Part shown: in pieces, positions 1-47,716 of the stretch | How positions within the stretch are numbered: the stretch's first letter is position 1 | Layout: each line of letters starts with the position of its first letter | IMG/VR virus record: IMGVR_UViG_3300042556_001883 | Span: 1-47,716 of that record | Source: a virus | Direction: 5' to 3' (one strand) | Length of the DNA stretch: 47,716 bases | Notes under the pieces: model-generated | What the model was told of the DNA's origin: nothing | Database searches by the model: none | What the model saw: the letters and a program-made list of their open reading frames with translations, nothing else | Translations under genes and position numbers: made by a program

Positions 1-185
1 ACTTGTCTTAAAATCTCCATCATTGTGTCGTCTGCTTCGATTACAATACCATCTTCCATTACATCAACAACATAAGTTTCAATTAAGGTTTCGTCTCTGG
101 CAATTTCTAAATCAAAATAATCGCCCACAGCAGGATCATTGAATGATTCTTCTACTTGTTCAATGTATTCTCTTAGAGTTTTCAT
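1..185 (-). CDS. Partial conserved phage protein with capsid-targeting-like N-terminus
   Basis: This is the first 61 codons of a minus-strand gene that runs off the left edge. The ATG (183-185) overlaps the TGA of the upstream gene in an ATGA arrangement, which suggests translational coupling. The N-terminus MKTLREYIEQVEE resembles the T4 capsid-targeting sequence of internal proteins (MKTYQEFIAE), which gp21 protease removes. It is followed by an acidic segment containing GDYFDLEI and ETYVVDVMEDGIVIEADD, which I recall as a module of unknown function in aquatic T4-like phages. Position at the end of a chain of large internal-type proteins supports a packaged head protein. The function is unknown and the C-terminus is not in the window. 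Confidence 0.75.
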   Translation of the reverse strand, partial: MKTLREYIEQVEESFNDPAVGDYFDLEIARDETLIETYVVDVMEDGIVIEADDTMMEILRQ

Positions 186-2299
186 CGCTTGATTCCTGGC
201 ACGGCTACAGGTGCTTTTGGTGCAGCTGGTTGTTTGGGTGCAACAGGAGCCTTGCCAACAGGACCTTCGTCAGGACTAGGAGGCTGAATACCAAGATCAG
301 CAGTGTAAATCTCTGCTTGTCCAGTATCACCTTTTGGTCTCTTCGGATCAGCTTCTTTTACTAATACACTGTTATACAATTCTTCAAACTGTTCTTCCAA
401 TGATATTCCTTCAGCCATTGGATTATCGCCTAGCTTGGGCTTGTCGGCGTATTGACGCTTTTCTCTATTCAAGTCATTGCCTTGTCTAGTGATACTTGCC
501 ACGCTTTGATATTCTTCGTCAGGAGTATTTTTGTATTTTGTTGCTCTAGTTTTCTTTGCTTCATCCATCATTTCTTGTTCAGACATAGACGCATGACGCA
601 ATTGTTTTGCCAATTGTTCTGCTCCATCTGCGTCCATTGTGCCATGAATTTCTATAGCACCTGGATGATCTAAATCTACGCCATCATCAGTGTTAAAACG
701 AGGTTTATCGCCCATGCCTGCCAGTTTCAACATGGCCAACAGTTCTTCGGCTTTTTCGCCTTGGGCACTGATGTTTACACTCTTGTTGCCATCGCTGCTC
801 ATGTTGGTGCTGACATTGATAGTGTCGCGTTGATCCATGCCCATGTCTCCGCATTCGTCTAGTTTGCTTTCAGTAAGACCGGCTAGATGTGCTAATTCGT
901 TCAATGTGTCGTCCATGACTGGTTGTGCAGTTTCGTTCATGCCGTTGCCTAGGTCACGCATGACATCATCGTAGAAACGCTCACTAACCCACTGATATGG
1001 ATCACCTTCTCTAGCTTTGGCCACACCGTATGGCATGTCGCCGCGATCCATGTAGTAGTCGTATAGTGCATCGTACAAATTCTCAGGCATAAAATCGCCT
1101 TCGATGAATCGTCTAACTTCGTGCTTGTATCTGTTGACAATGTGTTCTAGCGTGTGGCCATCTTCATCCAACATCAAGTGGATACCTTCATTGACCTTTT
1201 GTGGCAGGCCTTTGTGTTTGGTTTTAGCAAAGTCTCGTGCATCACTTTTGCTCATGCCCTTGGCTGCTTTTTTCAATTCTGGGCTAGCACCTTTGACCTT
1301 TTCGCCTTTTTGCATGGCATGCACCATGCCCATAAACTTCTGCTGTTGTTTACTAACTGCTTTTTCATTTAGAGCAAGACCGCTTAGGCGCATCATTTCA
1401 GCTAGTTCTTCTTCTAGATCTTCTTCCATTGCCATACCGCCCAAAGGCTTTTTGTTATCTGCTGCAATTTGATCAGGGGTTCTTGACACAAGATTAGTAG
1501 ATTGGCCAAAGCCGCCTGTTACAGGAACACCGCTGGCAGGCATAGCTGCTTGTGAGCCGCCTTGGCCTTCTGCGCCTGTAGCTGATTGAGCATAACCACC
1601 TGCTTTCGATGACGCTGCTACATTAACTGGTTCTGCTTTTGCTAACTCTGCTCGTCCAGCTGCCAAAGAGGGATCTGTTTCCGGATCGTAGTCGGGTGTT
1701 GGTGCTGCTGCAGGGACTCCACCTGCGGCTATTCCAGCTTTTGCTTGGTCTAGTGCTGCTGTAGTGCCTGCTGCTGGACCAGACGGTGCGGCCGCAGCAG
1801 GTGCTGCTGGTGTAGTTCCGCCTGCGAATCCTTGGGTGGGTGGAGCAGCATTTGGATCTCGCGCATTTGCTGTTCTAGTGTCTTGACCACCGTAGCTGCT
1901 AGTTTGCGTTTGTGCAGCGGTAGCTTGACTGCCTTTCATGGCATCAACAGGTGGTTTTTTACTAGGCAAGCCTCCGGCTCCTGTCTTCGACTGCACAGGA
2001 AATCCACTTGCTCCGGTACCAACTTTTTTATTTTGTCCTGGATCCTTTTGATAGGCAGGAGCGTTTGGATTACCCGGAAGTGGTTTTGGTGCGCCAGGCG
2101 CAACCACTTGACCGGCTCCGCCTCTAGCACCTCTTACTTGTGTATTTGGTGCTGTTGGTGCGGCTGCTGGCTGAGTGGCGGGTACTGCCCCTTGACCGCT
2201 TCTTACCGGTGTTGGTGCATTTCTCATCGCATATTGAGTGGCGAAATCTTGCTGTTCGTTTAGTATATCGCTATACATTCTAATTAATTTTGGATCCAT
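182..2299 (-). CDS. Large modular Ala/Pro-rich protein with DUF3008-like domain (probable internal virion protein)
   Basis: 705 aa, no overall function recognised. Residues 1-20 hold a short helix with ILNE. About 25-300 is low-complexity Ala/Pro/Gly/Gln linker. About 312-369 (KQQQKFMGMVHAMQKG through KHKGLPQKV) matches the pattern of DUF3008 proteins. About 370-455 is a helical domain with the signature DALYDYYMDRGDMPYGVAKA. About 490-570 contains NVSTNMSSDGNKSVNISAQG followed by LLAMLKLAGMG. The tail is again Pro-rich. The strings LNE and LTE recur (LALNEK, DDTLNEL, AGLTESK), which fits the L-x-E specificity of T4-type prohead protease. The start is an ATG with AAGGAA upstream, behind two tandem TAAATAG late-promoter-like elements. 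A packaged or ejected head protein is inferred from composition and context. Confidence 0.8.
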   Translation of the reverse strand: MDPKLIRMYSDILNEQQDFATQYAMRNAPTPVRSGQGAVPATQPAAAPTAPNTQVRGARGGAGQVVAPGAPKPLPGNPNAPAYQKDPGQNKKVGTGASGFPVQSKTGAGGLPSKKPPVDAMKGSQATAAQTQTSSYGGQDTRTANARDPNAAPPTQGFAGGTTPAAPAAAAPSGPAAGTTAALDQAKAGIAAGGVPAAAPTPDYDPETDPSLAAGRAELAKAEPVNVAASSKAGGYAQSATGAEGQGGSQAAMPASGVPVTGGFGQSTNLVSRTPDQIAADNKKPLGGMAMEEDLEEELAEMMRLSGLALNEKAVSKQQQKFMGMVHAMQKGEKVKGASPELKKAAKGMSKSDARDFAKTKHKGLPQKVNEGIHLMLDEDGHTLEHIVNRYKHEVRRFIEGDFMPENLYDALYDYYMDRGDMPYGVAKAREGDPYQWVSERFYDDVMRDLGNGMNETAQPVMDDTLNELAHLAGLTESKLDECGDMGMDQRDTINVSTNMSSDGNKSVNISAQGEKAEELLAMLKLAGMGDKPRFNTDDGVDLDHPGAIEIHGTMDADGAEQLAKQLRHASMSEQEMMDEAKKTRATKYKNTPDEEYQSVASITRQGNDLNREKRQYADKPKLGDNPMAEGISLEEQFEELYNSVLVKEADPKRPKGDTGQAEIYTADLGIQPPSPDEGPVGKAPVAPKQPAAPKAPVAVPGIKR

Positions 2300-2315
2300 C
2301 TTTGTTCCTTGGTTT

Positions 2316-2329
2316 CTATTTACTATTTA
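2316..2329 (-). promoter_or_regulatory. Tandem late-promoter-like elements (TAAATAG x2)
   Basis: On the minus strand two TAAATAG heptamers lie head to tail in the 38-base gap before the 705-aa gene. They differ from the window consensus TAAATAC only in the last base and are placed 17-30 bases before the ATG, with an AAGGAA ribosome site between. Confidence 0.5.
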
Positions 2330-2337
2330 ATCAATTT

Positions 2338-5325
2338 TTATTTCTTTAATCCTGCAAGCAGTTTTAGTCTATCCAAACTTTCGTTGGTGCGATTCACCAT
2401 CTGCTGAATACGATCTCTAGCCGCTGTAGCATCTACATCAATGTTGTCTGATGATGATGGCGTTGTAGACACATCGTCCGGTTTGGTAGTTGGTTTGTCT
2501 TTGCCGCGATTGTCCCAGTAGGTGTCAGGTAATTCTTGATTCACATTGGTGTCCACTGCGGGCTTGACCGGTGAGGGTTCTGGTCCTGGCCGATCTGGTT
2601 GAGGTTTGGGCGGTGTGGGTGGTTTTGGTGGTTTGGGTCCTGGGCCAGGTCCTGGAGGTTGTGGAGTTGGATCGGGTCCGGGCATAGGGCCTTGATCTTT
2701 GTCTCCAAGTTTCCCTAATCCATATCCAGCTGCTGCGCCGCCCAGTGCCGATAGTGCTGCTGTGGCAGTTCGACTCAAGGGCTTTCCACCTTTGGCTGCT
2801 GCTGCGGCCGCATCATCGGCCTTGCCTACTGCTGCTGCTGGTGCTGGAGGAGCTTCGCCTTTGCGCCACACAGCCGGCTTTTTATCACCAATATTTTTCA
2901 TATCACTGTATGATCTAATGTCTTTGGGATCGGCTCTGTTGACATATTTTAATTCGTTGCCAGCAAATGTTGAACCAGGTGGTCTAGGAACTGCGTCAAA
3001 AGTCTTACCACCACGACGCATGACACTGGCAGGCAGAGCTTCAGCGCCACCGCCTAGTCCTCGAAGCATGTTGGCAAATCTGGCCGCAGCACCAAAACGC
3101 TCTTTTAGCAGTGCAGTTTCGTGCAAGTTTTGAACCAGTTGCTTTTTGGTTTCTTCAAGACGGCTGATTCTTTTCTGTAATTGTTTTTTGTTCATGATTT
3201 TACTTCCTTCTTTCATTGGGTGGGCTGGTGGTTGTGCACCTTTGTCTTGGTCTACTGCTGCTTTTAGTTCTTCATCCGATGGGAAGAACGATCCGGTACG
3301 ATATTTGTCTCTTACTGCTTGTGCAGCAATGGCCGGAATTCCTAATACCGGAACAGCTCCTGCTGCTGATATGGCTGATCCTGTAGTATCACCTATGCTG
3401 GCTCTGCGTAGTGCATCAGCACCTTGATAGGCCACATTCAATCCTGGTAAGGCTTTAGCGGCAACACCGGCTACCTTGGGTGCAATACGACCTGCCATGC
3501 TGGCTCCGGCTGCGCCTAAGGCCCCAAGGCCGGTTACATCCGCGGCTGTGGTATATGGTGTTAGATTTTGTGCACCTCTAACAGCTGGCACTTCAGGAGT
3601 TGTAGGTGTTTTTCCTGGAGTCGCCGGCACTGTAGGTTTAGCACCTTGCCCGGTGTTCCCTGACTGTTGTTTAAAATAATTTGCTAGTGCCAAGTTGGCT
3701 TCAGCAGATCCGGCCTTGAACTTGCCAGCACCTAGCACTGAATCAACCTTGGCTTGATCTAATCTATCTGCTCTACTTGCAAATTGACCACCACTGGTTT
3801 TTGCTAATTCGGCACCAACTGTGCCTGGTATTTTTGCCTGCTCTTGCAGTTTGTATTGATTGTATGCTTCTGCCACAGCAGCAACTTTGGCTGGTGGAAC
3901 TAAAAATCTAGTATCGTCGGTAGTATCTTCACCGCGTTTGACTGCTTGTCTAAAAGCTTCATAATCAAATTGACCAGGAGCACCAGTTGGTACGGATGGT
4001 ACATCTGCGGCCGCTGTTTTTGGCTGTGCTACGATTGGTTCTATATTGGAAGCATCAGAAGTTTTATTTGCGGTAGGTGTCTTTGTAGCAGGCATTGCTG
4101 CTGCTCCTGCGGCACCTACTGCCGGCATTAGTTTTTCTACTGAAGCTAATTCTCTGGTTCCTAGTTTTGTTCCTGGAGCATAGGCACCGCCACCAATTTT
4201 TTGAATTACGGTTTGTGCAGCATCTCTAGAATTTTTGGCCTGATATTTGTCTAAACCAGCATTTTTTAGATACTGTAGTGATGCAGCTTTAGCTATTGCA
4301 GGATCCTTTAATATTAAATCTGGATCTTTAACTAACGCACCTTTAAGTCCTAGATCTCTATCTAATCGTGCGTAATTGGCTTTACCGGTAATTTGAATTG
4401 GTCCTCGACCGCGATATTGATAACCACCATATTTTGCATAAGCAGTATCAAAAAACTTTTGGTCGTTTTGTTTTAACGCATTCAGTTCTGCGTCACTGTA
4501 TTTTCTCAGTTGTGGAAGTTTTTCTCTGATTCTATCATTTGATGTATTTCTGTAAGAGAATTCGCCTACATTTTTTCCGCCCGATTCCCTAGATATTTTG
4601 GCCATGACAGCAGCTCTTACATTGGGGTCTGGAATAAATGCAAGGTCGTCGGCAGTTATAGTGTTTTCATTTAGAAAAAGTTCATACTTGCCTAAAACTT
4701 TTGTATACGCATCAGTTTCTCTTAGCTCGTCAAAACCTATACCTTTTGTTGGCAATGGTTTGATACCATCTGTGGGCATAGCAGCTTGTGATTTATCTTG
4801 TGCATCTTTATCAGCAAGTTTTGTATCGCTACCTGGATCAACTCCGGTGTATCCTCTAACCACACCTCTGGCAAATTCGCCGCCTTTTTCTGCAGCCCAG
4901 CCCAAGGCCTTGCCTGCCACATCCCCGGCAGTTTTTGCTCCTCTACCCACAAGGTCGCTTATTGGAGCGTTAGGATCTTTTAAATATTCATAGCCGGTTC
5001 CTAGGGCGGTGCCTCCAAGTGCTGTGCCAGCTGCTGTTTTTAACTTGTTTCTAAAAGGATATGTTACTGCATCTTTGGCTTTATCTATTATACCTTTGGG
5101 TTTTACATCAACAGCCGCAGCGGCGTCATCGGCTGCTGCAGGTGCCTTGCCTTGTTTGACCGCTTTTAATTGGGCTTTTTTTATTTCTGTATCGAGCCTG
5201 GCCTGTTTGATTGCTTCAATTTCTTTAGGCAAGGTAGTGCCATACTTGTAAGTCTGATAGGCACTCTTCAACTTTGATAAAGCCGATACGGGATTTACTA
5301 CCTCGTCAACCTTGCCTCGTTTCAT
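2338..5325 (-). CDS. Very large modular protein with GH19 lysozyme/chitinase-like domain
   Basis: 995 aa. An N-terminal helical/Ala-rich stretch (1-215) ends at ELFLNEN, a possible L-x-E protease site. About 222-400 is a glycoside hydrolase 19-type domain: KISRESGG carries the likely catalytic Glu247, and YRGRGPIQITGKANY (304-318) followed by LVKDPD is the family signature, so peptidoglycan cleavage is expected. Then come Ala/Pro linkers, a small-residue (Gly/Ala) hydrophobic stretch near 600-670, a coiled-coil-like segment beginning MNKKQLQKRISRLEE (711), a Pro/Gly-Lys tract near 880-925, and a C-terminus LDRLKLLAGLKK resembling that of gp22. The ATG lies three bases after the previous stop. 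A sharp internal ribosome site precedes Met711. An internal head protein ejected with DNA, or a baseplate/tail lysozyme, are both possible; I favour the former from its neighbours. Confidence 0.8.
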   Translation of the reverse strand: MKRGKVDEVVNPVSALSKLKSAYQTYKYGTTLPKEIEAIKQARLDTEIKKAQLKAVKQGKAPAAADDAAAAVDVKPKGIIDKAKDAVTYPFRNKLKTAAGTALGGTALGTGYEYLKDPNAPISDLVGRGAKTAGDVAGKALGWAAEKGGEFARGVVRGYTGVDPGSDTKLADKDAQDKSQAAMPTDGIKPLPTKGIGFDELRETDAYTKVLGKYELFLNENTITADDLAFIPDPNVRAAVMAKISRESGGKNVGEFSYRNTSNDRIREKLPQLRKYSDAELNALKQNDQKFFDTAYAKYGGYQYRGRGPIQITGKANYARLDRDLGLKGALVKDPDLILKDPAIAKAASLQYLKNAGLDKYQAKNSRDAAQTVIQKIGGGAYAPGTKLGTRELASVEKLMPAVGAAGAAAMPATKTPTANKTSDASNIEPIVAQPKTAAADVPSVPTGAPGQFDYEAFRQAVKRGEDTTDDTRFLVPPAKVAAVAEAYNQYKLQEQAKIPGTVGAELAKTSGGQFASRADRLDQAKVDSVLGAGKFKAGSAEANLALANYFKQQSGNTGQGAKPTVPATPGKTPTTPEVPAVRGAQNLTPYTTAADVTGLGALGAAGASMAGRIAPKVAGVAAKALPGLNVAYQGADALRRASIGDTTGSAISAAGAVPVLGIPAIAAQAVRDKYRTGSFFPSDEELKAAVDQDKGAQPPAHPMKEGSKIMNKKQLQKRISRLEETKKQLVQNLHETALLKERFGAAARFANMLRGLGGGAEALPASVMRRGGKTFDAVPRPPGSTFAGNELKYVNRADPKDIRSYSDMKNIGDKKPAVWRKGEAPPAPAAAVGKADDAAAAAAKGGKPLSRTATAALSALGGAAAGYGLGKLGDKDQGPMPGPDPTPQPPGPGPGPKPPKPPTPPKPQPDRPGPEPSPVKPAVDTNVNQELPDTYWDNRGKDKPTTKPDDVSTTPSSSDNIDVDATAARDRIQQMVNRTNESLDRLKLLAGLKK
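3193..3209 (-). promoter_or_regulatory. Internal in-frame ribosome binding site and ATG
   Basis: Inside the 995-aa gene the minus strand reads AAGGAAG (3203-3209), seven bases, then ATG (3193-3195), in frame. It is as good a ribosome site as those of the window's annotated starts. Use would give a 285-aa C-terminal product beginning with a Lys-rich coiled-coil-like segment. It may be a second product or the relic of a gene fusion. Confidence 0.5.
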
Positions 5326-5328
5326 TGT

Positions 5329-7224
5329 TTAGTCTTTGGGCTTTTTGAAACTAAACTTGGCTCCGCCGCCGGTGCCCTTGGGACGACCTTTTTTCTTTTC
5401 TACTGGCTTACCTTCGCCGTCTGTTTCTTCGTCATCGTCTTTTTGTGCTGAACCACCGTAACGTGTACCTGCCTTCTTGCCTTCACCACCTTTGGATTGA
5501 GGGCCTTTTTTCTTGTCAAGGTACTTTTGCATCTCTTCCCAACCTTCACGCATGGTGCTGGCACCTTTACTGACTTTTTCCATGTCGCCGTCGCCGTCTA
5601 GGTCAGCCTTGTCTAATCCTTGTGCTCTAGCTTTCATTAGATTGCCGGAGAATTTATTACCTTCAGTTTTCTTGCCTTTTTTGGCACCAGCAATTTTGTC
5701 AGCGTAGGTAATTTTATCTTTAGGCTCTGCTAGTGCTGCAAAACTCTTTTGCTTGGGACTCAGCATGTCTTCATTGTAACTACCTTCGTCTGTTTTCTTA
5801 CGATAAACATCTACCGGACCATGCTTGCTACCTTTCTTAGGTAAATGCACTTCATCTGGTGGAGAAGGCAATTGATCACCTTCATCCATTGGACCTTTAA
5901 CTGCTTTATCCAACATAGCAGCAGCATGTTGTAGATAATCAGTTAGGTCATACTGTTGGATATGACGAGCAATATTGCCACCACGCATTGGTGCTATGCC
6001 ATCTTGTTCACTACCAACACTGGCATTATCAACTAAGTCAAGATACTTTCCAATTACTGCTCTAGCCTTTTTAAACTCGGGCGATCGATTGCTACCAAAA
6101 GTAGCATTCAAGACATCTGTCAGGTTGTCGACAGTTCTTCCTGGGTTATTGATTTCTTGTTCAACCGCAGCCAATAGATCTGCTGGTCCTTCTTGATCTG
6201 CGCTTGCTTCGCCTATTGGACCTTTAACTGCTTTATCTAACATAGCAGCGGCATGTTGTAGATAATCAGTTAGGTCATATTGTTGGATATGACGAGCAAT
6301 ATTGCCACCACGCATTGGTGCTATGCCATCTTGTTCGCTGCCCATTGCTGCATTATCGACCAGATTAATATACTTGCCAATTACAGCACGAGCTTTTTTA
6401 AATTCAGGAGAACGATCGCTACCAAAAGTAGCATTCAAGACATCTAATAGATTATCAATACTTCGCCCTGGGTTATTGATTTCTTGTTCTACGGCAGCCA
6501 ATAGATCTGCTGGTCCTTCTTGATCTGCGCTTGCTTCGCTCATTGGACTAACTGCTTTATCCAACATAGCAGCAGCATGTTGTAGATAATCAGTTAGGTC
6601 ATATTGTTGGATATGACGAGCAATATTGCCACCTCTCATTGGAGCAATACCATCTTCTTCACTACCAACACTGGCATTATCAACTAAGTCAAGATACTTT
6701 CCAATCACTGCTCTAGCTTTTTTAAATTCAGGTGATCTGTCAGAGCCAAATGTTGCATTTAGTACATCTCTCAAGTTGTCGGTACTGCGGCCAGGTCTAG
6801 CAATTTCTTGTTCAATCGCAGCCAATAGATCTGCTGGTCCTTCTTGACCTACAGCTTCATCCATTTTATCATGTTTGGCACGAATCTTGGCCATTTTTTC
6901 TTTGCTGGCACCATCACGGCCAGCTTGTTGTAATGCCTTCATTCCAGTTTCGCCGTATTTCTTTTTACCTAGGTATGCTTGTAGACCACTTTCTTCTACA
7001 TTGCCTTCTTTCATGGCTTTTTTATAACCATGAAACTTTTCGCTTAACTGTTTTTCGACTTGCGCAACTGCTTCAGCAATCGTGCCTTTACGAGTCTGTT
7101 TTTCCTTCTTGCTTTCATTGTGCAATTCCTTAACGGTCGTCATCTTACTTTCAGTAAGATTGGTTTTCTTTGGAGCCTCAAGGCTTTCAATTTTCTTTAG
7201 GATATCATAGATATTGTTGCTCAT
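5329..7224 (-). CDS. Modular protein with three near-identical ~108-residue repeats
   Basis: 631 aa, no known function. A charged N-terminal region (1-126) includes NLTESK, a possible L-x-E site, and KKKYGETGMKALQQAGRDGA. Residues 127-448 are three tandem modules of 108-109 residues, each starting QEGPADLLAA and ending YLQHAAAMLDKAV, with internal EFKKARAVIGKY and GIAPMRGGNIARH. The C-terminal third has MLSPKQKSFAALAEPKDKI, a calcium-loop-like DLDGDGDM at 541-548, and a Lys/Gly-rich basic tail that could contact DNA. The ATG overlaps the TGA of the 208-aa gene. An internal virion protein is inferred from the basic, modular character and neighbours. Confidence 0.8.
   Translation of the reverse strand: MSNNIYDILKKIESLEAPKKTNLTESKMTTVKELHNESKKEKQTRKGTIAEAVAQVEKQLSEKFHGYKKAMKEGNVEESGLQAYLGKKKYGETGMKALQQAGRDGASKEKMAKIRAKHDKMDEAVGQEGPADLLAAIEQEIARPGRSTDNLRDVLNATFGSDRSPEFKKARAVIGKYLDLVDNASVGSEEDGIAPMRGGNIARHIQQYDLTDYLQHAAAMLDKAVSPMSEASADQEGPADLLAAVEQEINNPGRSIDNLLDVLNATFGSDRSPEFKKARAVIGKYINLVDNAAMGSEQDGIAPMRGGNIARHIQQYDLTDYLQHAAAMLDKAVKGPIGEASADQEGPADLLAAVEQEINNPGRTVDNLTDVLNATFGSNRSPEFKKARAVIGKYLDLVDNASVGSEQDGIAPMRGGNIARHIQQYDLTDYLQHAAAMLDKAVKGPMDEGDQLPSPPDEVHLPKKGSKHGPVDVYRKKTDEGSYNEDMLSPKQKSFAALAEPKDKITYADKIAGAKKGKKTEGNKFSGNLMKARAQGLDKADLDGDGDMEKVSKGASTMREGWEEMQKYLDKKKGPQSKGGEGKKAGTRYGGSAQKDDDEETDGEGKPVEKKKGRPKGTGGGAKFSFKKPKD
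5881..6846 (-). repeat. Three tandem ~325-bp coding repeats
   Basis: Copies at about 6523-6846, 6196-6522 and 5881-6195 (units of 324-327 bases) are highly similar in DNA as well as protein. The block reading attgccaccacgcattgg, for example, is identical in two copies and slightly changed in the third. Conservation at silent sites points to recent duplication or ongoing homogenisation. Confidence 0.9.
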
Positions 7225-7847
7225 TTGTTCTTTCCTTTAACGGGTGGTAATTTGTTTTGTTGGCTTCCTACTGGGCTCTTGGTGCCTTGTGGCAATTGAT
7301 TGGTTGTTTGTGCATTAGGAGTTCTTTCCTTGGCACGAGTTGAAACTAGTTCTGCGTCTGATTCCAATGCGACCATTTTTGGACTTTGTTGATCCAATTC
7401 TTTCAATAAACTGTCTTTGCGTTTGTCGCCTACTAGATCTTGACCGCCTGGCACATCCTTGAGTTCGCTGTCTAGCAGCAATGAACCGGTATGATCTTTA
7501 CCATAAGCCTCAAAGGCATCATTGTCGTCGGCCTGTTGCTTGCCGTAAACACACACCCACTCGGCTTGCATACCGGTGCGTTCTCTTAACAATTGATAAA
7601 TTTGAGGGCTTGTCACTGGGTATGCAACTGTGGCTTCAAACTGCCAGCATTCGCAAGGTCCCCATTTTGGGAATTCTCTGTGCTCTTGTATTGGCAAGCT
7701 TTTAGGTGCAGTAATATCTACCAGCTGGTATGCATCAAGAGCATTTTTGATTTCTTCCATGATATCCTTAGGATTTTGTTTGGCAATTTTGATCCTGAAA
7801 GAGTAGTTGGAGTTTCGTTCGGCTATATAATCGTGAAGACTTTTCAT
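7221..7847 (-). CDS. Conserved phage protein with capsid-targeting-like N-terminus and ferredoxin-like domain
   Basis: 208 aa. It opens MKSLHDYIAERN; T4 internal proteins begin MKTYQEFIAE and are cut after the Glu, so IAE followed by R is an attractive processing site. Residues 15-105 alternate strand-helix-strand-strand-helix-strand (YSFRIKIA, DIMEEIKNALDAY, QLVDITA, CWQFEATVAYPV, SPQIYQLLRERTG, WVCVYG), as in a ferredoxin-like fold. Residues 120-208 are polar, Gln/Lys/Pro-rich and probably disordered. It follows a late promoter at 7869-7875 with CAGGA before the ATG, and leads the chain of large internal-type proteins. Packaging in the capsid is inferred; the biochemical role is unknown. 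Confidence 0.8.
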   Translation of the reverse strand: MKSLHDYIAERNSNYSFRIKIAKQNPKDIMEEIKNALDAYQLVDITAPKSLPIQEHREFPKWGPCECWQFEATVAYPVTSPQIYQLLRERTGMQAEWVCVYGKQQADDNDAFEAYGKDHTGSLLLDSELKDVPGGQDLVGDKRKDSLLKELDQQSPKMVALESDAELVSTRAKERTPNAQTTNQLPQGTKSPVGSQQNKLPPVKGKNK

Positions 7848-7868
7848 AGGTTTAATCCTGTTTATAGA

Positions 7869-7875
7869 GTATTTA
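7869..7875 (-). promoter_or_regulatory. Late promoter (TAAATAC)
   Basis: The minus strand reads AAATAAATACTC ahead of the 208-aa gene, overlapping the stop codon of the upstream gp16-like gene. It matches the T4 late -10 core (TATAAATA) and is spaced about 20 bases from the ATG, with a CAGGA ribosome site between. Confidence 0.65.
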
Positions 7876-8367
7876 TTTGTTTTTGTTCTTTTGGAGAATC
7901 TGTTCCAGCAGCTCGTTACGATCTAACACTATTCCTTGCCCGGTAATAGGTTGATCATCTGGGTTATCTTTTGACATTTGATGATCCAATCTAGCCTTCT
8001 GTAGCTGTAGTTGCACCATGCGCAGCTTCTTGTCCATTTTGGCTGTTTTGGCGGTGATAGCATGTCCTAACAGTGTGCCAGCAGTTTGAAATACAACACC
8101 GCCAAAACGGGGATCCATATTCATACCCAGATCCATTAGATCTTCAAACTTGCTTTTGGCTAAATCAGCCAGTTCGTCCATTTCTTGATCACTGGCTTCT
8201 AGATCTCTTACTGTAGGTAATGCTATGTCAATCTTGTCAATAGCTTCATCAACTTTGGCTATTGCTTCCCGGTTTTCTACAATAGTTTGCAGAGCTTCTG
8301 AGTTGTCAGCTGAATCTGTAGATATAACATCCGGGAGGTCAAAAAGTTCTGATAGTTTTTTGGTCAT
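7873..8367 (-). CDS. gp16: Probable terminase small subunit (gp16-like)
   Basis: 164 aa, the same length as T4 gp16. In the T4 system the small subunit recognises DNA and regulates the gp17 ATPase/nuclease during packaging. Layout fits the family: an acidic N-terminus with LSELFDLPD; a central helical pair (DLAKSKFEDLMDLGMNMDPR, then QTAGTLLGHAITAKTAKM) that forms the oligomerisation core in this family; and a C-terminal VLDRNELLEQIL segment comparable to the gp16 C-terminal PTELMDEI. It sits between gp4 and the first internal-type protein, not beside gp17 as in T4. No ribosome site precedes the ATG, and a late promoter element ends only four bases upstream. The assignment rests on recalled family patterns; a different small packaging or head protein is possible. 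Confidence 0.65.
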   Translation of the reverse strand: MTKKLSELFDLPDVISTDSADNSEALQTIVENREAIAKVDEAIDKIDIALPTVRDLEASDQEMDELADLAKSKFEDLMDLGMNMDPRFGGVVFQTAGTLLGHAITAKTAKMDKKLRMVQLQLQKARLDHQMSKDNPDDQPITGQGIVLDRNELLEQILQKNKNK

Positions 8368-8384
8368 GCTCGTATTTACCGAGC
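8368..8384 (-). promoter_or_regulatory. Late promoter inside a small palindrome, abutting the gp16-like start
   Basis: TAAATAC (8372-8378, minus strand) is the loop of an inverted repeat GCTCG/CGAGC (8368-8372 and 8380-8384). It also overlaps the stop codon of gp4. The element ends four bases before the ATG of the next gene, so transcripts would start at or very near that ATG. Confidence 0.45.
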
Positions 8385-8816
8385 TCGTTTGCCTTGATGA
8401 AACATATCCGATTCGGTGACTACTCTAAAGCGTAAGCCTTGATCCTTGGCCCAGGCATTGGCTGCTTGCCATTTGTACATGTTGAGTACCGCGGCAGCTT
8501 GATCTCTAGGACTATTGCCTGCTGCTTCTAGTGTGGTTTGTTTACCTGGTTTAATTTCTATTAATTCGCCAATACGCTCACCAGCTTTGTTTTGATAGAT
8601 TATTAAAAAGTCAGGTACATAGATAGTGTTACGATTGGTAAAAGGATTACGATAAGGAATATGTACAGCTTCACTGGCCCAATGTATAACAGCAGGATTG
8701 TTGTCACAGAAACGCATGAAGCTGTGTTCCCACGAACTTCTATAGTGCGGAACTTTTTTTCCTATATATTTGTCTGAGTTAAGGACTTGATAAAAACCAT
8801 TGGCAAACTTTTGCAT
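8376..8816 (-). CDS. gp4: Head completion protein gp4
   Basis: 146 aa, close to T4 gp4 (about 150 aa). In T4, gp4 completes filled heads so that tails can attach. Family signatures are clear: KYIGKKVPHYRSSWE near residues 16-31, FMRFCDNNPAVIHWASEAV, YRNPFTNRNTIYVPDFLIIY, and ELIEIKPGKQT. The PDF...EIKPGK arrangement is the PD-(D/E)xK nuclease-like core characteristic of this family. The ATG shares a base with the stop of the 133-aa gene upstream (TAATG), implying coupled translation. The adjoining gp16-like gene makes this a small head-finishing cluster. Confidence 0.9.
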   Translation of the reverse strand: MQKFANGFYQVLNSDKYIGKKVPHYRSSWEHSFMRFCDNNPAVIHWASEAVHIPYRNPFTNRNTIYVPDFLIIYQNKAGERIGELIEIKPGKQTTLEAAGNSPRDQAAAVLNMYKWQAANAWAKDQGLRFRVVTESDMFHQGKRAR

Positions 8817-9217
8817 TACGGTAATATAGCCCTAGTAACATATTTGTTTTGCACAGGTTTATTTTTTAAACCCAAAAAACTTGTGCCCGCTCTTTCTGTG
8901 TTTAAAAATAATGCTGTATATGTGTTTAAATCGCCGGTGGGTAATTTTTTAAATTCGTCTAATATACTCATAGGATTTATACCCTGTTTTAGTGCTGTGT
9001 ATAGCACAGCACTGGCCAGTGCTCTAGCAGATTCTTTGTTATCAGTCACAGTCTCAAAAAAAGCTATTATAGCTGCATCTACATTAGAACTAAATTCAAC
9101 AGGAAAGTTAAAAAAATTATTAAAAAAACTATCTGTATTAGGCGGACTTACTGCGTTGGTGTTGATGCCTTTAAGATTTGTTGGGTAAGGGGTTTGGGGA
9201 TAATTTAATTGTTCCAT
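8816..9217 (-). CDS. Conserved small virion-type protein
   Basis: 133 aa, not confidently recognised. An Asn/Pro-rich N-terminus is followed by a helical middle (VDAAIIAFFETVTDNKESA, ALASAVLYTALKQGI) and a C-terminal motif MSILDEFKKLPTGDLNTY with YTALFLNTERAGTSFLG. I associate this pattern with a small structural protein next to gp4 in aquatic T4-like phages. It is translationally coupled to gp4 (TAATG). In T4 the gene beside gene 4 is baseplate wedge gene 53, but I see no clear gp53 signature, so that name is not assigned. The ribosome site is weak (AAAGAT). Confidence 0.7.
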   Translation of the reverse strand: MEQLNYPQTPYPTNLKGINTNAVSPPNTDSFFNNFFNFPVEFSSNVDAAIIAFFETVTDNKESARALASAVLYTALKQGINPMSILDEFKKLPTGDLNTYTALFLNTERAGTSFLGLKNKPVQNKYVTRAILP

Positions 9218-9221
9218 AATT

Positions 9222-9407
9222 TTAATCTTTGGCTATTTTTTGATTTGATGGGAGAGTTGGTAATACAGTCCCCATGTGAGATATTGGACTAGAGCTTAAA
9301 TATTTTTCTTCTGTTTCTAAATTTTTTTCAACTAACTCACTGATACTTTTGTCTGAGCCTGAGCCAAATATAGAAGTAGTAAAAATTTTGCTGTTAGATT
9401 GTAACAT
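9222..9407 (-). CDS. Small hypothetical protein
   Basis: 61 aa, Ser/Lys-rich, with no recognised domain (segments SELVEKNLETEEKYL and SHMGTVLPTLP). It is supported as a gene by a tidy arrangement: the TAG stop of the preceding tube-fold gene is part of TAGGAAT, a ribosome site nine bases before this ATG, and the gene ends five bases before the next one. It fills an otherwise empty gap in a tightly packed operon. It may be a small tail or baseplate accessory protein; no function can be read. Confidence 0.55.
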   Translation of the reverse strand: MLQSNSKIFTTSIFGSGSDKSISELVEKNLETEEKYLSSSPISHMGTVLPTLPSNQKIAKD

Positions 9408-9416
9408 TTTTTATTC

Positions 9417-11030
9417 CTAAGCTGTTGGTGCGGGATTAGTAGAAGTTTTTCCATCCAATGAAGGTACATTAGGAGATGATAAGTTTCTTGCGGTATAGGA
9501 ACTACTTACTTCTGCATCAGCTGCAAATTGCAAATCGCGAGACGGTGTTTGCGATAATGGTCCTACCGACGAAACAACTTCATTGGTGCCAGTTCTAAAA
9601 CTTGTTGTTGATGGACTAAAAGTCCTACTATTAAAAAAGGCCGAGGAACTATTTGATGATTCTTGTAAAGCTTTTTGATCATTTGCTAGTGCCTTGTTTC
9701 TCGTGCTATCGTTTGCAGAATTAATTAGTGATGCAAAAGAATTGGTCGGAATTGCACCAGAACTTGTTGCTGTAAGTTGATTATTTGGTCCTTTTGCAAG
9801 ATTAGTAACCTTGTTAACATTTGTGCCAACTATTGTTCCCCCGGTACTAATAACTCCAGAAATACTGCCTGGTGAAACAGGGTTTCCTACCAATCCACTG
9901 GTTGAATTTGTAACTGTTGGTGCTCCTTGTGTAATATTGAAACCATTACTGTTTACACTACCAGAACCAGCTGTGCCCTGAGTCGACAAAGCAGATTGAA
10001 AACCTGTGCCGTTATTTGCGTCAACACCTCGATAAGGTATGTAAGTCTGATTTAGTGCGCTACCCAAATTGCCGCCTCGTAAAACATTATTAAAACCTTG
10101 AAGTAATTCTTGAGATGCTAAATTTCTAAAATCAACATTCTTGTTTGTCTGATAAGCACGAACTGCCTTGAATGCTGAACTTCCCCATTTGCGGTCACTA
10201 CCGTCGGTGATTACTTCATCCAAAGCATTCACGATGCCGCCTGGACCCAAGATACTGTTTGTTCCACCGCCAGCTACAGTTAACGGACTGGGTGATCTAT
10301 CGTAATGCAAATCAGCAAATCCTCTAGCAACACTTGCTGAACCACCAGCATATAACACTGTTTCATAACTAATGGTCATTACATTTTCCATAGTGCTATC
10401 CTGCCCATTCTGATGTGTGCCATGTCTATATGATGTAATAATAGGATTGATCAGTGTGTATTCGCTAAATCTTTTTTGATGCAAACTGTATATTCTAATT
10501 GCCTGAATGTATTGTGTAGAAATGTTGCTATTTCTCCTTGGAGTGTAGCCAAAGTTATTAAGCAATTTTCTTTGTCCTAACGTTTGTTTGTAGTTCTTTA
10601 GATAAAGTGGGTTTAACGCTCCAGTGGCATCACCATAATTTATATCCGCGTCTCTATAGTAAAAATTGTAGTAATCAAACCATAATTTTCTTACTAGGTT
10701 GGCACTATCGTCGTGAAAGGTTATGTTGATGTCTTCGTATCTTACTTTAGTTTGTGCTATTGATGGTCTGTTATAATTGTTATAGATTTTCGAATCTATT
10801 TTAAATTTTGGCAGATCTGCGGACTTTACCAACATACCTGCTTCAATTTGATTTCTTTGATTCACTTTAGTAAGTTCAGGATTGAGGTCAAAATACACAT
10901 GAAACAGCCATGTGTATTTGGGCGATCTTTCATAATTGTTATCAACAAACAACCTGCTGGCGTGTTTGTAATCTTTGATATTATCGCCGGTGACTACTTG
11001 TCTTAAAAAATTATCAAAAATACTAGGCAT
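9417..11030 (-). CDS. Tail-tube-fold structural protein (possible gp54/gp48-type tube initiator)
   Basis: 537 aa. The first about 240 residues look like a decorated tail-tube fold: YTWLFHVYFDLNPEL, SADLPKFKIDSKIYNNYNRP, VRYEDINITFHDDSANLV with the Asp-Asp turn also seen in gp19, and ENVMTISYETVLYAGG closing the barrel. In T4, tube-fold paralogues gp48 and gp54 cap the baseplate hub and start tube polymerisation, so this is the leading guess. Residues 330-537 are Ser/Asn/Thr-rich and probably extended. It has its own late promoter (11047-11053) and follows a strong terminator after gp19, so it can be made separately from the tube protein. Exact T4 equivalence is uncertain. Confidence 0.7.
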   Translation of the reverse strand: MPSIFDNFLRQVVTGDNIKDYKHASRLFVDNNYERSPKYTWLFHVYFDLNPELTKVNQRNQIEAGMLVKSADLPKFKIDSKIYNNYNRPSIAQTKVRYEDINITFHDDSANLVRKLWFDYYNFYYRDADINYGDATGALNPLYLKNYKQTLGQRKLLNNFGYTPRRNSNISTQYIQAIRIYSLHQKRFSEYTLINPIITSYRHGTHQNGQDSTMENVMTISYETVLYAGGSASVARGFADLHYDRSPSPLTVAGGGTNSILGPGGIVNALDEVITDGSDRKWGSSAFKAVRAYQTNKNVDFRNLASQELLQGFNNVLRGGNLGSALNQTYIPYRGVDANNGTGFQSALSTQGTAGSGSVNSNGFNITQGAPTVTNSTSGLVGNPVSPGSISGVISTGGTIVGTNVNKVTNLAKGPNNQLTATSSGAIPTNSFASLINSANDSTRNKALANDQKALQESSNSSSAFFNSRTFSPSTTSFRTGTNEVVSSVGPLSQTPSRDLQFAADAEVSSSYTARNLSSPNVPSLDGKTSTNPAPTA

Positions 11031-11046
11031 ATAGATTCACTTTCTA

Positions 11047-11053
11047 TTATTTA
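11047..11053 (-). promoter_or_regulatory. Late-promoter-like element (AATAAATAA)
   Basis: It lies on the minus strand 17 bases before the ATG of the 537-aa gene and directly downstream of the gp19 terminator. The core TAAATAA differs from the window consensus only in the final base. Confidence 0.5.
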
Positions 11054-11057
11054 TTTC

Positions 11058-11090
11058 AAAAAAAAAGCCCGGTTCTGGGCCGGGCTTTTA
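11058..11090 (-). terminator. Intrinsic terminator after gp19
   Basis: A GC-rich stem GCCCGG/CCGGGC (11067-11072 with 11080-11085) is flanked by A- and T-runs. On the minus strand the stem is followed by nine T residues, so it should end gp19 transcripts efficiently. The flanks also allow some activity on the other strand. Confidence 0.9.
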
Positions 11091-11107
11091 TTTCCACCGA
11101 TAAAAAA

Positions 11108-11731
11108 TTATCTTACGCCAGTGATAACTGTGCCAAGTGTTCGACCTACTGCGGTTCCAATACCAGTGCCAATTGGGCTCTGAACAGCGTTATCATACAT
11201 AATACTCAACTGAATTGTAGCAGGTGAGTTTTCGGTATAAGCCATGTCACCATAGTTTACTGATGATAGTAAGGCGCCATACAATTCCCAAGTTTCCAAA
11301 ATGTTGGGTTGATTTGCACCATTGCCGCCATCTAGCATCTCAAACTTGAGAACAAATTTATAATCAATGCCGCTTGCTGCTGAACTTTGTTCTGCAAAGT
11401 CAAACTGCTTCTGAACTTGTTCGCCAACCAATTTACTAACATTACCACCGGCATCGTCTCTGAGAGTAACTGTAACTGCTTCCCAGGTCGGCTTGCCAAC
11501 CAAGTTCACCTTGGAGTTGTATACATCAATAGTGAACGGATTCATGTTCAAGTTAGGACGGCTGATACTATCAACTTGTTTTGTTAGTTCTACGCGATTG
11601 GTGCTTACACCAAAGTTTTCAAATATTGCACGGAAGCGATATTTGAGCTTTGGCATTAACAAGCCTTGTGTGCTAGCACTTTGATTGGTTGCTAACGGGA
11701 CTGTAAATCTGTTTAGTGAGGCAATTGCCAT
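11108..11731 (-). CDS. gp19: Tail tube protein gp19
   Basis: 207 aa versus 163 in T4, typical for aquatic T4-like phages. It is the tube subunit that stacks as hexameric rings inside the contractile sheath. Recognisable segments are TQGLLMPKLKYRFRAIFENF (about 22-41), VELTKQVDSISRPNLN, YNSKVNLVGKPTWE, VTVTLRDDAGGNVSKLVGEQ, QKQFDFAEQSSAASGIDYKF, and ILETWELYGALLSSVNYGDM. The C-terminus ends with a Gly/Thr-rich tail. It has its own late promoter (11750-11756), an excellent AGGAGA ribosome site and a strong terminator, matching a protein needed in high copy. It follows gp18 as in T4. Confidence 0.95.
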   Translation of the reverse strand: MAIASLNRFTVPLATNQSASTQGLLMPKLKYRFRAIFENFGVSTNRVELTKQVDSISRPNLNMNPFTIDVYNSKVNLVGKPTWEAVTVTLRDDAGGNVSKLVGEQVQKQFDFAEQSSAASGIDYKFVLKFEMLDGGNGANQPNILETWELYGALLSSVNYGDMAYTENSPATIQLSIMYDNAVQSPIGTGIGTAVGRTLGTVITGVR

Positions 11732-11749
11732 TTTATTCTCCTGTTATAG

Positions 11750-11756
11750 GTATTTA
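11750..11756 (-). promoter_or_regulatory. Late promoter of gp19 (TAAATAC)
   Basis: The minus strand reads TTGGTAAATACCTATAACAG, with AGGAGA and then the gp19 ATG following. The element ends 18 bases before the ATG. Confidence 0.65.
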
Positions 11757-11776
11757 CCAAAATTTTCTTGGAATCT

Positions 11777-11798
11777 ATTGGAGCCCGCAGGCTCCAAT
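11777..11798 (-). terminator. Hairpin after gp18 (weak terminator or mRNA 3'-end)
   Basis: A perfect nine-base stem ATTGGAGCC/GGCTCCAAT with a four-base loop lies 12 bases past the gp18 stop. There is no good T-run behind it on the minus strand, so it may attenuate or protect RNA rather than fully terminate. Confidence 0.5.
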
Positions 11799-11809
11799 AT
11801 CTACCCATA

Positions 11810-14800
11810 TTATACTCCTGCTGCGATGTCACCTGGGTTCTTCAAACGAATCGGAATGTAAATAAATTCAACATCCTTCATTGGTTCGATCGCTACATCT
11901 ACATATAGTTCGTTACGAGCTATGCGTGTTGGTGTATTATTTGTATCATCACAAACAACAACATAATCGTAAATGCCGCGCTTGGCAACTAGATCATTAA
12001 TTGCGCCGCTGATAATGTTTTTAATCTGATCTCTTGTGATCTTGTCATTTGGTTCAAACAAGAAACCATTGCCTGCTGTGGCCAAAATTGTTCGCAGATA
12101 GTTTACCAAACGAGCAACATTGATACGATCCAAGCTGCTGGCGGTCGGATTGCGGGTTTTTTGTCCCCATACTACTAGTCCGATTCCAGGTAAACTTGTA
12201 ATTGGATTGATTTTGTTTTCGTATAATGTATCTCTCAAACCTTGACGAATACCATCAAATACAAATTCTCCAGTAATTGAATCTAGATAGCCAATATTGC
12301 TAGCATTATCTACTAGACCACGGCGTGTACCAGCTGGTGCAAACCATTGGAATGCAACATTGTCGTTAAAGATAATTGTTCTCAATGCCATGTGGCTAGG
12401 GGGAACAGTGATTGTATTACCCTGCAAGTCTGATGTTTGACCGCTTGGATAGTAAACTCCTAGATAAGGACTAGCTGTTGCCAAACCATCACCGTTGGTG
12501 TTGTTGCTCCAATTTGCAATATCCACTCCATTTGCTGCCAAGCGCATTGGGGTATCGCCCACAACAAATGCTGTTTGCGCACGATCATTGTTGAGGTTAA
12601 CCATTTCGTCAATGAGTTCAGGATAACCAGGTGCAGCGATCAAATTAAATTGATATTGATCTTCACGCACTTCGGTATTGGCTATCAATGCACCTTGCAT
12701 TGCTGCCACTATCATTTGTCTCTGTGCCTGACGACCCATGTACGGACTACCGTTATTCTTTAAGCCACTTGCAGTTTGCCATGTGTCTTTGACCGTTGGT
12801 AATGAACTGCTAGCACCTGGTACTGCAGGTAACTCAGGGTATGCTTGAGCATTAAACTTGTTGCTTACATATCTCTTGACATTGAAACCGCTGCGTCGTG
12901 TGTTAAACAACAACACACCACGCGGGTATAGTCTATAATCAGGAGCATCTTGATCTAGATAGTCGCTTGCTAACAAATCAGTCACTGAGGGCAACGATCC
13001 GGTAATTATATCAGTAGTACCGTTGGGTGCCCAACGAGCATCTGCAAACACAATACCATTCTGACTAATTTGATCAGTGTTGTCTATTAGATCCCATTCT
13101 GCACCATCATAACGATAAATTACAGGATAGTTTTCTAGGTCACCGCTGTCAAGCCATAAATCTCCAGCTACCAGAGCAGTCATTCCATCGCTTTGAAACT
13201 CCGGCTCGCTGGCGCTGATTATAACACCTTCGGAATCGGTATTAGCTAATGCATAACCTCTTGCATCTGTTTTACCAGTCCAGTACGAACTTCTATATCC
13301 TCTCCAACCGCCAATATCATTAATCATGATGTCTACGGTTGCAGGATCGCTGTAATACCATAAAGTTCCATCCGATGGAGGTTGAGATGGCTCAATTGTG
13401 CTGTAAGTGTATGTCAATGACTCCCAATTGGTTAGAGCCAATGTGGTTCCGTACAGTATTGTTCCAGCTGTGCCACTTGTAAAACCAGCATCGGCAGTTG
13501 GTGTACCTGTTACATTAGTTAGGTAAATATCTCCGCCATAAAGATGTGTAAATGTAATTACACCGTTTGTTAATGAAACATCAATTTCTGGAATGTTTTC
13601 TGCTAGAATGTCAGATATAAAACTTGAAGGACTTGAGCCCAACAATGTAATTGTATATTCTGTAATTGTATCAGTTCCGATTGAAGTTACTCCAACTTTA
13701 ATTTGTTCAGTTGGTGTAAATGGATTACCAGACAACACGCTACCACTAACAACAGTTTTACCTGTAACGCGACGACGGAATGGTTTAAAGCCATCTGTGT
13801 CATCGCGCAACGGATCCCATGCCACCCAGACTGTTCCAGCAACAATGCCGTTGCCACCACCAGCTGGATCTAGTCCATATAAGGCATCTTCTGCTCTATT
13901 ATAAAAAGGTGCTCCTAGTGTTGTAAACGAACCGGTTGCTGAACTATATCTCTTAATAGCAAGATCTGCACCGCTGCCGGCGGCGCCTAATTTCATAAAC
14001 ACACTTCCGCTTGGTCTTGGTTCGTCGTCGGTACTGCGCCAGCTTGGAACTTCGGCAAAATTTCCAAAAGTCAATAATGGTTTGTTGTATTCCTCTCCTG
14101 ATGTTCCCAATCCCAAACTTGCCATTGGGGTACCAGCTGAGTTAGAAATGATAATTTTTCCATCAGGATCAACACCGTTACTTGCTGCTGCATCAGTTGC
14201 ATAAATTTCTAATTTGTTTCCAATATACGCTGCTGTAACTTCTCCAGTAAATGCTGCATTAATAGCCGAGACTACCTGTGCAATGGTTCTTGATGAACCA
14301 GTATTACCAACTGTGACAACAGTTCCGTTAATGCTCAATGCGGCAGCCGGTGAGCTAGCTGGAATTGCAGTTGTAGCGCTCGTAGCAAATGTTACTGTGC
14401 CTCGTAGGGTTGGCCAGCTTTCTGCCCATGCATCTGTGCCAATTCTTGCCCAGGCATTGCTTCTGTTTTTGTAAAATAATATTGCATTACTGCCAGTTCC
14501 AAAACTTATTGCATAGCTACCAATTTGGCCAATGCTGCTGTTTGGAACATAAATTCCACTGCCACTGTCGAATGTTTGATTTGCAGTTGATGTAACTAGA
14601 ATAGGAGTCTTTAATACAAACTGTCCGTTAATAGCATCCCATTCATTGATACCCCAGGCACTTTCTGTAAGATCTAGCCAATGTGTACCATCGGCTACAG
14701 CACCAGTAGGACGAACACTAGTACCTTCTAATTCGTCTAAATCAATATCTGCACGAATAGCATAAATTCTGTTTACATTTCCTAGAATGCTATAGGCTGT

Positions 14801-15082
14801 CATTAATCCATATTCGTTTCTTTCATCACCGTGTAACGGTGTTCCAGCTGCGCTTTGCTTAAAGCTAGGATAGCCCATAGACGCAATAAGTTCGCGTTGG
14901 CTAGAATAAGTAAGTAATTTTCCTGCTCTAGCAGCAGTGGTGTCTGTAGCTGAACCGTTTGAAGGATTAGTTTTATCCTGTGCGGTTGCCATAATAATAA
15001 GCGGAACTGTTCCTACTGCGCCAGGAACATATTGACTTTCGTCGGTTACGGTAATTTCAATACCTGCGGATACTAGTGCCAT
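11810..15082 (-). CDS. gp18: Tail sheath protein gp18 with a very large insertion
   Basis: 1090 aa against 659 in T4. Contractile sheath subunit around the gp19 tube. Conserved ends are evident: MALVSAGIEITVTDESQYVP at the start, and at about 780-1090 the core with AAPGYPELIDEMVNLN, GLVVWGQKTRNPTASSLDRI, NVARLVNYLRTILATAG, FLFEPNDKITRDQIKNIIS and IEPMKDVEFIYIPIRL. Residues about 150-760 are an expanded Ser/Thr/Gly-rich insertion that would lie on the outer surface, with Trp-containing hairpins such as DGTLWYYSDP and YRYDGAEWDLID. The ATG at 15082 is chosen over one six codons upstream because AAAGGAT is correctly spaced and homologues begin this way. The late promoter is at 15112. Confidence 0.95.
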   Translation of the reverse strand: MALVSAGIEITVTDESQYVPGAVGTVPLIIMATAQDKTNPSNGSATDTTAARAGKLLTYSSQRELIASMGYPSFKQSAAGTPLHGDERNEYGLMTAYSILGNVNRIYAIRADIDLDELEGTSVRPTGAVADGTHWLDLTESAWGINEWDAINGQFVLKTPILVTSTANQTFDSGSGIYVPNSSIGQIGSYAISFGTGSNAILFYKNRSNAWARIGTDAWAESWPTLRGTVTFATSATTAIPASSPAAALSINGTVVTVGNTGSSRTIAQVVSAINAAFTGEVTAAYIGNKLEIYATDAAASNGVDPDGKIIISNSAGTPMASLGLGTSGEEYNKPLLTFGNFAEVPSWRSTDDEPRPSGSVFMKLGAAGSGADLAIKRYSSATGSFTTLGAPFYNRAEDALYGLDPAGGGNGIVAGTVWVAWDPLRDDTDGFKPFRRRVTGKTVVSGSVLSGNPFTPTEQIKVGVTSIGTDTITEYTITLLGSSPSSFISDILAENIPEIDVSLTNGVITFTHLYGGDIYLTNVTGTPTADAGFTSGTAGTILYGTTLALTNWESLTYTYSTIEPSQPPSDGTLWYYSDPATVDIMINDIGGWRGYRSSYWTGKTDARGYALANTDSEGVIISASEPEFQSDGMTALVAGDLWLDSGDLENYPVIYRYDGAEWDLIDNTDQISQNGIVFADARWAPNGTTDIITGSLPSVTDLLASDYLDQDAPDYRLYPRGVLLFNTRRSGFNVKRYVSNKFNAQAYPELPAVPGASSSLPTVKDTWQTASGLKNNGSPYMGRQAQRQMIVAAMQGALIANTEVREDQYQFNLIAAPGYPELIDEMVNLNNDRAQTAFVVGDTPMRLAANGVDIANWSNNTNGDGLATASPYLGVYYPSGQTSDLQGNTITVPPSHMALRTIIFNDNVAFQWFAPAGTRRGLVDNASNIGYLDSITGEFVFDGIRQGLRDTLYENKINPITSLPGIGLVVWGQKTRNPTASSLDRINVARLVNYLRTILATAGNGFLFEPNDKITRDQIKNIISGAINDLVAKRGIYDYVVVCDDTNNTPTRIARNELYVDVAIEPMKDVEFIYIPIRLKNPGDIAAGV

Positions 15083-15111
15083 GTTTTTATCCTTTAACAA
15101 AACATTTGCAA

Positions 15112-15118
15112 GTATTTA
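15112..15118 (-). promoter_or_regulatory. Late promoter of gp18 (TAAATAC)
   Basis: AATAAATACTT on the minus strand, 29 bases before the gp18 ATG, with ribosome site AAAGGAT between. It forms half of a divergent late-promoter pair with 15171-15178. Confidence 0.65.
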
Positions 15119-15170
15119 TTAAAAGCTTACTATTTTGGGTGTGTAATAGGTGCCTTTACAAGGTTTTACA

Positions 15171-15178
15171 TATAAATA
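15171..15178 (+). promoter_or_regulatory. Late promoter with exact T4 consensus TATAAATA
   Basis: The plus strand reads TATAAATA followed by five bases and the ATG of the zinc-ribbon gene. It is the full T4 late consensus. No ribosome site lies between it and the ATG, so the transcript may be nearly leaderless. Confidence 0.6.
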
Positions 15179-15183
15179 TTGCT

Positions 15184-15528
15184 ATGACAAGACCTTTATG
15201 CAACATTTGCCATGGAAATCCAGCAGCCGTAAACTATGTTCTCAATGGTAAAAAATACTATAGAAAAATCTGCGCCAGTTGCAGTAGAAAAGGCAAACGA
15301 ACTAAGGAAATACCTGGTTGGACCAGGAATGGATATAAGAAAAAATTAACCTGTGAGCGTTGCAATTTTAAAGCAAAGCATGTAAGTCAAATCTTTGTTT
15401 TTTACATAGATGGTAATTTAAAAAACAACAACTGGTTAAATTTAAGAAGTGTTTGCGCAAATTGTAGAATAGAGCTTAATTCTAGTAAAACTACTTGGCG
15501 CGAAAGTCCATTGGTAGCAGATTATTAA
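15184..15528 (+). CDS. Zinc-ribbon / degenerate HNH-like protein
   Basis: 114 aa on the plus strand against its neighbours. Two Cys4-type sites are visible: LCNICHG with ICASCSRKG, and LTCERCNFK with SVCANCRIEL. Between the second pair lies QIFVFYIDGNLKNNNWLN, which follows the HNH-endonuclease layout (DHIDGN...NN...NL) but has Phe-Tyr where the Asp-His pair usually lies, so nuclease activity is doubtful. Small relatives occur in aquatic T4-like phages with no established function. Start chosen at 15184, because the longer frame to 15076 would run through the divergent promoter region. Its last 38 bases overlap the end of the opposite-strand kinase gene. Confidence 0.7.
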   Translation: MTRPLCNICHGNPAAVNYVLNGKKYYRKICASCSRKGKRTKEIPGWTRNGYKKKLTCERCNFKAKHVSQIFVFYIDGNLKNNNWLNLRSVCANCRIELNSSKTTWRESPLVADY

Positions 15529-16150
15529 TTTTTGTGTATAATTCTTCTACAGTTCCGTTGTTTTCTACTTCGTAGTTGAATGTTTGTCCTATCCATGCCC
15601 ATTCACTGTGATGCACCCTAGGGTGGCGTTGAGGCATAAGTTGACCTGCATCTTCTAACAGCCATTGCCTATCTTCGTGTGTTGTATTTTCTCTCAGCGC
15701 ACAATCATACCACTCGGGCAACGGTCCTCGTTTGACCCAGATACACACTCCCCCGTGAGCCCTAATAGCTTTGATTTCGTTAGGAAATCTCACATCGCTG
15801 ATCACAATGTTTTCAGTGGTTTTGCGCAGTCTGTTTTCTAGGCTGGCTATCCAAATATCGTTGTGAAATCCGTGGCGACAAACTTCTGTGCCCCATAGTT
15901 GCAACATGTAGCGCGGAGTCAGCTTGGGCATGTTTAATCTTTTAGCCCACCACGGATCCACCTGTTCACGCCACTCTCTGGCTTCGGGCGTAAGTCCTTC
16001 TAGTAGTTCTCTATCCCATCCAAACACTTGAGCCACTGCGTCTTTAAGCGTACCAGCATAGCTATCTCTAACAAAGCCGTGCTTGGCCACTAGGTAGTTT
16101 GCTACAGTATCCTTGCCTGAACCTATAAACCCTGTTACGCCTATAATCAT
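15491..16150 (-). CDS. gp1: Deoxynucleoside monophosphate kinase (gp1-like)
   Basis: 219 aa. P-loop kinase that converts dNMPs to dNDPs for phage DNA synthesis. Walker A GFIGSGKDT lies at residues 7-15, DSYAGTLKDAVAQVFG forms the substrate-lid region, LTPRYMLQLWGTEVCR matches the T4 gene 1 family, and NIVISDVRFPNEIKAI is the Walker B-like strand with its Arg-Phe-Pro. The ATG has AGGGGG eight bases upstream, but this site lies in the stem of a terminator-like hairpin (16153-16176), so translation may be held down in read-through RNA. A nucleotide enzyme among late structural genes, also seen in other T4-like phages. The 3' end overlaps the zinc-ribbon gene convergently. Confidence 0.9.
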   Translation of the reverse strand: MIIGVTGFIGSGKDTVANYLVAKHGFVRDSYAGTLKDAVAQVFGWDRELLEGLTPEAREWREQVDPWWAKRLNMPKLTPRYMLQLWGTEVCRHGFHNDIWIASLENRLRKTTENIVISDVRFPNEIKAIRAHGGVCIWVKRGPLPEWYDCALRENTTHEDRQWLLEDAGQLMPQRHPRVHHSEWAWIGQTFNYEVENNGTVEELYTKINNLLPMDFRAK

Positions 16151-16152
16151 AA

Positions 16153-16176
16153 AAAATGCCCCCTAAGGAGCATTTT
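16153..16176 (-). terminator. Terminator-like hairpin enclosing the kinase ribosome site
   Basis: AAAATGC and GCATTTT arms with a GC-containing upper stem (one C-A mismatch) and loop CTAA are followed on the minus strand by six T residues that run straight into the kinase ATG. The AGGGGG ribosome site (16159-16164) is within the stem and loop. Confidence 0.65.
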
Positions 16177-16196
16177 AATTTATTTGTGAGCTAAAG

Positions 16197-16571
16197 TCAA
16201 ACGCCGTATTTGTTCTTTTTAGGTTTGGCCACTGGACTGCTTTTATTAATTGTAGGGCCTTCTTGACTACGTAAGTCTCCGTGATTCATGTCTTCATGAT
16301 TGGCATGAACTGCTTTGTAAGCCAATTTGAGCATTTCTTGTTCTTCTTGGCTGTAAGGCGCTGTCAGTTTCCACTTGCCAAGCCAAGATTCTTCATCAAC
16401 TTCGGGCATGGTTTTGCCATCAGTGGCAGCTAGTGCCAATCCTAGACGGTATAGTGTGTAATCGCTGTTCCATTTTTTGCCGTCGGTAAATCTGTTGAGT
16501 CCTCTAGTTGCTCGGCGTTGGCGGTCACTGAGTTCGCCCACACTTTCTTGTATGATATCTTTAATCTTCAT
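16197..16571 (-). CDS. Conserved T4-like phage protein of unknown function
   Basis: 124 aa. It begins MKIKDIIQESVGELSDRQRR, again reminiscent of the short helical N-termini of packaged T4 proteins, though less close than the two at 185 and 7847. The middle (YTLYRLGLALAATDGKT, then ESWLGKW and YSQEEQEMLKLAYKAV) looks helical, and the end is Lys/Pro-rich (KPKKNKYGV). I recall close relatives in aquatic T4-like phages, annotated only as hypothetical. It shares one base with the gp13 stop (TAATG), so it is coupled to the neck protein and is likely a virion or assembly factor. Confidence 0.75.
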   Translation of the reverse strand: MKIKDIIQESVGELSDRQRRATRGLNRFTDGKKWNSDYTLYRLGLALAATDGKTMPEVDEESWLGKWKLTAPYSQEEQEMLKLAYKAVHANHEDMNHGDLRSQEGPTINKSSPVAKPKKNKYGV

Positions 16572-17491
16572 TATCCAATGACCCAGGTTAACGGCATAGA
16601 TCCGTCTACATAATCTTTAAGTTCTTGTTCTAGCTTTTCCATTTCAGCTGTGGCTTCGCCTTTTAATGTAGCACCGTTGAGTTGTGTGCCACCTTGTGGT
16701 CCAGCAATGCTGGCAAATTTTTCTCTAGCTTCACCAACTATGCGTTTAGCAAAACTGTATGCATACTCTTGCACCCAAGGAAATGCCTGATAGTCATTCA
16801 AAATCATTGCATCCGGCTTGTAGTTATACAGATGCAACAGCACATCTTCGAACCCATTGGGGTCAGCATTGACTCCTACATATGGTATTTTACGAATCAG
16901 TGTAAGTTTTTTGGTGACTTTGTTGAATGTAAAGTTTAAATAACCACCAAACATACGCATGGCTAGTTTTTGATAATCTACAAACAATTCATAGTTAAGC
17001 AGTCCGCCTACTCGACCTGCTACCAACATGTAAGTGTTTAGATACCCTGATGCGAATGGTTCAAATTGGCTGGCTGTGGTGCCCGAAACAGATCCAATAC
17101 CTCTACGATATGCTGCACGAACATCCATAACAATACTAGGAAGAATAATTTCTTGCGTTTCTGGAAAAAGCTTCAGAAATGCATAGCTCTCTTCTTGGCT
17201 ATTAGCAGCTCGCTGACGATACTTAATTAATGCTTGATTTATCGCCATTTCATAATGCTCTTTGTCAAGCTCTACATCTACTATGCCATCGCCTAGACGC
17301 ATGCGAATGTAATCAGTAATTTCGGCTCGCTTTTTATTAAACGATACCAGCCATTCTGCGCCTTCATCAAACTCGATGTGCCCGGATCCTGACCCTGTGG
17401 CCGGATTGTATAGGCTGTCAGATTTAAGAACGCCGTTAGCGTAAAAATAAGTAGTATCTGGTGCTACATTGCCAGTAAAAGGGTTAGACAT
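16571..17491 (-). CDS. gp13: Neck protein gp13
   Basis: 306 aa versus 309 in T4. With gp14 it forms the neck that closes the filled head and docks the tail. Family landmarks are EITDYIRMRLGDGIVDVELD (about 57-76) with the following INQALIKYRQR helix, matching T4 LRRLG...INVEL, and a C-terminal block FPWVQEYAYSFAKRIVGEAR, IAGPQGGTQLNGATLK, and a final PLTWVIG corresponding to T4 GILVG. It has AGGA nine bases before the ATG and a late promoter at 17512. In T4 gene 14 follows directly, whereas here gp14 lies divergently beyond two unknown genes. Confidence 0.88.
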   Translation of the reverse strand: MSNPFTGNVAPDTTYFYANGVLKSDSLYNPATGSGSGHIEFDEGAEWLVSFNKKRAEITDYIRMRLGDGIVDVELDKEHYEMAINQALIKYRQRAANSQEESYAFLKLFPETQEIILPSIVMDVRAAYRRGIGSVSGTTASQFEPFASGYLNTYMLVAGRVGGLLNYELFVDYQKLAMRMFGGYLNFTFNKVTKKLTLIRKIPYVGVNADPNGFEDVLLHLYNYKPDAMILNDYQAFPWVQEYAYSFAKRIVGEAREKFASIAGPQGGTQLNGATLKGEATAEMEKLEQELKDYVDGSMPLTWVIG

Positions 17492-17511
17492 CCATGTTCC
17501 TAAAGTACAAA

Positions 17512-17518
17512 GTATTTA
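17512..17518 (-). promoter_or_regulatory. Late promoter of gp13 (TAAATAC)
   Basis: AATAAATACTTTG on the minus strand 20 bases before the gp13 ATG. It overlaps the stop codon of the upstream 389-aa gene. Confidence 0.65.
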
Positions 17519-18685
17519 TTGCACTTTAAGAAGAACAGTATCCAAATTTAACCGCCCGTTGCCTAATGTTTCTGTGGCCTTGATATCTTCTAAAAATTTA
17601 CGCAATTGCACTTTGTTTGCCTTAGCAAACTCTTTGAGCTTTTCTTCTGGCTTTCTAAGTGTTTTGCCGATACTTGTAGACTCATTGTATCCAGTTAGCG
17701 AAGTGCCTTTAACGCCTAATGGTCCTGTGACACTGTCAGCCACATACTTGTAAAGCTTACGAGTTTTTGTATTGTAACACCATAGTTCTTGTGCTCCAAT
17801 GATGTCCACTGGATTGATACTAACTAACTTCAGTGTCTTTTCTTCCTTCATGTATTTGAGCTTGCTGACAACTTTTTCTTTGTTGGGTGCTCGCTTGACT
17901 CGTGCTTTTTTGGTAGCTTTCTTTACATTACGATATTGATCCAGTGCATCCAGTATGCTTTGTATAAATGCATGATGCCGTTTGTAATCAGCTGCTTTGT
18001 AATGACGGTAAGCTTCGGCAATTTGTTCATCAGCTCGGCCAAGTGCTTCGCCTAGCTCAGTTTTGCGAGCCATAAACAAATCTTCAAACTTTTTAATTTG
18101 GCTTTGCGGAACTGCATTAGTTACTAGATACTCGTAGGCTCGAGGATCTACGGTTTTACCTAAAATAACCTCATCATACAGGCCTTCAAAGTGTGCCAGG
18201 TGCTCGCTGGTTTTTTCGTTGAGGCGATCTTGGATCGTTTTAACGGCACCAGGGGCTACAATTTTTTGTTCTGTAGCGGGTTCGTCTGGGATGTCACTGT
18301 TGATAATTTCATAGATGCGATCTTTGACATAGCCTAGTTCTTTTTCACGCAAAGGCATGCCCTGCTTGTGTGCCTTGATAAGACTGCAAACTGTAATAGG
18401 CAATAGCCGGTCACTGCTGCGAATAAACCGGCTAACTTCGTTTTTGCCGTAATGATCCTTCATCCAATCCGCAACATATTTTTTTAAATCTTTGGCGCTG
18501 TAAAAATAGTTGTAATATGTAAAGGACTTGCGTAAATGGTGATCAAACTCTTCTTGCGTCATTGCAAGGGCTCGCTCTGTATCCCACACTGGCTCTCTAC
18601 CAGTGTGCTTCTCATCAGCAAATAGTGGGTCACGCTTTTTGGGCGCGGTTTTTTTGGGTGCTTTTATGCTTTGTGCAAGTGCCAT
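17516..18685 (-). CDS. Conserved phage protein of unknown function under a sigma70 promoter
   Basis: 389 aa, Lys-rich and mostly helical. The basic N-terminus (KAPKKTAPKKRDPLF) is followed by PVWDTERALAMTQEEFDHHL and FTYYNYFYSAKDLKKYVADW, a pattern I recall in hypothetical proteins of aquatic T4-like phages. A basic stretch near 255-285 (KKATKKARVKRAPNKEK) suggests nucleic-acid contact. The C-terminal part has LWCYNTKTRKLYKYVA and a final KFLEDIKA helix. The ribosome site AAGGAG is strong. Unlike its neighbours it has a near-consensus sigma70 promoter (18715-18743), so it is probably expressed early or throughout infection. That argues for a regulatory or replication-related job rather than a structural one. 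Confidence 0.8.
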   Translation of the reverse strand: MALAQSIKAPKKTAPKKRDPLFADEKHTGREPVWDTERALAMTQEEFDHHLRKSFTYYNYFYSAKDLKKYVADWMKDHYGKNEVSRFIRSSDRLLPITVCSLIKAHKQGMPLREKELGYVKDRIYEIINSDIPDEPATEQKIVAPGAVKTIQDRLNEKTSEHLAHFEGLYDEVILGKTVDPRAYEYLVTNAVPQSQIKKFEDLFMARKTELGEALGRADEQIAEAYRHYKAADYKRHHAFIQSILDALDQYRNVKKATKKARVKRAPNKEKVVSKLKYMKEEKTLKLVSINPVDIIGAQELWCYNTKTRKLYKYVADSVTGPLGVKGTSLTGYNESTSIGKTLRKPEEKLKEFAKANKVQLRKFLEDIKATETLGNGRLNLDTVLLKVQ

Positions 18686-18714
18686 AGCAGACTCCTTGAG
18701 TTGTACAAAATATA

Positions 18715-18743
18715 ATTATACTATTCTTTTGGTTTTTCGTCAA
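18715..18743 (-). promoter_or_regulatory. Sigma70-type promoter TTGACG-N17-TATAAT
   Basis: On the minus strand TTGACG (18738-18743) is separated by 17 bases from a perfect TATAAT (18715-18720). The -35 lies inside the end of the 93-aa gene. A start near 18708 gives a short leader carrying AAGGAG before the 389-aa gene. Confidence 0.85.
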
Positions 18744-19002
18744 GTAAGGTTCCGAACATTAGCCAACCTTGCAAATCTTGCAACTCTTGTTGCACTTTTG
18801 TTAACTGCTCGTCGTAGTGTACAGAGTGCCCGTGTCTACGCCTATCCACATCCAGTTTACTTAATTGACCAACACTGGCTTCTAAATTTTTATACATTCT
18901 CTCCAGCTGTCGTTTGTTAACTATATTATGCATGGCCCATAAATTGCGCCTGATTTGCTGATCTATTGCGGGCCAATCTGATAGAGAATTAAAATCACTC
19001 AT
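18721..19002 (-). CDS. Small helical protein of unknown function
   Basis: 93 aa, nearly all helical: DWPAIDQQIRRNLWAMHNIV, RQLERMYKNLEASVGQLSKL, then a basic DRRRHGHSVHYDEQ and QQELQDLQGWLMFGTLL. Likely a small coiled-coil or regulatory protein; no family recognised. It has no ribosome site, and the -10 box of a strong sigma70-type promoter ends only five bases before the ATG, so either the mRNA is leaderless or translation begins at an internal Met. It is followed by the 389-aa gene, whose own promoter overlaps this gene's end. Confidence 0.65.
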   Translation of the reverse strand: MSDFNSLSDWPAIDQQIRRNLWAMHNIVNKRQLERMYKNLEASVGQLSKLDVDRRRHGHSVHYDEQLTKVQQELQDLQGWLMFGTLLDEKPKE

Positions 19003-19007
19003 AACAT

Positions 19008-19036
19008 AGTATATAGCTAAACCTAATTTGTGTCAA
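19008..19036 (-). promoter_or_regulatory. Sigma70-type promoter TTGACA-N17-TATACT
   Basis: Minus strand: perfect -35 TTGACA (19031-19036), 17-base spacer, -10 TATACT (19008-19013). It faces away from the gp14 late promoter at 19050, making a divergent early/late control region. The expected start falls at the ATG of the 93-aa gene. Confidence 0.85.
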
Positions 19037-19049
19037 TTTTGGTGTCCGC

Positions 19050-19056
19050 TAAATAC
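19050..19056 (+). promoter_or_regulatory. Late promoter of the gp14-gp15-Nudix operon (TAAATAC)
   Basis: The plus strand reads CGCTAAATACTAGATAACAG, then GATC and the GTG start of gp14. It is the same TAAATAC core used on the minus strand, here 19 bases before the start codon, with an AGGA ribosome site. Confidence 0.7.
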
Positions 19057-19075
19057 TAGATAACAGGATCAAATT

Positions 19076-20461
19076 GTGCCAAGATTATCACTTTGGAAAG
19101 ACGGAGCTCACACCAACGATTACAAGTATATGGATCGCAGAATTAGCGAAATGTTCACTGTGGGCGGCACTGGTATATTAGTACACAAATATCTTGGTAC
19201 TACTGAACAAAATCTCTCAAAAACTACTAGTGGCGCTCAAGTAGCGCCTGGTGCCACACTTGCATTTGCTAGCACTGCAGACATTGATTTAGGAATGTTT
19301 GTTACTGCATCAGGCGTTCCTACTGGAACTAAAGTTGCAGCCAAAACAGCAACAACCGTTACGCTGAGTGCAACCACCACTGCTGCTGTAGCAGCTGGAG
19401 CATCAGTTAAATTTTATACAGATGCAGCCAAACCCAGTTATACAAATCAATCTGCACTAAACATTCAAGATTTGTTATTTTTAGAAAACAGAGACAGAAA
19501 ATACGATCCGGATGTATATTCCATGCGTGGTATATATCAGGTCCAAGATGTAACATTTGATCTTAGTCAGTTTGGTATGTTTTTGCAAACTGGCACACTG
19601 TTCATGGTGTTCCATATCAACGACATGGTTGCCACTCTAGGGCGCAAACTAATGCCAGGTGATGTTATTGAACTAATGCATCTTAAAGATTATTATCCGC
19701 TAGACGATAGTTTACCTGTTGCTCTAAAAAGATATTATGTTATTAGTGATTGTAATAATGCCGCAGAAGGTTACTCGGCCACTTGGTGGCCTCATCTATG
19801 GCGCTGTAAGATCAACCCGCTTACAGACAGTCAAGAATACAAAGATATTCTCAATCAAATCAAACTTGATATTGATCCTATCACAGGCAATACTGGAAAT
19901 GTAACTTTAGGATCAGTATCTAGTATTATTGGCAAGTACATTGAAATCAATGATGCAATTTTACGTGAAGCCGAAACAAATGTTCCATATAGCGGTTATG
20001 ACATAAGCACACTTTACATAAAAAGTACTGAACCCGGTGGCGGTCCTGGAGATCCTAGTGGCGTAACAGCTGATAATGATACCAGTACTGCAGATGGTAA
20101 TATTATCAACACTGATGCAGGGATAGCATCACCAGATGCTACTATACATGGTTACTTAACTGGTACAGGTGGAGCACCAAACGGGCTACCAGTATATTCA
20201 GGGATAGCATTTCCCACTAATCCACTTGTAGGCGATTATGCATTAAGAACTGATTACTTGCCTAATAGGTTATTTAGATGGGATGGTCGTCGGTGGGTCA
20301 AAATTGAAGATAACGTTAGAACAACGTTAACACCCGGACCAAACAACACCACATTGCGTAGCAGCTTTGTAAACAACACAGACACATTTATTAACAACAG
20401 TGGTAATGTCACAGTAAGACAAAGTTTAAGTCAGGCTTTAAAACCTAAGGCAGATAATTAA
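19076..20461 (+). CDS. gp14: Neck protein gp14, enlarged
   Basis: 461 aa against 256 in T4. Partner of gp13 in the head-tail connector. The core (about 130-265) carries RDRKYDPDVYSMRGIYQVQD, FDLSQFGMFLQTGTLFMVFH, GRKLMPGDVIELMHLKDY, and ATWWPHLWRCKINPLTDSQE. These fit the T4 gp14 order of a surface domain followed by a GDxI strand. Residues about 45-118 are a Thr/Ala-rich insertion (TATTVTLSATTTAAVAAGAS) like a small Ig-type repeat. The C-terminal 100 residues contain GDYALRTDYLPNRLFRWDG and then RRWVKIED. GTG start, supported by AGGA and a late promoter. The stop overlaps the gp15 ATG (TAATG). Confidence 0.85.
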   Translation: MPRLSLWKDGAHTNDYKYMDRRISEMFTVGGTGILVHKYLGTTEQNLSKTTSGAQVAPGATLAFASTADIDLGMFVTASGVPTGTKVAAKTATTVTLSATTTAAVAAGASVKFYTDAAKPSYTNQSALNIQDLLFLENRDRKYDPDVYSMRGIYQVQDVTFDLSQFGMFLQTGTLFMVFHINDMVATLGRKLMPGDVIELMHLKDYYPLDDSLPVALKRYYVISDCNNAAEGYSATWWPHLWRCKINPLTDSQEYKDILNQIKLDIDPITGNTGNVTLGSVSSIIGKYIEINDAILREAETNVPYSGYDISTLYIKSTEPGGGPGDPSGVTADNDTSTADGNIINTDAGIASPDATIHGYLTGTGGAPNGLPVYSGIAFPTNPLVGDYALRTDYLPNRLFRWDGRRWVKIEDNVRTTLTPGPNNTTLRSSFVNNTDTFINNSGNVTVRQSLSQALKPKADN

Positions 20462-21819
20462 TGGCTCAACAATTTTTTTATGATGGACAGATAAGACGAT
20501 TTTTAGTTCAATTTATAAGAATCGTAAGTAATTTTGAAGTAGAATTTGGTAAAGATCGTGATGGTGTTCGTGCATTACAGCGAGTGCCTGTTTATTATGG
20601 AGACCCTAGTAGGCAAGGTGCAACTATACTAAGACAAAACAGTGAAAACATAATGAACGCAGTGCCTGCAATGAGCGCCTATATCAGCCAATTTTCATAT
20701 GACCAAACCAGAGTACAAGAACCTTACTTTGTAAGTAAGATGCAGTTACGTGAACGGCAATATGATCCCGAAACAGGCTTGTATTCTAATCAACAAGGCG
20801 ATACTTATACCATTGAAAGATTAATGCCTGTTCCTTATAATCTTGAAGTAAAATTAGATATTTGGACTAGCAACACTGAACAAAAAATGCAGTTGATTGA
20901 ACAACTAGCCGTATTATTCAATCCTTCATTTGAAATTCAAAGCACTGATAACTACATTGATTGGACAAGTTTGAGTTATGTACAATTAACTAATGTTTTG
21001 TGGTCTTCGCGCATAGTACCGACTAATGCAGAAGAATCAATTGATATAGCTACACTAACTTTTACTATGCCAATTTGGATTAGTGCTCCAGCTAAGGTAA
21101 AACGTCTAGGGGTAATTCAAAAATTTATTGGTAGCATTTATGATGAGCAGGGAGCGTTTAACGAATCAACTATTTTAACTAATCTTGTGTCACGTAGATA
21201 TGTAACTCCGTTGGACTATGGATTATTCTATTCTGGAAATCAATTGCAATTGTTGAAACCACAAGAAGTAGTCGACGGTAACGATAACATAATTAGCGTA
21301 ACACCGCCAACTACCTGGAAGTCAGTTATAGAAATTTATGGCACTTTGATTACCGGTACTACTGAAGTAAGATTGGCATTGCCCACAGGAACAGAGCTTA
21401 TTGGCACAATTGCATACCATCCAACAGATCCTTACATTTTACTTTTTGATCCATTTGAGGATACACAACCTGTTAACACGCTTCTTCCTGTTAATGCCAT
21501 TATAAATCCGCAAAAAATTAAAGTGGATAGCAATTTGCTTTCCCCGGCAGCAGGTACACGATATTTGCTCACAGATAACATTGGCAACGTTGGAAACATG
21601 GAAGGAAGCGTTGTTTGGGACGATTTAGTAGCATACGCAAATGATATAATTGAATTCAATGGCTCACAATGGCAAGTGGTATTTGACAGTGGCAGTGAAC
21701 CGAACACAGAATATGTAACAAATACATTAACAGGTATACAATACAGATGGACCGGAGAGGAATGGGTCAAAGCAGTTGAAGGTGTTTATCGAGGTGGTGA
21801 GTGGAGTCTAATCATATAG
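20461..21819 (+). CDS. gp15: Tail sheath stabiliser / tail terminator gp15, with C-terminal extension
   Basis: 452 aa against 272 in T4. gp15 forms the ring at the head-proximal end of the tail that locks the sheath and joins the neck. The first about 235 residues match: FFYDGQIRRFLVQFIRIVSN (T4 FGYFYNSSFRRY), RVPVYYGDPSR, VPAMSAYISQFSYD, VPYNLEVKLDIWTSNTEQKM, QLAVLFNPSFEIQ, and IDIATLTFTMPIWIS. Residues 240-452 are an added beta-rich part ending with IQYRWTGEEWVKA and GEWSLII, probably exposed on the neck. Its ATG overlaps the gp14 stop, and its end overlaps the Nudix GTG by 19 bases. Confidence 0.88.
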   Translation: MAQQFFYDGQIRRFLVQFIRIVSNFEVEFGKDRDGVRALQRVPVYYGDPSRQGATILRQNSENIMNAVPAMSAYISQFSYDQTRVQEPYFVSKMQLRERQYDPETGLYSNQQGDTYTIERLMPVPYNLEVKLDIWTSNTEQKMQLIEQLAVLFNPSFEIQSTDNYIDWTSLSYVQLTNVLWSSRIVPTNAEESIDIATLTFTMPIWISAPAKVKRLGVIQKFIGSIYDEQGAFNESTILTNLVSRRYVTPLDYGLFYSGNQLQLLKPQEVVDGNDNIISVTPPTTWKSVIEIYGTLITGTTEVRLALPTGTELIGTIAYHPTDPYILLFDPFEDTQPVNTLLPVNAIINPQKIKVDSNLLSPAAGTRYLLTDNIGNVGNMEGSVVWDDLVAYANDIIEFNGSQWQVVFDSGSEPNTEYVTNTLTGIQYRWTGEEWVKAVEGVYRGGEWSLII

Positions 21820-22247
21820 GATGTGGTGCTTTAATTTATAGTAGAGTAACGAAGAGATATCTTTTTTTACTTAGGAATCAAAAACGCCATGCAGGTTCAT
21901 GGGGTCTAGTTGGAGGCGGCGTTGAAGTAAACGAAAGTCCTGTAGAAGCATTACGCAGAGAAATTGTTGAAGAGATAGGCTCAATTGTTCTTGAAAAAAT
22001 AATACCTCTTGAAAAATTTACTGCTGATAACACAAACTTTGAATATCATACCTATTTACTCGTAGTTGAGAATGAGTTTGTTCCTGAATTAAACGACGAA
22101 CACCGTGGTTATGCTTGGACTGCCATAAGCGATCACCCTAAACCATTGCATCCAGGTGTGTGGAGAACATTTAGTTTTCGCAGTATAATTGATAAAATTT
22201 CAACAGTGGAAACTGTTATATGTCAGCCGCTGACACAAATTGTCTAA
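21801..22247 (+). CDS. Nudix hydrolase
   Basis: 148 aa. Hydrolyses nucleoside diphosphates linked to another moiety; the substrate cannot be read. The Nudix box is intact at residues 39-61: a Gly, five residues, Glu45, seven residues, then REIVEEIGS with the metal-binding Glu triad 54, 57 and 58. The preceding WGLVGGG is typical. GTG start at 21801 with GAGGTG just upstream, inside the end of gp15, so it is coupled to a structural gene. Possible roles are clearing oxidised or unusual nucleotides or trimming sugar nucleotides; the latter would suit the glycan-type genes nearby but is speculation. Its last 32 bases overlap the opposing DUF115-like gene. Confidence 0.9.
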   Translation: MESNHIGCGALIYSRVTKRYLFLLRNQKRHAGSWGLVGGGVEVNESPVEALRREIVEEIGSIVLEKIIPLEKFTADNTNFEYHTYLLVVENEFVPELNDEHRGYAWTAISDHPKPLHPGVWRTFSFRSIIDKISTVETVICQPLTQIV

Positions 22248-22986
22248 AATCAATTTGCTTAAAGTTCAAACAGTTTTTCCATGCTTCGGGTGTCCTAAAT
22301 TTTTTTGTCGGGCAAACTCTAATAAATTCAGTATCAGAATAAGTTTCCATAATATTTTTTAAACATACTACCCAATAATCTTCAGTCATTAAATAATCCA
22401 ATGGCGGGTAGTTGTTTGTTCCGGCAAACATATTATAAGTATTGTTAGGAGTGTCTATACCATCAAATCCTAACATAAAAATTCTTTTATGGCCATCAAA
22501 CGCTGCCATATAAGCAGACATTGCCCCGGCATTAAAATTTGGATTTTGTGGCAGAAAGCTAAACTTATCTGGATATAGTTCTAAAAATTTTGAATTAGCA
22601 TAAAATACTACGCCTGTGTTGTCTTTTGTCGTCTCAGCTATTTCTTTTATAACTCCATCTCCGACGCAGCTGACAAAATCTAATCTAAAATTCCTATAAA
22701 TTGCATTACAACCGTAAGTGAAAAAATTTCTCCTTTGTCTTTTTGAAATCCACGGCGTTGCAGCACCCCAAGGCGTAGTTTCTCTATATGGAAGAAAAAT
22801 AGTTAAATCAAATTGATTGGCAGTAACGCCGTTGCCGACCACAACAGCGTGGTCTGATAAAGTTGGAAATTGTGGGATAGCAATATCTTCAGTTTGGTAG
22901 CGCCACTGGTCTTCAATGTATAATCCTACTAAATTTACAGGTTCTTGTTCGATATCTTTACGATACAACTTTTGTAATACTGTCAT
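22216..22986 (-). CDS. DUF115/MAF-like, possible glycosyltransferase-type protein
   Basis: 256 aa. Residues 47-61 (AVVVGNGVTANQFDL) form a Rossmann-type GNG loop. TYGCNAIYRNFRLDFVSCVG follows, and 152-176 (NAGAMSAYMAAFDGHKRIFM, then LGFDG) match the pattern of DUF115 / motility-associated-factor proteins, which handle sugar transfer to flagellin or envelope glycans. A final block KQIDFRQFV is conserved in relatives I recall from aquatic T4-like phages. It shares an ATGA junction with the 961-aa fibre gene upstream, so it is translated from the fibre mRNA. Modifying the fibre or host surface sugars is a reasonable guess; activity is unproven. Confidence 0.7.
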   Translation of the reverse strand: MTVLQKLYRKDIEQEPVNLVGLYIEDQWRYQTEDIAIPQFPTLSDHAVVVGNGVTANQFDLTIFLPYRETTPWGAATPWISKRQRRNFFTYGCNAIYRNFRLDFVSCVGDGVIKEIAETTKDNTGVVFYANSKFLELYPDKFSFLPQNPNFNAGAMSAYMAAFDGHKRIFMLGFDGIDTPNNTYNMFAGTNNYPPLDYLMTEDYWVVCLKNIMETYSDTEFIRVCPTKKFRTPEAWKNCLNFKQIDFRQFVSAADI

Positions 22987-25871
22987 TAAAATCTCCCAAC
23001 AACCACTTCGATAGTTTTAATATCGTTGTTTGTAATATCTTCTAAACTTTTACCTAGAACACAACCTGGCCTAAACATGCTGAAATTAATAGCCTCGGCC
23101 ACACCTGGTGTGTTGCTTGTGACTAAAACTGTGCCTTTGTTAACAGGTCCTCGAACTTGGCATGGTACACGACCTGTAAATGCTACTGGCAGTCCTTCAC
23201 TGGCTGCATTCATCAAATATCCCGGATTGGTAGAAATTACTCCGGCCACTCTAGTGTCATGCGTAACTGTAGTAGTTGTAACTTCTTTTTCGCCACCAAA
23301 TACAACCACAGTACCCGGAGCATAATCTTGATCGGCGGTGTAATTTTCTGCCAAGTCAGCATATCTTGCTTGTTGCGACACGCCATAAATTACATTCCAC
23401 CAGGCTGTCGTACTACCTAAATTTTGAGAAACATTACTAGTAGGTATAATCCAGCCACCGGTATTAATGTTTCCGCTAGTCCATGTTGTTCCGGTTACAG
23501 ATAAATTTGAAAGAGGAGCAGTATTGGCGACTCCAACATTGCCTGATCTATCAACTGTAAATCTTAGTACTCCAGGTTGAAAAATTCTAAACGCACCCGA
23601 GGAATTATCAATTTCGTATTCTACAAAACCCGATGACTGGAATTTAATACCGGCACCATCAGCCAATCCATTATCCATATTGATAGCAGTGGATGTTATA
23701 GTTCCGGCTATACCAGCTCCGCCACGAACTACCAATGCACCAGTTGTTGTTGATGTACTGGTAGTGGTAGCTGCTGCAACAATGTTACCAGTGCTTTCAT
23801 GTACGCCACCATTAAATAATGCACCACTGATACCAACACCACCTCTACTTACTATAGCACCTGTTGTTGTGCTTGTACTTGTAGTTGTAGCTGCTGCAAC
23901 TATATTACCTCCAATTATACCAACACCGGCTATACCAACTCCACCGTTTACAACCAAAGCACCTGTTGTGGTCGAAGTTGATGTGGTTGTTGATGTAATC
24001 ACTAAATTGCCATTGGCATTATTAAAAACAATATTTGCGCCGGTAAATTGATTGCTATTGTTGTATTGCAGCTGACCTGTTGTTCCGCCTGGTGCGCTGC
24101 TAAATGCTGCTCCGTTTCCAGCCCAATATATTCCAGTGTCTGTCAATACACCGTAAGCTCGTAAATTTCCAGAATTAGGATTGTATGTTAATGCAGTGTT
24201 TATGTTTTGTGCCGCATTACCAGAAGTGGCACTTACAAAAGTTACATAAGCTGTTCCTGAGGATATGTTTGAGGTAACTTGTGTATTAATAGCGTTAGTA
24301 GCAGTTCCTGCTGTGCCATCTATGGCTATCCCGGTCAAAGTTTGTGCTGCACTAGAACGATTGTAGTTTACACCTGTAGTTCCAATGAACAATGTCCCGT
24401 AAATAGTGCCATTGAGTCCACTGGCAAATACATTGCCTGCAACACCTAGGCCGCCTGACAGAACTAAAGCACCTGTCGTTGTGCTGGTTGAATTTGTGGC
24501 ATCAGTGAAAACTATATTTCCGGTTACACTATCATATATTGCATTTGTTCCTCCTGCCACACCAGAATTGTTAAACTGTAAAGATCCGTTTGTGCCAGTA
24601 GCGGGTCCTGTAATAGATTGATTATTATTAGCCCAATACAGGCCAGATGTGTAAAGTGAACCTGAATATATGTTGCCACTTACACCAGCGCCGCCAACTA
24701 CTACTAGTGCTCCGGTACTGGTATTGCTACTGGCTGTACCAGATGCAGCAACTATATTTCCTGATGCCCTAATAGTTGATCCTGTATTAACTGCGCCGCT
24801 TATACCTGCACCGCCTACAACAACCAATGCACCACTCACAGTGTCTGTACTTGCTGTTCCAGAATAAGCTACAATATTGCCGCCGCTTTTTAGAGTTAAA
24901 GTATTATTAAGATCGTTAAAAAATCCTGAGTTAGGTGTCACTGTACCAATTGCTGTGTTTTGCAAGCTGCCAGCTGTCAATGCGCCACCTATATAAGTAT
25001 CACCACTTACACCAGCACCACCTCTTACTATTAAAGCACCTGTTGTCGTACTCGAACTGGCTGCGCCTGAGTTTGCAACAATATTTCCGCCCACATTTAG
25101 TCTACCGGCTATGCCTGCGCCACCCGATACTGTTAGTGCACCTGTTGTGTTATTTGAGCTTACAGTTGTGTTTGCTAGAACAAGTCCGCCAGATTTTATT
25201 GTACCATAGGTGTTGCCAGTGAACACATTACCAACTTCTCTACCCGAATCATACCATTCTAAATAGCCGCTACTATTCACCCAACCTAAGAATGCGTGTT
25301 CATCCTGATAATCATAATAATGAAATTTCAAGCCAATGTCTTTGCCATCGTTGAAAGTCCACGGAACCAAATTGGCTTGTGTGTGCAAATCAATCACTGC
25401 ATCGCTAATGGATAAATTCTGTTGACCAATTGTAAAAATATTGCCTTCGACCTGGAGGTTGCCGGTAATTCTTGCAGTAGCAAACACCGCATTGCCGCTG
25501 CTTAAATTGTCTGCAACAAATGTTGAAGCATAGCTGGCTGCAGGAGCACTAAACGGATTACCATTTGAATATAAAAAATTATCTGTTTTTAATGATGTAA
25601 CTGTAATTGTACCTGCTGTGACATTTGCGTAGCCTGACACTATTAAATTGCTGTTTGTAACACCAGTGTCGTCTGTAAATGCTACAACAAACGTATTACC
25701 GCTTTCACTCCAAACAAGAGCTACATTGGACTTGACCCCTAAATTTCTATTAACAAGGAACCCAACATCAACATTGGCTACAGTAGAATCACTATTTAAA
25801 ATAGTGATAGGATCTTGTAGTTTTGCTTTTGTAGTGTCAGATTGTATAAATCTAGTTCTGGTTAATGCCAT
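22986..25871 (-). CDS. Tail fibre protein with repeated GALVV-GG modules and conserved C-terminal tip
   Basis: 961 aa, Thr/Ser/Gly/Ala-rich. The N-terminal part has NVALVWSESGNTFVVAFTD. About 160-210 is a module common in aquatic phage fibres (DAVIDLHTQANLV, DGKDIGLKFHYYDYQDEHAF, GYLEWYDSG). Residues 230-740 contain about nine copies of a roughly 30-residue unit of the type TTGALVVxGGxGVxGxxxxGG, likely a trimeric beta-rich shaft. The last about 120 residues (RYADLAENYTADQDYAPGTV, RVAGVISTNPGYLMN, GRVPCQVRG) are shared with the 415-aa fibre and resemble C-terminal chaperone or tip domains. Late promoter at 25892; weak ribosome site (GGA). Confidence 0.85.
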   Translation of the reverse strand: MALTRTRFIQSDTTKAKLQDPITILNSDSTVANVDVGFLVNRNLGVKSNVALVWSESGNTFVVAFTDDTGVTNSNLIVSGYANVTAGTITVTSLKTDNFLYSNGNPFSAPAASYASTFVADNLSSGNAVFATARITGNLQVEGNIFTIGQQNLSISDAVIDLHTQANLVPWTFNDGKDIGLKFHYYDYQDEHAFLGWVNSSGYLEWYDSGREVGNVFTGNTYGTIKSGGLVLANTTVSSNNTTGALTVSGGAGIAGRLNVGGNIVANSGAASSSTTTGALIVRGGAGVSGDTYIGGALTAGSLQNTAIGTVTPNSGFFNDLNNTLTLKSGGNIVAYSGTASTDTVSGALVVVGGAGISGAVNTGSTIRASGNIVAASGTASSNTSTGALVVVGGAGVSGNIYSGSLYTSGLYWANNNQSITGPATGTNGSLQFNNSGVAGGTNAIYDSVTGNIVFTDATNSTSTTTGALVLSGGLGVAGNVFASGLNGTIYGTLFIGTTGVNYNRSSAAQTLTGIAIDGTAGTATNAINTQVTSNISSGTAYVTFVSATSGNAAQNINTALTYNPNSGNLRAYGVLTDTGIYWAGNGAAFSSAPGGTTGQLQYNNSNQFTGANIVFNNANGNLVITSTTTSTSTTTGALVVNGGVGIAGVGIIGGNIVAAATTTSTSTTTGAIVSRGGVGISGALFNGGVHESTGNIVAAATTTSTSTTTGALVVRGGAGIAGTITSTAINMDNGLADGAGIKFQSSGFVEYEIDNSSGAFRIFQPGVLRFTVDRSGNVGVANTAPLSNLSVTGTTWTSGNINTGGWIIPTSNVSQNLGSTTAWWNVIYGVSQQARYADLAENYTADQDYAPGTVVVFGGEKEVTTTTVTHDTRVAGVISTNPGYLMNAASEGLPVAFTGRVPCQVRGPVNKGTVLVTSNTPGVAEAINFSMFRPGCVLGKSLEDITNNDIKTIEVVVGRF

Positions 25872-25891
25872 CGCGAATCCAAATAGTTTTT

Positions 25892-25898
25892 GTATTTA
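25892..25898 (-). promoter_or_regulatory. Late promoter of the 961-aa fibre (TAAATAC)
   Basis: CCATAAATACAAAAAC on the minus strand, 20 bases before the ATG and just beyond the terminator of the preceding fibre gene. Confidence 0.65.
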
Positions 25899-25907
25899 TG
25901 GAAAAAA

Positions 25908-25932
25908 CAAAAGGGTCATTTAGACCCTTTTT
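25908..25932 (-). terminator. Intrinsic terminator between two fibre genes
   Basis: AAAAGGGTC/GACCCTTTT stem with a five-base loop. On the minus strand it is followed by a T-rich run (TTTTGTTTTTT). It isolates the 415-aa fibre message from the 961-aa one. Confidence 0.9.
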
Positions 25933-25952
25933 GTATGAAATGTTTGTAAAAA

Positions 25953-27200
25953 TTACAATCTTCCTACTACTACTTCAATAACACCTTCTAATCCGTCAAA
26001 ATCCGCTAAAGCTTTTCCAATTACTGCCCCAATTTGAGGATTGTGATCTGGTCGGGCAAAGCCGCTGCCGGCACTCACTAGCATGTCACCTTTTTGAATT
26101 TTGCCCCGTACTTTACACGGAGTTCGGCCTTGAAGAGCAACTGGTACTACATTTTCTCCTCGCAATCCTGTATTCATTAGATGCGCAGGATTGGTAGACA
26201 CTACTCCTGCTACTCGTCTAGTCCCATCTTGTGCTAAAGTCAATTCAAAATCGCCACCAAACTCTAACACAGTACCAGGTTCGTAAGCAGCATCCGCTTG
26301 GTAATTTTCTGCCAAGTCAGCGTATCTGGCTTGTGTAGACACACCATAAAAATTGTTCCACCAGCGTGTGTCGGATCCTAAATTGTTTGTTGCGGCCAGG
26401 TTAGCACTTGGTATAATATTTCCGGTCACTGTAATTGCGTTACCGGCACTTCCTCCGATAAACAAGTTACCACCAAAACTTGCACCGCCATCAACTTGTA
26501 ATGCACCAGTGGTTGTGGAAATGGCCTGTGTATTGTTTACTATGTCAACGATACCACCAATAAATGCCGCCCCGGCCACTCCAATACCACCCGACACTAC
26601 CAATGCACCTGTAGTAGTTGAAGAAGATGTTGTAGTCGAAGTTATAACCAAATTACCATTTGCATTGTTAAAAATAATGTTTGCACCACCAAACACATTA
26701 CTATTGTTAAACTGTAGTTGACCATTTGTTCCGCCTGGTGGGCTGGAGAAAGATGTTCCATTAGCCCAGAACACACCACCACCGGTATAAATATTTCCGC
26801 CTACTCCTACTCCGCCCACAACTACCAATGCACCGGTCGTAGTTGAAGTGCTTGTGGTACTACTAGCAGCTACAATGTTTCCGCCAAAATAACCTACACC
26901 AGCGACCCCAATACCACCTCTACTAACAATTGCGCCTGTGGCCACATTACTGCTGACCGTAGTGGCTTCTGCTACTAAATTTGAACTAAATGCTCCTCGT
27001 GTGCCTTGAACAAATCCGCCGTTCAGGTTGATAGCTAGATTAGAGTTTGTAGCTGTTCCACTAAAGGTAGATGCATAAATCGTGGCAAATTGAAAACTGG
27101 TATTTCCCAAGAATACATTGGCATTGGCCTGAGGCTGAATGTTACCGTTAAACCTAACCGGGTTTGGTCCAAATGCTGTATCAATTCTTTGTAATGCCAT
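25953..27200 (-). CDS. Tail fibre protein, short paralogue of the 961-aa fibre
   Basis: 415 aa. The N-terminus QRIDTAFGPNPVRFNGNIQP is followed by four copies of the TTGALVV-GG-type unit (for example ATGAIVSRGGIGVAGVGYFG and TTGALVVVGGVGVGGNIYTG). The last about 125 residues form the same tip as the 961-aa fibre: RYADLAENYQADAAYEPGTV, RRVAGVVSTNPAHLMN, ALQGRTPCKVRGKIQKGDML, and a final EVVVGRL. Ribosome site AAAGGAAA overlaps the end of the 864-aa gene upstream. Looks like a duplicated, shortened version that keeps a common C-terminal folding or binding unit. Confidence 0.85.
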   Translation of the reverse strand: MALQRIDTAFGPNPVRFNGNIQPQANANVFLGNTSFQFATIYASTFSGTATNSNLAINLNGGFVQGTRGAFSSNLVAEATTVSSNVATGAIVSRGGIGVAGVGYFGGNIVAASSTTSTSTTTGALVVVGGVGVGGNIYTGGGVFWANGTSFSSPPGGTNGQLQFNNSNVFGGANIIFNNANGNLVITSTTTSSSTTTGALVVSGGIGVAGAAFIGGIVDIVNNTQAISTTTGALQVDGGASFGGNLFIGGSAGNAITVTGNIIPSANLAATNNLGSDTRWWNNFYGVSTQARYADLAENYQADAAYEPGTVLEFGGDFELTLAQDGTRRVAGVVSTNPAHLMNTGLRGENVVPVALQGRTPCKVRGKIQKGDMLVSAGSGFARPDHNPQIGAVIGKALADFDGLEGVIEVVVGRL

Positions 27201-27215
27201 TTTTATTTTCCTTTA

Positions 27216-29810
27216 TTATGCTTGGTTTTCTTGCCAACGCAATACTGCTCTAGCTTGTACTCTGACATTGTTATTAAGCGGAGTTACAACAACTGACAAT
27301 GTGTCTGGTCCGTCCGGGAAGGTATTAAATCCTCCCAACAAACTGTTGTTCAACTCTTTGATCTTAGACAAGTCGTAAGTAATAGTTTGGAAATTGAATC
27401 CGCCAGTGGTTGTCACACCCGAATAGTTTACAGCGTTTTGTCTAGGAGCCGGAGCACCAACAATACCTTGCCACACTACTTCACCGCCCGTGGTAAGTGT
27501 TGCAGAGTCGTCGTACTGTGCTAAACTGTTACCGCCAACATTGACCCAGGTTGGAGCTGGACTGCCCAATTGACCATTGAGGACAATTTGAATTTGACAA
27601 GCATCAGTGGCCGACACGTCGCAACTTAACGGCCACAACTGCATGTGGTTACACAAGTCTCTTACACCAAATCCACCTGGAATACCGTTATCAGCAGTAG
27701 GCGCTAATCTAACATTCAAAATTGTATACGGACTAAACTGATTGATGGTGTTTAATTGTCCGGTAGCACTAAATGTATATCCACGGTCTTCGTTAAACAT
27801 GCCATCCATGATCATACTAGTACCCCAGTGGAACAAAGTGGGTGCTGCACTTGGTGCAGTTTCGCCATTCAACACTTCGTATCTTACTGGCAAGTTACCA
27901 GATCTAAAGTAGGCTTCAACTTTGTTGTTACCATGAACAAAATTATGTAGATAAGTAATCTCACCATCTTGATCTTTTACGCCAAATCTGATTGTACCAG
28001 CACCGTACCAGGCATAATCAATGTAGTACATAAGTATCTTGTTGATGTCTAAATTAAAACCTGTTTGTCCAGTGCCATCGGCTTTATCTATGTTGAACCC
28101 TGATTGCGGGATTCTAGCATCAACTGTTTTACTTACTTTAACCCCTGCCAAAGTTGTCACTGAATTATCTGCTCTATAAGTAGGAGCCACATCTATACTT
28201 GTATTGCCAATGATTTGAATTACTTTATAACTGTTGCCTTTCACTACAATAAAATCACCCACTGCTAATTCTGTTGTAAATTGTGTTCCTGAACCTGCAA
28301 AATTTGCGCTACCATTGGTTACTGTTATAGTTCCAGTGATTTGTCTTGTACTAGACCTTCTTACTGCCCATAATGTGCTACCATCCCATTCCCAGAACGC
28401 ACCGTTTTGATCATCGTATACTCCGGCACGATTTTGAATATTACTAATTGCCTGCGCAGGGTTGTTAAACGCAACAGCAAATGACACTTGTACGCCCTTG
28501 CCGGACTGATAACGGAAATATTTACGACTTTGTCTTATAATTCTACTATTGGGCTGTGTGTCATTGGTGGTCATTGTGATACCACCATCAAACGGTTGTG
28601 CAAAAGCTATACCTTGTGGTCTAACATAAATGTTACCTGCTGTTCCTGCAAAAGAGGTTGATCCACCAATACTGTTAGTTTCGTAGGTGAATGCTCTACC
28701 ATTGCCCACTGTGGCAATCACTTGCGGTCCGGTGACATTGGCCCATGAAAAATTAACTACGGAAATTGTATTGTTGATTTTTAATCCATGATTGGTTTGT
28801 GTAATAGCTTGTACTGTAGTATTACCAAAAGTCTTTAGCGCAGTAAACGCAATATTGGCTCCAGTGAAGAAAGCACCTGGATAAATTGCCACACCGTTTT
28901 GGAAAATACTACCAGAACTCACTGTTCCTGTGCCCACATATCTAAAAGTAGTTGCGTTTATGTTAGATACTAAAAATTCTCCATTGGCCTGTTCGTCGGT
29001 GGTACCCACAACTGTAATAGGTTGCCCTTCAGTTAGACCGTGTGCAGCCGAAGTAGTTACAGAAACTGTAGCTGTTCCATTTCCAGTAATTGCACTTATG
29101 TTTGCTGTTTGTGCAAGGGCAGCATCAGTATTACGACCATAACTGGCAAAGTAATTGTTAATAAACTTCATGGTCTGCCACTTGGTAGGTTGCGGACCGT
29201 ATTCAAAGTCTGTGTCAATCAATGACTGCGGTTGACTAACCCGCAATTTGCCCACTGGGTCAATTAAGAAATCTCGGAAAGAAATCAACGGTGCCGGTTC
29301 GCTGTCGGTAATAATTAATAATTTGTCAGTGCTAGCGTAGGCACTGGTGTCAATAGGAATATTTCCAATTCTTGTTTGATAATTTCTGTCTGAGAATGCA
29401 AGTGCTGTATTAGTTTCTGTTACTGTAGCTGGAACATCAAGATAAATTATATCTGTTCCGTTTGTATAATCAACAGTGGCACCATTAGTAGGCATTCCAT
29501 TACCGCTTATGCGCCAACCTTGCTGTACGCCGGTACTGTTGTAATTCAAACTATTAAACTGACCGGTGGTAAATTTAATTGCTGTATTACCGTTTTGTAC
29601 ATTTCCTTGTACATTTATGCTGCGTTGTACATTTGTAAATGTTACACTGTTAAATGTTGTGTCGTTAAAATTGTACAAAGTGGTTTTACTAGGCACATGA
29701 ATAATTAACAATATTTGTTCAGGTGCAGCTCGGTCTGGAAGTGTAACTTGTGTGCTACCAGAACTTCCTGTTGTAAAAATGTATCCTTGGGTATAAGTTT
29801 TCTTTGCCAT
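27216..29810 (-). CDS. Large conserved virion structural protein (fibre/baseplate-associated)
   Basis: 864 aa. It starts MAKKTYTQGYIFTTGSSGST. Near 185-210 is KLRVSQPQSLIDTDFEYGPQ followed by PTKW, a signature I recall in large structural proteins of aquatic T4-like phages. Further blocks are HGLTEGQPITVVGTTDEQAN (an Ig-like beta motif), a tube-like ITVTNGSANFAGSGTQFTTE unit, and NKILMYYIDYAWYGAGTIRF with YFRSGNLPVRYEV. The composition is less repetitive than the true shaft proteins. The arrangement suggests a fibre base or adaptor linking fibres to the baseplate, but no T4 equivalent is certain. AAGGATA precedes the ATG. Confidence 0.8.
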   Translation of the reverse strand: MAKKTYTQGYIFTTGSSGSTQVTLPDRAAPEQILLIIHVPSKTTLYNFNDTTFNSVTFTNVQRSINVQGNVQNGNTAIKFTTGQFNSLNYNSTGVQQGWRISGNGMPTNGATVDYTNGTDIIYLDVPATVTETNTALAFSDRNYQTRIGNIPIDTSAYASTDKLLIITDSEPAPLISFRDFLIDPVGKLRVSQPQSLIDTDFEYGPQPTKWQTMKFINNYFASYGRNTDAALAQTANISAITGNGTATVSVTTSAAHGLTEGQPITVVGTTDEQANGEFLVSNINATTFRYVGTGTVSSGSIFQNGVAIYPGAFFTGANIAFTALKTFGNTTVQAITQTNHGLKINNTISVVNFSWANVTGPQVIATVGNGRAFTYETNSIGGSTSFAGTAGNIYVRPQGIAFAQPFDGGITMTTNDTQPNSRIIRQSRKYFRYQSGKGVQVSFAVAFNNPAQAISNIQNRAGVYDDQNGAFWEWDGSTLWAVRRSSTRQITGTITVTNGSANFAGSGTQFTTELAVGDFIVVKGNSYKVIQIIGNTSIDVAPTYRADNSVTTLAGVKVSKTVDARIPQSGFNIDKADGTGQTGFNLDINKILMYYIDYAWYGAGTIRFGVKDQDGEITYLHNFVHGNNKVEAYFRSGNLPVRYEVLNGETAPSAAPTLFHWGTSMIMDGMFNEDRGYTFSATGQLNTINQFSPYTILNVRLAPTADNGIPGGFGVRDLCNHMQLWPLSCDVSATDACQIQIVLNGQLGSPAPTWVNVGGNSLAQYDDSATLTTGGEVVWQGIVGAPAPRQNAVNYSGVTTTGGFNFQTITYDLSKIKELNNSLLGGFNTFPDGPDTLSVVVTPLNNNVRVQARAVLRWQENQA

Positions 29811-29831
29811 ATATTCAATATCCTTATATAA

Positions 29832-30881
29832 TTAAAATCCGCCTAGTGCTACTGCATAAACCAGTGCTGTGTTTTGTACAACTGTAATAGAAGTTGATGA
29901 ATTAGCACGCCATTTTCCTAGTGTTGAGTTGTACTGTAAAAATTGACCGTCGGCAGGAGAACTAGTAAAGTCTATGTCCGCTAACGAACCCAATGCACTT
30001 ATTCCGCTACCTGCTAGTATTTTTACTTCTGCATTGCTACCTAATGGTAGAGCTTCAGTAAATGTGATATTTGTCCCTGCAATAGAATAAGTGTCTTTTG
30101 GTTGATATATACCATTCCACCAAACTGCCACTTGATCTTTGTCTGCTGGTGTATTACCTAAATTAAAAGGCCCAACTGTGTCGTTACCTTGCACTACTTT
30201 GGTTAACAAGCCAGATCCTGATGTGGTACTGACTTGACTACCTTGTTGATAAATGTTGCCGCCAACATATAAATCGCCGGATTTGACTACTACGTTGGAA
30301 CTGGCTGTGACAAATTTGTTTGTGGCGACTACAAGATTGGCTGCTGCTGCACCAGGATCCGAATCCGTTGTGTTAATCCATGTAAATTTGGCATCAGGAC
30401 TAAGCTTTAATTCAACATATCCTTTACCTAGGTCGGATCCCAATAAGAAATAAACATCCCAATTTGTGCCGGTTCCTAATCCACTTGTGCTAAGAACTTT
30501 GACACCTTGTACACCTTCTCTATATCCAAGACTGTAGTAATTGGCTTCAATGTTTGTAGACCCACCATTCAAAAAACGTATTTCAACTACATCTTTCACC
30601 AAAGACTCAGCTGCATAACCTTGACCTGCTACTACAGTGAACTCAACTGTTTCACCAGCGCCCAAACCAGAGTTTACACTAAATGTTCCAACTTTGTACC
30701 ATGCAGGCGACGCCAATGCTGCAGGAAACTGTAAACCAATTTTTTGTATGTACGAAGTAGTAATAGCGGTAGTAGAGGTACTGGTGATATTACCACTGGT
30801 CAAAATTTCGCCGTTTCCAGCAAAAATTTTTACTGGTCCTACCTCTAAACCGTTGTGTACTACAAAATTTTTACTTGCCAT
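29832..30881 (-). CDS. Fibre-associated structural protein
   Basis: 349 aa, beta-rich. N-terminus KNFVVHNGLEVGPVKIFAGN is typical of fibre shaft starts. A central globular part (about 45-175) contains AWYKVGTFSVNSGLGAGETV and VVEIRFLNGGSTNIEANYYS. Later come LYVGGNIYQQG and a unit WNGIYQPKDTYSIAGTNITF that occurs in related form in three other fibre genes of this cluster. The C-terminus is hydrophobic (TALVYAVALGGF). Ribosome site AAGGGAG. It lies between two large fibre genes, so probably a distal fibre or hinge component. Confidence 0.75.
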   Translation of the reverse strand: MASKNFVVHNGLEVGPVKIFAGNGEILTSGNITSTSTTAITTSYIQKIGLQFPAALASPAWYKVGTFSVNSGLGAGETVEFTVVAGQGYAAESLVKDVVEIRFLNGGSTNIEANYYSLGYREGVQGVKVLSTSGLGTGTNWDVYFLLGSDLGKGYVELKLSPDAKFTWINTTDSDPGAAAANLVVATNKFVTASSNVVVKSGDLYVGGNIYQQGSQVSTTSGSGLLTKVVQGNDTVGPFNLGNTPADKDQVAVWWNGIYQPKDTYSIAGTNITFTEALPLGSNAEVKILAGSGISALGSLADIDFTSSPADGQFLQYNSTLGKWRANSSTSITVVQNTALVYAVALGGF

Positions 30882-30904
30882 AGTTCCATATCTCCCTTAT
30901 GACT

Positions 30905-33900
30905 TTATATCTTCATCAATGTTGGTGTAACTTTAATTTTTAAATTTGCTCCAGCACTGCTAGCATTTAAATATGCAGTACCAGCAGATATATTACTTGA
31001 GAAAGTTGCAAGGTTAGCTGCACCAGTAAACGTTACCCCGTATACTTCAATACTCATTGTGGTTCCATTTTGTACAGCAATAACTTCGGCTGCTTGATAT
31101 TCTCCACCACTTTCATCACTCAACTGTACAAAAAACTTACCACTTCTGTATGTAGCTGTTGCAAATCCGTACACAGCATCTGTGCCACCAGGAGCCACAT
31201 ACTTTCCTCGTATGTCATCAGTGACATGTTCTGCGTTGGTTGTGAAGGTGCCGTTTGCAAACAAACTAGTAAATGAACCTAATCTAGCAACATTAGCACC
31301 AATTACAGTATCATCAAGACTACCACTACTGACTGTTGCACCTGTAATAGATCCACCGCTAAGATTTATATTACTTCCAAAGAAGTAATCAACTCGATTT
31401 GTAGGAGTTCCAATGTTACTGGTTGTAACAGGATAAAAGTCGCCGTGGGTGTCCATTCTCCAGTTTTCTACAGTTCCTAAACTTATATTGCCTGTATAGA
31501 ATCTTAAAGCTGTGTCGTCAGTTACAAATTGATTAAATCCGCTTAATGATGATATTCCTGTTACTGTTTGGGTAGTGGTTATTATCCTTGTATCAATTAT
31601 ATCACCAATGGCCGGTGCTTCAGTGAAAACAACCACATTTCCACTAACTGTATAAGCAGTGGTTGGCACTTGCAAAACACCACTGATAGATACCAATGTA
31701 CCAGCAGTGGTTGAATTTGATGCCAATGTAAATTGTGTGTTTATTCCATCAACATTACCATTGAGGTCACCGCTGGAATTAGAGAATGTTCTGCTTAAAA
31801 TTGTAGTAAATGTGCTACCTGTGGTATTCCATTGCCCGTCGCCATAGAATTCCAATGCATTGGTAGTATTGTTAAATCTCAACATACCATCTACATCTGT
31901 AAAACCAACTGAACCTGGTCTTTGTGCTGATGATCCTACTGGTACCAACATTGCATCAGTGCTGTTAACAACTAATTTTGCACCTTGAGTGATGTTGGCT
32001 GTTGTTATGTTTCCACCAATACTGACTTGATCATAGACAGAATCTGCAACAACAAAAACCAAACTATTTTCACTTACGCCTCGAATGATTGTGTCGTGCG
32101 TGGATTTATTTCCATTGATAACAACACCTTGGCCCACATACATATTACCGTTAATCGCTGCGCCACCTGTGCCTGTAATTACAAGTGCCCCGGTTGTATT
32201 TGCAACGCCTGCGGCCGCAGTATAAACTGTAGTGTTACCTGAACTTATTACAATGTTTCCGGTGGCTAGTCGTAAGTTGGCCGTTGCCACTAATTCTGTA
32301 AATGTACCAGCAGCTGGTGTTGCATTACCAATAATTGTGCCATTTAACGAAGCGGCGGTTAGTGTAGTAAATGCACCTGTTGCTGCTGTGTTTGCGCCAA
32401 TTGGGAAATTATCTGCGAACCCGCCTGTAATTCTAGCATTACCTGTGCTAAAGTTTGTGATTTGGCTTAGTGTGATGTAGGCATTTGACAAAGCACTTAC
32501 GTATCCGCCACTTATAACCGCATTGCCACTACTAAAGTTTGTAGTTACAAGTGTGGTTACATTTCCATTGGTTGCATTAACAGTAGTTCCTGTTAAGGTT
32601 TGACCATCTAGTGTAGTAAACACACCTGAACTTGGAGTAACTGCGCCAATTGGAATATTATTGATTCCGCTTGTGCCCGTTCCGCCACGGATCCAAACTG
32701 GCCCAGTTGGTGCCACATTCAAACTGGTAGCAGCTCTAAAATTACTTGCATATACATTCGCAGCATTAACCGAACCAATAGCAACAGAATCTACTGTGCC
32801 GCCATTTAATGGATTGATTGTTACTGTGGCTGGGCCAGTTTGCGGACTTAGATAAACATTGGATGTTGCATTCAGAGTCGCTGTTTTTATTGTGTTGCTA
32901 ACATCTAGGCTTGTAAAGTTACCAGTGCTGGCTGTGTTTGCGCCAATTGGGAAATTATCTGCGAACCCGCCAGTGATCTGTGCATTTGCTGTACTAAAAT
33001 TAGTAGCTACTAAAGTGGTTGTGTTACCATTCGTGGTGTTTACAGTTGTGCCTGTGACAGTATACGCGGTTACTGTTGTGGCATTTGCAGTGGTAAAATT
33101 GCCTGTGCTTGGTGTAGTTGCACCAATAGAAATAGCATCCAGTGATCCACCAGTGATTACTGCATTTGCTGTACTAAAGTTAGTTGCTATCAATGTGGTA
33201 GCATTACCATTGGTAGTGTTTAAATTTACCGCGGTAGTTGTACCAGCATCAATTGTTGCGCTATTTAAATTTGTTACATTTCCAGTAGTAGTGTTAATTG
33301 TTGCAATAGTAGCACTGTAACCAGTAAAAGAAGTGGCATTTGCAGTGGTAAAATTACCAGTGCTTGGTGTAGTTGCACCAATAGAAATAGCATCCAGTGA
33401 TCCACCAGTGATTACTGCATTTGCTGTACTAAAGTTAGTTGCAACTAATGTTGTAATATTGCCATTGGCTGAATTTATCGTATTGATATTACCAGTAGTA
33501 ATATTAGCCAAGGTACTATTTAGAGTGGCTATTGTGGCAGTAGTGGCATCAACAGTTGGTGAAGTTAAAGTTGTTATGTTTGCACTTGTAAAATTACCAG
33601 CAAACATTGTGATTCCAAAACCTGCAAAAGGCTTGTTTACTTGCCAGCTATCAATAGCATTAACATAAGTCAAAGTAGCATTTGCACCTGCTACAGTTAA
33701 TCCTGCTCCGTCGGCTTGTAAGCCAGTGGTGGCATTTGCAGCTACGGTAATGTTGAGATCCTCAACATTTAAACTTTCTGTGTTTAGCGTTGTGGTATTA
33801 CCAATTACAGTTAAATTGCCTAATACGGTTAAATTACCACCTACATTCAAATTGGCACCAACTCCTAGTCCACCAGTAACAACCACTGCGCCAACAGTTG

Positions 33901-36100
33901 GATTATCGCTTTCAGTTGAATCAGTGAATGTAGTACTACCGCTGGCCGATAAAGTTGTAAATGACCCAGTCGAAGGTGTATTAAAACCAATTGGTGTGGC
34001 ATCAATATTTCCGCCGGTGATAGTAGCATTAGACGAAATCAAATTGCTAATTGTTCCGTTCAACAGGGTGGCATTGCCTGCAGTAATTTGGATGTTACCA
34101 ACTGATAAATTACCCATTTGTCCAAAAAATGATTCTAAACGGTCGGCCTGGACATATGCAGTTCCGTTTCCAGTTGCAATGGTGATATTGCCACCAGTTA
34201 TAATTGCGTTAGCTGTGCTGAAATTTTGTGCATATAAAGTGGTAACATTACCAGTTGTGCTGTTTAATGTAGTTGCTCCCACAGTATATGCTGTCACTGA
34301 ATTGGCATTTGCAGTGGTAAAATTACCGGTACTGGCCGTATTAGGACCAATCGGAGCGCCGTCAATGTATCCTCCAGTGATTTGCGCATTGGCGGTGCTA
34401 AAGTTAGCCGCTACCAGTGTTGTGACATTACCATTGGTTGTGTTTATATTAACCGAAGTAGTAGTATCTGCATTAACAGTTGTGGTGTTTACGGTTGTTA
34501 TATTACCATTGGTGCTATTTACAGTCGCAATGGTTGCGGTATAACCAGTAAAGGAAGTGGCATTTGCAGTGGTAAAATTACCTGTGCTTGGTGTAGTTGC
34601 ACCAATAGAAATAGCATCCAGTGATCCACCAGTGATTACTGCGTTTGCTGTGCTAAAATTTGTAGCGACTAGTGTAGTTGCATTTGCGTTGGTGCTATTT
34701 AAATTTGTTACTGTTGCGTCTATTATAGAAGCATTAGTTAGTGCAGAGATGTAACCACCACTTATAACTGCATTGCCAGAACTAAAATTGGTAACTACCA
34801 GAGTAGTAAATTGCGAGTTAGTAGCTGTCAGTGATGTAAAATTACCTGTGCTTGGTGTTGTGTTACCAACGGGTGTGGCATTAATAGCTGCTGCATGAAT
34901 GTTGCCGCCAATACCCACACCACCGTCTACTATTAATGCACCAGAAGTAGTTGATGCACTGGCTGTTGCGGTGTTTACTCTAAAACCGGTCTTGGACACA
35001 GTTGCGCGAATATTGGCATCACTAAATCCGCCCACAATAAGTTTTATTACCGAGTTCTGATTGTGTGAATGAATGTTTAGATTGCCGGTACTTGGCTCAA
35101 GGCCGTGCATGATTAGATAACCGTCGTTGGGGTAATAACCAGCAAAGGCCGGATCATTGAATGTGCTTGAGTTAATGCCTAGATTGACATAACCATTGTT
35201 GTCGTCGCCGTTGTCGGCTGTTAATACAAAATCTGTTGACGCACTAGCACCACTATTGATATTTTGGAAGTTTACTTGTGCGTAACTATCAACATTTCCA
35301 CTCATTTGTAAAACTGTTGTAGGCAGTGCTGTGTAGGTTGATGTACCAGCATATAACGCACCAATGCCGCCAGCGTTTCCAAAAAATACACCAGTGTTAC
35401 TAAATGTTCCCCCTACCGGCACATTGATGTTACCGCTAAGAACAATATTACCAGCTACAATGTTTCCAGCAAATGTGCTTGGTCCTTGTACCCATAAGTC
35501 ACCAGTGATGCCAACTCCGCCCCCGCCGGGAACCACAATGGCACCAGTAGTATAGTTTGTTGCAACGGTGCCGGATGCCGCTACAATATTACCTGTTGAA
35601 GTAAGTCCGTTTACATTGGTGTTAGTTACATTAAGCGTGGTTACTGTTGCTGTTTGTGCTGTGACTGTATTAGAAACAGTTAAGTTGCCAACAATCATGT
35701 TGGCCTGGAACGCTCTATTAATAGTTCCTGCTGTTGTACCAGTTTCTGTTGTAAGAACAACTATAAATGCGCCGTCGGATTCTGACCACACCAAAGCTGC
35801 ATTTACTCCGCCATAATTACCTAAAGTTCCTAATGCACGATTGAACAATATGCCAACATCATATGAAGGTATACCCACATAACCAGCATTTAGGGTGAGT
35901 AAACTGTCCGAAACTAAAGTATCAATTGAGTTAATAGTAGTGGTATTGCCCGCTATAGATAAGTTACCATTGATATTAACATTAGAATTAAGCGTTAAAT
36001 TTGCATTGAATAAGCTACCAACAAGCGTCCCTGGTGCAATTTTTTGAAAGGTAATTGTACTATCTGTAATCTGGTTATTCTTAATCCTAGTGACGGCCAT
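30905..36100 (-). CDS. Giant tail fibre protein built of repeats
   Basis: 1731 aa, the largest gene here. N-terminal VTRIKNNQITDSTITFQKIA and LNINGNL-type strands give way to NAALVWSESDGAFIVVLTTE, shared with the 961-aa fibre. The long middle is made of Thr/Asn-rich units such as NFSTANAVITGGSLDAISIG and TTPSTGNFTTANAT, three copies of which are almost identical in DNA. Near the end a tip region has FNNTTNALEFYGDGQW and SISGVLQVPTTAYTVSGNVV, and a final globular part (RSGKFFVQLSDESGGEYQAA). The ATG at 36100 is preferred over the adjoining GTG because GGAGA is then correctly spaced. Probably the long, trimeric receptor-binding fibre shaft. Confidence 0.85.
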   Translation of the reverse strand: MAVTRIKNNQITDSTITFQKIAPGTLVGSLFNANLTLNSNVNINGNLSIAGNTTTINSIDTLVSDSLLTLNAGYVGIPSYDVGILFNRALGTLGNYGGVNAALVWSESDGAFIVVLTTETGTTAGTINRAFQANMIVGNLTVSNTVTAQTATVTTLNVTNTNVNGLTSTGNIVAASGTVATNYTTGAIVVPGGGGVGITGDLWVQGPSTFAGNIVAGNIVLSGNINVPVGGTFSNTGVFFGNAGGIGALYAGTSTYTALPTTVLQMSGNVDSYAQVNFQNINSGASASTDFVLTADNGDDNNGYVNLGINSSTFNDPAFAGYYPNDGYLIMHGLEPSTGNLNIHSHNQNSVIKLIVGGFSDANIRATVSKTGFRVNTATASASTTSGALIVDGGVGIGGNIHAAAINATPVGNTTPSTGNFTSLTATNSQFTTLVVTNFSSGNAVISGGYISALTNASIIDATVTNLNSTNANATTLVATNFSTANAVITGGSLDAISIGATTPSTGNFTTANATSFTGYTATIATVNSTNGNITTVNTTTVNADTTTSVNINTTNGNVTTLVAANFSTANAQITGGYIDGAPIGPNTASTGNFTTANANSVTAYTVGATTLNSTTGNVTTLYAQNFSTANAIITGGNITIATGNGTAYVQADRLESFFGQMGNLSVGNIQITAGNATLLNGTISNLISSNATITGGNIDATPIGFNTPSTGSFTTLSASGSTTFTDSTESDNPTVGAVVVTGGLGVGANLNVGGNLTVLGNLTVIGNTTTLNTESLNVEDLNITVAANATTGLQADGAGLTVAGANATLTYVNAIDSWQVNKPFAGFGITMFAGNFTSANITTLTSPTVDATTATIATLNSTLANITTGNINTINSANGNITTLVATNFSTANAVITGGSLDAISIGATTPSTGNFTTANATSFTGYSATIATINTTTGNVTNLNSATIDAGTTTAVNLNTTNGNATTLIATNFSTANAVITGGSLDAISIGATTPSTGNFTTANATTVTAYTVTGTTVNTTNGNTTTLVATNFSTANAQITGGFADNFPIGANTASTGNFTSLDVSNTIKTATLNATSNVYLSPQTGPATVTINPLNGGTVDSVAIGSVNAANVYASNFRAATSLNVAPTGPVWIRGGTGTSGINNIPIGAVTPSSGVFTTLDGQTLTGTTVNATNGNVTTLVTTNFSSGNAVISGGYVSALSNAYITLSQITNFSTGNARITGGFADNFPIGANTAATGAFTTLTAASLNGTIIGNATPAAGTFTELVATANLRLATGNIVISSGNTTVYTAAAGVANTTGALVITGTGGAAINGNMYVGQGVVINGNKSTHDTIIRGVSENSLVFVVADSVYDQVSIGGNITTANITQGAKLVVNSTDAMLVPVGSSAQRPGSVGFTDVDGMLRFNNTTNALEFYGDGQWNTTGSTFTTILSRTFSNSSGDLNGNVDGINTQFTLASNSTTAGTLVSISGVLQVPTTAYTVSGNVVVFTEAPAIGDIIDTRIITTTQTVTGISSLSGFNQFVTDDTALRFYTGNISLGTVENWRMDTHGDFYPVTTSNIGTPTNRVDYFFGSNINLSGGSITGATVSSGSLDDTVIGANVARLGSFTSLFANGTFTTNAEHVTDDIRGKYVAPGGTDAVYGFATATYRSGKFFVQLSDESGGEYQAAEVIAVQNGTTMSIEVYGVTFTGAANLATFSSNISAGTAYLNASSAGANLKIKVTPTLMKI
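32395..34662 (-). repeat. Direct repeats within the giant fibre gene
   Basis: A block of about 103 bases occurs at 33081-33183, 33336-33438 and 34560-34662. Within it about 53 bases (33111-33163, 33366-33418, 34590-34642) look identical. A second repeat (caattgggaaattatctgcg) occurs at about 32398 and 32944. They encode the SLDAISIGATTPSTGNF and FADNFPIG units. Confidence 0.85.
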
Positions 36101-36119
36101 CACTTGTCTCCAATTTTAA

Positions 36120-36126
36120 GTATTTA
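36120..36126 (-). promoter_or_regulatory. Late promoter of the giant fibre (TAAATAC)
   Basis: GGTAAATACTTAAAATTGG on the minus strand, followed by AGAC and the ATG at 36100. The element lies 19 bases before the start codon. Confidence 0.65.
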
Positions 36127-36160
36127 CCAAAACTGTAGTTAATATATTTTAGTGTAAATA

Positions 36161-38191
36161 TTAGATTACAAAGTAGGTTTTTTGAAGTCTCATTTCAGCA
36201 GGCGAGCTTGATGTTGCGTACACACTAACTAGTGATCCGCTTATGTTTGCTGTAATCGTGGCTAGTGCTGTTCCGGTTACTGCTCTGTTAACATTACTAA
36301 CTGCCACAGTTGAACCAAAATGCGTTACTGCAAATTCTGCAAATTCCGAACCAGTACTAGAAGTACTGCTAGACAAATACTTTGCACTTCTATAGACGCC
36401 TGTGTTAAAGCTGTCAATAAGCACAGCACCGGTAGTAAGTGTAAGGTTGGCTGCGTTTATTTCCTGGGCGTTTTCGGCGGTTACTGTTCCTGAAGCAATA
36501 AATCTAATACTAATTATATCTGTAACTAAAGGAATTTCTGCAAAAGTAATTGTTGTTCCAGCTACAGTGTAGGCCGTTCCGGGTGCTTGTAAAGTACCGT
36601 TAATGCTGACAATAACACCTTCGGCTGTGGTACTATAATCTAGTGTAAAGGCACTAGTTAACCCGTCTGGACTAATTGTTTGATTATTAATTTGACTTAA
36701 AAAGCTGATCCACGAGGATCCAGTGTAATACTCGATGTTATTGGTGCTGGTATTCCATCTTATTGCACCGGCATAAGCTGCTGGCTGTTGGCCAGTTGTG
36801 CCTGCTGGTAATTGTAATGCGCTGGTACCATTTATGACTACTACCGCATTGCTGTTGCTTAATAATGGACTTAAAATTAAATTCCCAGTGGTACTAGCTA
36901 CAGAGTTACTACTAATTGATATATTACCAATATTGGCTGCGGTCACAGTAATATTTGACAGTGATGAGATATACCCGCCCGTAATTACTGCATTAGCTGT
37001 ACTAAAATTGTTGGCCTGAACATTAACATTGTTTAGTACGCCGCCGGTGATCAAGGCATTGGCTGTACTAAAATTATCAATTTGAGCATCTACATTAGAT
37101 ATATTGCCACCAGTCACCAAGGCATTGGCTGTACTAAAATTATTTGCCTGCAGATTTATATTATAAAGTATTCCGCCAGTTACAAGTGCATTGGCTGTGC
37201 TAAAATTATTAATCTGAGCATTTACATTAGATATGTCTCCGCCAGTTACAAGTGCATTGGCTGTGCTAAAGTTGTTGGCCTGTAGGTTTATATTAGATAG
37301 TACACCACCGTTAATTAATACATTACCGGTGCTAAGATTACTAAAAAATGCTGTGTTAGCAGATATGTTAGCTAGACCTTCTACATAACCTCCGGTAATC
37401 AACACATTACTTGTAGATAGATTTGATAAGAAGGCCGTTGCTATATTGGCATTAGAAGCATTTAATTCTGCCGAATACCAAGAAACGGTATTGCCAGTGG
37501 TTATAGTTGCGTTAGTAAGGTTAGAAATATAGCCGCCGGATATGACTGCATTGGCTGTACCAAAGTTACTAATGTCTGCTGTGGTTATATAAGCATTAGA
37601 TAAATTAGAAATATAGCCGCCAGATATGACTGCATTGGCTGTGCTAAAATTATTTACAATTAAGGTTGTAATATTTCCGTTGGTAGCATTTATAGAAGTA
37701 GTATACCAAACGGCAGCATTTCCGGTTGTAATAGTAGCGTTAGCCAACCCAGAAATATAACCACCAGAAATAACTGCATTAGCTGTGTTTAGAGAACCAA
37801 ATACCCCTGCATAGGTTACACCAATATTTCCAACAATAGGGTCGCCAGTGAATGTAATATTTCCAGAAAAATTATTTGCTATAATGTTACCAACATATAA
37901 GTTTCCTGTGATACCAGCACCGCCTATTACATTAAATGCTCCTGTGTTAACATCAGACGCTTGCGTTCCAGATGCCGCTACGAGATTACCAAATACTCGT
38001 GTAATTCCGGAAACATTGGCAGTGCCGTTAACAGTAAAAGTGTCAACTAAAGAATTAGTGTTAACACCAAATCTGAAGTTGGTAAAATCCATGTAGGCGA
38101 GTGGTCTGTCATTTGTGTCAAATGAAAGATCAACTCCTTGTCTGTCAAGCTTGCTAAAAAGAAGTGCGCCGCTTATTCTGCCAATAGCCAC
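36161..38191 (-). CDS. Tail fibre protein with 22-residue repeats
   Basis: 676 aa. It begins with RISGALLFSKLDRQGVDLSF and a VNTNSLVDTFTVNGTANVSG strand set, then one TGAFNVIGGAGITGNLYVG unit. Residues about 110-290 have looser FSTANAVISGGYISNL units, and about 291-410 are regular 22-residue repeats (NNFSTANALVTGG plus NINLQA or NVNAQI alternating). A tip follows: GAIRWNTSTNNIEYYTGSSW, SINGTLQAPGTAYTVAGTTI, and a C-terminal SEFAEFAVTHFGSTVAVSNV that parallels the giant fibre's end. GTG start with AAGGAT, whose TAA also ends the 141-aa gene. Likely an alternative or adjoining shaft segment to the giant fibre. Confidence 0.85.
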   Translation of the reverse strand: MAIGRISGALLFSKLDRQGVDLSFDTNDRPLAYMDFTNFRFGVNTNSLVDTFTVNGTANVSGITRVFGNLVAASGTQASDVNTGAFNVIGGAGITGNLYVGNIIANNFSGNITFTGDPIVGNIGVTYAGVFGSLNTANAVISGGYISGLANATITTGNAAVWYTTSINATNGNITTLIVNNFSTANAVISGGYISNLSNAYITTADISNFGTANAVISGGYISNLTNATITTGNTVSWYSAELNASNANIATAFLSNLSTSNVLITGGYVEGLANISANTAFFSNLSTGNVLINGGVLSNINLQANNFSTANALVTGGDISNVNAQINNFSTANALVTGGILYNINLQANNFSTANALVTGGNISNVDAQIDNFSTANALITGGVLNNVNVQANNFSTANAVITGGYISSLSNITVTAANIGNISISSNSVASTTGNLILSPLLSNSNAVVVINGTSALQLPAGTTGQQPAAYAGAIRWNTSTNNIEYYTGSSWISFLSQINNQTISPDGLTSAFTLDYSTTAEGVIVSINGTLQAPGTAYTVAGTTITFAEIPLVTDIISIRFIASGTVTAENAQEINAANLTLTTGAVLIDSFNTGVYRSAKYLSSSTSSTGSEFAEFAVTHFGSTVAVSNVNRAVTGTALATITANISGSLVSVYATSSSPAEMRLQKTYFVI
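36965..37320 (-). repeat. Tandem 66-bp repeats in the 676-aa fibre gene
   Basis: About five units of 66 bases containing gcattggctgtgctaaaatt or a close variant recur in register. Alternate units differ (NINLQA versus NVNAQI), so the true higher-order period may be 132 bases. Confidence 0.8.
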
Positions 38192-38200
38192 GGCCGATCC

Positions 38201-38626
38201 TTAGGCAGCATCAGTGCTGTTTAGATTGTGTACTACAACAATTTTGTTTGGGTTTACACCTGGAGCTGGTGGCGGGCTCGTAAATGTAATTGATGTTGTA
38301 CCATTGACTGTGTAATTTATATTTGGTTGTTGATATACCCCACCAATTTGAATCAATACGGCATTAGCGTCTGATTCAATTTGGCTCATTGTGAATGTTG
38401 TTTGGACTCCATCGCCGGTAAACTCATCAACATTAATATTAACTGAACCAATTTTGGCAACTTGATTCCACACTCCGGAAAAAAATAATTCTACTTTATT
38501 ATTGCTGGTGTTAAATCTTATTTGCCCGTTTTGAGGTTGATCTGGGCCAATACTGTTACTGCCAAGAGGTAATTGTACTGCGTAACTACCGCCTAAAAGT
38601 TGAGTGTTTTTTAAATAGCGTCCCAT
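38201..38626 (-). CDS. Small fibre-like structural protein
   Basis: 141 aa. N-terminus GRYLKNTQLLGGSYAVQLPL, then GQIRFNTSNNKVELFFSGVW, a Trp-hairpin unit also present in the 676-aa and giant fibres, and IQIGGVYQQPNINYTVNGTT, the module shared with the 349-aa protein. It therefore looks like a fibre tip or adaptor made only of the terminal modules of the larger fibres. The ATG lies three bases beyond the previous stop, with AGGTG as ribosome site. Its own stop is part of the next gene's ribosome site. Confidence 0.75.
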   Translation of the reverse strand: MGRYLKNTQLLGGSYAVQLPLGSNSIGPDQPQNGQIRFNTSNNKVELFFSGVWNQVAKIGSVNINVDEFTGDGVQTTFTMSQIESDANAVLIQIGGVYQQPNINYTVNGTTSITFTSPPPAPGVNPNKIVVVHNLNSTDAA

Positions 38627-38628
38627 TG

Positions 38629-38952
38629 TTAAACACCTATAGTGCTTACACTTGCCACGATTGAATTACCAACATTGGCATTGGCTCTTAGTGTGTCGCC
38701 GTTGCCTAAAACTAGTTTTTCCCAGTCAACAATATAGGTATCACCTGCAGTTATAACTTTATTTTTATAAATTATGTTATTTGCATTCGCTACAAAACCT
38801 GCAGGAACAAGATGTAGTGTAAAGGCTGTGGCTGCTGTGTTGGTATTACAAAAATACATGGTGGTAACTGCTTGCCCGCCAATGCCAGTTGCTTCCAACA
38901 CATTTGCTGCTGCCTGTCCTGAATCTACTAAAACTGTATTATGAATTGCCAT
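38629..38952 (-). CDS. Small beta-rich virion protein of the fibre cluster
   Basis: 107 aa. Contains AVTTMYFCNTNTAATAFTLH, NIIYKNKVITAGDTYIVDWE and LVLGNGDTLRANA, ending with a beta strand SIVASVSTIGV. I recall this pattern (CN...T, DTYIxDxEKxVLxNGD) in small structural proteins near fibre genes of aquatic T4-like phages; a beta-sandwich capping or attachment protein is likely. Ribosome site GAGGAAT overlaps the end of the 122-aa gene upstream. Molecular role unknown. Confidence 0.7.
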   Translation of the reverse strand: MAIHNTVLVDSGQAAANVLEATGIGGQAVTTMYFCNTNTAATAFTLHLVPAGFVANANNIIYKNKVITAGDTYIVDWEKLVLGNGDTLRANANVGNSIVASVSTIGV

Positions 38953-38961
38953 TATTATTCC

Positions 38962-39330
38962 TCAAAGTACCAATGCGTAAACTTGTGCTGATGTTACTGC
39001 GGTTGTAGAACCAGTTTGAATTGGATCAAAAGTGGTTCCGTCATTTGTTAAAGTCCATTTGCCCAATGATTCGTTCCATAATATGGCCACATTAGCTAAT
39101 GAGCCTCTGTCAACATTTAAACCGGCAGTATTTAAAGTTACACCTGGCCCAGTTTCTCCATAGTTTACTGTAATTATGTTATCTTTTACATTCAGATCTG
39201 TTTGGCTGGTGCCTTGAACATACAAGTTACCATCAATGATAACTGTACCTGTTGCTAATGTTATATTAGCTCCAGCTGTTACTTTGTTTGTAATTGTGTA
39301 ACTATCGTTTAGACTTTTTACTACAGCCAT
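38962..39330 (-). CDS. Short fibre-type protein
   Basis: 122 aa. VKSLNDSYTITNKVTAGANI is followed by GNLYVQGTSQTDLNVKDNII and VNYGETGPGVTLNTAGLNVD with VAILWNESLGKWTL, the first module also seen at the start of larger fibres in other phages. The end TSAQVYALVL resembles the hydrophobic C-terminus of the 349-aa protein. First gene of its transcription unit: late promoter at 39351 and AAGGAT before the ATG. Probably a fibre attachment or proximal segment. Confidence 0.75.
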   Translation of the reverse strand: MAVVKSLNDSYTITNKVTAGANITLATGTVIIDGNLYVQGTSQTDLNVKDNIITVNYGETGPGVTLNTAGLNVDRGSLANVAILWNESLGKWTLTNDGTTFDPIQTGSTTAVTSAQVYALVL

Positions 39331-39350
39331 TTTTCGTATCCTTATCTAGT

Positions 39351-39357
39351 GTATTTA
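39351..39357 (-). promoter_or_regulatory. Late promoter (ATAAATAC)
   Basis: GCATAAATACACTAG on the minus strand ahead of the 122-aa gene, with AAGGAT and ATG following. It lies just after a strong terminator, so it starts the fibre operon. Confidence 0.7.
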
Positions 39358-39384
39358 TGCGTATAATTGGTTTGTTAAAACCAA

Positions 39385-39407
39385 TAAAAAACCCGCCGAA
39401 GCGGGCT
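39385..39407 (-). terminator. Intrinsic terminator after the 160-aa gene
   Basis: On the minus strand CCCGC-TTCG-GCGGG followed by six T residues: a stable tetraloop hairpin and T-run, a textbook terminator. Confidence 0.95.
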
Positions 39408-39426
39408 TAAATTGTAACACTTTGTG

Positions 39427-39909
39427 TTAGACTGAAGCTACATTAGCAAATCCATTTCCAGCTACAGTGTCTGACAGTACATAACGATATCTGTTTACTG
39501 GAGTTGAAAAATCGTAAACATACTTGTTGGTAATACGACTGGCTTTAAATGCTACGTTAGACGGACTATAACAATCAATTGTTCCTTGATTAGCAGTTCT
39601 ATTATTGTCAGTGGCAGCATTTACTAGTCTGACTACAGTAGTATAAACTGAAGTTTTAACTGAAGCAGTAGCTACATTGGCAGCTAAAAATTTACGAATA
39701 CCTTTTTGCGTAACTATATAACCATCGGCTACCTGTACATTAGATGCAGTATTGTAATCAACTGCAATAGTTTTAACACCAGTGGTAGTTAATGTTTGGC
39801 TCTCACCGCCAGTTCCGCCGTAATATCCGCCTACATTAGCAATTGTTGGGCTAATGCGCTGATCAATCAATGTACTGCCGCTCTTGTGAGCGATTTTTAG
39901 TTTTGCCAT
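39427..39909 (-). CDS. Small structural protein of unknown function
   Basis: 160 aa. KLKIAHKSGSTLIDQRISPT is followed by a Gly-rich NVGGYYGGTGG, then IVTQKGIRKFLAANVATASV and TTVVRLVNAATDNNRTANQG, ending RYRYVLSDTVAGNGF. It appears beta-rich and I do not recognise the family with confidence. A very good ribosome site (AAGGAGA), an upstream late promoter (39992) and an isolated strong terminator imply high-level late expression, as for a decoration or abundant fibre/tail protein. Confidence 0.7.
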   Translation of the reverse strand: MAKLKIAHKSGSTLIDQRISPTIANVGGYYGGTGGESQTLTTTGVKTIAVDYNTASNVQVADGYIVTQKGIRKFLAANVATASVKTSVYTTVVRLVNAATDNNRTANQGTIDCYSPSNVAFKASRITNKYVYDFSTPVNRYRYVLSDTVAGNGFANVASV

Positions 39910-39988
39910 TTTATTTCTCCTTAAAAAATTAGCGTTCTAGGCTATACGCGGTTGGCTTTCCGACATAAGCTCTCAATTAAGAGCGAAC

Positions 39989-41095
39989 TTAGTATTTATT
40001 AAGAAGTTTATCAAAATGCTTGATGCACAATTGATCAATGGCATCACTATAAAAGTAATCTTGATTGGCTTGCAATCTAGCTTGTGTTTCCGGAAGATGA
40101 AAAAATTCTGTAAAGTTTGTGGTATATAATTTATCTATCAGCTGATGTACACGATCAATTCTCATAGTAAAATTTTCTGGCACTCGCCAATCATTTATTT
40201 GTAAATCATCGTAATTGTCGTGATTTATAAAATCATAGAATAAATCAAAACCTAAATATTTTAATGCTTCAGCTGCACGAATAGCAGCCAAATAAACTGG
40301 AATTTGTTTTGCTATAAAAGGCTTGTATGATTTTTCTGAAAGTATAGGTACTTCCATTGTATGTTCCATGACTAAATTACAATAGGAGTTTAAATGCACA
40401 GGAAATAACGTGCTATGCGGATTATCATACGTTTCAAATTTATCATAATCATATGTATAATAGGGAAGATTGCACTTAATTTCGTTATTCCATAGTTCTA
40501 GCTGTGTTGCATTCAGACCTGGTAAGTGTAATTGATCAAACACATTAAAAGGGCAATGTTCATTATTATACATTGTTGTTAACCAATCTGCCCTGCGCCT
40601 ATGATAACATTCAATGTAGTTGTATATTTTTTCAGTTCTATAATTTGATCTATTGCCACACGAAAAATTATATTTCCGCTCAACTGCAAAATCATAATTA
40701 AGATATTTGTTATCTTTTGCCCATTTTTTTTGTCTAAAGTACCAGTCTGGGTGAAATGTAAATTTAGAATCAATTTGATCTAACCATAATTTGTAATCAG
40801 AAGTAAAAAAACCACAAGGTAAATTCAAATCATCTGCACAATTTACTATTGATGATTTTCTTTGTTGGTAAAGTTCATCATCAGGAAAAAATGGATGACT
40901 TTCTACAACAATCAGTAATGATGCTGTATCTTTTGCCCATTGTAAATGATTTGGCAACGTTTTTTCAAATTCTTTATCAAACATACAATTGTCAAAATCA
41001 AACATGGTTACTTTATTACTTTCTACCCATGCAGATATCAACGGTGAACTATCTTTAAAATTACATTCTAAATAATCGTAGTAATAGTGTTTCAT
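39989..41095 (-). CDS. Glycosyltransferase-like protein (second of a pair)
   Basis: 368 aa, AT-rich coding. The C-terminal part at about 235-300 contains NLVMEHTMEVPILSEKSYKP, IPVYLAAIRAAEALKYLGFD and LFYDFINHDNYDDL. This E...(S/T)EKxxxP...LGFxxFxxFI arrangement matches the 334-aa gene and phage/giant-virus glycosyltransferase-like families I recall. The N-terminal half has VTMFDFDNCMFDKEF and Trp/Tyr-rich stretches. The ATG overlaps the stop of the SGNH gene upstream. Likely transfers or binds sugars of the host envelope or of the virion; donor and acceptor cannot be read. Confidence 0.65.
   Translation of the reverse strand: MKHYYYDYLECNFKDSSPLISAWVESNKVTMFDFDNCMFDKEFEKTLPNHLQWAKDTASLLIVVESHPFFPDDELYQQRKSSIVNCADDLNLPCGFFTSDYKLWLDQIDSKFTFHPDWYFRQKKWAKDNKYLNYDFAVERKYNFSCGNRSNYRTEKIYNYIECYHRRRADWLTTMYNNEHCPFNVFDQLHLPGLNATQLELWNNEIKCNLPYYTYDYDKFETYDNPHSTLFPVHLNSYCNLVMEHTMEVPILSEKSYKPFIAKQIPVYLAAIRAAEALKYLGFDLFYDFINHDNYDDLQINDWRVPENFTMRIDRVHQLIDKLYTTNFTEFFHLPETQARLQANQDYFYSDAIDQLCIKHFDKLLNKY
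39992..39998 (-). promoter_or_regulatory. Late promoter of the 160-aa gene (TAAATAC)
   Basis: TTAATAAATACTAAG on the minus strand overlaps the TAA stop of the glycosyltransferase-like gene. It leaves a leader of roughly 75 bases that holds a small inverted repeat (gctct/agagc, 39969-39984). Confidence 0.6.
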
Positions 41096-41976
41096 TATAA
41101 TTTTATTTTTTCAAACAAATATTCTGCAAATCTTTGATGGCCCATATCATTAGGATGCCATGAACTACCTTTAATATTATACCAGCTCGCATCAAAAAAA
41201 TTATATCTTGCTGTAATTTTTTCTTCAATTTCAATGAAATTGTTTTTCATTATGTTTTTTTGATAGGTACAAGAATCTATTAATTTTGTAATACCGCCAA
41301 TGGCCATTTGACCAATAAATGGAACAACTTTATGATAACGATCAAACTTTACTTCGTCTTGAAAAACATCACACCAAGTTTGATCTAAAATTTCTTTGTA
41401 TAAATTTTTATTTTCTGGCCAAAAATCAGTAAACGCTCTAGTAATATAATGTTCAACTTCTATATCATTTAGTACTTCTTGGAAATTTTTAATTAGGAGA
41501 TTTTCCGCTCTGCTTAAAAAATTAAATAAGTCTTTAGTATCAGCAATTAACGAATAATATGGTAAAAAGTATACTAATTCTTCATGATAGTTAAATTCTC
41601 TAAAATCTTCAGTAAGCACCACAGTGATAATTATTCTACGATATTTAGATTTTAATAGTTTTATTTGATTAGCAAATAACTTTAATTTATCTAACATCCA
41701 ATAATTACTACATCCCGGTCTAGCCAATAATATCCAATCTGCCTTAAGTTTTTCAGATAATTTTTTTCCATACACAGTATGCAATCTTACTGGATCATCA
41801 TATATATCAATCCAATTTATCTTGCCAAGATGATCTCCCCAAGTCCAACTGTCGCCTACAGTAATCAATAAAGTTTCATTGTTTTGATTTTCTTCATGTA
41901 ACCAATATAGTTCTGTATCTGTGCCTACTATTGGATAACCTGTAGCTATGTCCGCAGTATTAAATATATTATTCAT
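41095..41976 (-). CDS. SGNH/GDSL-type hydrolase (second copy)
   Basis: 293 aa. SGNH block I is VGDSWTWGD (nucleophile Ser43) and block V is HPNDMGHQ (about 274-281, catalytic His). Between them are RPGCSNYWMLDKL (block II-like Gly/Asn) and IIITVVLTEDFREF. Such enzymes remove acetyl or acyl groups from glycans, or act as acyltransferase partners. There is no signal peptide, so it would act in the infected cytoplasm or as part of the virion. It has no clear ribosome site. It overlaps the 334-aa gene by eight bases and the 368-aa gene at ATGA-type junctions, showing tight coupling. Confidence 0.75.
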   Translation of the reverse strand: MNNIFNTADIATGYPIVGTDTELYWLHEENQNNETLLITVGDSWTWGDHLGKINWIDIYDDPVRLHTVYGKKLSEKLKADWILLARPGCSNYWMLDKLKLFANQIKLLKSKYRRIIITVVLTEDFREFNYHEELVYFLPYYSLIADTKDLFNFLSRAENLLIKNFQEVLNDIEVEHYITRAFTDFWPENKNLYKEILDQTWCDVFQDEVKFDRYHKVVPFIGQMAIGGITKLIDSCTYQKNIMKNNFIEIEEKITARYNFFDASWYNIKGSSWHPNDMGHQRFAEYLFEKIKL

Positions 41977-42973
41977 TGAAAAGTGTTAATATTGATCTAT
42001 CGTAATCTAAAATGTTAAGTTGATTTCTATTGTGCTGAATTATGTCAAAATTATCTTTATATAATTTATTCAATGGTAATTTTAATACATCTTTAACACA
42101 TTTTTTAAACACAGCAAATCTCCAGCGCACATCTTCTATGTTATCATAAGAATAGTCTATAAAATCAGGAAAACTAAATCCTAAATTTCGCAATCTTTCT
42201 ATAGTACCTGGGTTAGCGAATGGCATTATAAAATGTCCTTTTAACAAAGGTTCAAATGTTTTCTCAGTAATATGAATAAGATTAGTTTGAACACAATTAC
42301 TTTCAACATATACACTAAGAAATGTATCGTCGTAAAATTTATTAGATATTGGTCTAAACGATCCGGCTGTATCATTGTCGTCAAACGTTACACCCAATGA
42401 GCGCATACTGCTGTATCCCTGGTCAGCATAGTCTTGTAAAAAAGAATACAAGTCTAGTCTATATCCATAACCTCTACCACATAAATTTAAAAAAGTTTTT
42501 GTTCGTGGCCTGTCAGCATTTAATTCATTTAAAATGTAACTGGTGTGACCTGCATAATGATGCAGTATTAGATCTAACGATCTTACATATTCCTCGTCTA
42601 TATCTGTGTAATATAGTTTAGATCTATTCCACATAAAGTCCCACCGCAACACATTAACATTTTCTAATGCAAAATTTTTACTAAAGTTATTAGTTAAGTA
42701 CCATTTGTTCAAATGAGGAAAATTTTTAATAAAACTACAAAAATTGTCTATGTATTCATCACCGTGATTGACTAGGTCATAAAAAACCACGCGACTGTAA
42801 TTCTGAGCTGCATTTGTAACTAATTCTTCCCATCCTTGTGTATGTAATCCATAATGATCATTCAATGATATAAAGAATGTGTCTTTGATATCTTTTACAT
42901 CGTGCCCTAAAATTTCTAGATGACAAGGTATATCAAAACCTTCTACACCGTTAATTACTGTAATTTTTCTCAT
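41969..42973 (-). CDS. Glycosyltransferase-like protein (first of a pair)
   Basis: 334 aa. The conserved part is near 220-280: VESNCVQTNLIHITEKTFEP, LLKGHFIMPFANPGTIERLR, LGFSFPDFIDYSYDNIED. The ESN...TEKTFEP...PGT...LGFxFxxFIDxSYD pattern occurs in phage and giant-virus glycosyltransferase-like proteins. The N-terminal part has ITVINGVEGFDIPCH and a Tyr/Asn/Asp-rich sequence. Coding is AT-rich. It overlaps SGNH genes on both sides (23 bases at its start, eight at its end). Paired with the 368-aa paralogue. Confidence 0.65.
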   Translation of the reverse strand: MRKITVINGVEGFDIPCHLEILGHDVKDIKDTFFISLNDHYGLHTQGWEELVTNAAQNYSRVVFYDLVNHGDEYIDNFCSFIKNFPHLNKWYLTNNFSKNFALENVNVLRWDFMWNRSKLYYTDIDEEYVRSLDLILHHYAGHTSYILNELNADRPRTKTFLNLCGRGYGYRLDLYSFLQDYADQGYSSMRSLGVTFDDNDTAGSFRPISNKFYDDTFLSVYVESNCVQTNLIHITEKTFEPLLKGHFIMPFANPGTIERLRNLGFSFPDFIDYSYDNIEDVRWRFAVFKKCVKDVLKLPLNKLYKDNFDIIQHNRNQLNILDYDRSILTLFNE

Positions 42974-43652
42974 AGAAGTCCAATAATAAATCTGCTATTG
43001 CTTGATGGCCATGTTCATTGGGATGAAATAACTTGTGTTTGAAATAAAAATTATCTCTAATAGCAGGTACAGCATAATCTTGACCAGATATTAACTTGGT
43101 TATAGTTTCTGGTAAAATCGTGTGTTTGTCAATAAAATACTGGTCTAAATTCAATTGATCAAAATAACTAAAAAAAATAGCATCTATATTATTATGGTTT
43201 GTAAATTGTTGAAATAGAAAAACAACTTGCGTTGCTAAAAACTTTGAATAATTTTTATGATCAACTAATTTATAATGTAATTCTTTTACTCCTAATAGAT
43301 GTCCTATATCTTCTGGTGATTGTCCTGTGGGTCGAATATCACCTGTTCTATACACTGCATCTGGTGTAATGTTTACAAACTCATCTGATGCATTTGAATA
43401 GCTAAGATACCTTGATTGTGCAGTCAATCCTACCATAAAGATTGTTTGATAATCTTTGTAGTTAGGATATTGATCCAAAAAATTAAAAAGCTGAACTGTC
43501 AAATGCCCGATGGAACTGGCCGGAGTACCTAAATTTACTAGTCCGGCTCCTATTTTATTTGCAACCAATTGTGGCCATGCATCTTGTTGAGGTTTGTCTA
43601 ATTCGGAGCCAAATGTCCAACTGTCTCCGAACGCAACTAGAAGTTTACGCAT
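42951..43652 (-). CDS. SGNH/GDSL-type hydrolase (first copy)
   Basis: 233 aa. Block I FGDSWTFGSEL has Ser11; block II NLGTPASSIGHL is present; block V HPNEHGH lies at 210-216. Start taken at 43652 (MRKLLVAFGDSW), not the 33-codon longer frame, because the latter would run through the gp23 terminator and begin inside gp23; the shorter start puts block I at the usual place. GGATAA about 10 bases upstream is a modest ribosome site. First gene of the four-gene SGNH/glycosyltransferase unit directly after the capsid gene. No secretion signal. Likely a glycan or lipid acyl-esterase; substrate unknown. Confidence 0.75.
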   Translation of the reverse strand: MRKLLVAFGDSWTFGSELDKPQQDAWPQLVANKIGAGLVNLGTPASSIGHLTVQLFNFLDQYPNYKDYQTIFMVGLTAQSRYLSYSNASDEFVNITPDAVYRTGDIRPTGQSPEDIGHLLGVKELHYKLVDHKNYSKFLATQVVFLFQQFTNHNNIDAIFFSYFDQLNLDQYFIDKHTILPETITKLISGQDYAVPAIRDNFYFKHKLFHPNEHGHQAIADLLLDFYEKNYSN

Positions 43653-43669
43653 ATAGTTACTTATCCAAC

Positions 43670-43692
43670 AAAAAAGCGCCTTACGGCGCTTT
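43670..43692 (-). terminator. Intrinsic terminator after gp23
   Basis: AAGCGCC/GGCGCTT stem with four-base loop, followed by six T residues on the minus strand. It lies between the gp23 stop and the SGNH gene, ending the capsid transcript. Confidence 0.95.
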
Positions 43693-43716
43693 AATGTTTC
43701 CCATCCCGAGTGGAAA

Positions 43717-44913
43717 TTACTGGAACGATAGGTTAGAAACAGCAATCTCACCTAGGTAGTCAGCTGCGTTACCAAACGATGATGCTGTGTTTGTTAACTC
43801 AACATAACCGTAACGAGTCATAAAGCCAACGACTGGTTCAAATGTGCTTGGATCTAGAACAACGCCAGAGCTCATTAGAGGGATATATGGGCAGTAGAAC
43901 GCGGCTGCATCAGCCTCGCTTGAACCCTTATAACCAACTAGAACTGCTTGGCTATCGCTAGCATAGCTGTCAACATAGATACGCATTGCGCCGTTTAGTG
44001 TACCAACAAACTTGGTGTTGGTAGGAGCTTCAAAGGTACCTTCAGTTGTACGAGCAAATGCTGAAGTAGTTGCGCTCTGTAGTACAGTTAGAGCTGCTGG
44101 ACTTACAACTGCCCAGTTACCAGCGCCACGACGTGTACGTGAAGCGATTAGGTTTGCTGTACGGTTGATTAGAACAGCTAGTGCAGCATGCTCGTCACCA
44201 ACGAATGTAGCAGTACCGCTAACAGCAGCTTGGTCGAATGTGAATTCGGTAGCGGCTAGGCTACGTAAAGAACCTAGGATCTCTTGATCAATCTCAACTG
44301 TGATCTCTTGTGCAAGAGCAGCCATGATTTCTGCTTCGATGTCCAAACCGTGCATGGCTTGTGCATCTTGTGCAGCTTCAAAAGTCCAGCGAGCTGATAA
44401 CTTACGAGTCTTAGCTTCTACAACTTGCTTCAAGATTTGTACATTGATACGGTTACCAGGTACGCCTTCTAGAGTAGAAGTAGTAGCTGCCTTACCAGTT
44501 GTAGCTGTACCACCTGGAATTAAACCAGAGTAAGCAACAGCAATCTTGAATGGGCTTAGTGCTTCATCACCAGCTGTAGTACCAGTAGCATATGGGCTAG
44601 CGGTATCAGTGGTGTTGTCTGCATAACGAACACGTAGTGTGTGGATCTGTGCAACAGGTCCAGTCATTGGCTGAACACCAACGATTTCGTTTGCAATAAC
44701 TGTTGGCATAACACGACGAATCACTGGTAGAATGACTCGGTTCAGTGTTGCAACGTTTGAAGCGGCTGTGGCACCAGCTGTAGCTGCTTCCATCAAGTGC
44801 TTGCGAGTGTTTTCTAAGATTACACCCATTGTGGTTCTTTTAGAACCGTTTAAGCCTTCTAACAGAGCGTCTTTAGTATCGCCCCAACGGCTTTCTAGTA
44901 ATGCTTGTGTCAT
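43717..44913 (-). CDS. gp23: Major capsid protein gp23
   Basis: 398 aa, shorter than T4 gp23 (521 aa) and typical of aquatic T4-like phages. Builds the capsid hexamers. Landmarks: MGVILENTRKHLMEAATAGA, where T4-type gp21 cleavage after Glu42 would remove a 42-residue propeptide; RVILPVIRRVMPTVIANEIV with GVQPMTGPVAQI; SARWTFEAAQDAQAMHGLDI followed by EAEIMAALAQEI; GNWAVVSPAALTVLQSAT; and a C-terminal PVVGFMTRYGYVEL. Codons look richer in G+C than in the fibre and glycan modules. It has a strong AGGAG-type ribosome site and a late promoter, with a terminator behind it. It follows gp22 as in T4. Confidence 0.97.
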   Translation of the reverse strand: MTQALLESRWGDTKDALLEGLNGSKRTTMGVILENTRKHLMEAATAGATAASNVATLNRVILPVIRRVMPTVIANEIVGVQPMTGPVAQIHTLRVRYADNTTDTASPYATGTTAGDEALSPFKIAVAYSGLIPGGTATTGKAATTSTLEGVPGNRINVQILKQVVEAKTRKLSARWTFEAAQDAQAMHGLDIEAEIMAALAQEITVEIDQEILGSLRSLAATEFTFDQAAVSGTATFVGDEHAALAVLINRTANLIASRTRRGAGNWAVVSPAALTVLQSATTSAFARTTEGTFEAPTNTKFVGTLNGAMRIYVDSYASDSQAVLVGYKGSSEADAAAFYCPYIPLMSSGVVLDPSTFEPVVGFMTRYGYVELTNTASSFGNAADYLGEIAVSNLSFQ

Positions 44914-44929
44914 TTTTATTCCTTTTCTC

Positions 44930-44937
44930 CTATTTAG
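44930..44937 (-). promoter_or_regulatory. Late-promoter-like element of gp23 (CTAAATAG)
   Basis: CCCTAAATAGGAG on the minus strand in the short gap between gp22 and gp23. The last bases run into the AGGAG ribosome site, so the leader would be about 15-20 bases. Confidence 0.55.
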
Positions 44938-44940
44938 GGT

Positions 44941-46047
44941 TTACTTTAGCCCTGCCAAACGCTTGATCTCAAAAACATTGTGAATGTTTTCTTCAACTAC
45001 AGGTGTATTAGCAGATTTATCACCAGTTACTTCTACACGACTTTCGCTGAGCATAGTTTTTGGCTTGCTTTCAACTTTTGCCGAGTTGTGAAGTACAGCT
45101 GGTAGATACTTTTCATATGCGCCCTGCAACTTAGCAGTTTGCACACTTTCAAGAAGTTCGCTCATGACTACAGCTTTCTCCTTGTTTAAAGGTTTCAATA
45201 GATTAGCAAGAATTTCCTTGCGCTCTGTTGATTCTTTAATAATCTTAATCTCTTTGTCTTTTGATTCAACAATCATTGCAGCCTGTTCAGCAACTTGTTT
45301 AGCTTCCGCTAAGGCTTGCTCTTTGGCAGCAACAACAGCTTGTAGCTTGCGAATTTCTTTGTTCTCATTTAAGTGAGTTACAGCAAATTCACTTGCAAAA
45401 GCTTCAAAGATCTGACGGCCAAACATGTTCTCACGAGCAAGTTGGATATCTTCTTTGAGTTGAGTCATTTCTGACTCTAGTTTCTTGGTAATTGACTCTT
45501 TAACTAGTTCTGCAGATCTAGCGATGAAATTCTGTTGTAGTTCAGCAAGCTTGTCTTTAGCACCAGCAATTAGACGAACTTTTGTCTCAACCACTGCCTG
45601 CTTGTCTTGCTCAAACTCTTGAATTTCTTCTGCTAGTGACTTGATCACAAATGATTCTAGCTTGCTTACACTATTCTCATATTGCTTGCGATCTTCGCGT
45701 AGTTCTCTAATTTCTTCAGCCAGTTTACCGACCATGAAATCATTGAACTTGGTACTGCTTTCCATCATGTGAACTTTAAATTTCGCACGATCCTCTGCTA
45801 GAGCTTGTTTCTCTGCTGCGAACTCTTCGAGTTCGTTTTGGAGACTTTCAGTTACCATTTTGTCTAGAGCTTCAACCATAACTTGTTTGTCATGTTGGTA
45901 TCTTTGAGCGAATTCTTCACGAAGTTCTGCGCGAACAGTTTCGCGAGCTTCAAGAAGTTTTGCTTCCCATGCTTCGCTAATTGCTTGCTTAGTATCTTCG
46001 TTTATGATGCCGCTGTCTACCAATGGTTTGATAGCATCTAATAACAT
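44941..46047 (-). CDS. gp22: Prohead scaffold (core) protein gp22
   Basis: 368 aa, almost wholly charged helix and coiled coil (for example REEFAQRYQHDKQVMVEALD, REDRKQYENSVSKLESFV, REFEQ-like Glu/Lys stretches), with DAIKPLVDSGIINEDTKQAI at the start. Scaffold that shapes the gp23 shell and is degraded by gp21 during maturation. The gene order core-gp21-gp22-gp23 is the T4 order. The C-terminus NVFEIKRLAGLK carries an LAGL motif also found at the end of the 995-aa protein and inside the 705-aa protein, perhaps a shared capsid or core contact. Good AGGAGA ribosome site. Confidence 0.9.
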   Translation of the reverse strand: MLLDAIKPLVDSGIINEDTKQAISEAWEAKLLEARETVRAELREEFAQRYQHDKQVMVEALDKMVTESLQNELEEFAAEKQALAEDRAKFKVHMMESSTKFNDFMVGKLAEEIRELREDRKQYENSVSKLESFVIKSLAEEIQEFEQDKQAVVETKVRLIAGAKDKLAELQQNFIARSAELVKESITKKLESEMTQLKEDIQLARENMFGRQIFEAFASEFAVTHLNENKEIRKLQAVVAAKEQALAEAKQVAEQAAMIVESKDKEIKIIKESTERKEILANLLKPLNKEKAVVMSELLESVQTAKLQGAYEKYLPAVLHNSAKVESKPKTMLSESRVEVTGDKSANTPVVEENIHNVFEIKRLAGLK

Positions 46048-46057
46048 CAGGTTTCTC

Positions 46058-46699
46058 CTATTTTAACTTAAGGTCTTTGATTAGGCGTGTTATGCCTTCT
46101 TTCAGGTACTTCTGTACTTTTTGATCTTGTGTGGCATCACGAGCCACATCTAACACTCGGTGTCCATGACGCATATTCATCAAGCTCTCATAGATTGCTT
46201 TGGGATATGCATGCGGAGCCGAAGGCTGTGCTACGATGTCAACGGTAATGATATCAAAACCACTAACATGTCCTGTACTCTCATTCACTTCACCTGAACC
46301 ACGGCTACTAACGCCTAGCTTAACACCACTAGTTAACATAGCTTCAACTAGTTTACCCATTGGTGTTGGTAGAATTTTTAGTTTACCGTGACCACAAGGA
46401 CCGTCCATCCACATACCTTCAATCATATGTGACACACGATCCAAATTAATCTTTAGGTCATCAGGGTGATCAACTTCACCAAGAACACTGTGTCCGCTCT
46501 TGATTTGCTCGTTGACCTGTGTTACGGCTTTTTCAATTTCAGAAACAGGATAAACACGTTGGTTGGCATTTTTCACGCCGCCCTCAATGAATATCCCTTT
46601 CATATATAGATTCTTACCCTGACCGTTCGTAGAGTCTTCGGACAAGACTTCTATCTGCGCCCGGTCAAAAGTAAGATCTTCTTTTAGGTACAAAGCCAT
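46058..46699 (-). CDS. gp21: Prohead core protease gp21
   Basis: 213 aa, the usual T4 gp21 length. Serine protease of the herpes-type fold that digests scaffold and trims capsid proteins after L-x-E/I-x-E sites. Visible features are MKGIFIEGGVKNANQRVYP (33-51), GEVDHPDDLKINLDRVSHMI with catalytic His78, KLGVSSRGSGEV with the Ser132/133 pair, and GFDIITVDIVAQPSAPHAYP completing the active site. The C-terminus is helical and basic. A modest AGGGC ribosome site precedes the ATG, 13 bases after the core gene. Confidence 0.93.
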   Translation of the reverse strand: MALYLKEDLTFDRAQIEVLSEDSTNGQGKNLYMKGIFIEGGVKNANQRVYPVSEIEKAVTQVNEQIKSGHSVLGEVDHPDDLKINLDRVSHMIEGMWMDGPCGHGKLKILPTPMGKLVEAMLTSGVKLGVSSRGSGEVNESTGHVSGFDIITVDIVAQPSAPHAYPKAIYESLMNMRHGHRVLDVARDATQDQKVQKYLKEGITRLIKDLKLK

Positions 46700-46712
46700 A
46701 TTATTGCCCTAA

Positions 46713-47639
46713 TTATTTGCCACCTTGTTCAATACTTGTTTTGTTAACAGGTACGGAACCATCGGTAGTTTGCCCTTCGCCTGCTTTTGCTTTTGCTTTG
46801 TTAGCAAATGCATTGCCAGCTTTTGCTCCTGGAACATTTTCAAACTTACCAGCACCTGGTAGGTCTTTGGTTGTGCCTTTCTTTGGAGCACTTGTGCCGT
46901 CTGGTGCGCTTTCGCTTGCACCTTGAGCTAAGTTCTTAGCTGTACCGCCCATATCATTCTTGCCTGCCACTGTTGACTGGGTGTTAACATTTGCATGATC
47001 GCCACCTGCGCTAGTACCTGCTGGTTGACCTTCTGTGTTGCTAGGTGAGCTGATTTTTTCTACATATTCACGCATTAGATCTACTGCGGTTTTCTGTAGC
47101 GGACGACGCTGCTTGGATTCGTATACAGATTCTGACATTTCTTCATCTTCTTCATCTTCGTCTTCTTTTTCAGCTTCCATCATTGCGAAGTTTTCTTCCT
47201 CTTCTTCGCCTTCTTCACTGTCCATGTCGCCCATGTCCATATCGTCCATGTCGCCTTCTTCGTCGCCCATTAGCTGTTCAAATTCAGCCTTTAGTGCTTC
47301 TAGCTCGCTCTCTAGATCCATAACTTTTTGCTCTAGATTTTCTTCGCCACCAACATCAGCATGATGATCATCATCGCCCATGTCCATGTCGCCCATGTCC
47401 ATGTCGTCATCTTCGCCTTCGCCGATTCCGTCTGTTTCGTCCATTGCAATTTCGTCTACCATGCTTTCAACTTGATCGCCACCTAAAGAACCATGCATGC
47501 TTTCTTCGGCGTACTCATCGTCCATTAGACTTTCGTATATATCTCGTGATTTTTCAACCACGATTTCGTGGAACAACGCACGAGCTTTACCTTCCTCGTC
47601 GTTGATAATGTGTTCAATTAGCTGTTCATATTTGTTCAT
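46713..47639 (-). CDS. Acidic prohead core protein (gp68/gp67-like)
   Basis: 308 aa. The N-terminus MNKYEQLIEHIINDEEGKAR followed by ALFHEIVVEKSRDIYESLMD matches the start of T4 gp67/gp68 core proteins (LI..I...D...A+.LFE..). Residues 50-160 are extremely acidic Asp/Glu/Met repeats (DDDMDMGDMDMGDDDHHADV), with a coiled coil at about 103-125. After ESVYESKQRRPLQKTAVDLM the tail is Gly/Ala/Lys/Thr-rich. It is much longer than T4 gp68. Position immediately before gp21 is exactly that of gene 68. AAGGAGT ribosome site. Likely part of the scaffold core, perhaps cleaved to acidic peptides kept in the head. Confidence 0.8.
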   Translation of the reverse strand: MNKYEQLIEHIINDEEGKARALFHEIVVEKSRDIYESLMDDEYAEESMHGSLGGDQVESMVDEIAMDETDGIGEGEDDDMDMGDMDMGDDDHHADVGGEENLEQKVMDLESELEALKAEFEQLMGDEEGDMDDMDMGDMDSEEGEEEEENFAMMEAEKEDEDEEDEEMSESVYESKQRRPLQKTAVDLMREYVEKISSPSNTEGQPAGTSAGGDHANVNTQSTVAGKNDMGGTAKNLAQGASESAPDGTSAPKKGTTKDLPGAGKFENVPGAKAGNAFANKAKAKAGEGQTTDGSVPVNKTSIEQGGK

Positions 47640-47670
47640 TAGGAACTCCTTATAATAATATGGCTGTATT

Positions 47671-47678
47671 TTATTTAC
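47671..47678 (-). promoter_or_regulatory. Late-promoter-like element before the core gene (GTAAATAA)
   Basis: TTTAGTAAATAAAATACAG on the minus strand about 30 bases before the core protein ATG, with AAGGAGT between. The core TAAATAA departs from the consensus in its last base. The remaining bases to 47716 show no coding evidence. Confidence 0.45.
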
Positions 47679-47716
47679 TAAAATACGCAGATAACGGGGT
47701 TAAATGGTGTTTTTTT

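Follow-up and report, generated by a model that had tools for sequence, protein, structure and literature searches.

In phage T7, gp16 is a murein hydrolase that is stored in the head and ejected; to our knowledge, neither gp21-type processing nor scaffold-like ends have been described for hydrolases of this type. In phage T4, the diverse payloads of IPI, IPII and IPIII (and Alt) are placed behind a conserved leader (PMC3012670). In SPN3US and phiKZ, the prohead protease removes N-terminal propeptides from head proteins, ejection proteins included, and these propeptides have been proposed to target the head (PMC5694885). DarB of phage P1, a very large protein, is loaded into the head via a 30-residue N-terminal signal and is believed to be injected (PMC9024508).

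The window analysed here, a stretch of 47,716 nucleotides (positions 1 to 47,716 of IMG/VR record IMGVR_UViG_3300042556_001883), comes from the genome of a giant T4-like phage with PA5oct and Atu_ph07 as relatives; a nucleotide search of a phage collection detected no near relative of the window. All of the features described lie on the minus strand. A block of proteins in this window resembles the T4 internal proteins in having a hydrophobic N-terminal peptide of ∼10 to 20 aa that closes with a candidate site for the protease gp21. The T4 proteins are small (95 to 193 aa) and are known anti-restriction factors, whereas the putative cargo described here is 200 to 1500 aa in length, is multi-modular and includes cell wall hydrolases; in the clade of the window it often has, in addition, a C-terminal scaffold-like helix, the LAG motif, which T4 lacks. 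SPN3US and phiKZ are alike in being giant phages whose head proteins have protease-removed N-terminal propeptides, cleavage of the cargo being a prediction in the present case, but differ in having mostly long propeptides, AxE or SxE sites, no confirmed gp22 counterpart and unrelated payloads (virion RNA polymerase). DarB belongs to another type of phage and has an anti-restriction role. T7 gp16 is likened by function, not homology, to the 995-aa protein of the window, a cell wall hydrolase proposed to travel inside the head and to leave with the DNA.

Head assembly genes

The window phage encodes both a gp21-like head maturation protease (46058..46699; phrog_207, E = 1.2e-56) and a gp22-like scaffold (44941..46047; phrog_10922, E = 2.6e-88, with annotated scaffold relatives), as expected for a T4-type capsid-targeting sequence (CTS). 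Sequence searches with the scaffold matched no solved structure. A gp67-like acidic/basic core protein (46713..47639) was assigned by position and N-terminal similarity. The major capsid protein gp23 (43717..44913) had a predicted maturation cut, LME42|AAT, at 44788 to 44796. This L-x-E site, which the initial annotation had proposed as HLMEAA, was conserved from T4 through the clade of the window phage.

Capsid-targeting-like N termini

Three N termini had been put forward as resembling the T4 capsid-targeting sequence, and all were present where described: MKTLREYIEQVEE (gene 3..185), MKSLHDYIAERN (gene starting at 7847) and MKIKDIIQESVGE (gene starting at 16571). The first is the T4-internal-protein-like start of a putative cargo protein of ∼180 aa, whose gene runs past the end of the window, leaving the first 61 aa. 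N termini of the 39 window genes were scored (BLOSUM62, residues 2 to 10) against T4 ipI, ipII and ipIII. The 208-aa protein gene (7221..7847), with the N-terminal peptide MKSLHDYIAE (7818..7847), ranked first and the MKTLREYIEQ gene second, making these the two N termini closest to the T4 internal proteins; each score was reached by only 0.05% of shuffled N termini (null fraction, 0.0005), an outcome in agreement with the original claim. In related loci, 54 genes had an N-terminus score of at least 22, compared to 2.2 expected. Relatives of the protein at 3..185 had the N termini MKSFREYLQE, MKSLKDYIAE or MKIRDVIIE, this 180-aa family alternating between MKSLKEYIAE-type and MKIRDVIIE-type sequences. 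A second type of targeting-like N terminus, MKIKDIIQE, was present in a 124-aa protein (16197..16571) and was of the same type as those of PA5oct gp333 and gp246, both of which are annotated ESI-MS/MS.

An N-terminal [LI]xE site was retained in 15/23 members of the 180-aa family (6.5 expected), 7/9 of the 208-aa family (1.2 expected), 11/20 of the proteins in the slot of the 995-aa protein (3.2 expected) and 7/8 of the DPRFF family (0.44 expected). The site was also kept by 12 of the 14 distinct N termini of the 705-aa family (aa 7 to 18; 1.2 expected) and by 9 of the 11 of the 631-aa family (aa 7 to 28; 3.4 expected), the test in the latter covering the N-terminal site only. No enrichment was observed in the SNase, TerL and 69-aa families. 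Although their sequences diverge widely, families in the block retain a hydrophobic peptide at the N terminus that closes with [LI]xE. In the window, this leader-closing candidate gp21 site was carried by the 208-aa (IAE10), 705-aa (LNE15) and 124-aa (IQE9) proteins; for the 705-aa protein, a gp21 cut is predicted after E15 of MDPKLIRMYSDILNE (2255..2299).

Some observations count against a cargo role. The motif is not specific, as gp32 and a 164-aa protein also retain an N-terminal LxE, and PA5oct gp282 and Phosso gp408 lack [LI]xE at position 10. The window copy of MKTLREYIEQVEE also lacks it, while most relatives keep the site; T4 ipI, which has no site at position 10 and ITE at 19, is therefore a precedent for this variant. 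In favour of a cargo role, PA5oct gp282 (distantly homologous to the 208-aa protein) and gp278 (the homologue of a 480-aa protein) are both annotated ESI-MS/MS, which supports a head location indirectly, as are the LAG-bearing gp281 and gp249. A loose N-terminal [LI]xE was rejected as a predictor of mass spectrometric detection in PA5oct, there being no enrichment (4/24).

Candidate internal cleavage sites

The triplets listed in the initial annotation were present in the 705-aa (ILNEQ, LALNEK, DTLNEL and GLTESK), 995-aa (FLNEN) and 631-aa (NLTESK) proteins. Comparison with shuffled sequences, as had been suggested, gave a modest excess of [LI]xE for the three together (21 versus 12.7, p = 0.013), which was significant for the 705-aa protein (9 versus 3.6, p = 0.0065), borderline for the 995-aa protein (7 versus 3.9, p = 0.08) and absent for the 631-aa protein (5 versus 5.3). 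L[NT]E was more strongly enriched (6 versus 0.76, p = 0.0002), with N/T having been picked after inspection of the data. Raw [LI]xE counts were rejected as proof, being too weak and showing nothing for the 631-aa protein; conservation of the sites is far stronger evidence. DTLNEL and GLTESK are weaker candidate cleavage sites because they lie in or beside the repeated LAG motif.

The 705-aa protein (182..2299) is mostly low-complexity and contains a DUF3008 module at aa 314 to 371 (1187..1360), detected by PF11450 (E = 0.0027, below the curated cutoff) and five PHROGs (E ≤ 7e-7). An LNE|K site (1364..1372) immediately precedes this module. A hydrophobic-x-E|K sequence directly preceded DUF3008 in 56/56 internal copies examined, and in four cyanophage copies the start Met took its place. 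Searches of a literature library on DUF3008 found nothing relevant. The 631-aa protein (5329..7224) has an N-terminal MSNNIYDIL helix, followed by an LTE site at aa 23 to 25 (7150..7158).

An exchangeable cell wall hydrolase slot

The 995-aa protein (2338..5325) contains an endolysin or GH19 lysozyme-chitinase domain at aa 231 to 443 (3997..4635; phrog_181, E = 1.3e-17; PF00182, E = 3e-6). This is a family-level match to GH19/phage endolysins (PF00182, 27.6 bits; cutoff, 25.5), and the PWe1 endolysin (PDB 9ms6) was also matched (E = 6.6e-7). An LNE site is located upstream of the catalytic domain (4666..4674), and six related proteins had VTE, VNE, LTE or LDE at about this place. The payload in this slot varies between phages, with GH19, SLT transglycosylase, endolysin plus GDSL lipase and LysM being observed. 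No homologue of the 995-aa protein was identified in PA5oct, in which the slot appears empty, and this counts against the head cargo reading. The initial annotation had proposed host takeover or entry factors: entry is plausible for the 995-aa protein, given its peptidoglycan hydrolase domain, and no support was found for host takeover. That annotation had overlooked the exchangeable nature of the slot.

A LAG motif shared with the scaffold

A second signal besides the N-terminal leader is an L-x-x-L-x-x-LAG helix. It stands at the C-terminal end of both the gp22 scaffold and the 995-aa protein, and further copies occur in the 705-aa protein. In the scaffold, the motif is VFEIKRLAGL (44947..44976), with KRLAGL being invariant in 27 relatives, and an AlphaFold2 model shows it as a short helix that follows a disordered linker. 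The 995-aa protein ends in LDRLKLLAGL (2347..2376) followed by KK-stop; a C-terminal L[AS]G was found in 15 of the 18 distinct slot proteins. The 705-aa protein contains LAEMMRLSGL (1376..1405), LNELAHLAGL (875..904) and LLAMLKLAGM (713..742), the last ending a conserved NVSTNMSSDG...ISAQG segment. These three proteins hold the only five instances in the window. Among 2534 ORFs, 197 instances were detected versus 4.0 in shuffles, a figure in which families are over-counted. Since 1 to 3 LAG-type matches are expected by chance in a complete genome, which counts against the motif, equal weighting of all matches was rejected and weight was placed on C-terminal position and on a cargo-trained profile. 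This profile was trained solely on slot C termini and used to rank all C termini per genome. The scaffold gp22 ranked 1st of 687 in Phosso, 1st of 420 in G004, 2nd of 449 in G001 (behind the 480-aa virion protein) and 2nd of 40 in the window; in PA5oct it was 4th of 446, a less favourable result. Also against the head cargo reading, the motif was absent from gp22 of T4 and S-PM2, so that T4-type scaffolds can in general do without it. Searches of a literature library on LAG peptides found nothing relevant. The initial annotation had overlooked this motif and its presence in the scaffold.

Interpretation and alternatives

On balance, the block probably encodes head cargo that mimics both ends of the scaffold, is trimmed by gp21 and is ejected with the DNA. 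The cargo would begin with a short hydrophobic peptide, closed by a gp21 site ([LI]xE), that has the function of the capsid-targeting sequence in T4; several of the proteins also have a LAG helix akin to the C-terminal tail of gp22. As both ends would imitate scaffold ends, co-assembly into the prohead core would follow. We infer that gp21 then removes the N-terminal peptides and cuts linkers ahead of modules (DUF3008, cell wall hydrolase), and the freed cargo would exit the head together with the DNA, with the exchangeable peptidoglycan hydrolase of the 995-aa slot aiding passage of DNA through the cell wall. The original proposal of packaged, gp21-processed proteins is favoured by the presence of gp21, scaffold and gp23, by the conserved leaders and several [LI]xE sites, and by mass spectrometric detection of the 208-aa homologue in PA5oct, but fits less well with the MKTLREYIEQVEE copy lacking a position-10 site, the unenriched 631-aa protein and the placement of DTLNEL and GLTESK within a LAG element. 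More tentatively, the LAG helix may serve as a transferable address label that the scaffold tail also bears, with phages of this clade loading varied enzymes into the head via both scaffold ends and swapping hydrolases in one slot; this would be nature's equivalent of cargo loading by engineered scaffold tails. If correct, these proposals would widen the capsid-targeting principle of T4 to include giant T4-like phages, add a second, C-terminal loading label, explain how a wall-opening enzyme is swapped without redesign of the head and yield a naturally occurring tag, with two ends, by which enzymes could be loaded into phage heads; likely head cargo among giant-phage proteins of unknown function would also be recognisable from sequence alone.

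The LAG helix could instead be a docking site for gp21 (or the portal gp20), recruiting extensively cleaved substrates to the protease, rather than a shell- or scaffold-binding tail. Both gp22, which in T4 is cleaved more than any other protein, and proteins with candidate gp21 sites have the motif, and in the 705-aa family it adjoins such sites (LSGLALNE|K, LAGLTE|S); however, gp23 and the gp67-like protein, which are also expected gp21 substrates, lack it, and we regard docking as unlikely. A similarly doubtful alternative is that cleavage and packaging do take place but that the proteins then stay inside the head, where they condense DNA or build the core. DNA binding would be in keeping with the basic disordered tails and modules (631-aa protein, DUF3008), but a peptidoglycan hydrolase has no evident purpose in the head unless it leaves. 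Also unlikely is a tail or neck location for some or all of the proteins, the hydrolase especially. The genes have gp4, gp53-like and tail-tube genes as neighbours, lysozymes are frequent in phage tails and related endolysin domains of other jumbo phages are annotated as tail proteins; against this stand the scaffold-like C terminus and targeting-like N terminus, the match of the neighbouring 480-aa LAG protein to a "head and packaging" family and the separate annotated T4-type tail lysozyme of PA5oct. That LxE and LAG are low-complexity coincidences at ordinary amphipathic termini of disordered, acid-rich proteins, as the modest raw LxE counts and lack of excess in the 631-aa protein might suggest, is very unlikely, being already largely refuted by N-terminal conservation despite divergence, placement at the exact terminus in unrelated families and the 1st-to-4th ranking of gp22 among all C termini in four genomes.

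Domains of the 631-aa and 208-aa proteins

The 631-aa protein contains ∼108-aa tandem repeats of variable copy number, three of which (5890..6843) gave a partial match to Pfam Ntox14 (E = 6.6e-11). A toxin assignment was rejected, as the match spans only profile positions 77 to 144 of 218, inside a tandem repeat; a sequence search found no matching solved structure for this protein. In the 208-aa protein, the capsid-targeting-like helix is followed by a predicted ferredoxin-like domain (AlphaFold2 model) and a disordered tail. Placement by fold was rejected, the Foldseek PDB matches being weak and generic (ribosomal S6, PII and HPPK). A weak match to a T4-like "Ip7" protein was detected in BFVD (E = 0.0019; TM, 0.25/0.43).

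Phage context of the locus

The 47.7-kb record constitutes a whole viral contig and covers a segment of structural genes from a giant T4-like phage. Most genes lie on the minus strand. Among the encoded proteins are a maturation protease resembling gp21 (phrog_207), a scaffold resembling gp22 (phrog_10922), gp23 (phrog_138), gp4 and a tail tube protein, along with further proteins of T4 type. A nucleotide search of a phage collection detected no near relative; the gene block is, however, common to many IMG/VR contigs. Three jumbo phages encode scaffolds similar to this one: Pseudomonas phage PA5oct (42% identity), Agrobacterium phage Atu_ph07 and Sinorhizobium phage Phosso (34 to 36% identity for the latter two). 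Two proteins, SGNH/GDSL-hydrolase-like by eye, carry GDSW motifs (GDSWTWG, GDSWTFG). Their genes (41095-41976 and 42951-43751, both minus strand) map to the interval from gp23 to the tail-fibre genes, and the second ORF overlaps the gp23 gene end by 35 bases.

Targeting-like N-termini and conserved candidate cleavage motifs

The initial annotation proposed that packaged head proteins with N-termini resembling the T4 capsid-targeting sequence (CTS) are cut by gp21 at L-x-E sites and injected, and the peptides quoted were all present where it had placed them. The 39 genes of the window were scored against the N-termini of ipI, ipII and ipIII taken from the T4 record. First place went to the 208-aa gene (MKSLHDYIAE; 7221-7847, minus strand) and second to a gene of the 180-aa family truncated by the window end (MKTLREYIEQ; 3-185, minus strand), bearing out the claimed likeness; only 0.05% of shuffled N-termini reached these scores. 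The best likeness in relatives was MKNFQEYLAES, compared to MKTYQEFIAEA of T4. The window copy MKTLREYIEQVEE has no [LI]xE site at position 10, a feature shared with T4 ipI. As members of the 180-aa family alternate between MKSLKEYIAE-type and MKIRDVIIE-type N-termini, the sequences suggest that the two types are equivalent and that MKIKDIIQE (16571), present but originally read as a weaker match, is of the second type. PA5oct gp333 (MKINDIITE) and gp246 (MKIKDILVE), both with an ESI-MS/MS note, also have N-termini of this type.

The claimed abundance of L-x-E sites held only in part: the 705-, 995- and 631-aa proteins (182-2299, 2338-5325 and 5329-7224, minus strand) together contained 21 [LI]xE motifs versus 12.7 expected (P = 0.013), a modest excess driven by the 705-aa protein, while the 631-aa protein showed none. 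Conservation across relatives is a stronger test than raw motif counts. For families of the syntenic block, N-termini <70% identical to one another were retained, and [LI]xE motifs closing at residues 7 to 18 were compared with shuffles of the same residues. Motifs were found in 7 of 9 members of the 208-aa family (1.2 expected), 12 of 14 of the 705 family (1.2 expected), 11 of 20 proteins of the exchangeable slot held here by the 995-aa protein (3.2 expected), 15 of 23 of the 180-aa family (6.5 expected) and 7 of 8 of a further family, DPRFFRRYLDIL[DG]E (0.44 expected); the 631 family, scored over residues 7 to 28, had 9 of 11 (3.4 expected). The SNase, TerL and 69-aa families exhibited no excess in the same test. 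An N-terminal LxE is also kept in gp32 and a 164-aa protein and hence is not specific by itself.

A C-terminal helix shared with the scaffold

The scaffold ends in VFEIKRLAGLK, and the 995-aa protein has the same kind of C-terminus, SLDRLKLLAGLKK. The window contains just five such matches in total, the other three being LAG-like helices (L-x-x-L-x-x-LAG) in the 705-aa protein. All 27 scaffolds compared share an unchanged KRLAGL; the tail is kept in PA5oct, Atu_ph07 and Phosso, takes a degenerate form in Vibrio 2.275.O, CBB and 121Q, and is missing from the gp22 C-termini of T4 and S-PM2. In an AlphaFold2 model, gp22 has a long rod, a linker predicted to be disordered (320-355) and a short motif-bearing helix (356-364). 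Related loci (2,534 ORFs) contained 197 instances versus 4.0 in shuffles, a figure in which families are over-counted. Four large or complete genomes had 3 to 7 matches, with 1 to 3 expected by chance; those located strictly at a C-terminus were gp22 together with either the 480-aa virion protein or a similarly sized C-terminal match. A profile was built from slot-protein C-termini only, leaving out gp22, and C-termini were ranked with it. gp22 came first in Phosso (687 C-termini) and in genome G004 (420), second in genome G001 (449; after the 480-aa family) and in the window (40; after a training-like member), and fourth in PA5oct (446). These ranks are not independent tests, as the gp22 proteins are homologous. 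A conserved 69- to 70-aa protein, for which no family match was found, starts with the motif (MDSIEELKLLAGIGNRAVMQE...; L201:10946-11158, L200:12250-12459).

An exchangeable slot for cell-wall hydrolases

In relatives, the position flanked by the 631 and 705 families is taken by very different proteins of about 500 to 1,500 aa, many of them lacking detectable similarity to the 995-aa protein over most of their own length. Payloads include SLT transglycosylases, GH19 and an endolysin plus GDSL lipase, with LysM in some. An L[AS]G helix ends 15 of 18 slot proteins, and about half have a targeting-like N-terminus closed by [LI]xE within 18 residues (MKIKEIIDE, MKANEIIGE, MKISDITNE), or slightly beyond in further cases. 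As the termini are kept between otherwise dissimilar proteins, the ends of the slot are constant and the enzyme is variable. The 631-aa protein contains three tandem repeats of ∼108 aa (5890-6843, minus strand) with a partial Ntox14 match; other relatives have one or none. In relatives, the same block also encodes, just past the point matching the window end, a protein similar to staphylococcal nuclease whose N-terminus resembles a signal peptide (MKKLFAVLLL...; L198:3727-4161, L201:10299-10733).

Candidate internal cleavage sites

In the 705-aa protein, the candidate site LALNE|K lies directly upstream of DUF3008. IMG/VR loci and cyanophages provided 60 distinct DUF3008 contexts, in which hydrophobic-x-E|K[AS] preceded all 56 internal copies (including four IME/MTE cases, counted as internal rather than as start Met), while the other four, all cyanophage, had a start Met in place of the site, as expected for a cut creating a new N-terminus. 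In the 995-aa protein, FLNEN sits a short distance ahead of the catalytic domain; at roughly the equivalent position, LxE or VxE occurs in six related slot proteins whose catalytic domains are of other kinds. DTLNEL and GLTESK, within or adjoining a LAG element, are weaker candidates. The gp23 maturation site remains LxE from T4 (LTE) to the window clade (LME, LVE, LRE), indicating that the assumed protease specificity is reasonable.

Proposed loading and mass-spectrometry notes for PA5oct

In T4, internal proteins join the core via the CTS; gp21 cleaves off their leaders and also degrades the core itself (PMC5694885). The internal proteins of T-even phages share a conserved CTS and are diverse in what follows it (PMC3012670). 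Packaged, gp21-processed cargo is of a known kind. By analogy, the N-terminal leader would load cargo into the head, the scaffold-like C-terminal helix would be an additional loading signal in several cargo proteins, and gp21 would trim the loaded cargo prior to ejection, which is likely given a cell-wall hydrolase among the cargo. Shell, scaffold, protease or portal are possible partners of the LAG helix. In the literature searched, no earlier description was found of a C-terminal label resembling the scaffold end, of the two-ended architecture or of the hydrolase-swapping slot.

The 208-aa protein has homologues in PA5oct (gp282, E = 3e-5) and in Phosso (gp408, E = 1e-12); for the 480-aa protein, the PA5oct homologue is gp278 (E = 2e-29). 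Record annotations for gp282, gp278 and the LAG-bearing gp281 and gp249 note ESI-MS/MS, which we took as virion MS because the same entries, in which the sample is not described, call the proteins structural. The note is missing for the PA5oct scaffold gene, as degradation of the scaffold would predict. A loose N-terminal pattern alone did not predict MS detection in PA5oct. The 208-aa gp249 (L281:10222-10848) combines a targeting-like N-terminus, MNKIKLEQILKE, with a LAG motif and sits in a run of about ten MS-noted proteins of unknown function (gp245 to gp258), possibly further head cargo. A second annotated head maturation protease, gp212 (L281:35350-36021), distant from the gp21 gene, is also ESI-MS/MS-noted.
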